Assembly (NCBI GenBank): GCA_014896455.1
Contig: JADBKJ010000029.1
Coordinates: 1-34,362, forward strand
Source of the DNA: Thermoanaerobacter sp.
GTDB lineage: Bacteria > Bacillota > Thermoanaerobacteria > Thermoanaerobacterales > Thermoanaerobacteraceae
Length of the DNA: 34,362 nt
Direction: 5' to 3'
Of the stretch, positions 1 to 34,362 are shown one piece after another. The translations under genes and the position numbers were made by a program. Each line of letters opens with the position of its first letter. Positions within the stretch are counted from its first letter, which is position 1. The notes beneath the pieces were generated by a model. The model was not told where the DNA came from, ran no database searches, and worked only from the letters and a program-made list of their open reading frames with translations.

Positions 1-1
1 A

Positions 2-1171
2 GTATCAAATGGAATAGAAGGGTTTGTGGTGAATTGGTTCAAGGATGAAGGGCAGCCAGTACAAGCAGGTGAATTGCTGTTGGAAGTGCAATTTGAAAAA
101 GCGGCTATTGAACTCCAGGCTCCAGTAAGCGGGATACTGACAAAAATCCTATGTCCACAAGGCCATGTAGTCAAGGTTGGGCAGCCGCTCTGCTTGATCG
201 AAGAAGAGACCACGGAGGTATCTGGAGGTAGTGAATCTGCGACACCTCCAGTCAATGCGCCAGAGGAAACAACCCACATCCACGGCGAGATAGAGCTAAC
301 AACCCAGAATACTCCAGTGGATTCCCAAGTCCATAGTAGCAGCACGGGCGATGTAAGAGCTACTCCTGCAGCCCGTAAGCTCGCCCGCGAATTGGGAATT
401 CCTCTGGAGACAGTGCCGGGTACTGGTCCGGGTGGTCGAATTACTGAGGAAGATGTTAAGAATTTTGCTCAGCGTTCTGAAAAGAAAGATTTAACAGCAA
501 AAAGGGTACCCCTCACTCCTACTCAACGTTTAGTTGGTGCGAGGATGTTACAAAGCCTTCGAGAAACTGCACAGTATACATTAGGGCGAGAGATAGATGT
601 AAGCGCGTTAATCAAAGTCCGCATGGAGCTTAAACAAAAAGGTTCACCTGCCAACATGACGGATCTTATACATAAAGCAGTGGTTCAGGCGATTATAGAA
701 AATCCTGTAATGCAGGCCGTTATTGATGGAGATGATATGGTAGTGCCTGTAGAAGTTCACTTGGGATTTGCTGTTGCCCGTGGCGATGAACTTCTAGTGC
801 CTGTAATCAAAAATGCTCATATACTCAATCTTAATGAAATGGCTGTTGAAAGGCGCCGACTTACTGATGCAGTTCTACAAGGTATTATAAAGCCAGAAGA
901 GCTACAAGGGGGTACCTTTACAGTTACAAATCTGGGCACTTATGGTGTTGACTTCTTTACCCCTGTGCTATATCCAAAACAATCTGCAATTCTCGGTATT
1001 GGGAGAATAGTGGAACGGCCAGTCCTCGAGAATGGAAACATCCGCTCTGCGCAATTTATGACTCTTAGCCTTACTGTAGATCATCAGGTAATAAACGGTG
1101 CCCCTGCTGCTAGATTCTTAAATCGACTGGTAGAACTTCTTTCTCAACCGGAAGTTCTCTTGGAGTCGTAA
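2..1171 (+). CDS. 2-oxoacid dehydrogenase complex E2 (dihydrolipoamide acyltransferase), 5' end outside window
   Basis: The reading frame is open from base 2, so the N-terminus lies beyond the left edge. A GTG at base 26 falls inside the lipoyl domain and is not the start. In numbering from that GTG, three E2 parts are visible: the lipoyl domain with its modified lysine at K25 (VQFEKAAIEL), a Ser/Thr/Pro-rich linker at about 60-108, the E3-binding domain at about 111-148 (ATPAARKLA...GTGPGGRI), and the catalytic acyltransferase domain from about 160 to the end. E2 moves acyl groups from the E1 decarboxylase to CoA. The catalytic motif is usually DHRxxDG but here reads DHQVING, so the active-site His (H353) is kept and the Asp is Asn (N357). 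Pyruvate, acetoin or branched-chain substrates cannot be separated without the E1 genes. A strong terminator follows directly, so this is the last gene of its operon. Confidence 0.93.
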   Translation, partial: VSNGIEGFVVNWFKDEGQPVQAGELLLEVQFEKAAIELQAPVSGILTKILCPQGHVVKVGQPLCLIEEETTEVSGGSESATPPVNAPEETTHIHGEIELTTQNTPVDSQVHSSSTGDVRATPAARKLARELGIPLETVPGTGPGGRITEEDVKNFAQRSEKKDLTAKRVPLTPTQRLVGARMLQSLRETAQYTLGREIDVSALIKVRMELKQKGSPANMTDLIHKAVVQAIIENPVMQAVIDGDDMVVPVEVHLGFAVARGDELLVPVIKNAHILNLNEMAVERRRLTDAVLQGIIKPEELQGGTFTVTNLGTYGVDFFTPVLYPKQSAILGIGRIVERPVLENGNIRSAQFMTLSLTVDHQVINGAPAARFLNRLVELLSQPEVLLES

Positions 1172-1175
1172 TAGC

Positions 1176-1205
1176 AAAAGGGCAGTGCATGTGCACTGCC
1201 CTTTT
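1176..1205 (+). terminator. Rho-independent terminator after the E2 gene
   Basis: Nearly perfect 14-bp inverted repeat: AAAAGGGCAGTGCA, a two-base centre, then TGCACTGCCCTTTT. It begins four bases after the E2 stop codon. The A and T flanks make it usable from both strands, and it ends the E2 operon. Confidence 0.9.
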
Positions 1206-1231
1206 AGAGTACACAAAAAAAGACAAGAGGA

Positions 1232-1558
<327 letters not shown>

Positions 1559-1834
1559 TAAGAAGGATTTATGCTTTTTTTGTCGAATATAGTACTTTAA
1601 TAGATAATAATGTAAAAAACAAAACAGTTAGCTATTTATATTTTGCTTTTGTAAATAAGTTATAACTTGAAAATAACTAAAAATTTTATATTGTCTTTTT
1701 CTAAAAAAATAATCACACATATTACATTAGATGACAAATAACTGTATATAAGGCATTATATAAGGCATGTATATCAGAATATATATTTGAATATAGAATA
1801 TCCATTTGAGTGCCTAACATGCGGGGGTGTTTTT

Positions 1835-3388
1835 ATGAAAATAGAATTAAGTGATATTTTGAAGAAAATGGGGGTTATTGTAGAAATTTCGGATGATGAA
1901 ATGGTTGCAACCTTGAAAAAAACCCTTTCTTCTTCTTGGGATAATGTAGATATTCATGAATTTTTAAATATACTGGAAAGCGATCTTCGTAAGAATGGAA
2001 TTATAGTAAGTGTAGATAAAAGTGCATTAATTAGTGTATATGCCCAAAATAAAAAAGAAGCAGTAATAGCAAGAGGAACACCATATAAAAGTGGCAGGGA
2101 TGGCTATCTAGAATTTGTTGTAAAAATCGACAAACCGAGAATTCTTTATACCGAAACATTCTCTGAAGCAGACATATTTAAGATGGCAAGTATGCCTTTT
2201 GCAAAAAAAGGCGATGTAATCGCGAAACTACATAAACCCATAAAAGGTGAAAATGGAATTAGCGTAAGAGGTAGAATTATACATGCACCACCTGTAAGAG
2301 ATGTTGAAGTAAAAATTCTCAGCGATTCCATAGTTTTTAAAAAAGATGAAGATAAAATAGTTGCGATAGCTGACATAAGGCCGGTTGTACATAAAAAGGA
2401 CGAAAATGATAAATTTGTATATTTTTTTAATTCTATTCCCATGTTAATTTACGAAGGAAGTATCACAAAGAATTCAAGACCTGTAACATTCGATGGTGAC
2501 ATTATAATAAACGGAAATGTCGAAAAAGGTAATCAAGTAATTGCTTCAGGAAATGTTCAGATACGGGGTTCAGTTTACGAATCAGTAGTTCAGGGAGGGC
2601 AAAATATTATTATCCATGGCGGAATTGTTGATAGCCAGTTACATGCCGGTTTTTTACCAGGAAACATTTTTGATAAAATAGAACTTCACGCCGTAAATCT
2701 TATTGTTGAGAAATTATCGGCAATTTTTGTCCATATTAAAGAACTACCAACGGTTATGAATAATTCCAGACATTTAAGCGAGAAAATTAAATTAATCGAA
2801 ACTTTAAAAGAAGAGTTAAAAACATCATCAAGAGAAATAAGTATGATACGCAGTTCAAATGTGCTTCAAAATCCTCTGGGACATTTAAAAAGTCTTGTTA
2901 AAACACTCGACAACATTTTGGATTACGATATTATTGGTCTTATAAAACATTTGAATTCATTGAAAGAAATTTATGAAAAAATCCTCTTCATATCAAGGAT
3001 TTTAGCCGAGGAACATGAAAACAAGGGACATATACTTGCAAAATGGGTTCATGACAGCAAAATTTATGCTATGAAGGACGTAATTATAACCTCAGAAGCA
3101 GGTTGTTATAATACAAAAATTTCTACAAATGGTTCAGTTTCCATTAATGGTAAGGTTAAAATGAGCACGATCGAATTTGACAAAAATATCTTTGTAAAAG
3201 AAGCAGGATCGCACGGCGTCGCCAGTCACGTATTATTAAAAGGAAGTAAAAATTCAATAGTAAAAATTCTTTACGGCTATGAAGGAGTCGAATTATACTT
3301 TGATAAAATAGGCTACAAATTAAGAAATGGCGAAAAAATAAAATTATATTTAGACAAAGATGAAAAAATCGTTGAAGACATTATTTAA
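1835..3388 (+). CDS. DUF342 / FapA-like protein
   Basis: About 517 residues. The start is the ATG at 1835, because GGGGGTG at 1823-1829 is the only good ribosome site; an in-frame ATG at 1787 lacks one. The N-terminal part holds the DUF342 signature, with FAKKGDVIAK followed by KGENGISVRGR, and then the beta-helix-like series GDIIINGNVEKG, GNVQIRGSV and GGQNIIIHGGIV with regular glycines. A helical, probably coiled-coil insert (about residues 300-400) precedes a last beta-rich part. FapA-type proteins are soluble, and in Vibrio one has been linked to polar flagellar assembly and signalling. The role here is unknown. The next gene is a c-di-GMP enzyme on the same strand 42 bp away, so the two are probably co-transcribed and may act in surface or motility control. 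Confidence 0.8.
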   Translation: MKIELSDILKKMGVIVEISDDEMVATLKKTLSSSWDNVDIHEFLNILESDLRKNGIIVSVDKSALISVYAQNKKEAVIARGTPYKSGRDGYLEFVVKIDKPRILYTETFSEADIFKMASMPFAKKGDVIAKLHKPIKGENGISVRGRIIHAPPVRDVEVKILSDSIVFKKDEDKIVAIADIRPVVHKKDENDKFVYFFNSIPMLIYEGSITKNSRPVTFDGDIIINGNVEKGNQVIASGNVQIRGSVYESVVQGGQNIIIHGGIVDSQLHAGFLPGNIFDKIELHAVNLIVEKLSAIFVHIKELPTVMNNSRHLSEKIKLIETLKEELKTSSREISMIRSSNVLQNPLGHLKSLVKTLDNILDYDIIGLIKHLNSLKEIYEKILFISRILAEEHENKGHILAKWVHDSKIYAMKDVIITSEAGCYNTKISTNGSVSINGKVKMSTIEFDKNIFVKEAGSHGVASHVLLKGSKNSIVKILYGYEGVELYFDKIGYKLRNGEKIKLYLDKDEKIVEDII

Positions 3389-3439
3389 TTTGTTGCAGTT
3401 GGCTTTTAACCGTCGACCGAATATGAAAGGATGATTTAT

Positions 3440-4714
3440 GTGTTGAAGAAAAAGGAACTTAGAGATAAGAAGTATTATTATGATTATTTGACCAACCTTC
3501 CAAACAGATATTTTTTATATGAGTATTATAGCTCTAGCAATTCCCAATTTGTTGTTGCACTCCTTGATTTTGATAATTTCACATACATTAATGATTCCTA
3601 TGGACATCATTTTGGGGATAAAGTGTTAGTTGAAATAAGCAAGATGCTGCTTGAAATAGTAAAAGAAAAGGGAAAGATTTTCAGGTTTGGAGGTGATGAG
3701 TTCGTTGTCCTTTTCCACTGTAATTTGGATGAAGCAATAAGCGTTATAGAAAATGTTATAGAAACGTTTAATTATGTTTTCAAAGTTGAGGAAAAAGATA
3801 TCTTAACAACAGTGAGCGCAGGCATTTATGTATCAAAAGTAAGCGAACATATGGATGATATTATAAGAAAAGCAGATGCTGCAATGTTTGAAGCTAAAAA
3901 GTTGGGTGAATCAAAATATGTCATTTTTGACAAAACTATAGAGGACAAAATAATCGAAAAAGCTGAAATGATGCTAGATATCAAGAAAGCGATGCTAAAC
4001 AACGAGTTTTACCTTTTATTTCAACCTATTTATGATTTGAGAGTGAATAGGATAAGGGAAGTTGAAGCCCTTGCAAGGTGGAAGAACGACAAATATGGCG
4101 ACATCTCTCCTTCACGATTCGTTCCATTGCTTGAAGAGACTGGTCTTATTAAAGAATTTGGTATTTTTATTATTGAAAATGTTTTTAAACAAATAAAAGA
4201 TTGGCGGAATAAGGGCATAGAGCTTAAGGTTAACATCAATGTTTCTCCCCTTCAGCTTAGGGAGGATGAGTTTTTCTTTAAATTTGATGAGCTTATTAGT
4301 AAATACAATATACCATCAAATCTCATCGGCATAGAATTTACTGAAACTCAAATATTAGACATTAAAGAGCAAAAGGTAAACAAAATAGACGAATTTTTAA
4401 AAAGGGGAATAAAGATTTCGCTAGATGATTTTGGTGTTGGATATTCTTCCTTAATAAACATGATAGAGTTTCCTATAAGCATTATTAAGATGGACAAAAG
4501 CCTTATTGACAGGATTGACGAAAACAAAGTAAAAACATTAATTAAGGGAATTTTGTATATCTCAAAGGAAATGAATTATGAAGTCGTAGCAGAAGGTGTA
4601 GAAAAAGGAGAACAGCTTAGTATGCTAAAGGAATGGGGTTGTGACAAAATACAAGGCTATTATATATCGAGGCCTAAAACTTCAGAGGAAATAGAAATGA
4701 TTTTCAGAACGTGA
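3440..4714 (+). CDS. GGDEF-EAL protein (c-di-GMP synthase and/or phosphodiesterase)
   Basis: Both catalytic domains look intact. Numbered from the upstream ATG at 3431, the GGDEF domain (about 18-170) has RFGGDEF at 85-91. The EAL domain (about 185-425) has VEALARW at 211-217, the N-V-S-P-L-Q segment, EFTE, DDFGVGYSSL, IKMDKS, AEGVE and QGYYISRP, which are the usual metal and substrate residues. No inhibitory RxxD site is visible before GGDEF. No sensor or membrane domain precedes GGDEF, which is unusual, so input may come from a partner such as the neighbouring DUF342 protein. The ATG at 3431 abuts its AAAGG ribosome site, so GTG at 3440 (or TTG at 3443), about 9 bases after AGG, is a better start. 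Which activity dominates cannot be read from sequence. Confidence 0.88.
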   Translation: MLKKKELRDKKYYYDYLTNLPNRYFLYEYYSSSNSQFVVALLDFDNFTYINDSYGHHFGDKVLVEISKMLLEIVKEKGKIFRFGGDEFVVLFHCNLDEAISVIENVIETFNYVFKVEEKDILTTVSAGIYVSKVSEHMDDIIRKADAAMFEAKKLGESKYVIFDKTIEDKIIEKAEMMLDIKKAMLNNEFYLLFQPIYDLRVNRIREVEALARWKNDKYGDISPSRFVPLLEETGLIKEFGIFIIENVFKQIKDWRNKGIELKVNINVSPLQLREDEFFFKFDELISKYNIPSNLIGIEFTETQILDIKEQKVNKIDEFLKRGIKISLDDFGVGYSSLINMIEFPISIIKMDKSLIDRIDENKVKTLIKGILYISKEMNYEVVAEGVEKGEQLSMLKEWGCDKIQGYYISRPKTSEEIEMIFRT

Positions 4715-4872
4715 ACATAAAAGGAAGTAAAAACATACTGAAAAATGTAAAAATAACTTTACTTTTTATTCTAATAGGACTAGTTACCATTTTTTTTGGA
4801 ATAATTTCGTTGAAGCGGGTAACCCTCACAATCCTTCTATATCCTTTTAATTCACTTTTAACTGTCGTCTAG
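4711..4872 (+). CDS. 53-residue membrane ORF, probably a truncated gene
   Basis: A GTG at 4711 overlaps the TGA of the GGDEF-EAL gene (GTGA), the usual form of translational coupling. The product has a basic start (KGSKNILKNVK), one clear membrane helix (ITLLFILIGLVTIFFGII) and a short tail ending at TAG 4870-4872. It overlaps by 15 bp the 3' end of the convergent HAD gene. The N-terminus resembles the start of a larger sensor or membrane protein. I infer that the rest was lost when the neighbouring minus-strand cluster arrived. A genuine small membrane protein is the alternative. Confidence 0.45.
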   Translation: MNIKGSKNILKNVKITLLFILIGLVTIFFGIISLKRVTLTILLYPFNSLLTVV

Positions 4873-5658
4873 AAAAATTTTTTCTAGCATACGTGCGACA
4901 CCTAATTTATCATTTGAGCTGGTAATAAAATCTGCTTTTTCCTTTAGTAAAGGAATTGCATTTTCAACTGCAATTCCTACTCCTACAGATTCAAACATCT
5001 CAACGTCATTTACTCCATCACCAAATGCCATAACTTGATCCATTGAAATACCTAAATAGTTACAAAGTAATTCTACAGCCACAGCTTTAGTTATGTTTTT
5101 AGAATTAACTTCAAAATTATCATTTTCTATAATAAAGGTAAATTCATCTTTCAAAGGTTTAATCATTTCTAATGCGCTCTTAATACGTTCGGGAGTATCA
5201 TATACCACAATTTTTAAAGGATCTTTATTTAGATGAGAAAGTTTACCTTTTCCCACTTCCACAAAAGGAACCTTATGTATTTTTGAGAAAAGATAAGTCT
5301 CTTCTATAGCCTCTTGAACATATAAACAATCATCCGCATAAAATTTTATATAATAATTATTTTCTTCTAAAGTTTTAATAATAGGCTTAATTTTTTCTCT
5401 TGAGATTGGAAACGTGTAAAGTGGAGGTTGCCCTATACTTGATATATAAGCTCCATTATAGCAAATCACAGGAATTTTAATTCCCAACAATTTTGCAATT
5501 GTACAGGTAGAACGAAATGTCCTACCTGTAGCTAATGTAACAAGGATTCCTTTCTTTTGCACTTTCTTTATTGTTGATATTGTCTTTGGAGGAAGATTAC
5601 CATTTGAATCTAATAAAGTCCCGTCAATATCAACTACTACAAGGCGAATATCCCGCAT
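4858..5658 (-). CDS. Cof-type HAD-family phosphatase
   Basis: 266 residues, usual for class IIB (Cof-like) HAD hydrolases. Motif I is D10-I-D12-G-T, motif II has T44 in TLATGRT, motif III is likely K191, and motif IV is GDGVND at 213-218. These cytosolic enzymes dephosphorylate sugar phosphates and related metabolites. It is the last gene of the ten-gene operon, and its ATG overlaps the stop of the KDGP aldolase gene (TAATG). In this place it may dephosphorylate an intermediate or clear a toxic sugar-acid phosphate. The substrate cannot be named. No convincing terminator is seen after it; its end overlaps the small plus-strand ORF. Confidence 0.9.
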   Translation of the reverse strand: MRDIRLVVVDIDGTLLDSNGNLPPKTISTIKKVQKKGILVTLATGRTFRSTCTIAKLLGIKIPVICYNGAYISSIGQPPLYTFPISREKIKPIIKTLEENNYYIKFYADDCLYVQEAIEETYLFSKIHKVPFVEVGKGKLSHLNKDPLKIVVYDTPERIKSALEMIKPLKDEFTFIIENDNFEVNSKNITKAVAVELLCNYLGISMDQVMAFGDGVNDVEMFESVGVGIAVENAIPLLKEKADFITSSNDKLGVARMLEKIFLDDS

Positions 5659-6377
5659 TATTCAACAACTCTCTTTACAATTGTCGCTAATTCTTCCACA
5701 TCTTCTATTCTTGTTAAACCTGTTGTTTTATCAATAATTGAAGTGTAAACGTGAGGGATCACAGTTTGAATACCATTTTTTAAGCAAACTTCTAGAACAG
5801 TAGGTAAAGATTTTTTGTCAATTCCACCTGTTGGTTCAAAAATAGTTATACCGTGGTTAATACACGCTTTAACCATTTCCTCTACTTCTTCAAGCCGTTT
5901 GTTTCCTTCTATTGGGAAAAACTTTACTGAAGGAACACCTATCTCCGCCAACATCGCTGCTGCTAAATCACATGACACCATTTCTAAGTATTTTTCACTA
6001 GTTGGTCCTGTTGAAATAAATACTTTTCCTGGTATACCAGAAGGTCTAATTAGAGCATTTACTATGGTATGTTCACTTTTAACTGCTTTTAATGCTCCTA
6101 AAGTATACCCTGCTGCCGTGAAAACTTGATTTACGTGTGCGGGCTTAGTGGCAATAGCAACCTCTAGTACCTTTTGCCATTGTAGTGGATCCCCTGCACC
6201 AAGTCCAATAGAAACAGGTATTCCTGCATTTTGAAATTCAAAAACCTTTTTAATCGCTTCTTCTGTAGAATCGAACTCTTTTGTCAAAATCCCAATAAAT
6301 ACTTTTCCTTCTGTTACCTCTACAATTTCTTTAGCATTCTCTAAATTCTTTGCCAATACATTTAATCTAACTTCCAT
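5658..6377 (-). CDS. dgaF: KDGP aldolase family protein (DgaF-like)
   Basis: 239 residues. The segment around K152 (SVKFFPIEG) matches the Schiff-base lysine region of KDPG-type class I aldolases, and FEPTGGID near 180-187 suits phosphate binding. DgaF of Salmonella cleaves 2-keto-3-deoxygluconate 6-phosphate to pyruvate and glyceraldehyde 3-phosphate at the end of D-glucosaminate catabolism. The ATG has a GAGGTG site and lies 10 bp after the DgaE-like gene, so the ammonia lyase and aldolase probably work in series. In Salmonella the substrate enters by a mannose-type PTS; that PTS is absent here, so the exact sugar acid is open. Confidence 0.87.
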   Translation of the reverse strand: MEVRLNVLAKNLENAKEIVEVTEGKVFIGILTKEFDSTEEAIKKVFEFQNAGIPVSIGLGAGDPLQWQKVLEVAIATKPAHVNQVFTAAGYTLGALKAVKSEHTIVNALIRPSGIPGKVFISTGPTSEKYLEMVSCDLAAAMLAEIGVPSVKFFPIEGNKRLEEVEEMVKACINHGITIFEPTGGIDKKSLPTVLEVCLKNGIQTVIPHVYTSIIDKTTGLTRIEDVEELATIVKRVVE

Positions 6378-6387
6378 TTTTCACACC

Positions 6388-7491
6388 TCATTGTACTCTT
6401 AAAATTTCTTTTATTCGATTAACAATTATTTTTTCTTGCCCTGGAAGCAAAGGACGAGGATCTATACTTATAATGCCTAAATTTGCATAATGATTCCTGG
6501 TAAAAATTGCAGGTTCCCCTCTTTCTAATTGTTGTATAATTTCATGCGTTGAAATGTTTAATCTCTCTTCGTCAAATTTTAATTGAGCACGATAAATTTT
6601 TCTTCCAGCTTCATCCTGCACAACCGAAGCAGTTATTCCATCGATATTTTGAAACTGATCAACTATCCATTGAACTTGCTGTAATTGTTTTTCTATATCT
6701 TCTACTTTATTTTTATAAATCTCTAATGCAGCAATTAAACCCATAATTTGTTCTTTTCCAACTTTCATTGCCCTTCCAATACCCTTGTACTGCAAACGAC
6801 AAGCTTCAATTAGTTCTTTTTTCCCACAAATAAAACCTGAAGTAGGACCTTCTATAGCCTTACCGCCACTATATATTACAAGCTCCGCCCCCATTTGAAT
6901 ATATTTCTGTATATCTTCTTCTGCAGCTGCATCTACAATTATTGGAATATTATTTTCTTTGCTAATTTCAATTATTTCAGGAAGAGATAACATACCTTTT
7001 TGAACAGCATGATGTGATTTTACATAGAAAATTGCAACAGTTTTTTCTGAAATTGCATCTATAATATGACTTTTTTCAACATAGTTTGTTTGGCCTACTT
7101 CAACTATTTTACCTCCACCTAATCTAATCATTTGTAGTATAGAAGCTCCAAAATTAATCGAATGTCCTTTTTGGATGATAACCTCATTTCTCAAACCTTC
7201 ACTATACGGTAACTGCTCAATAAGAGTTAAATTCTTCCCTGCAATTAAAGCAGCTACAGAAATTGCAATGCCAGCAGCAGCACCTACTGTCGGGCATGCA
7301 TCTTCCGCCGTCGTAATTTCAGCAATTATTCTACCTGCCTTTAACATTAATTCTTGTACATCAACGTAATCTTGCGCAGCTTCAAACATTGCTTGTGCTA
7401 CCTTCGTATCTACAGCACCGCCTCCCAAAGCAGTCATTTTACCGCTTGCATTTATAATCTTTTTTAAACCGTATTTTTGATAAATACTCAT
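6388..7491 (-). CDS. dgaE: DgaE-like PLP-dependent ammonia lyase (SelA-related fold)
   Basis: The ATG at 7506 lies inside the ribosome site (ATGGAGGT), so the ATG at 7491 (MSIYQKYG) is the start, giving 367 residues. The fold is that of SelA-like fold-type I PLP enzymes. The aspartate for the pyridine nitrogen is in PIIVDAAAEED, and the PLP lysine is in IYSGGKAIEGPTSG (K211 from this start). D-glucosaminate-6-phosphate ammonia lyase releases ammonia to give 2-keto-3-deoxygluconate 6-phosphate, the substrate of the next gene's product. The gene follows DUF4310 after an intercistronic hairpin, which may uncouple enzyme and transporter levels. Substrate identity is inferred from the family and the aldolase neighbour. 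Confidence 0.87.
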   Translation of the reverse strand: MSIYQKYGLKKIINASGKMTALGGGAVDTKVAQAMFEAAQDYVDVQELMLKAGRIIAEITTAEDACPTVGAAAGIAISVAALIAGKNLTLIEQLPYSEGLRNEVIIQKGHSINFGASILQMIRLGGGKIVEVGQTNYVEKSHIIDAISEKTVAIFYVKSHHAVQKGMLSLPEIIEISKENNIPIIVDAAAEEDIQKYIQMGAELVIYSGGKAIEGPTSGFICGKKELIEACRLQYKGIGRAMKVGKEQIMGLIAALEIYKNKVEDIEKQLQQVQWIVDQFQNIDGITASVVQDEAGRKIYRAQLKFDEERLNISTHEIIQQLERGEPAIFTRNHYANLGIISIDPRPLLPGQEKIIVNRIKEILRVQ

Positions 7492-7510
7492 AACCACAAC
7501 CTCCATAAAA

Positions 7511-7532
7511 GCAGGCAGATTAACCTGCCTGC
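7511..7532 (-). promoter_or_regulatory. intercistronic stem-loop before the DgaE-like gene
   Basis: GCAGGCAG and CTGCCTGC form a perfect 8-bp stem with a 6-base loop. Read on the minus strand it is followed by only four T residues and then the ATGGAGG ribosome site. It looks like a partial terminator or a processing/stability element inside the operon, separating the transporter-like genes from the enzymes. Confidence 0.6.
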
Positions 7533-7538
7533 AAATTA

Positions 7539-8195
7539 TTATTGAATTGGAAAGAAAACCCCCATTAACATCGCTCCAAGTATAGCTCCCCCTGCAATTG
7601 GCTTTTTGTACGCATAAAAAACTGCAGCTCCAATTATAGCCCCTAAACCTACTGGAATAGAAGCCATGACAGCAGAAATTACAATCAAAGGCCCTAAATA
7701 TCGTCCAGCAGCATTACCTGCTCCCATCATAATATCTGCTCCGAATGTAGAGTCTATCTTATCAACTGTAAACTTTCGAATAGAAATTATTACAACTCCA
7801 ATTATAGCTCCAAGAATAGCACCCGTTAGTAAGGCTAAAGGAAACGATTCAAGCGGGGCGGTAAAGCCTGCTCCAAGCATCAACGCTGGTATCCCAATTC
7901 CTACTCCTGTTTGTAAAGCACCACCAATATCTAAAATTCCTACCAATGGACCTTCTATAACACGTGCGAATAAAAAAGCTCCTCCAAAGGCAGCTGCGGC
8001 GCCAAATCCGCCTCCTTTAAGTCCAGCTTCTAGTAAAGCAACAACAGCCAAGTCATTGAATGCCCCAACATGATATGTGTAATATAAATGAGTTCCACCA
8101 AAAATACCAGAAGCAAGAGCCATCACAAATACAATAAATCCCCATTCTGAATACCAGAAACCAAGCTTTTTATCTTCTATTTTTATATCTTCCAT
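7539..8195 (-). CDS. DUF4310 family membrane protein
   Basis: 218 residues, mostly hydrophobic and rich in glycine and alanine, with about six or seven membrane segments and repeated small-residue patterns (GGGFGAAAAFGGAF, GAILGAIIGVVII, GAIIGAAVFYAY). I recognise it as DUF4310 by its pattern and its DUF4311/4312 neighbours. It starts two bases after the DUF4311 stop. Paired with DUF4311 it probably forms a membrane channel or transporter. No transport activity is established for the family, so this is inference. Confidence 0.8.
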   Translation of the reverse strand: MEDIKIEDKKLGFWYSEWGFIVFVMALASGIFGGTHLYYTYHVGAFNDLAVVALLEAGLKGGGFGAAAAFGGAFLFARVIEGPLVGILDIGGALQTGVGIGIPALMLGAGFTAPLESFPLALLTGAILGAIIGVVIISIRKFTVDKIDSTFGADIMMGAGNAAGRYLGPLIVISAVMASIPVGLGAIIGAAVFYAYKKPIAGGAILGAMLMGVFFPIQ

Positions 8196-8197
8196 TT

Positions 8198-8980
8198 TTA
8201 TTTCACCACCATTCCAAAGAATTTATGAAGATTAATTAACCATTGGGGTATTCCAATATTCATGCTTTTCAGTAATGCTACATCGAAACCCCGGAAAAAT
8301 CCACTTAATACAAATAAAATAATAACAGTAGTTACTAAAGTTTTTGTAATTCTATTCCAACCAGAATCATCTACACCCTTTCCTATCAAAATTCCCAAAA
8401 CAATACCTGGTACAGCATTTCCCATTATCAAATGTGCTAATCCACCTAAAATTGTTCCCCAAATACCTGTCCGTTTTCCTGCATCAAGTGCTGCCAACCA
8501 GAATATTATGGGCATAACAGGATTGATTAGCCAATTGGCGGCTGGTACCAAAACTTTTGTCGCAACATTTTGTAACGATTGTGGAACTGCCGCCGCTGTT
8601 GAATTTAAAAGAGGTATTAATATCGCTCCTACGATAGCACCAGCTACTGCCATTTTTTTAGGATCGTGTAAGGTTTCTTTCACGTTTCTATTTTTTGTTA
8701 AAAGTAATGCCGCAGCCCAGTTTGGAATAATTCTATGTTCAACATCTTGTGTTAATGCCCCAGCTCCTATAACCGTTGCCCATGAGTTAAATAAAAATCC
8801 CAAGCCAAAAGAAAAATGCGAAATTGGATCACCTTGACAAGCATTTAATTCTCCTAATGTTCGAAATGCTCCCATCCCCTGAACTGTAGGAGCATGAAAC
8901 ATTCTTGCAGCACCTGCTCCAACTCCAAATCCTACCAAAGCCCCAATAATTATTGATTTTAAGATTATCACGATAGTCAT
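8198..8980 (-). CDS. DUF4311 family membrane protein
   Basis: 260 residues from the ATG at 8980, which has GGGAG 8 bases upstream; the in-frame GTG at 8989 is too close to that site. There are about seven hydrophobic segments rich in small residues, starting with a glycine-rich helix (GALVGFGVGAGAARMFHAP). The charged loop GALTQDVEHRIIPNW and the stretch NACQGDPISHFSFG may line a substrate path. It sits between DUF4312 and DUF4310 in a tight operon. The pair probably form one membrane complex, possibly a PTS EIIC-like or YhfT-like transporter split in two. That comparison is inference. Confidence 0.8.
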   Translation of the reverse strand: MTIVIILKSIIIGALVGFGVGAGAARMFHAPTVQGMGAFRTLGELNACQGDPISHFSFGLGFLFNSWATVIGAGALTQDVEHRIIPNWAAALLLTKNRNVKETLHDPKKMAVAGAIVGAILIPLLNSTAAAVPQSLQNVATKVLVPAANWLINPVMPIIFWLAALDAGKRTGIWGTILGGLAHLIMGNAVPGIVLGILIGKGVDDSGWNRITKTLVTTVIILFVLSGFFRGFDVALLKSMNIGIPQWLINLHKFFGMVVK

Positions 8981-9008
8981 CCCAAACACTCCCTTCCATT
9001 CCTTTACT

Positions 9009-9344
9009 CTAAATTTTTAAAAATTGTTTTAGTAACGTAGGCGTATCATCTATTTCTTCAAATTTTATTTGTGAAATTTCTATCACTCCTACCCTCACTG
9101 TTATCATAGCTTTAACCTTATACAAATTACGCTTTCGCGGGAAAAACAGCCCTAAAAATCTTTCAGTAAATATGATCTTCTTTGCCTCTACAACCTCAAT
9201 ATCTTTTGGTTCAATTCTAATTATTAAATCTTTAATCTCATATGAAAGTTTATTCCTTATTTGTGAAAATATCCTATTAAATACTTCTTCAATAGTTTCA
9301 CCTTTTTCTTCAAATTTTAATGTACGATCAAACTCTTTATACAT
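9009..9344 (-). CDS. DUF4312 family small protein
   Basis: 111 residues, soluble, mixed alpha/beta, with a basic patch FFPRKR near residue 67 and no signal peptide or membrane helix. Its ATG overlaps the stop of the SFCGS gene by 8 bp (ATGTATAA), and the AGAGAGAAT before it is a weak ribosome site, so it is translationally coupled. Its presence beside DUF4310 and DUF4311 is typical of this cluster. Function is unknown; a cytosolic subunit of the putative transporter is the simplest guess. Confidence 0.75.
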   Translation of the reverse strand: MYKEFDRTLKFEEKGETIEEVFNRIFSQIRNKLSYEIKDLIIRIEPKDIEVVEAKKIIFTERFLGLFFPRKRNLYKVKAMITVRVGVIEISQIKFEEIDDTPTLLKQFLKI

Positions 9345-9717
9345 CTTTATTCTCTCTCTTAATTAATTTTATATATTCTTCTGTTAATCTCCTGCCAAGT
9401 TCCTCAATGTCCATAAAGCCGAAACCAAGGACTCTTTTACCTTCTCTTAACGCAGTAATACCTGCATCAATAGAACGAAGTCCATACTCTGCTGGATATC
9501 CATATTTTGTTTGAGCAGTTAAAGCACCAGCCCCTCCACTTCCGCAAAAAGCAATTCCAAAATCAGCATTTTCCTTATTCATTACATCACCAACTTTCAT
9601 ATCTGCGCCTACACCTGGAATCACAATCGCAATTCCACCTGCTTCTTCAACACCTTTTGCCACTTTTTGTCCTTTCCCGAGTCGATCACCAATTACCACC
9701 TTCACTTTATCATGCAT
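9337..9717 (-). CDS. SFCGS family glycine-rich protein
   Basis: 126 residues with the family's signature cysteine motif FCGSGGAGALTAQ (C58), then YGYPAEYG and a GKRVLGFGFMDIEEL tail. The start has an AGGAGG site inside the end of the PRD gene. The order of parts (a beta-alpha N-terminus, Cys followed by a glycine loop, then GK..GFG) recalls PTS EIIB domains, whose phosphorylated Cys precedes a Gly/Thr loop, and DUF2620 proteins such as E. coli YhfU. An energy-coupling or phosphate-accepting subunit for DUF4310/4311 is a testable inference, not established knowledge. Confidence 0.8.
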   Translation of the reverse strand: MHDKVKVVIGDRLGKGQKVAKGVEEAGGIAIVIPGVGADMKVGDVMNKENADFGIAFCGSGGAGALTAQTKYGYPAEYGLRSIDAGITALREGKRVLGFGFMDIEELGRRLTEEYIKLIKRENKDV

Positions 9718-10108
9718 TATTTTTTCCTCCTACCCATTTAATTTTAGACGCTTCAAAATGAACCGCTAATAAAAATATTTCTGTTTCGTCTAATTCTTTC
9801 TTAAACCTTTGCACATATTTTTGCAAAACTTCAATACTCATTTTTTTTACCTCTGGTGAAATTTCATTCCATAACCCTGGTTCAACAGGTGGTAATTTTT
9901 CATTCGCTTCTAATCTCTTAATAAAAGCCAATAAATGATATCCTATTAACACCAAACGATTAAACGAAAAAGAAAATTTACCATCTTTTTCATTTAATTT
10001 AACTAATCTTAATAACTCAAATAGTTCCTCTCTCTCTTTTTCTGTTATCTTTTCTTTCTTAGAAATCTCTTCTATTACTTCTTTTAATATTTCCTTAACT
10101 TCATCCAT
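9710..10108 (-). CDS. stand-alone PRD domain protein
   Basis: 132 residues holding a single PTS-regulation domain without a DNA- or RNA-binding part. The two histidines that HPr or EIIB normally phosphorylate are present: H58 in GYHLLAFIKRL and H117 in LLAVHFEAS. It overlaps the upstream amidohydrolase stop (ATGGATGA) and the downstream SFCGS start, so synthesis is coupled. The family matches the EF_0829-type PRD protein of this cluster. A PRD next to membrane subunits, rather than in a transcription factor, suggests direct control of the transporter by phosphorylation, which is inference. Confidence 0.82.
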   Translation of the reverse strand: MDEVKEILKEVIEEISKKEKITEKEREELFELLRLVKLNEKDGKFSFSFNRLVLIGYHLLAFIKRLEANEKLPPVEPGLWNEISPEVKKMSIEVLQKYVQRFKKELDETEIFLLAVHFEASKIKWVGGKNNA

Positions 10109-11237
10109 TGCACTTCAAAACCTTTCCAGATTTGATTGTATATAATGGTAACAAGAACTTCTCTGCAACTATTTCTTCACCTTCAGAATCAACAAGCTTA
10201 ATAGGAGATTGGTTCCATTTTAAAATGGAAATATCTGCTATGTTTCCTTCTTTAATACTGCCAATTTCATGTTCCATACGAAGTACCTTAGCTGGCATAC
10301 TTGTAGTAGCTTTTATTACTTCTTCTAAAGAATATCCTAAGGCAATGAATTTAGTCATCGTAGTAACTAAACTATAAACAGGCCCAGTTATATTATCAAG
10401 ATAAATATCTGTGCTAATAGTATGAGGAACAATTCCTAAATCTCTAGCACGTTTCATTACCTTAAAGCTAAAACTCGAAGTACCATGCCCTACATCAAAT
10501 AGAACCCCTCTTTTTAAAGCATTCTCTGCTTCCAATATTAACTTTCCATCCTCATCTAATATCCCTCCTTTCTTTCCGTGGAAAGCGTGAGTAACTACAT
10601 CGCCTGCTTCTAATAAACTTAAAATATCATTAAGATCTGGTGGTGGATTGCCAATATGGACCATAAGAGGAAGCTTAACTTTTTGAGCAAATTTTTTAGC
10701 AATTTCAAGTGGTTTGATTCCATTGTTTTTTACAACTGAAGAACTCATCCTAACTTTTATCCCACGAATTACTTGACCATGCTCTTTAATTACTTCTTCT
10801 AGTTTTTCTAATTCTATGTTTTTTAGATCAGCTAATTCTGAAAGCCCTTCACATAACCCAGGACTAGCAACATTAATCCATAGTAAAACACGAGTAATAT
10901 TTTTTTTAACTACTTCATCAATAAAAAAGTTAATACAACTAACTCCTGTACTTCCGGCATCTACTACAGTTGTAACTCCTTTATTAACTCCAACATGATC
11001 CGCAGAAATTCCCAATACGGTTTTAATTGGAAATACATGTACATGAAGGTCAATTAATCCTGGTACTACTATGCAATCGGAAACATCTAACACATTCTCT
11101 GTGGAATATTCCGAAAAAGTATTAGGCTGGTAAATACCTAAAATTTTCCCGTTATCTATGGCTATATCAAACTTGCCTTTCATTTTATTACCAGGATCTA
11201 TTACATAACCGTTTTTAACAAGTAAATCAATCTTCAT
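10101..11237 (-). CDS. amidohydrolase/deacetylase family metallohydrolase (EF_0837 type)
   Basis: 378 residues, dihydroorotase-like TIM barrel. Metal residues are visible: HVH in LIDLHVHVFP, a candidate carboxylated lysine in RGIKVRMS, His in PLMVHIGNP, His in VVTHAFHG, and the late Asp in HTISTDIYLD. The C-terminal strand region IGSIKEGNIADISIL is typical of the superfamily. It probably removes an N-acyl group or opens a cyclic amide in the cytosol before the DgaE/DgaF-like steps. The start has GAGGAG and follows the regulator gene by 16 bp. Of the enzymes in the operon it is the closest to the promoter. Confidence 0.87.
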   Translation of the reverse strand: MKIDLLVKNGYVIDPGNKMKGKFDIAIDNGKILGIYQPNTFSEYSTENVLDVSDCIVVPGLIDLHVHVFPIKTVLGISADHVGVNKGVTTVVDAGSTGVSCINFFIDEVVKKNITRVLLWINVASPGLCEGLSELADLKNIELEKLEEVIKEHGQVIRGIKVRMSSSVVKNNGIKPLEIAKKFAQKVKLPLMVHIGNPPPDLNDILSLLEAGDVVTHAFHGKKGGILDEDGKLILEAENALKRGVLFDVGHGTSSFSFKVMKRARDLGIVPHTISTDIYLDNITGPVYSLVTTMTKFIALGYSLEEVIKATTSMPAKVLRMEHEIGSIKEGNIADISILKWNQSPIKLVDSEGEEIVAEKFLLPLYTIKSGKVLKCNG

Positions 11238-11253
11238 TTACTATTTTCTCCTC

Positions 11254-13167
11254 TCATTTAAAATATTGCAAAATAGCCATTATTTCGCTTTCTGGAATAT
11301 TAATTTCATTTTCTTTTAATATTTTCTCTAGTCGTTCACGCATTTCAGAAGAATAATTAAATTTATAATTGTAATCCGTATATTCAAAATCATAAAATGA
11401 ATTAAAAGCAATTCTACCAGCTAAAAGTAAAATATGAAGTTTTAAACCTTCTGCTCGTTCTTCACTAAGATTATCCTTAAATTCTTGAATAATTTTTTGG
11501 CTTAATACATACCCTTTAAAAATAATATTTTGTACAAATTGTTCAGCAATCACTGGTTCAAAATAATTTTCTCCCTCAACCGAGGGACAAAACAACTCTG
11601 TTGAAGAATTTTTTTGTAATTTATTAATTATTTTATGAATCCGTAGTATATCATCTTCTGTAGGTATATTATGAACTTTTATAAAAGGAATGGTTATATC
11701 TTCTATCGGAACTACGCTAATAATCAAGTCTGGCTTTTTCAATTCTATCTGTCTTTTTAAAGTAAATATTGAACTTGTTCCAATGATTTTTAATTCAGGA
11801 ATTTCATTTTCAAGCATTGTTTTTAGTAATTGAGCTGTCCCTCTGCCTGTATTGCACACAATTAATGCCTTAAATAAATAATTTTTTTTCTGTCTCTCAT
11901 AAGCAGCTTGAAAATGTAATACAATATAGGCTAAATCAGCATCCGTGAAATAAATATCCTCCTCCTTAAATACCTCATAAACACATTCTTTAATCAAGTG
12001 AAACATAGTAGAAAAAGAACTAATAACTGCACCTAGTATAGGATTAGGGTCTATAATGCCAAATCTAAATTTCACAACTTTATCTTTTAGATGAACCAAT
12101 AGCGCATTTAATAATTGATCATCTTTTTCGAAGTTAATTTTTGTTTTTATTGTCATCCTTTTAATTAACTCTATTGTTTTTTCATATACATCAATTCCTC
12201 TATACTCGGAATCTTTTATATCCTCCAATAGAGGCTGTACTATTTCTATCGTAGGAAGACTTATATATATGAGCTCAGATTCGGTAAAAATAAAATTCAA
12301 AAAAGGAGGCCCATTTAATACTTCTTTAAAAATTTGATATAATTTTTGCATTTTTAATTGTTGAATATTAATTGTTGTCATAAAATCTAAGTTTTCACTT
12401 TTCTTCCTTTTTAAACGTTGAATTGTAATTATAAGACGAATAAATATATTAATGATTATTCTATCGGAAAGCATTATTTCCAACTCATTTTCTATTCTGG
12501 AAATAATCAAACGTATCTTAGAAAAAACATATTCCAGTTCTTGTTTAGATAAAAAAGGCACGCTCTGGATTAATAAAAATTCTCTTCCTTTTAAACTTTT
12601 TTCCTTAATTATATTCATAATGATTTTATTCATTTCTTTTTCTTCCATAGTACTCTGAACAAGATATTCTAGAGCAAGCCTCCGATAAAATTCAGAACCT
12701 CTTATTCTTATCCCTTGCCGAGTCCTTTCTATCACAAGATGCCTTTGTTTTAAATCTTTTTCTATTATGTTTAAATCTCTCACAATTGTATTTCGACTAA
12801 CTTCAAACTTTTCAGCTAAATCGCTAATTTTGTAAAATGAATCATTCACTAACAATTCTAAAGTAAGCCGTCTAATTCTCTCTGGACGCTCAAAAAAACC
12901 ATATAATCCCTCATTTAAACTTAAATCTCTTTTTAACTCATTACTAATTCGAGTATTTTTATCTCTTTCATCTATCCATATTCCTACATTGGGTTTTGAA
13001 TAAAGATTAATATCATACTTTTTTAACCAATCTCTGAGTAAATCAAGGTCATATTTTACTGTACGTTCACTTACTTGAAACTCACGTGCAATATCTTTAA
13101 TCCGCAGGGGTTTTGATGATTCTAATAACATACTAAAAATTTTATTTACACGGCCAGGAAGTAACAA
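11254..13167 (-). CDS. BglG/MtlR-type PRD-containing transcriptional regulator
   Basis: 637 residues from TTG 13167, which has AGGAGGG upstream. Domains in order: a first winged HTH (about 7-51), a second HTH (about 100-140), PRD1 (about 190-310), PRD2 (about 330-425), an EIIB-like domain (about 432-505) with the phosphorylatable C438 in VCNTGRGTAQ, and a C-terminal segment (about 535-637). PRD2 has both histidines (H359 in LLVHL, H418 in IVLHFQ). PRD1 lacks them (N240 in NIFIRLIITIQRL). The C-terminus has no EIIA signature; its LKLHILLLAGRIAF (H578) and PESEIMAILQYF resemble a third, degenerate PRD. It leads the operon and probably activates it according to PTS phosphorylation. Confidence 0.88.
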   Translation of the reverse strand: MLLPGRVNKIFSMLLESSKPLRIKDIAREFQVSERTVKYDLDLLRDWLKKYDINLYSKPNVGIWIDERDKNTRISNELKRDLSLNEGLYGFFERPERIRRLTLELLVNDSFYKISDLAEKFEVSRNTIVRDLNIIEKDLKQRHLVIERTRQGIRIRGSEFYRRLALEYLVQSTMEEKEMNKIIMNIIKEKSLKGREFLLIQSVPFLSKQELEYVFSKIRLIISRIENELEIMLSDRIIINIFIRLIITIQRLKRKKSENLDFMTTINIQQLKMQKLYQIFKEVLNGPPFLNFIFTESELIYISLPTIEIVQPLLEDIKDSEYRGIDVYEKTIELIKRMTIKTKINFEKDDQLLNALLVHLKDKVVKFRFGIIDPNPILGAVISSFSTMFHLIKECVYEVFKEEDIYFTDADLAYIVLHFQAAYERQKKNYLFKALIVCNTGRGTAQLLKTMLENEIPELKIIGTSSIFTLKRQIELKKPDLIISVVPIEDITIPFIKVHNIPTEDDILRIHKIINKLQKNSSTELFCPSVEGENYFEPVIAEQFVQNIIFKGYVLSQKIIQEFKDNLSEERAEGLKLHILLLAGRIAFNSFYDFEYTDYNYKFNYSSEMRERLEKILKENEINIPESEIMAILQYFK

Positions 13168-13201
13168 ACTATTTTCCCTCCTAACCTTTTGTTTGTAATA
13201 A

Positions 13202-13230
13202 ATTATACTTAAACTTTAATTAGTTAACAA
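13202..13230 (-). promoter_or_regulatory. promoter of the ten-gene operon
   Basis: On the minus strand TTGTTA and TATAAT are separated by 17 bases, a good housekeeping-sigma promoter about 35 bp before the regulator's TTG start. The region between it and the terminator at 13354 holds no other feature that I can support. Confidence 0.65.
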
Positions 13231-13353
13231 GAATCATTTCTTTCACCAACAATAGTGCAATTTTTGAAACTCGTTATATTCTATTTAAATCGTCCTTAAT
13301 GCACTTTATACTCTTACCTTATCCAACAGTTAACACTCATGCCGGGCGCACAC

Positions 13354-13387
13354 AAAAAAGGCAAGCATCTTCTAATGCCTGCCTTTT
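13354..13387 (-). terminator. terminator of the peptide-scavenging operon
   Basis: On the minus strand, AAAAGGCAGGCAT pairs with ATGCTTGCCTTTTTT around a short loop (one mismatch), 13 bases after the dipeptidase stop codon, and ends in a T run. Confidence 0.88.
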
Positions 13388-13399
13388 AGCAAAACTTTA

Positions 13400-14602
13400 C
13401 TAACTCCAAACTTGCTTTAAAACTCTCAGTGCATTTCCTCCGATTACTTTTTCAATTTCTTCATCTGAATATCCATGTTTTACCAACCATCTTAAGATAT
13501 TCCACGAAGCTTCGGTAGGATTCTCTAAGCCTTTTACGTATGGAACTTCCTCATATTCAAGGATTTTATTGCTGGTTTCTTTAGTTGATAAGTTTGATGA
13601 GAATACATGGTGCAAACCTACATGATCACCATAAAGTGAATCTATACCAAACGACACATGATCAATTCCTACGAGATTTGCTATATATTCAAAATGTTCC
13701 ATTACGGAATCTATATCGTGAGTCATTCTGGTTTTTGTCATAGTAGTGTGGGGAGCCGCTTCAACGGCTATAATCCCACCTTTTTCAGCAATCGCCTTTA
13801 TTAAATCATCGTGAAATAGCCTTTTGCTTTCCCATAATGCTCTAGCTCCCACATGACTTGCTATTATTGGTTTTTCGGAATACATTGCAACATCATACGC
13901 AGTCTTAGAACCACAGTGAGAAACATCGATCAACATTCCAACTTTATTCATACGCCTTACAGCTTCTTTGCCAAATTTAGTTAGTCCACCATCGTTATCT
14001 TCCCTCAACCCGCTGCCTAAAGCATTTGATTCAGAATAAGTGATACCCATCGCCCGTACGCCTAATCCATAAAGGATGTCTATGCGGTCCAACTCATTTT
14101 CTATAGGCGCAGCCCCTTCAATACAAGCAACCCAGGCGATTTTCCCCTCTTCGTGGGCTTTATAAATATCTTCTACTCTCTTGCAATGGATTAGAAAATC
14201 CTGATGAGCAATGTCGCATAGCCTCATACCCAAGTCATGAATCACATCTTGCCATTTCCACCCTGCCTTAGAAGATATCATATTCGTACCATCCATCATA
14301 TTATCGAAAACGCAATCGTAATACGACAAGGCCAGTGCCTGGTAAGCGCAAAATTCCCTACCGGCTCTGTTATACTCTATCGTTTGTTCTATTTTTTGGG
14401 GAAAAAGTACCGGATGTTCATGCAACGCAATAAATATCTTTTCTTTTGCTAAACGTATAACCCTTTCTTCTTGAGTCTCATCTAGAGGAATTAAATACTC
14501 TCCAGCCCAATTCCACGGTGCAAACTCAAATTCTTGATAATCCACCCCGGGTTCTAAATAGGAATATGCTTTATAGCCTTTATAAGCCGTTTTAATACCC
14601 AT
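13400..14602 (-). CDS. M19 family (membrane/renal-type) dipeptidase
   Basis: 400 residues with no signal peptide, so probably cytosolic. M19 enzymes use two zinc ions to hydrolyse dipeptides, including those with a C-terminal D-residue. Expected metal residues are found at H61/H63 (ALHEHPVL), E162 (ACIEGAAP), H229 (DVSHCGSKT) and H250 (IASHVGARAL), with a later Asp in VSFGIDSLYG. The first pair is normally His-x-Asp; here it is His-Glu-His. The start has AGGAGAT. It is the last gene of an operon carrying a dipeptide ABC transporter and a D-aminoacylase, which points to breakdown of imported D-amino-acid-containing peptides. Confidence 0.88.
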   Translation of the reverse strand: MGIKTAYKGYKAYSYLEPGVDYQEFEFAPWNWAGEYLIPLDETQEERVIRLAKEKIFIALHEHPVLFPQKIEQTIEYNRAGREFCAYQALALSYYDCVFDNMMDGTNMISSKAGWKWQDVIHDLGMRLCDIAHQDFLIHCKRVEDIYKAHEEGKIAWVACIEGAAPIENELDRIDILYGLGVRAMGITYSESNALGSGLREDNDGGLTKFGKEAVRRMNKVGMLIDVSHCGSKTAYDVAMYSEKPIIASHVGARALWESKRLFHDDLIKAIAEKGGIIAVEAAPHTTMTKTRMTHDIDSVMEHFEYIANLVGIDHVSFGIDSLYGDHVGLHHVFSSNLSTKETSNKILEYEEVPYVKGLENPTEASWNILRWLVKHGYSDEEIEKVIGGNALRVLKQVWS

Positions 14603-14628
14603 TTAAATCATCTCCTTTAAAAGTTAAG

Positions 14629-16278
14629 TTATTTTTTGTATACTTTTACTAAATCTTTAGCTGCAATTGGTCCAAAAAGTCCTGGTGTCAGAGACCAACC
14701 TTCAAATTCTTTCGAATATCCATAGGCATTAATTTTTACATACACGTTAACCGTAGGAAGTTCTTCAATAAATTCTTTTTGGAATTCGTTCATCATTTCT
14801 ACACGTTTCTGATAATCGGGTTCCGATTGCACTTTCTCTAATATCTCATCTATTTTTTCATTTTTATATCCCATGAAATTCAACGCTGTGTCAGATTTAT
14901 ATATCGTTGCTAAAGAAGAATCTGGATCGTCAATTACCCCCCACTCTATGAAATTAATATCAAAATTTCTTTGCTTTACCACTCTATCTGTATAAGTCGC
15001 ATTATCAACAGGCTTCAAATTAATTTTTATACCAACCTTTTCAGCATTAGCTTTAAATATATTAACTATAGAATCAGCATTAATTGTGGTGGTTCGATAT
15101 ATCAATTCAAACTCAAGTTTCTTTCCATTCTTCTCTCTAATTCCTTCACTATTTAATTTATATCCTGCATCTTCTAGTACTTTTTTGGCTCCCTCTAAAT
15201 CAAACGGTGGGAATTTAATGTTTGACTTTACCAGGTCCTTGTATACCGGAGAAATAGGTGTTTCCATTTTTACGGCACCGCCCTGAAGCGCCGTATTAAC
15301 TATCGCATCGCGGTCAATTGTCATAGCAATTGCTTTCCTTACATTTTTATCTCTTAAAAGCTCATTCTTATAATTAAATCCAAAATAACCATACCCCAGG
15401 GACATAACCTTTAATACTCCAAATTTGTCAGGAGAGGCTTCCAATTGTTTCTGAGATGCTACAGGCATAGCAGACCCAGAGACATGTACTTCACCATTTT
15501 TCATTGCTAATAACAAAGCATTGTGATCGGGGAAAACTCTGAAAGTCACCGTCTCTAAATAAGCACCTAAACCATTGTTTGCTAAAGGCCAATTAGGAAC
15601 CCTTTCAAAGATATAATACTCACCTTTTTTATACTCTTTCAGTTTAAAAGGTCCGTATCCGGTACCGTCATAATTAAAGTTCATAGGGTCTTCTACTTTT
15701 TCGAAAATGTGCTTTGGCATTATGTTTATCCAAAAACCTACCTGAGACAAGAAGTTTACCTGAGGTTTCTTTAAATAAAACTTTACCGTTGTTTTATCTA
15801 TTACTTCCGTTTTTTCCACGTTCGCAAACATATCAGCTCCAAAACCTAATTTGTGCTTTACAGTATACTCTGCCGTAAATGCTATATCTTCAGCAGTAAA
15901 CGGTACTCCGTCGTGCCAATTGATGCCGTCATGTATGACTATCGTATATTCCTTTGCATCGTCACTCATTTTATAGTCTTTAATGATATAAGGTATTTTT
16001 TTCCCGTTTTCATCTGTTACCATAAGAGGAGGTAGAATTAAGTTAGCTATCATAGCTGAATTCAAATCATTAGAAACCCACGGCGCTATACTGTAGGGAT
16101 CCCCCGTAATACCCACAACCAAATTTCCTCCTATTTTAGGCCCGGTTGTTTGTCCCTGATTGTTTTCGCCCTCATCTGTTGTTTGGGTTTGCTGGCTTCC
16201 ACAGGCTGTCACTAACAAAGCTAAAATCATTAAAATTGTAATAACAAAGCTTAATCTCTTGCTTTTTAACTTCATCAT
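14629..16278 (-). CDS. peptide ABC transporter substrate-binding lipoprotein (SBP family 5)
   Basis: 549 residues. A lipoprotein signal (KLKSKRLSFVITILMILALL, then VTAC) leads to a lipidated Cys followed by a Gln/Thr-rich linker. The mature protein has the family-5 layout of oligopeptide-binding proteins such as DppA/OppA (for example DGVPFTAEDIAFTAEYTV and NVRKAIAMTIDRDAIV). It would capture peptides outside the membrane for DppBC. Two adjacent ATG codons (16278 and 16275) both fit the GGAGAAGG site. Its place after the D-aminoacylase gene, away from the permeases, suggests that ligand and enzyme substrate are related. Confidence 0.9.
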   Translation of the reverse strand: MMKLKSKRLSFVITILMILALLVTACGSQQTQTTDEGENNQGQTTGPKIGGNLVVGITGDPYSIAPWVSNDLNSAMIANLILPPLMVTDENGKKIPYIIKDYKMSDDAKEYTIVIHDGINWHDGVPFTAEDIAFTAEYTVKHKLGFGADMFANVEKTEVIDKTTVKFYLKKPQVNFLSQVGFWINIMPKHIFEKVEDPMNFNYDGTGYGPFKLKEYKKGEYYIFERVPNWPLANNGLGAYLETVTFRVFPDHNALLLAMKNGEVHVSGSAMPVASQKQLEASPDKFGVLKVMSLGYGYFGFNYKNELLRDKNVRKAIAMTIDRDAIVNTALQGGAVKMETPISPVYKDLVKSNIKFPPFDLEGAKKVLEDAGYKLNSEGIREKNGKKLEFELIYRTTTINADSIVNIFKANAEKVGIKINLKPVDNATYTDRVVKQRNFDINFIEWGVIDDPDSSLATIYKSDTALNFMGYKNEKIDEILEKVQSEPDYQKRVEMMNEFQKEFIEELPTVNVYVKINAYGYSKEFEGWSLTPGLFGPIAAKDLVKVYKK

Positions 16279-16306
16279 CCTTCTCCTCTCCTAATTTTTT
16301 CATGGC

Positions 16307-17914
16307 TTAATGATTTTTTCTTAATACTTTCCCAGCTAAAGGTTTTTTCAATATGCCAGCATCTAATGCTACTTTACCGTTAACCAATACATATTCAACC
16401 CCTGATGCCATAATAAAAGGGTTGCGGCAATTTACCTCTTTCGGAGATGGAAAACTATATTTTTCTAAGTCTATTACTGCAATGTCTGCAAAATATCCTT
16501 CCTTCAGTTCACCCCTTTCCTTTATGTTAAAATGCCTTGACACCATGGAAGTATTGCGCCTAACTATTTCTTCTATAGGTACATTTTTCGATAAATACAT
16601 CTTCATAAAGATGGGGAAGCCTCCCCTTCGTTGAAGCTCATACCAATCGTAGGGGTCTTCTACATCTCCCATAATCTCATCTGTACCAACACACACATAG
16701 GGATTATTTACTATACTTTCGCAATGAGGTTCATCCGGAAAATCAGCTCTTGAAGGGCCACCTAACCAAAAAACATACCTTTTGTCATCTGCAAGTAAAT
16801 CCAATAATAGCTCGTCTGGATCCTGCTTTTTTTCTTCTGCTATCTCTTTAATTGATCTTCCCTCTAACTCAGGGTCCTCAGATAGTATTACAAATTTGTC
16901 CGACTTGTCCCCAGCAAAGATAAACGCATCTTTTTTAATTAGTTCTCTTCCTTCTTTAGTTTTTAAAGCTTTTTTTACGCCTTCCAATCCTGAAGAAAAA
17001 AGTTCATCGGAAACTGCCATTACAAATTGCAGCAATCTCAATTTGCTTACACAATGGCCGGTACTCCTCGGAATCGTATCGGCTAAAATCTTCATACCCT
17101 CTTCGGCAGCTTTCCTCACAACTTCAAAAGCTTCAGGACAAGTTGGTCTCAAATGGGATACTTGAATTCGCACTCCCGACCTTCTTCCAACCTCTACAAA
17201 TTCTTCAGTAGCTTCCTTTACTCCTATATAATGTCGAAGATGCGCAGCTGCAACGCCGTCATATTCTGCAATTATTTTTGCAACCCAAGTGAGCTCTTCT
17301 ATGTCAGCATATCTACTCGGAATATAATCTAGCCCAAATGAAATACCCCATGCTCCTTGTTCCATATTATGTCTCATAATTTCCTCAATTTTTTTTGCTT
17401 CTTCTTGAGTAGGAGGTCTTTTTTGTGATTCTTTCATTACAGTCCATCTTATTGTTCCATGTCCCAGTAGAGTAACAAAATTTAGATTTGTCCCCTTTTT
17501 TTCAACTGCCTCAGCGTATCCATTAAAGTCCATCCATTTTGGAAAAGTCTTTTTATATCTGTCCCTCTGTTTAAAGCTCATCAAACCATTATTCCAGTAA
17601 TATTCAATAACATTTTCTTCTGGTCCAGGTACTATAGAGTGTCCGCAATTACCATTGACAACAGTAGTTACTCCTTGTCTCAAGAAAAGTTCATATGAAC
17701 CATCTACAAAACATACCCATTCTTCGTGAACATGCGGATCAATGAATCCTGGAATCACGATTTTGCCTTCAGCATTTATTTCTATATCTCCATTAGAATC
17801 AATCGAAGGCGAAATTTTAGCAATCTTTTCCCCTCTTATACCGATATCGCCTTTGTACGCAGACTTCCCTGTTCCGTCTACTATCAAACCATTTCTTATT
17901 ATAACGTCATACAA
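16307..17914 (-). CDS. N-acyl-D-amino-acid deacylase (D-aminoacylase)
   Basis: 535 residues from TTG 17914, which has GGAGGGG about 7 bases upstream; a longer reading from 17929 would start inside that site. Metal residues match D-aminoacylases: H61 and H63 (DPHVHEEW), C90 (NGNCGHS), a His in HLRHYIG (H225 or H228), H254 (QVSHLRPT) and the late Asp in VGTDEIMGD. These cytosolic zinc enzymes cut N-acyl-D-amino acids into a carboxylate and a free D-amino acid; relatives act on D-glutamate or other N-acyl-D residues. The gene sits between the permease gene dppC and the binding-protein gene, so its substrate probably comes in through this transporter. Confidence 0.88.
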   Translation of the reverse strand: MYDVIIRNGLIVDGTGKSAYKGDIGIRGEKIAKISPSIDSNGDIEINAEGKIVIPGFIDPHVHEEWVCFVDGSYELFLRQGVTTVVNGNCGHSIVPGPEENVIEYYWNNGLMSFKQRDRYKKTFPKWMDFNGYAEAVEKKGTNLNFVTLLGHGTIRWTVMKESQKRPPTQEEAKKIEEIMRHNMEQGAWGISFGLDYIPSRYADIEELTWVAKIIAEYDGVAAAHLRHYIGVKEATEEFVEVGRRSGVRIQVSHLRPTCPEAFEVVRKAAEEGMKILADTIPRSTGHCVSKLRLLQFVMAVSDELFSSGLEGVKKALKTKEGRELIKKDAFIFAGDKSDKFVILSEDPELEGRSIKEIAEEKKQDPDELLLDLLADDKRYVFWLGGPSRADFPDEPHCESIVNNPYVCVGTDEIMGDVEDPYDWYELQRRGGFPIFMKMYLSKNVPIEEIVRRNTSMVSRHFNIKERGELKEGYFADIAVIDLEKYSFPSPKEVNCRNPFIMASGVEYVLVNGKVALDAGILKKPLAGKVLRKNH

Positions 17915-17932
17915 AAATATCCCCTCCACTAA

Positions 17933-18778
17933 TTAATCATTTGGTTTCGGATTTAAAATGTCATTTATACCAGTTCCTAAAAGATTAAAAGAAATTACGT
18001 AAAATGTAACAAAAACACTAGGCCAAAACCACCACCACCAAGGATTCGGAGTATCAATAACGGCACCATTCTCCCACGCCTTTTTAAGAATTACCCCCCA
18101 AGACCAGGTTGTGGGGTCTCCAAGGCCTAAAAAGCTTAATCCTGCTTCAGATAATACAGCTGTAGCCATAATCAAAGTAATGTTTACTAGAATAGGCCCC
18201 ATTATGTTTAACAAAATATGTTTGAAAATAATGTTTCCTGTCGGTATTCCTAAACACTTTGCAGCTTCTATAAACTGCAATTCCGAAATTTTTAAAGTAG
18301 CGTTTCTAGTAACCCTTGCCAGCGAAGGCCAAGAAAATATTCCTATGATAACAGCTACATTCAAAATCGATGACCCAATGACAGCTGCTATTACTATCAT
18401 CAACGGCAAAATGGGCAAAGTAAGAAAAATATCAATTAAACTGTCTATAATTGAACCTATCACCCCCTTTTTGTATCCCGATATCATACCAGCAGGAACT
18501 CCAATCACAATTGCAACTAAAACTGCAACAAGCGATACAAAAAGTGACGTTCTTGCACCCCACACCACTTCAGCAAATATATCTAACCCCAAATTATCGG
18601 TCCCGAACCAATGATTTGTTGAAGGTGGCAACAATATTTCACTTCCATATCCTTTAGGCTTTTCTGCTATAAAAGGGGCAAAAATTCCCATTAAAACAAT
18701 TATTAAAACTCCGATAAGCCCTACTACTGTTAATCTACTCCGCATAAGCAACTGGAAAAAACTCTTTTTTTCGTGCAT
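17933..18778 (-). CDS. dppC: dipeptide-type ABC transporter permease (DppC family)
   Basis: 281 residues from the ATG at 18778, which lies 9 bases after GGAGG; the ATG at 18787 abuts that site. There is an N-terminal membrane helix, then the BPD_transp_1 domain with about five more helices. The coupling loop EAAKCLGIPTGNIIFKHIL matches the EAA motif that contacts the ATPases. The WWWW stretch near the C-terminus lies in a periplasm-side loop common in DppC proteins. It begins 5 bp after the dppB stop codon. It works with DppB as the membrane channel. Confidence 0.92.
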   Translation of the reverse strand: MHEKKSFFQLLMRSRLTVVGLIGVLIIVLMGIFAPFIAEKPKGYGSEILLPPSTNHWFGTDNLGLDIFAEVVWGARTSLFVSLVAVLVAIVIGVPAGMISGYKKGVIGSIIDSLIDIFLTLPILPLMIVIAAVIGSSILNVAVIIGIFSWPSLARVTRNATLKISELQFIEAAKCLGIPTGNIIFKHILLNIMGPILVNITLIMATAVLSEAGLSFLGLGDPTTWSWGVILKKAWENGAVIDTPNPWWWWFWPSVFVTFYVISFNLLGTGINDILNPKPND

Positions 18779-18783
18779 CGAAA

Positions 18784-19746
18784 TCATCCTCCAATTTTAA
18801 TCCTTGGATCTAACCACGCAATAATTAAATCGGTAATTATATTCATTAGAATGACACTTATAGCAAGTATGAGAAATGCCCCTTGAAGGACCGGATAATC
18901 CATGGCTGCTACAGAATCGTATATAAGCCTGCCAATGCCAGGCCAGGAAAAAATTGTCTCGGTCATTACAGCGCCACCCACCATACTGCCTATCATAAGC
19001 CCTATTACAGTTACAGTAGGTATCATGGCGTTTTTCAGAGCATGTATCTGAATTATATAATTATTTTTTAATCCTTTAGCATAAGCTGTCCTTATATAAT
19101 CTTCTTTCAATATGTCTATCATGCTATTTCTCGTATAAAGTACAACGCTCGCTATATTAGCAAATAACAATGTCAACGATGGCAAAATAGCATGTTTTGC
19201 TACATCCATGTAATAAGCTAAGCCATCACCTGGTGGAGGCGTGTAAGCACCTCCGGTCGGCAAAAGTTTGAGGTAATAAGCGAAGATGTAAAGAAAACTG
19301 AATGCTAGAAAAGGAACGAATATTGAAATGCCTATTACCACACTTATATTTATGACTTTATCTATTAACTGTCCCCGTTTAATTGCTGCCAAAACTCCAA
19401 TGGGTACTCCAATTATAAGCAACATAATGTTTACGATGAAAAGTAGCAACAAAGTCCATGGCAATTTTTCCATAATGACTTCCATTACAGGCCTTTGATT
19501 TTTAAATGAAAGGCCTAAATCTCCTTTTATCAAACCTTTTAAGAAAATAATGTATTGTTCCCAAATAGGTTTATCCAATCCAAAGCGTTTCATCATAGCT
19601 TGCTGCACTTCAGGACCCATTTTGGGATCTATCAGTATAGAAACAGGATCTGCAGGCATCAATCTTAGAATGAAAAACGTTATTGTAACAGAAACTAATA
19701 ATGTAAGCAATCCCTTCAATATGCGATACATCAAATACCTACCCAT
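18784..19746 (-). CDS. dppB: dipeptide-type ABC transporter permease (DppB family)
   Basis: 320 residues from the ATG at 19746 (MGRYLMYRIL), preceded by GAGGGGAG; upstream in-frame ATGs lie before that site. The N-terminal DppB domain (FFILRLMPADPVSIL) is followed by BPD_transp_1, with six predicted helices and the coupling segment RTAYAKGLKNNYIIQIHAL. It forms the channel with DppC. Spacing to dppF is 11 bp, which fits co-transcription. Confidence 0.92.
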   Translation of the reverse strand: MGRYLMYRILKGLLTLLVSVTITFFILRLMPADPVSILIDPKMGPEVQQAMMKRFGLDKPIWEQYIIFLKGLIKGDLGLSFKNQRPVMEVIMEKLPWTLLLLFIVNIMLLIIGVPIGVLAAIKRGQLIDKVINISVVIGISIFVPFLAFSFLYIFAYYLKLLPTGGAYTPPPGDGLAYYMDVAKHAILPSLTLLFANIASVVLYTRNSMIDILKEDYIRTAYAKGLKNNYIIQIHALKNAMIPTVTVIGLMIGSMVGGAVMTETIFSWPGIGRLIYDSVAAMDYPVLQGAFLILAISVILMNIITDLIIAWLDPRIKIGG

Positions 19747-19757
19747 TTTTTCTCCCC

Positions 19758-20717
19758 TCATCCAACAAAATGACACCTTACGTAGTGGCCAGGTGCTACC
19801 TCTTTAAGTTCTGGATGTTCCTCTTCACATATTTTTCGTTTCTTAAAACATCTTGTGTGAAACTTGCATCCTGTTGGAGGATTTATCGGACTCGGTATAT
19901 CTCCTTCCAATATTATCCTTTTATTTTCTTCCTCTATATCTGGAACTGCTGATATCAAGGCTTGAGTATAAGGATGCAACTTTTTATTAAATAATTCTTC
20001 CGCAGGTGCTATTTCCATTATTTCGCCTAAATACATTACCATAATTCGATCGCTTATATATTTTACAACCGACAAATCATGGCCAATAAATATATAAGTC
20101 AAATTCAATTTTTCTTTTAGCTGATTAAATAAATTCAAGATTTGAGCTTGAATGGAAACGTCCAACGCAGAAACGGCTTCATCACAGATTAGTACTTCAG
20201 GCTTTAGAGCTAAAGCTCTAGCTATAACAATTCTCTGCCTTTGCCCCCCCGAAAACTCATGAGGAAACCTATCATACATCTCTGGCTGCAGACCTACTAA
20301 TTTCAGTAACCTCTCCACCTCAGTGCGAACTTCTTTTTTATCAACAATTTTATGTATTCTCAGAGGTTCTGCAATCGCCTCCCCTACTTTTATCCGTGGA
20401 TTTAATGAAGCATAAGGGTCCTGAAACACCATTTGGATTAATTTAGGAATCTTGTTTAAATACGCTCTTCTTGAACCGGTTATATCAATCCCTTTATAGA
20501 TAATTTTCCCACGGGTGGGTTCGAGCAATCCTGTTATAAGTCTAGCAAGTGTAGACTTTCCAGACCCCGATTCTCCTACTATACCTAAAGTTTCGGATTC
20601 ATAAAGTTCAAACAAAACATTTTCTACCGCGTGGACCCTTTCGCGTTTTCCTAACAAATATTTACGTACGTCAAAGTATTTTGTCAAATTTTTTACTTCA
20701 ATTATTGGTTCAGACAT
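19758..20717 (-). CDS. dppF: dipeptide-type ABC transporter ATPase (DppF/OppF family)
   Basis: 319 residues from the ATG at 20717 (MSEPIIEVKN), preceded by AAGGAGG. Walker A GESGSGKST, Q-loop FQDPYASLNPR, signature FSGGQRQR and Walker B VLICDEAVSALD are complete. The C-terminal oligo_HPY domain has the cysteines of peptide-type ATPases (GCKFHTRC...ICEEEHPE), which can bind an iron-sulfur cluster in some homologues. It powers peptide import together with DppD. Confidence 0.92.
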   Translation of the reverse strand: MSEPIIEVKNLTKYFDVRKYLLGKRERVHAVENVLFELYESETLGIVGESGSGKSTLARLITGLLEPTRGKIIYKGIDITGSRRAYLNKIPKLIQMVFQDPYASLNPRIKVGEAIAEPLRIHKIVDKKEVRTEVERLLKLVGLQPEMYDRFPHEFSGGQRQRIVIARALALKPEVLICDEAVSALDVSIQAQILNLFNQLKEKLNLTYIFIGHDLSVVKYISDRIMVMYLGEIMEIAPAEELFNKKLHPYTQALISAVPDIEEENKRIILEGDIPSPINPPTGCKFHTRCFKKRKICEEEHPELKEVAPGHYVRCHFVG

Positions 20718-20730
20718 AACTACAGCCTCC

Positions 20731-21696
20731 TTACGAGTAATACAACCAGCACTGCACATAATGGTTCTCATTTACTTTTACCTCAGATGGCACTTCTTCC
20801 TTACATCTTTTTATCGCATATTCGCATCTTGAATAAAAACGACATCCCTTTTCAAAATTTCCTATAGTTGGAACACTTCCTGGTATCGAATATAACTGGC
20901 CTTTTTGGGACCTTAAAGTTGGAATTGCAGCTATTAAGCCACGCGTATATGGATGCATGGGATTTCTGAGTATTTCCTTTAAGTTCCCTTTTTCGACTAT
21001 CCTGCCTGCGTACATAACTACTAACTTTTCACATAGTTGCGCCACAACACCCAGATTGTGAGTAACCACTATTAATGAACCTTCTTTCTTCAACTTTTTC
21101 ATAAGGTCTAAGATTTGCGCTTGTATTGTAACATCAAGGGCGGTAGTCGGCTCATCTGCAATCAATAATTTTGGATTAGCAATAAGAGCCATTGCAATCA
21201 TAGCTCTTTGCCTCATTCCCCCAGAAAACTGGTGAGGGTATTGTTTTACTCTTATTTTAGGATTAGGTATTCCCACCAACTCTAGTTGTTTTATTACTGC
21301 CTCTTCAATTTCTTCTTTAGTCATATTTGGAAAATGGTTTTTTAACACTTCTCCAATTTGAAAACCAATGGTAAGAACCGGATTCAAGGCTGTCATAGGT
21401 TCTTGAAAAATCATCGCTATTTCTCTTCCTCTGATTTTTTGCAACTCATTTTTACCCTTTTTCAGTAGATCTTCTCCTTTGTACAATATCTGTCCTCTTT
21501 GAATGACAGCAGAAGGCGGTAGCAATCCCATAACAGATAAACTCGTCATACTTTTGCCACACCCAGACTCACCTACTATTCCAACTGCTTCTCTTTCTTC
21601 AACATCAAAATTAATAGAATCCAACAAATTATAAATTTGTCCCCTAGAATTTTTAAAACCCAAACTAAAGTCGCGGAACTCTAGAATTTTTGCCAT
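20731..21696 (-). CDS. dppD: dipeptide-type ABC transporter ATPase (DppD/OppD family)
   Basis: 321 residues with AGGAGGG before the ATG. Walker A GESGCGKS, Q-loop FQEPMTALNP, signature FSGGMRQR, Walker B LLIADEPTTALD, and the C-terminal oligo_HPY region with cysteines (KGCRFYSRCEYAIKRC). It is the first gene of the operon and follows a 240-bp untranslated region that carries a palindromic operator-like site. Confidence 0.92.
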   Translation of the reverse strand: MAKILEFRDFSLGFKNSRGQIYNLLDSINFDVEEREAVGIVGESGCGKSMTSLSVMGLLPPSAVIQRGQILYKGEDLLKKGKNELQKIRGREIAMIFQEPMTALNPVLTIGFQIGEVLKNHFPNMTKEEIEEAVIKQLELVGIPNPKIRVKQYPHQFSGGMRQRAMIAMALIANPKLLIADEPTTALDVTIQAQILDLMKKLKKEGSLIVVTHNLGVVAQLCEKLVVMYAGRIVEKGNLKEILRNPMHPYTRGLIAAIPTLRSQKGQLYSIPGSVPTIGNFEKGCRFYSRCEYAIKRCKEEVPSEVKVNENHYVQCWLYYS

Positions 21697-21794
21697 GTTT
21701 CAATTGCCCTCCTAAAGCCGAATTTATAATAGATTCTATCTATGACAAAAAGCAGTCTTAAAAACTATTCTGACTTTTCTCTCTTTTATTGTTT

Positions 21795-21812
21795 TGAAAA
21801 TACAAATTTTCA
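21795..21812. promoter_or_regulatory. palindrome in the dppD leader
   Basis: TGAAAAT, a four-base centre, then ATTTTCA: a perfect inverted repeat downstream of the probable dppD promoter. It could be a regulator site, but it is AT-rich and stands alone. Confidence 0.3.
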
Positions 21813-21825
21813 TGAGAGTTGTTTA

Positions 21826-21861
21826 TTATACTATCATACTCTTTCACTTTAGTCAACTAAA
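21826..21861 (-). promoter_or_regulatory. dppD operon promoter region with operator-like palindrome
   Basis: On the minus strand TTTAGT-TG-ACTAAA (21848-21861) is a perfect palindrome that contains the -35-like TTGACT. A TAGTAT lies 17 bases and a TATAAT 20 bases further on, so the exact -10 is uncertain. The core TTAGTTGACTAAA matches 11 of 13 bases with the site before the amidohydrolase gene at 31116-31128, which suggests one repressor for both operons. Confidence 0.5.
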
Positions 21862-21940
21862 TTGTTTGTAAATTTTCAAAAATCCATCGTTTACATTTAC
21901 TAAAAAATTTTAATTAAGCTATCAAAAAATTACTCATTTG

Positions 21941-22167
21941 GCCTGCAAGTCGAAGGTCAAGGGGTTGGGGAGGGATACCGGACCGAGCGCCAGCGAGGGA
22001 GGATATGCTCACCGATCGTAGGCTTGCCCCTTGACCGTAGGCGAGCAGGCTTATAATTTCCCCTGCGGGGCAAACAAAAAAAGCACGACCGCTGCGGCTT
22101 TGCCGCCTGTGGTCGTGCTTTTTTGTTTCGGATTTTTGATTTAAGCAAACCGAAAATGAAAAATCCG
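21941..22167. repeat. GC-rich structured repeat, copy 1
   Basis: A GC-rich block in AT-rich surroundings with three nested parts. Part A (21941-22050) is closed by GCCTGC/GCAGGC and by GGTCAAGGGG/CCCCTTGACC. Part B (22076-22124) is a terminator-like hairpin. Part C (22129-22167) is the hairpin CGGATTTTT/AAAAATCCG. Copy 2 lies at 33296-33540 in the same orientation. Part A differs between the copies by only about six substitutions and one indel in roughly 111 bases. Copy 1 lacks the left outer arm seen in copy 2. Its right end cuts into a small Rpn-type gene. Long minus-strand reading frames through it are by-products of its composition. Confidence 0.85.
22076..22124. terminator. bidirectional terminator inside repeat copy 1
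   Basis: GCACGACC and GGTCGTGC enclose a second GC-rich stem, flanked by seven A residues on the left and six T residues on the right, so it can stop transcription in both directions. For the minus-strand operon that ends at the BadF-type gene and the small Rpn-type gene it is the first strong terminator. Confidence 0.8.
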
Positions 22168-22257
22168 TCCTGATGCTTTACTTTTTTCTCTTTCCCCTTC
22201 TTTTTTACCTTTCTCTAATATTTCTCTGTATATTTTTGATTCCTCAAGTATAGACAT
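22141..22257 (-). pseudogene. truncated Rpn-type C-terminal small ORF (copy 1)
   Basis: 38 codons starting MSILEESKIYREILEKGKKE, with an excellent GGAGGTGATAGGA site. The first 20 residues match the small gene at 34019-34186 almost residue for residue; after that the frame runs into repeat hairpin C and ends in unrelated residues. The sequence type is the charged C-terminal region of Rpn-family (PD-(D/E)XK) recombination-promoting nucleases. Insertion of the repeat probably removed its 3' half. Confidence 0.55.
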
Positions 22258-22358
22258 TCCTATCACCTCCGAAAAAATCCTTTCTATAATTTCCTTATCA
22301 TACACTAACCATGTACCCCTTCTAATCTGAAAAACTTGCTTTCAGGCTTAACTTCCAA

Positions 22359-23353
22359 TCATACATTTTTTAGCAGTAATAAGGGGTGATTTTTTAATTC
22401 CTCCATTTTATAGTTGTTATAGCCTGAACTTTTTAAGGCAAGATATATAGCCCCGACTACTGGCTGATACCTCGGCTCTTTAATTTCTGCATCAGTATAT
22501 TACTTTTAAACTGTTTTATAAAACTTTGCCTATAAAACAAAGAATGCTGGAAAAGCCCGCCTTGCAGCACCAACGTAAATTTTTTTATAGGTGCTAGAAT
22601 TTTTCTGTATACAGTATTTACAGAAAGCATTAATTCCTCAATGGCCCTGTTTACTATGTCAAAACAAGTCTCATCACCTTTTGAAGCCAATTCCAGCACT
22701 AACGGTGCCATGGCTGCTATATCTGATGCCGTCGTAGAACTATTATATATCCACTCCTTAAGCTCTGAAATGTCTTTCAAATCAAGGATCGTAAGTATCG
22801 ATTTCAGTAAAATCTCCGCGTTTTTTCTTCCATCATAAGAATGAAAGGCCGCCACAAGAGCTTCTTTGCCTAAGTAAAAAGCACTGCCCTCATCCTTGAG
22901 CCGGTGCCCCCATCCTCCTACTCGTCCAAGATTTCCTTTGCCATCACTCGCTACAACAATAGAACCTGTGCCAGCCAACACCAATATGCCTGGTTCATCC
23001 TGAAGGGTGCCCAGTAATGTCATCACAGCATCATTTTTGATTGTTATTTTTTCCACTTCTAGATCCAATTTTTTCAGCACTCCTCTCACCATTTGTGTCA
23101 CTACGAATTCGTCTTTTTCGGTATCCACACCAGCAATAGCAAAAGCAGCACAAGAAAATTTTTTAATTTTTGTAGCACCAGCTTTTTTTAACGCATCTTC
23201 TATTGAATACATGGCATCATCGATGCCTGTAATCTGAATGTTACTACCTCCCCCTAAACCCATTCCAAGGACGCCCTTTTCTACTTGGTAAACAACAGCT
23301 AAGGATTTGGTACCGCCACCATCTACGGCCAGTATCGGCATAGTACTCTTCAT
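22359..23353 (-). pseudogene. BadF/BadG/BcrA-type kinase (N-acetylglucosamine kinase-like), frameshifted near C-terminus
   Basis: The uninterrupted part (22457-23353, 298 codons) has the ASKHA phosphate-1 loop AVDGGGTKS, the mid Asp region IKNDAVMTLLG, phosphate-2 LAGTGSIVV and an adenosine loop LQGGLF. It then stops after SRGISQ. In the next frame, from about 22500 to 22361, the expected family tail is present (PRYQPVVGAIYLALK, then about 24 residues), so one base is missing near 22490-22510. The enzyme would phosphorylate an amino sugar or similar compound in the cytosol. The start overlaps the lyase gene stop (TAATG). The shift could be a real mutation or a sequencing error; a shortened product without the last helix might still fold. 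Confidence 0.82.
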
Positions 23354-24864
23354 TATATTCCTCCTTTAAGAACTCGAAACTTCTCATCCAACATTTGTTT
23401 AGCATCATCCAATTTATTGTTCGCATCTTCTAACCATTTTTCATCAGCAAACAATGTTTCTTTCCTCTCTTTTAACATTCGCTCCACTTCACAAAGTGCA
23501 GGACCACCGGTAACTTTTCTCACTTTAACAAAATATAATGGATCTAGTGCTTTTCTGAAGGTTTCTTCTGAAATTCCTATAAATGTACCAGTTTCTTTGA
23601 TAGATACTTGATCCAGCATTGCTGCACTAACATCTGAAGGCTTTAATCCATTTGAAAGTGCTTCCCTAACCATATTGCTCACTAAATGATGAGCTGTTCT
23701 AAATGGGATACCTTTTTCTCTGACTAATACATCTGCAAGTTCCGTTACAGTTGCGAAACTTTCTTTGGCAATAGCCTCCATCTTTGAAGTATTAAAGTCC
23801 GCTGTGACTACAATGTCAGCAAGCAGTGAAAATATAAGGCTACCTTTCTCTATAGCTTCCCAGAGAAGTGGCTGCGCATCGTCTTCGGTGTCTACTATGT
23901 CGCCAAAAGGAGTATTGTGCTGCATATAAATAGCAGCCTCTGCCGTAGCTGTCACTGCGGAAAGAAGAGAACGGACATGTTCAACTCCTACCGGATTTCG
24001 TTTCTGTGGCATTATGCTGCTTATCTGTACATATGGGTCGGCAATCCTGACGAAATCAAATTCCTGAGTGGCCCAAAGCAAAAGGTCGTGTACAAAACGC
24101 CCAGTATGAATGCATGTAAGTTTTAATGCAGAAGCTGTCTCAGTGAGATAGTCCCCACCTGCTATGGCATCATAGGAGTTTTCTATAATACCATCAAAAC
24201 CTAATAATTTAGCCATCATCTGTCTGTCTATGTTAAAACCGCTGGTAGTAATTGCAGCAGCCCCCATAGGACTCTTGTTTACGGTGCGGTAAGCCGCCCG
24301 GAGTCTTGCCTCGTCCCTTGACAGTTGATCGTACACCGCAAGCAGGTAATGACCCAACGTTGTAGGTTGAGCCTGCTGGGTATGGGTGTAAGCGAGCATC
24401 ACTGATTCTTTGTGTTTGTCTGCCATAAATAGCAGGCTCTTTTTTAACATTTGCACCGAAGCTATAAATTTAAGCAGTAACTCCCTTATGACCATGCGAT
24501 ACATGGTAACTCCCATGTCGTTCCTGCTGCGGGCTATGTGTAAATTGCCACCGGCCTGTCCCGCTTTTTCTATTATTATCCCTTCTACCACAAAGAACAG
24601 GTCTTCATACTTTTCATCATATGAAGAGCGGGAAATAGCCTCTATGTCGATTTCTTCCACAGCCCTAGCGATAGCTGCAGCATCCTTGCTGGATATTATG
24701 CCTTTTTCTTTCAACATAACAAGGTGAGCTTTATTTATATTGAGCATTGGACCTATGAGATAACGTTTAGCCACATCATACGTCGGTTCCAATACCGCTT
24801 TTACATATTTTTTGCCCGGAAATTTTTTCACTTCTCCATTTCGATAATCCCCAATTAGACTCAT
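23353..24864 (-). CDS. argininosuccinate lyase-like enzyme (fumarase/aspartase superfamily)
   Basis: 503 residues from the ATG at 24864 (GGAGGG six bases upstream). Superfamily regions: C1-like HIARSRND near 110-117 (argininosuccinate lyase usually has HTGRSRND), C2 with YTHTQQAQP near 160-168, and the C3 catalytic-serine loop SSIMPQKRNP at about 283-292. These enzymes split an N-substituted aspartate into fumarate and an amine. No arginine genes are near; instead it follows an Fe3+/polyamine-type ABC transporter and precedes a BadF-type kinase. A catabolic substrate that is an aspartate adduct, as for EDDS lyase, fits better than arginine synthesis, but this is inference. Confidence 0.85.
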   Translation of the reverse strand: MSLIGDYRNGEVKKFPGKKYVKAVLEPTYDVAKRYLIGPMLNINKAHLVMLKEKGIISSKDAAAIARAVEEIDIEAISRSSYDEKYEDLFFVVEGIIIEKAGQAGGNLHIARSRNDMGVTMYRMVIRELLLKFIASVQMLKKSLLFMADKHKESVMLAYTHTQQAQPTTLGHYLLAVYDQLSRDEARLRAAYRTVNKSPMGAAAITTSGFNIDRQMMAKLLGFDGIIENSYDAIAGGDYLTETASALKLTCIHTGRFVHDLLLWATQEFDFVRIADPYVQISSIMPQKRNPVGVEHVRSLLSAVTATAEAAIYMQHNTPFGDIVDTEDDAQPLLWEAIEKGSLIFSLLADIVVTADFNTSKMEAIAKESFATVTELADVLVREKGIPFRTAHHLVSNMVREALSNGLKPSDVSAAMLDQVSIKETGTFIGISEETFRKALDPLYFVKVRKVTGGPALCEVERMLKERKETLFADEKWLEDANNKLDDAKQMLDEKFRVLKGGI

Positions 24865-24891
24865 CACAATCCCTCCGTCTCTTTTAAAAAA

Positions 24892-26574
24892 TTAAATGGC
24901 AGTCTGGGAGGCCTTTTCTGAAAACTGCCCTGTCACCAGCAAAACTATAATTATGAGCAACACTTGCAACACACCATATGCGGAGGCTGTACCGAACTCA
25001 AAACGGTACATGTGCTCGTAAATCGCTACGGAAATTGGTCGGCTGCTGGGAGTATAGAGCAATATAGAAGCCACAAACTCACCAATTCCCTGCACAAAGG
25101 CTAAAAGGGCTCCGCTTATTATCCCAGGGGAAATCAGCGGAAGTACCACTCGTCTAAAGGTATATCCCCAAGTAGCTCCTAAATTTAATGCTGCCTCTTC
25201 TATATTCGGATCCAGCTGCATTAAAGCTGCCGAAGTAGACCGATATACTAATGGAATATGCCGTACGAAGTACGCCAAAGGCATTATCCAGAAAGTTCCT
25301 ACCAGTATATTATTAGCAGTAAACACGGTCGGCCTGTTAAAAGCTGTTATAAGGTTAATACCTATTACAGTGCCGGGCAGTGCCCACGGTAGCATTATTA
25401 ATATATCCATAAGGTTTTTCCCTTTAAAATACATCCTGACTATGGCATAAGCCGCAGCAATGCCAAAAATGATGTTAGCAGCAGTAGCTATGCCACTCAT
25501 CACAAGACTGTTCTTAATAGGTTCCCACGTTCGTGGGTTACTAAAAAGCTTTGCATAATTTGCCAGTGTATATTTAGGGGGCAGAATCTGGACAGTCCAT
25601 GCGTAGTCCACCGAAAAAGACACCAGCACGAGAGTGAGAATTGGCAGCAAAAGTATAAAGACCAAGATTATAGCGGTAATACCAGCTGCATAGCGCACTA
25701 CCGGGTTTTTTAACTCAGTCCTCTGGGTCACTACCCCCTTGCTCACACTCCTGTAAATTCTTCGAGACTGGTACCATCTCATAAAAATAAGAAATGATAT
25801 GGATACCATTGAAAGCAATGTAGACTGAGTAGCGGCCATAGCCAGGTCGCCGTTAGTACGGGATATATAAATCTGCATTGTGAGGGTACGCTCCACCCCA
25901 AAAATAAGAGGCGCAGTATAAGAAGCCATGGACACCATAAATACAAGCAAAGACGCAGCCACCAAAGCAGGTGTCAACATAGGTAGAATGACCTTCCTCC
26001 ATACCGTGAAACGGTTGGCCCCCAGATTGTATGCCGCTTCTTCTAAAGAAGGGTCAAGAGCCGAAAAAGCCGTAGATGCCATGAGGTAAAAATAAACGTA
26101 CATGGTGAAAGTGTGGACCACTAGCACCCCAGGTATTCCTCTAAGCTTAAAAGGAACCGCTGCAAGTCCAAATAACTCTTTGAGAGCCCGAGGAATTATA
26201 CCACTTTCACTAAAGAGAAATACAAAAGCATACACACCCACAAGAGGCGGTAAAGCCATTGGAAGTACCGCCAGACTTGAAAGTATTTTCCTCCCCGGAA
26301 ATTCATAGCGGGAAAGTAAGAAGGCCAGCAGTACTCCAACTATGCCAGAAAAAATAACACTCAGAACGGATATGTAAATACTAGTAAAAAGTGCTTGCAG
26401 ATTAGAAAAGTTCTTTAAGTCAAAAAACTGCCTGTATTTTTCAAGAGAAAAAGCACCATCATGCATAACGCTAGCCACAAAAGTACTGAAAAGTGGGTAA
26501 AACACGTATCCTATCAGAATATATATCAATGGCGAAATGATTAAATAAGTAACAATTGTCCTACGCCATTTCAT
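24892..26574 (-). CDS. ABC transporter permease, two fused domains (FbpB/ThiP-like)
   Basis: 560 residues from the ATG at 26574 (MKWRRTIVTY), preceded by GAGGTGA; the longer open frame only overlaps the ATPase gene. Two BPD_transp_1 halves give about 12 membrane helices. Each half has a coupling EAA loop: EEAAYNLGANRFTVWRKVIL and EEAALNLGATWGYTFRRVVL. This fused design is typical of importers for ferric ions, thiamine and 2-aminoethylphosphonate. It overlaps the ATPase gene by 14 bp. Confidence 0.9.
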   Translation of the reverse strand: MKWRRTIVTYLIISPLIYILIGYVFYPLFSTFVASVMHDGAFSLEKYRQFFDLKNFSNLQALFTSIYISVLSVIFSGIVGVLLAFLLSRYEFPGRKILSSLAVLPMALPPLVGVYAFVFLFSESGIIPRALKELFGLAAVPFKLRGIPGVLVVHTFTMYVYFYLMASTAFSALDPSLEEAAYNLGANRFTVWRKVILPMLTPALVAASLLVFMVSMASYTAPLIFGVERTLTMQIYISRTNGDLAMAATQSTLLSMVSISFLIFMRWYQSRRIYRSVSKGVVTQRTELKNPVVRYAAGITAIILVFILLLPILTLVLVSFSVDYAWTVQILPPKYTLANYAKLFSNPRTWEPIKNSLVMSGIATAANIIFGIAAAYAIVRMYFKGKNLMDILIMLPWALPGTVIGINLITAFNRPTVFTANNILVGTFWIMPLAYFVRHIPLVYRSTSAALMQLDPNIEEAALNLGATWGYTFRRVVLPLISPGIISGALLAFVQGIGEFVASILLYTPSSRPISVAIYEHMYRFEFGTASAYGVLQVLLIIIVLLVTGQFSEKASQTAI

Positions 26575-27661
26575 TGTCGTCACCTCGCATAATAAGCATG
26601 TTTCTAGGCGGCAGATGTACCAAAATTTCATCTCCTGGCGATTTTTTCTCTTTACCAATACCGGGAGTCGAAATGTGTAATGTGATACCTCCCATTTCCA
26701 CTTCATATTCCATGGTAACTCCAGTAAACTCCGCAAGCCTTACTCTACCTTTCACAACGTTTTTGCCCAGCCTATCCACTATTTCCATCGCCTCAGGCCT
26801 TATGGAAATCATCACCCTGTCTCCACGGTAAGGTATGTACCCATCTTGTCGACAGCTAGAATCCACCCAAAATCTTATTTCATCCCCTACCCTCACCAAA
26901 GCAGAGTCATGACTGAAATCTTCTATTACAGCCTCAATAAAGTTGGTTTTCCCTATAAATGAAGCCACAAAACGATTCGCTGGCTTAAAATATATTTCCT
27001 CGGGTGTACCCACTTGCTGGATTTTGCCTCCTTCCATAACCGCAATTCTATCCGACATGGCCATAGCCTCACTTTGGTCATGGGTAACGTATATAGTAGT
27101 TATCCCCAGCTCTTTTTGCAGTTTTCTAATCTCCCAGCGTGTTTCCTCTCTGAGTTTTGCATCAAGGTTGGATAGGGGTTCATCCAACAGAAGAATGGTA
27201 GGTTTTATGACCAAAGCCCTAGCTAAAGCCACTCTTTGCTGTTGACCGCCTGAAAGTTGATCTATTCTCCTTTTTTCATATCCAGCAAGTTTTACCATTT
27301 CCAAGGCCCTTTTCACCATCTCTTTTTGCTCTTTTTGAGGTACCTTGCGCACTTTAAGTCCAAAGGCAACATTTTCCTCCACAGAAAGATGGGGAAAAAG
27401 AGCATAACTCTGAAATACCATGGCAGCATTACGCCGGTTAGCAGGTAGATAAGTAACATCTTTATCATCAAAATATATTGAACCTTCGGTAGGATAATAA
27501 AACCCTGCAATCATCCTTAGAATAGTGGTCTTGCCGCAACCACTGGGGCCGAGAAAGGTAAAAAGTTCTCCCTTTTTTATCTCAAGATTTACATTGTCGA
27601 CAGCTTTCACATCTTTGAAATACTTAGTAACATTTTTTAATTTAACGTGACTCAAAGTCAT
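26561..27661 (-). CDS. ABC transporter ATPase (PotA/FbpC/UgpC-like)
   Basis: 366 residues from the ATG at 27661, with AGGAGG five bases upstream. Walker A GPSGCGKTT, Q-loop VFQSYALFPH, signature LSGGQQQR, Walker B ILLLDEPLSNLD, H-loop YVTHDQSEAMA, and a TOBE-type C-terminal domain from about 240. It energises the fused permease. The substrate specificity of this class cannot be read from the ATPase. Confidence 0.92.
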   Translation of the reverse strand: MTLSHVKLKNVTKYFKDVKAVDNVNLEIKKGELFTFLGPSGCGKTTILRMIAGFYYPTEGSIYFDDKDVTYLPANRRNAAMVFQSYALFPHLSVEENVAFGLKVRKVPQKEQKEMVKRALEMVKLAGYEKRRIDQLSGGQQQRVALARALVIKPTILLLDEPLSNLDAKLREETRWEIRKLQKELGITTIYVTHDQSEAMAMSDRIAVMEGGKIQQVGTPEEIYFKPANRFVASFIGKTNFIEAVIEDFSHDSALVRVGDEIRFWVDSSCRQDGYIPYRGDRVMISIRPEAMEIVDRLGKNVVKGRVRLAEFTGVTMEYEVEMGGITLHISTPGIGKEKKSPGDEILVHLPPRNMLIMRGDDNEMA

Positions 27662-27680
27662 TTGCACCTCCTGTAATCTT

Positions 27681-27711
27681 AAGAATGAGAGGGATTACCC
27701 CTCTCATTCTT
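27681..27711 (-). promoter_or_regulatory. stem-loop between binding-protein and ATPase genes
   Basis: AAGAATGAGAGGG and CCTCTCATTCTT form a 12- to 13-bp stem with a very short loop, starting at the stop of the binding-protein gene. On the minus strand no T run follows, so it is less a terminator than an mRNA 3' stabiliser. Such hairpins often allow more binding protein than permease to be made. Confidence 0.65.
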
Positions 27712-28792
27712 ATTTCTTTCCTTTTCCCTTTACTTCTTGTTCCCATCTCTGGATCCAAGCCGCTACATTCTTGTTTAAAACTTCCCAATCAATATCCATA
27801 GCTTTTAAATTTAAATTTTTAAGCCATTCAGGCATTTTTTCTTTAGGCAGGTCAGAACGTGTAGGAATCTGGAATACCTTTTCAGAAAGCATCAGCTGGG
27901 TATCAGGTTCAAACAGTACCTCCATAAATTTTTTAGCACCATCCACATTTTTCGCATTCTTTACGACTGCTACACCGTCCACGAGCATCGGAACCCCGCT
28001 TTCTGGTATAGCAAAATCAAGTGGCATGTTTTTCACATATTTCTGTAGCAACACATCCTGCAAATTCCAAAGGCTTATAAGCCCTTCCTGTCTCGCCAGT
28101 TTCAGATGCATATCTGTTGGGTTGGCAGCATATTCCTTTGTATTAGCATCCAGCTTCTTTAACCACTCAAAGCCCTTTTCTACATCGCCGGTGGCTTTCA
28201 TCTGCCTATAAATCATAGCGGCAAAGATGGTACGCATTGTGCCAGATGGAGCCACGTTTCTTATGATTATTTTGTCCTTCCACTTGGGGTCCAAAAGGTC
28301 ATCCCAGTCTTTGGGGAGATCTTCGGGTTTCAGAGCGTCACTGTTATATTCTATCACTTCAGGTAGTACTATCTCTCCGTACCAATATCCATTTTTGTCC
28401 TTGTATTCTAATGGTATAGCACTGTCAAAAGATGCTTTATACGGCTCTAGCAATCCTTCTCGAGTTGCAGTTTCAAGGGCATCTTGAGTCCCACCCCACC
28501 AAAAATCGCACTGGGGATTTTCCTTTTCAGCCCTAATCCTTTCTAAAATTTCCTGTGCACCCATCTGAAGCACTTGAACATTTCCTTTATATTCCGGATA
28601 CTTTTCCACAAATTTGTCTATCACTGGATTGTATACTTCAGGGTCTCTACCGGTGTATATGACAAGTTTTTTAGGACTTTCAGCATTCTGGTCTTTTTGA
28701 CCTTCTGTCTGTTTTGAACCACTACAGCCTGAAAGGCCTAAAATAAAAGCAGATATCAAAACAAAAACAATAATATTTTTAAAAGTTTTCAT
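27710..28792 (-). CDS. ABC transporter substrate-binding lipoprotein (Fe3+/polyamine/AEP class)
   Basis: 360 residues from the ATG at 28792, ten bases after GGAGG; the TTG at 28801 is too close to that site. The lipoprotein signal ends in ILGLSGC. The mature part starts KKLVIYTGRDPEVYNPVIDKF, as in ferric-ion or 2-aminoethylphosphonate binding proteins (class F/D periplasmic fold), and includes FWWGGTQDALE and the inter-lobe segment LPEVIEYNSDALK. There is no clear tyrosine pair of ferric-binding proteins, so an organic ligand is more likely than bare iron. It is encoded directly after the ROK repressor. Confidence 0.88.
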   Translation of the reverse strand: MKTFKNIIVFVLISAFILGLSGCSGSKQTEGQKDQNAESPKKLVIYTGRDPEVYNPVIDKFVEKYPEYKGNVQVLQMGAQEILERIRAEKENPQCDFWWGGTQDALETATREGLLEPYKASFDSAIPLEYKDKNGYWYGEIVLPEVIEYNSDALKPEDLPKDWDDLLDPKWKDKIIIRNVAPSGTMRTIFAAMIYRQMKATGDVEKGFEWLKKLDANTKEYAANPTDMHLKLARQEGLISLWNLQDVLLQKYVKNMPLDFAIPESGVPMLVDGVAVVKNAKNVDGAKKFMEVLFEPDTQLMLSEKVFQIPTRSDLPKEKMPEWLKNLNLKAMDIDWEVLNKNVAAWIQRWEQEVKGKGKK

Positions 28793-28811
28793 ATACTTCA
28801 AACCTCCTTAA

Positions 28812-29993
28812 TCATATTATATTTTCTATAATTGTCTCTTCTTCAGAGTGTAACACTGACAGGGCTGCACCTATATTACCCGCAAGTTCTCCCAGCGAAG
28901 CAAACTCTATTCTAGCCGAAAATGGTACCCAATCATTTATCTTTTTTTTGATTTTCTCTATACCTTTTTCTCCAAGGTGTATTAATTGCCCTGCCAATAT
29001 AACAAGTTCTGGATTAAAAACACAGATAATACTGGCTATACCGTAGGCCCAATGCACACAAGCTTCTTCTAAGTAATCTTCCGCCCTTTTGTCGGTTTTC
29101 GAAAGCTCAATCAATGTTTTTATGGGAAATTGTATTTTTTCTTCAGGCAAATCCGTGAAGTTTTCTCGGAGAAATTTTCTCATAGCAGGGCAGGCCCAGT
29201 TTTTTTCGTAAATACCAAATTCATCAGGATTTCGTTTTCCCGCTCCTATGGGCAAATGTCCTATTTCCCCCGCAGCTCCAGAATACCCTCTGTAAAGTTT
29301 CCCATCTATAACAAGTCCTGCTCCTATACCTGTTCCCACATGAAATACAGCTAGTTTATTGACATTTCTGCCAACACCCTTCCACATCTCCCCAAGGGTT
29401 ACTGCATTTACATCGTTTTCTATAATGACTGGTACACCAAGGGCCTCTTCCAGCGCTCCCTTTATAGGAAAGTTCTTTATCCATCCAACACTAGGTGCTA
29501 AAGAGACTGTCTCTTTCTCCAGATCTACTATACCAGGCACTCCTATTCCAACTCCCAGCAGTTTTTTTGGGGGGAGGCGACTTTTTCTATATAAATTCTT
29601 CAGAAATTCAATTACTTTTTCCACTGCTTTATCCCCAACAGTATTTGCAATCTCTGTCTCATCTTTTAAAACAATGCGACCCTCTAAGTCTGTTATGATA
29701 CTGGATAAAGTTGTGCCTTCAAACAGTGCCCCCATTATGTAATATGCTGTCGCATTAAATTCCAGAAGTATAGGTCTTCTGCCGCCACTAGAAGGACCTT
29801 TGCCTACTTCTCTGATTAACTTTGCTGCGAGCAACTCTTCCACTATGGCAGAAATAGTAGGTCGGCTCAAACCTGTGCGCTCAGACAGTTCTACTCTCGA
29901 AAGAGGCCCTTCGTTTTTTATAAGCGATAAGACATTTGAACGATTTAAAAGTTTTATTAGGTACAAATGGTCCTGCGCTTGATCCATTTTCAT
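28812..29993 (-). CDS. ROK family transcriptional regulator (NagC/XylR-like)
   Basis: 393 residues. An N-terminal winged HTH (about 15-75, LSRVELSERTGLSRPTISAIVEEL) is followed by a ROK sugar-binding domain. That domain has GVGIGVPGIVD, the phosphate loop HVGTGIGAGL, NDVNAV and GEIGHLPIG. The usual zinc motif CxCGxxGC is degenerate (EKNWACPAM, one Cys), so metal binding is doubtful. NagC/XylR-type proteins repress sugar genes until an inducer binds. It is the second gene of its own operon, so autoregulation is likely. Two promoter motifs, at 31116 and 21848, are candidate operators. Confidence 0.9.
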   Translation of the reverse strand: MKMDQAQDHLYLIKLLNRSNVLSLIKNEGPLSRVELSERTGLSRPTISAIVEELLAAKLIREVGKGPSSGGRRPILLEFNATAYYIMGALFEGTTLSSIITDLEGRIVLKDETEIANTVGDKAVEKVIEFLKNLYRKSRLPPKKLLGVGIGVPGIVDLEKETVSLAPSVGWIKNFPIKGALEEALGVPVIIENDVNAVTLGEMWKGVGRNVNKLAVFHVGTGIGAGLVIDGKLYRGYSGAAGEIGHLPIGAGKRNPDEFGIYEKNWACPAMRKFLRENFTDLPEEKIQFPIKTLIELSKTDKRAEDYLEEACVHWAYGIASIICVFNPELVILAGQLIHLGEKGIEKIKKKINDWVPFSARIEFASLGELAGNIGAALSVLHSEEETIIENII

Positions 29994-30017
29994 TATGCTG
30001 ACACCTCTGCAATATAT

Positions 30018-30947
30018 TTAGAAATCATCGAGCTTCAACAACCTTGCCGCATTTTTGCCAAATATTAGCTCTAAGTCTTCTTTTTTCATATTCAATTGTC
30101 GACATACCCTCATTTGATCTTGTAGATAACGGCGAGCAAAGCCGCGAGGAAACCACGATGAATCACTGCCAAATATGATGCGCTCTGGGCCTACAGTCTC
30201 ATAAGCTTTTCTAAAAAGGGACTCAAGGTCCAAAGGATATGGCATCCATCGAACCCACTGATTGGAGCCTGATGTATCTATGTATATGTTGGGGCATGAC
30301 CAAGCAAGCCTGAGCAGTTCTCCCCAGAATCCTGCACCAAAATGCGGAATAACAAAAGGTATATCACTGTATGTTCTCGCAACATTTGCAAGAGACAATG
30401 GATTAATGTTTATATGTTCCACCACTCCACCGCCTCCGCCCATCACTCCAAAATGAATAAGTACCGGAAGCTTTTTGTCTGCACAATATTCCCATATAGG
30501 TTTAAGTTTGGGGTCATCCAGAGGGCAGTCAATGAGGGGAGCAAACATCTTATATCCTCTAAATCCAAGCACTTCAACTGCATAGGCCAGCTTATCTCTT
30601 GCGTCTGGGAGCTGTGGATCATGATAGGCAAAGCCAATGAATTTATCTTGGTACGGCTGTATCCACTTAGCCAAGTTATCGTTTTCTCCATGTCCAGTGA
30701 CAAATACGATCTTTTCTATCTGGTTTTTCTCTGCCTCTTCCGCCCACCTTTTTGCCTGTTCCTCACCGGATAAAGAACGGCTTTCAGGTTCTGGAAAATC
30801 CCATTCTTCAAGCCATCTTTTTCTCAGTTTGTTTACGTAGTCGAGGTGCTCCCCAGTAAAAGTTGGTGACCCCCACAAAGGTTTTTTAAATCCTGCCACG
30901 GGCGGAAAATGTACGTGAAAATCAATGATTTTAATGCCCTGATACAT
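30018..30947 (-). CDS. amidohydrolase 2 family (TIM-barrel hydrolase/decarboxylase)
   Basis: 309 residues with the PF04909 pattern: HVH in IIDFHVHFPP (H11, H13), His in PVLIHFGVMG, His in FVIPHFGAGF, and the metal Asp in IIFGSDSSW, ending in GKNAARLL. Members are metal-dependent hydrolases or non-oxidative decarboxylases of carboxylated rings or lactones. It is the first gene of the operon with the ROK repressor and ABC transporter, read from a strong AGGAGGTG site. Its substrate presumably is, or derives from, the imported compound; no closer guess is supported. Confidence 0.87.
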   Translation of the reverse strand: MYQGIKIIDFHVHFPPVAGFKKPLWGSPTFTGEHLDYVNKLRKRWLEEWDFPEPESRSLSGEEQAKRWAEEAEKNQIEKIVFVTGHGENDNLAKWIQPYQDKFIGFAYHDPQLPDARDKLAYAVEVLGFRGYKMFAPLIDCPLDDPKLKPIWEYCADKKLPVLIHFGVMGGGGGVVEHININPLSLANVARTYSDIPFVIPHFGAGFWGELLRLAWSCPNIYIDTSGSNQWVRWMPYPLDLESLFRKAYETVGPERIIFGSDSSWFPRGFARRYLQDQMRVCRQLNMKKEDLELIFGKNAARLLKLDDF

Positions 30948-31115
30948 TTAATCACCTCCTTACTTTAGTTAATTTGGGTTTTTGCAAAACCTCAAAATCC
31001 CCACAAATTAATGGGTTTTCCTAAATATTTTCAAAGGAATTTCCTCCGTTTTTGTGGAATTTTTATATTTTTATTTTCGCTAATTTTTTCTTAATTTGTA
31101 TATCTAGATAGTAAG

Positions 31116-31137
31116 TTAAGTTAACTAACTAATTATA
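31116..31137 (-). promoter_or_regulatory. promoter -10 and operator-like site of the ROK/ABC operon
   Basis: On the minus strand TATAAT (31137-31132) is followed within four bases by TTAGTTAACTTAA (31128-31116), part of the palindrome AGTTAA-C-TTAACT (31126-31114). That placement covers the expected transcription start, ideal for a repressor. The -35 is weak. A site matching at 11 of 13 bases lies before dppD. Confidence 0.5.
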
Positions 31138-31239
31138 TATTCTACATGAAAATTAAAAATCCTGCTTCGTTAAAAATTTTTTTAAAAATAGGACATATCC
31201 AATATACTCATGTAATTCTAAAATTCTTCTTTTAATGTT

Positions 31240-31425
31240 CTAAAAAATCTTTATATATTAGGATTTCCTTCTGGTGACTATACGAGTATTCGTTCATGTA
31301 ATATACCACAGGACTCACAAAATTCTTCGAATTCTTTTGACTTAAATTGTGAACCATTATCAGTCCGCATTGTAAGATTTCCTTTAATACCTCTGCTGCT
31401 CATTGATTTTAAAACTAAGCCTAAT
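31240..31425 (-). pseudogene. decayed DDE transposase (integrase core) fragment
   Basis: On the minus strand the frame reads KGNLTMRTDNGSQFKSKEF, then EEFCESCGILHERI, then an in-frame stop followed by SPEGNPNI. This is the middle of an integrase-core transposase, with the conserved second aspartate in RTDNGSQF. Upstream and downstream parts are lost or frameshifted. The rest of 30948-31637 is AT-rich, with an inverted repeat (CCAAGAGAAAT/ATTTCTCTTGAAG, about 31488-31540) that may be a leftover insertion-sequence end. Confidence 0.7.
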
Positions 31426-31637
31426 TCTCATCACAGCAAGTTTTTCAATAATAAAAGCTTTATGGAATGCCAATGAGCAAAAGCACCTCCAAGAGAAATT
31501 TTATCATGCTATGTGTTTTAGTCTATTTCTCTTGAAGAGGCAACAAAAATAAAAAATAGCTCAATAATATTTAACCATTATTAAACAATATTACATTAGT
31601 TTAACTCTCACTACCGCGGCAAGACAGTATGAAGAAT

Positions 31638-31946
31638 TCAAAAAAAGTATAAGTTCAATCGTAAATGTAGATATCTCGTTGGAATATAAAATTGGTTTAA
31701 TACTTGGGCTTTAGATAGGAAGCTTTCAAAAGATTTATCATATTGTGTACAAAGATTTACAAGATCTATTAAATTATGAATTCGAGGAGGATTATGTTTT
31801 TGACTTACTAAAAATGCTTTTAAAGCTTTTTCTACAGCCTGATGGGAAAAGAAACAAACCATATTGTATTTACCTGCTTTAAACATGATTTCTGCTGAGT
31901 CAAGGTCATCCATAGCAAAATCAAGCCATTGTTTTGCTTCTTTCAT
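31638..31946 (-). pseudogene. HEPN domain protein, C-terminus lost
   Basis: 102 codons. The HEPN core is clear: AKQWLDFAMDDLDSAEIMF, FFSHQAVEKALKAFL and RIHNL, and then YIPTRY, where members of the family usually continue with PD and some 25-30 more residues. Here the frame runs into RYLHLRLNLYFF and stops, with remnants of a plausible tail in another frame down to about 31595. HEPN proteins of this kind pair with MNT nucleotidyltransferases as toxin-antitoxin modules. It overlaps the 3' end of the MNT frame by 26 bp. With the tail gone and the partner broken, the pair is probably inactive. Confidence 0.72.
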
Positions 31947-32255
31947 AAATAACCTTTCCTTTCTTTAATATTTCTTCAACGTAAAACATACTTTCTTTCA
32001 TTTCTTCTATTTCTTTTGGGGTATACACTATAATATCCGTGCCAATAGTAGGCTTAGCGACTTTGACAACTTCCTCAATCTTTTTCGTAGACTTGTCAGT
32101 ATCCTTTATAACTATTAAATCAATATCGCTCAAATTCATTTTATTTGATTTGTCGCTAATGAACCAAATAATATTATTTTTCAAGTTGATACTCTTTTAT
32201 CAGCACTTCTACAATTCTTGTAAAGTTCTCGATTTAATTGTTCTATTCTGCTCAT
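31921..32255 (-). pseudogene. MNT-type nucleotidyltransferase (HEPN partner), multiply frameshifted
   Basis: From an ATG at 32255 with a GAGGTG site the frame reads MSRIEQLNRELYKN. It then shifts (VEVLIKEYQLE in a second frame), shifts back for KIILFGSLAT, and shifts again into MNLSDIDLIVI at 32136-32104. The GS-x-D-x-D nucleotidyltransferase motif is thus split over frames, and only the last part (about 31921-32184) stays open. At least three indels separate it from a working gene. MNT proteins neutralise HEPN toxins by modifying them. Confidence 0.72.
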
Positions 32256-32394
32256 AGAAAACACCTCAATTTGAAGGTTTTACCTTTAATCCGTTATATC
32301 AAATTACGGAGTATTCTATAAGAGTTTATTTCCAAATACTTTTTAATTTTTATTTCCTCTTTTTAATTTCTGTAAGATGTGATATAATTATAGA

Positions 32395-32467
32395 CTTGAA
32401 AAAACTTCGGGTGCCATAGATATGTGGGATGTGGGAATAGGTAGAAGTGAGCTATCTATTCTTTTTT
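32395..32467 (+). ncRNA. possible small RNA of about 73 nt
   Basis: A -10 like TATAAT lies at 32383-32388 (its -35 is weak). After about 45 bases containing CTTCGGGTGCC and GATATGTGGGATGTGGG there is a 10-bp stem, GAATAGGTAG/CTATCTATTC (32435-32461, one G-U pair), followed by TTTTTT. A promoter-like site and a clean terminator bracket a sequence with no reading frame. I cannot match it to a known RNA family. The rest of 32256-32632 shows nothing else that I can support. Confidence 0.4.
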
Positions 32468-32600
32468 AGTTTATTTCTATTCTAAGAGCCCCAAATTTCT
32501 ATTTTAATTGTTTATAGATCTCGAAAAATTTTTCTTCACAATCAATTATAGCACGCATATTATAACATTTCTATACAAAATTTCTTAAAGTTTTCTCTTA

Positions 32601-32628
32601 AATGCAGTGGCAGTTTTGCCACTGCATT
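32601..32628 (-). terminator. hairpin after the LPD29-like gene
   Basis: AATGCAGTGGCA and TGCCACTGCATT form a perfect 12-bp stem with a 4-base loop, five bases after the stop. The T run on the minus-strand side is poor, so termination may be partial. Confidence 0.65.
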
Positions 32629-32632
32629 GCTG

Positions 32633-33184
32633 TTATACTGTTACTTCAATAAAATCGAATCCGTATTGATACGACAAAATCGCTAGAGCTTCACTCAGTC
32701 CATATTCATCAGCAGCATAATAGCTTTCAAGATTATCTAAAATACAGCTGTGGTTATTTCTTTTGCACAACTTAACCTGAGGATAAGTACCATTGTGATG
32801 AGGCTGATACAATACCACTAAATCTTCTTTTTCTGCCAATCTCATCAGCTCATCCTTGTCATATTTGTCTTTCTTTTCTAGTATTTTTCTAGCTGTTTCT
32901 TTGAATTCTTCAGCTTTTTCTCTTAAACCTTTATAATCAAAGTCAACAGTAACGTAAGTATTACCTCCAGCAAGTATATCATTTGTGTAATCATCCCATC
33001 TTACATATTCATACTTTTTAGCAATTGCTTCAACAAGCTTTTTAGAGACTTTTAAATCTTTAATTCTAACTTCAATCGACTTATCTAGAAGGTATGTTTT
33101 TGCTCTGACACTCACCTGCCTTGATGTTATACCGTGCTTTTTTAAATTTTTTCTTATTTCCTCAGCAATTTCTTTAGCAGTCAT
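32633..33184 (-). CDS. LPD29-like domain protein (mobile-element associated)
   Basis: 183 residues. The N-terminal half (ITSRQVSVRAKTYLLDKSIEVRI, then about 20 residues, then YEYVRWDDYTNDILAGGNTYVTV) matches the LPD29 domain style found in polyvalent proteins of phages and conjugative elements, and in small stand-alone genes. The C-terminal part is acidic, helical and unrecognised. No catalytic motif is visible. The ribosome site is GGGGAGGG. It lies in the decaying accessory zone beside a structured repeat, which fits a mobile-element origin. Function unknown. Confidence 0.65.
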   Translation of the reverse strand: MTAKEIAEEIRKNLKKHGITSRQVSVRAKTYLLDKSIEVRIKDLKVSKKLVEAIAKKYEYVRWDDYTNDILAGGNTYVTVDFDYKGLREKAEEFKETARKILEKKDKYDKDELMRLAEKEDLVVLYQPHHNGTYPQVKLCKRNNHSCILDNLESYYAADEYGLSEALAILSYQYGFDFIEVTV

Positions 33185-33295
33185 TTCAAATTTCCCTCCC
33201 CTAAAATTTTTTACTTGCTCGGATTTGACAGCCTAGTGCTGTAGCTTTTTTCTTACGCCATGCGTTCACACCTCCTCAATTTTTTTGTTTGCTTC

Positions 33296-33540
33296 TTGTT
33301 TGCCCCCGGCAGTTAGAACAAAACAGCCTGCGAGCCGAAGGTCAAGGGGTCGGGGAGGGATACCGGACCGAGCGTAAGCGAGGGAGGATATGCTCACCGA
33401 CCGTAGGCTTGCCCCTTGACCGTTAGGCGAGCAGGCGTATAATCTATGACGCGGGGGCAAACAAAAAAAGCACGTCTGCTTTAAGAGGTGCTCTCTTAAC
33501 CGGATTTTTGATTTGGACAAAGCGAAAATGAAAAATCCGG
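33296..33540. repeat. GC-rich structured repeat, copy 2 (more complete)
   Basis: An outer 13-bp inverted repeat TTGTTTGCCCCCG (33296-33308) and CGGGGGCAAACAA (33452-33464) encloses part A. Part A has GCCTGC/GCAGGC (33326-33331, 33431-33436) and GGTCAAGGGG/CCCCTTGACC (33340-33349, 33412-33421). Part B is degenerate here, so the strong terminator of copy 1 is missing. Part C is the hairpin CCGGATTTTT/AAAAATCCGG (33500-33509, 33531-33540). It fills most of the gap between 33185 and 33632. The remainder, about 33185-33295, holds no gene that I can support. Confidence 0.85.
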
Positions 33541-33565
33541 CTTTGCTTATAATTAGCCATTTTAG

Positions 33566-33594
33566 TTGAATTTTTGAGTAAAATACACTAAAAT
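33566..33594 (+). promoter_or_regulatory. promoter of the three-repeat protein gene
   Basis: TTGAAT and TAAAAT with 17 bases between them, 39 bp before the start codon, on the same strand. Confidence 0.55.
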
Positions 33595-33632
33595 TAGTTC
33601 TAGTAAAATCAAAAAGAATTAGGAAGGGAAAA

Positions 33633-33971
33633 ATGAATTATAAAGAAGCAATGGAACAAATTTTAAAAAGAAGAATATTTTTTGATCCTGTTAAAGATAA
33701 ACAGATACTTCTTTTAAAAAATGAATTAGGAATCACAATAGCACATTGGCAAGCTGCTGCAGGATATCAATTTGACCCTGTAAGGGATAAGGAAATTTTA
33801 AAGTTAAGAAATGCTTTTGATAAGACTGTTACAGAAATACAATTGAAAAAAGGTTATTTGTTTGATATAGAAAGAGATAAAGAAATTCTGGCATTACCAA
33901 GTAGTGAAAAAGGTAAGACTATACTAGACTTGCAAAATGAAATTATTCTAGAGAAATTAATAAGGGACTAA
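33633..33971 (+). CDS. 112-residue protein of three tandem repeats, function unknown
   Basis: Three repeats of about 31 residues start at residues 17, 47 and 77: FDPVKDKQILLLKNELG, FDPVRDKEILKLRNAFD and FDIERDKEILALPSSEK. Each continues to a T..x..Q segment, and the first two end in GY. The consensus is roughly FD-x3-DK-E/Q-ILxL-x5-TI-x3-Q-x3-GY, which suggests a small helical solenoid. There is no signal, membrane helix or catalytic motif. It has its own promoter and an AGGAAGGG site, and is the only plus-strand gene in the right half of the window. I do not recognise the family. The intact frame in decaying surroundings suggests selection. Confidence 0.75.
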   Translation: MNYKEAMEQILKRRIFFDPVKDKQILLLKNELGITIAHWQAAAGYQFDPVRDKEILKLRNAFDKTVTEIQLKKGYLFDIERDKEILALPSSEKGKTILDLQNEIILEKLIRD

Positions 33972-33994
33972 AAATCCGTACCGTTGGTTTAAAA

Positions 33995-34020
33995 ATGAAA
34001 AGAACCTTTTGAGGCTCCTT
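33995..34020 (-). terminator. terminator of the small Rpn-type gene
   Basis: On the minus strand AGGAGCC and GGTTCTT form a 7-bp stem (two G-U pairs) right at the stop codon, followed by a T-rich stretch (TTTTCATTTTT). It lies between convergent genes and may serve both. Confidence 0.5.
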
Positions 34021-34186
34021 AATTTAGTAATTTCTTTATTTCTTCTACAGATAACTTTGTAATTTTGGCAATCTTATTAATATCCATTCCTTCTTTTAGA
34101 AGTTCTCTGGCTATTTCTATACTTTTTTCTTTTTTACCCTTTTCTAAAATATTTTTATATACCTTTGATTCCTCAAGTATTGACAT
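34019..34186 (-). CDS. Rpn-type C-terminal small protein (copy 2)
   Basis: 55 residues: MSILEESKVYKNILEKGKKE, then SIEIARELLKEGMDINKIAKITKLSVEEIKKLLN split by no stop, with GGAAGTGAT before the ATG. The second half is the helix-turn-helix-like tail (LLKEGM..IAKITKLSVEEI) common at the C-terminus of Rpn/PD-(D/E)XK recombination-promoting nucleases. The nuclease domain itself is absent upstream. It is either the remnant of a full Rpn gene or a stand-alone small protein; its own ribosome site, and a paralogue with the same start at 22257, favour the latter. Confidence 0.6.
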   Translation of the reverse strand: MSILEESKVYKNILEKGKKEKSIEIARELLKEGMDINKIAKITKLSVEEIKKLLN

Positions 34187-34255
34187 GTTTATCACTTCCT
34201 TATACTTCTACTGCAATTATAACATTCTTGGAGTATGAATGAAATAAAAAAATAT

Positions 34256-34287
34256 GCCCTGTATAGAGTAACTGCTCTATACAGGGC
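34256..34287 (-). terminator. terminator of the gene entering from the right edge
   Basis: GCCCTGTATAGAG and CTCTATACAGGGC form a perfect 13-bp stem with a 6-base loop, followed on the minus strand by ATATTTTTTTATT. Confidence 0.88.
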
Positions 34288-34294
34288 TATTGTA

Positions 34295-34360
34295 TTAAAA
34301 TTTTGGTCCAATGATTTGTGATTTTGAATTATCATATATTGTGCCCTTCACTCTGACGGT
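34295..34360 (-). CDS. 3' end of an unidentified gene (rest outside window)
   Basis: On the minus strand one frame is open from the right edge: TVRVKGTIYDN then SKSQIIGPKF and a stop at 34295-34297. A strong terminator starts seven bases further on, which supports a real gene end. Twenty-one residues are too few to name it. Confidence 0.45.
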   Translation of the reverse strand, partial: TVRVKGTIYDNSKSQIIGPKF

Positions 34361-34362
34361 AA

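What the first reader, a model, noticed from the sequence alone, without database searches (positions are those of the whole stretch)
4858..13167. Undescribed ten-gene cluster: putative PTS-controlled transporter plus amino-sugar-acid pathway
Regulator, amidohydrolase, PRD protein, SFCGS protein, DUF4312, DUF4311, DUF4310, DgaE-like, DgaF-like and HAD lie in one tight operon with overlapping or near-abutting genes. The first nine correspond, as I recall, to a set of families named only after loci EF_0829-EF_0839/AHA_3910-3915, with no experimental role. The enzymes suggest: remove an acyl group (amidohydrolase), eliminate ammonia (DgaE-like), split a 2-keto-3-deoxy acid phosphate (DgaF-like). 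No known transporter is present, so DUF4310/4311 with DUF4312 and SFCGS would have to bring the substrate in, probably as a phosphate. The gene content also recalls the uncharacterised E. coli yhf cluster (PRD protein, YhfU, YhfT, PLP enzyme, Php hydrolase).
Basis: partly seen in the sequence, partly recalled or inferred. Interest (0 to 1): 0.9.

Follow-up and report, generated by a model that had tools for sequence, protein, structure and literature searches.

The report
Putative new phosphotransferase-type sugar-acid importer
A ten-gene bacterial operon appears to bring in an acetylated amino-sugar acid with an importer made of proteins of unknown function, driven by the cell's phosphate-relay sugar uptake system, and then to break the acid down to pyruvate and ammonia; if right, it is an unrecognised kind of sugar importer.

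Summary
The ten genes are present as described, minus strand, 4858-13167. The core SFCGS-DUF4312-DUF4311-DUF4310 is contiguous in 90 of 94 other distinct clusters, with a stand-alone PRD gene first in 85. Deacetylase, DgaE-like and DgaF-like enzymes usually accompany it; four enzyme-free modules checked had DgaF elsewhere in the genome (4 of 4). New evidence ties the module to the PTS: HPr genes lie in or against 22 of 94 clusters and Enzyme I in 11, including an HPr-EI fusion on Bartonella plasmids, with active-site motifs intact. DgaE-DgaF units outside the DUF operon carry a sugar kinase (11 of 13) or a mannose-type PTS (2 of 13); of 86 DUF runs with DgaE one carries that PfkB kinase, while DgaE keeps phosphate-site arginines. 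Best reading: a PTS-type phosphorylating importer of an N-acyl-aminosugar acid, perhaps N-acetylglucosaminate, built from families with no detected EII homology. Phosphoryl route and substrate are inferred. Counter-evidence: no fold match, kinases in all six split genomes, PRD fused to the regulator once, mixed LPMO association.

The parts
11254..13167 (-). Regulator, 637 aa: HTH_11, Mga HTH, PRD repeats, weak PTS EIIB-like domain (below cut-off); conserved H359, H418, H578
   Evidence: conserved in 73, 70 and 73 of 74 aligned regulators (74 of 83 passed the length filter); the Bartonella counterpart has a PTS_EIIA_2 domain
10101..11237 (-). Amidohydrolase/deacetylase (EF0837-like), proposed to remove the N-acyl group
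   Evidence: NF006689 449.7 bits vs 371; solved relatives 8wzy, 2ics, 2ogj
9710..10108 (-). Stand-alone single PRD protein, candidate phosphocarrier
   Evidence: H58, R65, E110, H117 invariant in 77 of 77 aligned, of 79 found
9337..9717 (-). SFCGS glycine-rich protein, candidate EIIB-like Cys carrier or sugar-phosphate-binding protein
   Evidence: TIGR03577 197.9 bits vs 141.1; R12, G14, K15, G16, D39, C58, R81 in 78 of 78 aligned, of 80 found; related to YhfU
9009..9344 (-). DUF4312 soluble protein; possibly accessory (not found in L187 and L188)
   Evidence: PF14189 82.8 bits vs 27; no Kyte-Doolittle segment; no tblastn hit in L187/L188
8198..8989 (-). DUF4311 membrane protein, proposed permease subunit
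   Evidence: PF14188 E 3.6e-121; predicted all-helical, pLDDT 78, pTM 0.60; no PDB fold match
7539..8195 (-). DUF4310 membrane protein, proposed permease subunit
   Evidence: PF14187 E 3.5e-98; predicted all-helical, pLDDT 70, pTM 0.58; no PDB fold match
7511..7532 (-). Hairpin with T-run between the importer genes and the enzyme genes; possible partial terminator or processing site
   Evidence: 9-pair stem found by consensus scan only; 4 such sites found in the region, 3.5 expected from shuffles
6388..7506 (-). DgaE-like PLP ammonia-lyase; likely true start about 7491
   Evidence: TIGR01437 493.6 bits vs 385.3; aligned to Salmonella-type DGL 7lc0 with both loop His and the three phosphate-site Arg kept
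5658..6377 (-). DgaF-like KDGP aldolase
   Evidence: PF07071 269.4 bits vs 26.7; TIGR03581 291.1 vs 222.4; solved relatives 3mux and others
4858..5658 (-). Cof-type HAD phosphatase; also found after DgaF in other clostridial clusters
   Evidence: TIGR00099 199.9 bits vs 137; HAD hits after DgaF in L014, L015, L017, L018, L019, L020

Best explanation
The operon imports and degrades an N-acylated 2-amino-2-deoxy sugar acid, most likely N-acetyl-D-glucosaminate. DUF4311 and DUF4310 form the membrane channel. Phosphate from PEP passes through Enzyme I and HPr to the DUF module, through the soluble proteins PRD and/or SFCGS, so that the acid arrives in the cell already phosphorylated, as in a PTS. 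The amidohydrolase removes the acyl group, the DgaE-like enzyme eliminates ammonia (and water) to give 2-keto-3-deoxy-6-phosphogluconate, and the DgaF-like aldolase splits this into pyruvate and glyceraldehyde-3-phosphate. The PRD/EIIB-type regulator senses the same phosphate flow and switches the operon on. SHOWN (comparatively): gene content and order, linkage to HPr/EI, linkage to the enzymes, conserved active-site residues, near absence of a linked kinase. INFERRED: transport itself, phosphorylation of the substrate, the route HPr to PRD(His) to SFCGS(Cys) to substrate, and the identity of the substrate.
For: (1) HPr is in the gene run of 20 of 94 distinct clusters by a mechanical rule, plus abutting in L056 and L095 (22 of 94), and EI in 11 of 94. 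HPr copies keep HxRP(A/S) and EI copies GGxTSHxA (Pfam check of three HPr and one EI). On two near-identical Bartonella plasmids the cluster ends in one HPr-EI fusion gene, with no classical EII among the genes listed beside it. HPr/EI hits were 0 of 12 in loci with DgaF but no DUF module and 0 of 11 in yhf loci. (2) In three split cases (L030, L041, L047) the HPr gene is with the DUF module, not the enzymes; the other two distinct ones (L081, L087) have no HPr. (3) Outside the DUF operon, 13 DgaE-DgaF units (L041 and L042 near-identical) carry a PfkB kinase (10), an FGGY kinase with an SSS symporter (1), or mannose-type EIIABCD without either kinase (2; Pfam). DUF runs with DgaE: this PfkB kinase in 1 of 86, the anomalous L094. 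The window's genome (90% complete) gives no match to that kinase. (4) Window DgaE keeps R306, R337, R351, aligned with Arg301/332/346 placed at the phosphate in a docked model of Salmonella DGL (PMC9529869 passages); kept in 89 of 89 DUF-type sequences, window included, duplicates not removed. (5) The order soluble-soluble-membrane-membrane matches EIIA-B-C-D of the dga-type operons L153 and L172. (6) The amidohydrolase is in 87 of 94 DUF runs but in neither dga-type unit nor the SSS unit, as expected if DUF imports an acylated acid. (7) EI is present in 47 of 47 cluster genomes searched, the window's included (48 handles given, L022 not held).
Against: No sequence or fold similarity of DUF4310/4311 to any EIIC/EIID or other transporter, though both models are only moderate (pTM 0.58-0.60). 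The six split genomes (L030, L041, L042, L047, L081, L087) all have the PfkB kinase beside a set of their enzymes, so some DUF-module genomes do own one. The three Arg residues are also invariant in kinase-type (11 of 11) and SSS-type (1 of 1) DgaE, so they do not separate the groups. PRD domains are normally regulatory, and in L081 the PRD is fused to the regulator; HPr/EI could serve the regulator alone. EI is common in these lineages and no background was measured, so point (7) is weak. Only the PfkB family was searched in all 94 clusters; FGGY was searched in part, and one FGGY kinase lies in the run of L062, beside an L-fucose isomerase. A classical EIIC stands next to the DUF genes in L024, L078 and L094. 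Most clusters (72 of 94) have no HPr nearby, the window among those without. LPMO association is mixed.
Confidence: 0.58

Rival explanations
1. PTS-regulated but not phosphorylating: DUF4310/4311 is a secondary or otherwise driven importer. The PRD protein, HPr and EI only signal to the regulator or gate the importer, and an unlinked kinase makes the phosphate.
For: PRD domains are regulatory in known systems (established knowledge); PRD fused to the regulator in L081; kinases present in all six split genomes; PfkB relatives somewhere in 17 of 20 cluster genomes searched.
Against: No match to the kinase in the window's genome, G400 or G407; apart from one of 39% in G434, the matches that cover most of the query are 33% identity or less. 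This kinase is almost never in the DUF run (1 of 86). Dedicated EI as well as HPr in 11 of 94 clusters is much for signalling alone (inference).
Confidence: 0.22
2. The DUF module is not an importer but a membrane-bound enzyme or sensor complex (for instance an isomerase-like SFCGS docked on the membrane) that controls the regulator or modifies the acid; uptake is by another system.
For: SFCGS resembles RpiB/LacAB isomerases weakly in the same region in two searches (Pfam E 0.021; PDB profile E 1.0 and 1.6, behind a nitrogenase chain at 0.053). In some split genomes the enzymes sit with a classical PTS EIIC (L127, L171), and an EIIC stands beside the DUF genes in L024, L078 and L094.
Against: The recurrent genes of the 94 runs include no other importer (unlabelled ORFs that vary between loci were not all identified). 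Two multi-helix membrane proteins plus two soluble ones stand where dga-type operons have EIIABCD. Dedicated HPr/EI genes.
Confidence: 0.1
3. Same machine, different substrate: not N-acetylglucosaminate but another N-acyl-2-amino-3-hydroxy acid or an O-acyl hydroxy acid.
For: DgaE-like and DgaF-like proteins miss the glucosaminate-6-P equivalog cut-offs (438.8 vs 600; 288.6 vs 300). LPMO genes are absent from the window's genome and the two same-genus genomes searched, and not enriched among DgaF carriers in the Enterobacterales sample (5 of 15 vs 32 of 133, p 0.53).
Against: Loop His, PLP Lys and phosphate-site residues match Salmonella DGL. LPMO is enriched among DUF4311 carriers in the order of a Paenibacillus genome (7 of 12 vs 44 of 167, p 0.04, uncorrected for relatedness).
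Confidence: 0.1

Closest known systems
Salmonella dga system (DgaABCD mannose-type PTS, DgaE, DgaF; PMC9529869, passages read)
   Same: DgaE- and DgaF-like enzymes, no PfkB kinase, two soluble plus two membrane importer genes ahead of the enzymes; a dga-type operon (L153) lies in the same genome as a DUF cluster (L152)
   Different: EIIABCD replaced by PRD-SFCGS-DUF4312-DUF4311-DUF4310; a deacetylase is added
E. coli yhf cluster (YhfZ, YhfY PRD, YhfX, YhfW, Php, YhfU, YhfT, YhfS)
   Same: A Cys-loop protein homologous to SFCGS (YhfU; Cys in 12 of 12) next to a membrane protein, with a PRD gene in the cluster (directly before YhfU in 9 of 11 loci, not in E. coli or L179), PLP enzymes and a hydrolase
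   Different: YhfT shows no detectable relation to DUF4310/4311; different enzymes; HPr/EI in 0 of 11 loci
Ong pathway for oxidised chitin in Pseudoalteromonas (PMC9537276, passages read)
   Same: Deacetylation and deamination of N-acetylglucosaminate towards KDG-6-P
   Different: SSS symporter, OngB of D-aminoacylase type, kinase acting on KDG after deamination, no PTS
Classical PTS EII permeases (Glc-Fru-Lac, Asc-Gat, Man types; classes recalled)
   Same: Linked to HPr and EI in a part of the clusters; PRD/EIIB-type regulator; apparently delivers a phosphorylated substrate
   Different: No EIIA, EIIB, EIIC or EIID homologue detected in the module

Membership tests
PTS permease (EII) | Depends on Enzyme I and HPr | tested here: inconclusive
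   Genetic linkage only: HPr in 22 of 94 clusters, EI in 11 of 94; EI in 47 of 47 cluster genomes. Dependence itself untested.
PTS permease (EII) | Contains homologous EIIA, EIIB and EIIC(D) domains | tested here: not met
   No such hit for PRD, SFCGS, DUF4312, DUF4311 or DUF4310; none for the SFCGS, DUF4311 and DUF4310 profiles in the PDB; no fold match for the two membrane proteins. Only the regulator has EIIA/EIIB-like domains.
PTS permease (EII) | Conserved phosphorylatable His and Cys/His in soluble subunits | tested here: met
   PRD H58 and H117 in 77 of 77; SFCGS C58 in 78 of 78. That they carry phosphate is not shown.
PTS permease (EII) | PEP-dependent phosphorylation of the substrate during uptake | not testable with these tools
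   Needs biochemistry.
[quoted passage not shown]
   438.8 vs 600; belongs to the wider subfamily TIGR01437 (493.6 vs 385.3).
[quoted passage not shown]
   Aligned residues K216, H165, H166, R306, R337, R351; His and Arg roles from passages of PMC9529869; K216 as the PLP lysine by alignment position. R226, near the carboxylate, is Lys in the window.
KDGP aldolase (DgaF) | Pfam PF07071 and TIGR03581 cut-offs | tested here: met
   269.4 vs 26.7; 291.1 vs 222.4; NF047796 equivalog narrowly missed, 288.6 vs 300.
EF_0837 deacetylase | TIGR03583 hypoth_equivalog cut-off | tested here: not met
   379.2 vs 432.15; NF006689 amidohydrolase/deacetylase is met, 449.7 vs 371.
yhf-type cluster | YhfT homologue | tested here: not met
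   hhalign probability 0.2 for DUF4311 and for DUF4310.
yhf-type cluster | YhfU (DUF2620) homologue with a PRD gene in the cluster | tested here: met
   SFCGS vs YhfU probability 85.4, E 5.8e-6 for a single comparison; PRD directly before SFCGS in 85 of 94 clusters.

The most novel reading that the evidence does not exclude
An evolutionarily separate type of PTS permease with no known EII domain: HPr phosphorylates the stand-alone PRD protein (EIIA role), which passes phosphate to Cys58 of an RpiB-like SFCGS protein (EIIB role), and this phosphorylates the acid held by DUF4311/DUF4310 (EIIC/D role). The yhf cluster (PRD YhfY, Cys protein YhfU, membrane YhfT) would be a second family of the same type.
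Probability: 0.38. Interest if true: 0.92.

Novelty: new variant of a known kind. Interest (0 to 1): 0.8.

Why it matters
In known PTS importers the phosphate acceptors belong to a handful of EII lineages (recalled). A PTS importer built from unrelated proteins would add a lineage, give a function to four unnamed families (at least 490 stretches of the one-genome-per-species collection encode DUF4311 relatives), and give PRD proteins a possible catalytic role. It would also supply a candidate route for acetylated sugar acids in Gram-positive and enteric bacteria. The Aeromonas chitin study PMC11653859 (passages read) found only distant or no OngB/OngC matches there and left open which deacetylase and deaminase would act; this cluster, named after AHA_3910-3917 in NCBIfam and present as DUF4311 in an Aeromonas caviae record, is a candidate. 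The claim is directly testable with few proteins.

Tried and rejected
DUF4310/4311 as YhfT relatives: rejected for lack of signal (hhalign probability 0.2, no better than three ABC permeases used as single-sequence controls). A weak DUF4311 ring in E. coli (below cut-off) and in 397-aa ORFs of two genomes (E about 8e-4) was not followed to an identity. DUF4311 against DUF4310: nothing. Structures: both membrane models gave no PDB match. SFCGS was not folded because both prediction jobs went to the membrane proteins. LPMO-derived substrate: tested, mixed (Enterobacterales sample, DgaF carriers 5 of 15 vs 32 of 133, p 0.53; order of a Paenibacillus genome, DUF4311 carriers 7 of 12 vs 44 of 167, p 0.04; 21 of 48 cluster genomes overall, 0 of 3 in the window's genus). 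Positions separating kinase-type from DUF-type enzymes: four conservative ones only. E. coli complete genomes: no DNA match to a Klebsiella DUF4311-DUF4310 query. Rfam on 3000-16500: nothing above the gathering scores. Two readings of mine were dropped on rechecking: DUF4312 seemed missing from L091 and L162 but its DNA is there; and in L056 the PRD is not fused to the amidohydrolase, the two lie in different frames.

Literature, all in the held PMC library: DUF4310 gave 0 papers; DUF4311/DUF4312/SFCGS/EF0830/AHA3911/EF0837 gave 9, unrelated by their listing; glucosaminate/DgaE/DgaF gave 163, mostly DOI fragments, 20 listed; yhf genes 7, listing only; cog3964 1, listing only; EF0829-EF0839 tags 1, PMC7701990, passages read: it suggests that EF0839 and EF2975 may serve import and processing of amino sugars and add fitness in Tn-seq; DUF2620 and family accessions 1, listing only; a search for PTS novelty wording 0; N-acetylglucosaminate wording 8, listing only; PMC7396535, passages: dgaEF duplicated in E. 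faecalis. No paper naming a function for the DUF module was found in these searches. The Miller 2013 dga paper is not held, so dga facts come from PMC9529869 passages. The Raushel COG3964 work (weak hit N-acetyl-D-serine) is recalled only.

Full report
OBSERVATION. Families were confirmed with NCBIfam and Pfam. SFCGS, DUF4311, DUF4310, DgaE-family and DgaF-like proteins pass their NCBIfam cut-offs. The PRD, DUF4312 and amidohydrolase proteins miss the narrow NCBI 'EF_' cut-offs but pass Pfam or broader models; the DgaE-like and DgaF-like proteins miss the glucosaminate-6-phosphate equivalogs. The window lies in a 2.2-Mb genome, 90.23% complete. The nearest named DUF4311 is from a Thermoanaerobacter sp. 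A7A assembly, 99% identical.

SURVEY. With loci from other searches, 99 loci with DUF4311 were scored, 5 of them duplicates, leaving 94 distinct clusters other than the window. Many are close relatives. All four module genes are in the run of 91 of 94; of the other three, L091 and L162 do have DUF4312 in their DNA and L094 has only a faint trace. SFCGS-4312-4311-4310 is contiguous in 90 of 94 and PRD-first in 85 of 94. In the runs: amidohydrolase 87, DgaE 86, DgaF 80, regulator 80. DUF4312 was not found in L187 and L188, two later loci. Six Clostridia loci also carry a HAD phosphatase after DgaF, as the window does.

DO THE MODULE AND THE ENZYMES BELONG TOGETHER? Enzyme-free modules are in L030, L047, L081 and L087 (L016 is the same record as L087); L041/L042 have the enzymes in a neighbouring operon. 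All four genomes of the enzyme-free modules have DgaF elsewhere. In the phylum sample DUF4311 above cut-off is in 7 of 398 genomes, and all 7 have a DgaF match (one of them, G159, below the family cut-off), against 15 of 396 overall. Four genomes that lack DgaF in the cluster (two Xenorhabdus, Paenactinomyces, Streptomyces) lack it altogether, so another aldolase must serve there.

LINK TO THE PTS. A Bartonella plasmid carries PRD-SFCGS-DUF4312-DUF4311-DUF4310-deacetylase-DgaE-DgaF-regulator, followed by one gene whose product is HPr (residues 9-86) fused to Enzyme I (117-640); a second, near-identical plasmid shows the same. Searching the loci then fetched with this protein gave HPr or EI only at DUF clusters. 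HPr is in the run of 20 of 94 clusters and abuts two more (L056, L095); EI is in 11 of 94. The window has neither in its operon; its EI is elsewhere in the genome. The genes sit upstream of the regulator (Paenibacillus), downstream of DgaF (Brevibacillus, L017, L187, L188), after DgaE (Streptomyces) or after the regulator (Bartonella), which suggests repeated recruitment, though no tree was made. Active-site motifs are intact in those found. In a later order-wide sample, 6 of 12 DUF4311 loci were fetched: five have HPr and EI and L189 has neither; two of the five (L190, L192) are the same records as L027 and L029, so 3 of 4 new ones. Controls: 0 of 12 loci with DgaF but no DUF module (L127-L133, L153, L169-L172) and 0 of 11 yhf loci. 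In three of five distinct split cases (L030, L041, L047) the HPr gene is with the DUF module; L081 and L087 have none. EI is present in 47 of 47 cluster genomes searched, but many of these lineages have EI anyway and no background was measured.

LINK TO PHOSPHORYLATION. DgaE-DgaF units outside the DUF operon were examined in 13 cases (L041 and L042 near-identical); L133, a sub-cut-off DgaF without DgaE, was left out, and L094 is counted with the DUF runs. Ten (L041, L042, L127-L131, L169-L171) have a PfkB kinase; two of these (L127, L171) also have a PTS EIIC and a MupG-like 6-phosphoglycosidase, and L128 an EIIBC, a MupG-like protein and an EIIA. One (L132) has an FGGY kinase and a sodium symporter. 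Two (L153, L172) have mannose-type EIIA, EIIB, EIIC and EIID and neither kinase. By contrast, DUF runs with DgaE have this PfkB kinase in 1 of 86, the Lactococcus locus L094, whose module is reduced to DUF4311-DUF4310. Only this kinase family was searched everywhere; an FGGY kinase lies in the run of L062, beside an L-fucose isomerase, and probably belongs to that pathway. With one PfkB kinase as query, 17 of 20 cluster genomes gave some match; the window's genome, G400 and G407 gave none; the best was 39% identity in G434. The DgaE proteins of DUF clusters keep the three arginines that a docked model of Salmonella DGL places at the phosphate (89 of 89, window included; PMC9529869 passages). 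These residues are equally kept in kinase-type proteins, which fits a phosphorylated substrate everywhere but does not by itself prove it.

HOW IT MOST LIKELY WORKS. Putting these together, the DUF module does the job of EIIABCD for an N-acylated acid. The phosphate path is unknown. The PRD protein has two invariant histidines (77 of 77) and SFCGS an invariant cysteine in a glycine-rich loop plus an invariant R-x-G-K-G motif (78 of 78). SFCGS is related to E. coli YhfU, whose cysteine is also invariant (12 of 12), and weakly to RpiB/LacAB isomerases, which bind sugar phosphates (recalled). This makes EI, HPr, PRD, SFCGS, substrate a reasonable but unproved order. DUF4312 has no hydrophobic segment.

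AGAINST. Neither membrane protein resembles anything solved, but both models are of moderate quality. Six split genomes own a PfkB kinase next to a set of their enzymes. The PRD is fused to the regulator in L081, so a purely regulatory role for PRD remains open. Seventy-two of 94 clusters have no HPr nearby. A PTS EIIC stands beside the DUF genes in L024, L078 and L094. The LPMO test for an oxidised-chitin substrate is mixed.

NOVELTY. The families are catalogued as unknown, and none of the searches named a role for the DUF module. PMC7701990 (passages) had suggested that EF0839 and a paralogue may serve amino-sugar import and breakdown, so the pathway idea has a forerunner; the importer reading and its PTS link I did not find in print. 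The dga and ong pathways are the nearest described routes; the importer resembles the PTS in setting and, by inference, in action, but fails the homology test for EII membership.

Noticed in passing
window 7511-7532 (minus strand): A 9-pair hairpin with a T-run lies between DUF4310 and the DgaE-like gene, splitting the importer part from the enzyme part; DgaE probably starts at about 7491, after a GGAGGTGG.
   Followed up: no
window 13400-21696 (minus strand): Upstream genes look, partly by eye, like a dipeptidase, an oligopeptide ABC importer and an N-acyl-D-amino-acid-deacylase-like amidohydrolase (one search gave only sub-cut-off hits); possibly a D-amino-acid/peptide salvage unit, separate from the finding.
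   Followed up: partly
window 22457-24867 (minus strand): A GlcNAc-kinase-like protein (below cut-off) overlaps an argininosuccinate-lyase-family protein, beside an ABC importer (24892-28801), a NagC/ROK-like regulator (28812-29993) and a protein without NCBIfam hit (30018-30947): another catabolic cluster without an obvious name.
   Followed up: partly
L127 3213-9878, L171 7863-14634, L128 6627-14763: PTS EIIC or EIIBC, MupG-like 6-phosphoglycosidase, deacetylase, DgaE, DgaF and PfkB kinase in one cluster, suggesting import of a disaccharide ending in an N-acetylated amino-sugar acid.
   Followed up: partly
L132 8361-15644: DgaE-DgaF with an FGGY kinase, a sodium symporter and a D-glutamate-cyclase-like protein (GLUCM-like_C) in one run.
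   Followed up: partly
L094 6553-11534: Lactococcus raffinolactis keeps DUF4311-DUF4310 and only a faint DUF4312 trace beside a kinase-type enzyme cluster, perhaps a decaying copy.
   Followed up: partly
L187 and L188: A more distant DUF4311 branch (about 250-270 bits where the others give about 390-400) in two genomes of a Paenibacillus order lacks DUF4312 and has HPr-EI downstream of DgaF.
   Followed up: partly
L062 and L065: Two DgaE-like genes in one cluster (Oceanobacillus, Virgibacillus), one after DUF4310 and one before DgaF.
   Followed up: no
search_dna_similar hits H7-H11 and H14: Six unannotated records labelled as phages of Enterococcus, Listeria, Salmonella and E. coli contain DUF4311; they look like host DNA in phage deposits.
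   Followed up: no
L175 and L176: In Bartonella the cluster is plasmid-borne, next to type VI secretion genes, which suggests transfer of the whole unit including its own HPr-EI.
   Followed up: partly
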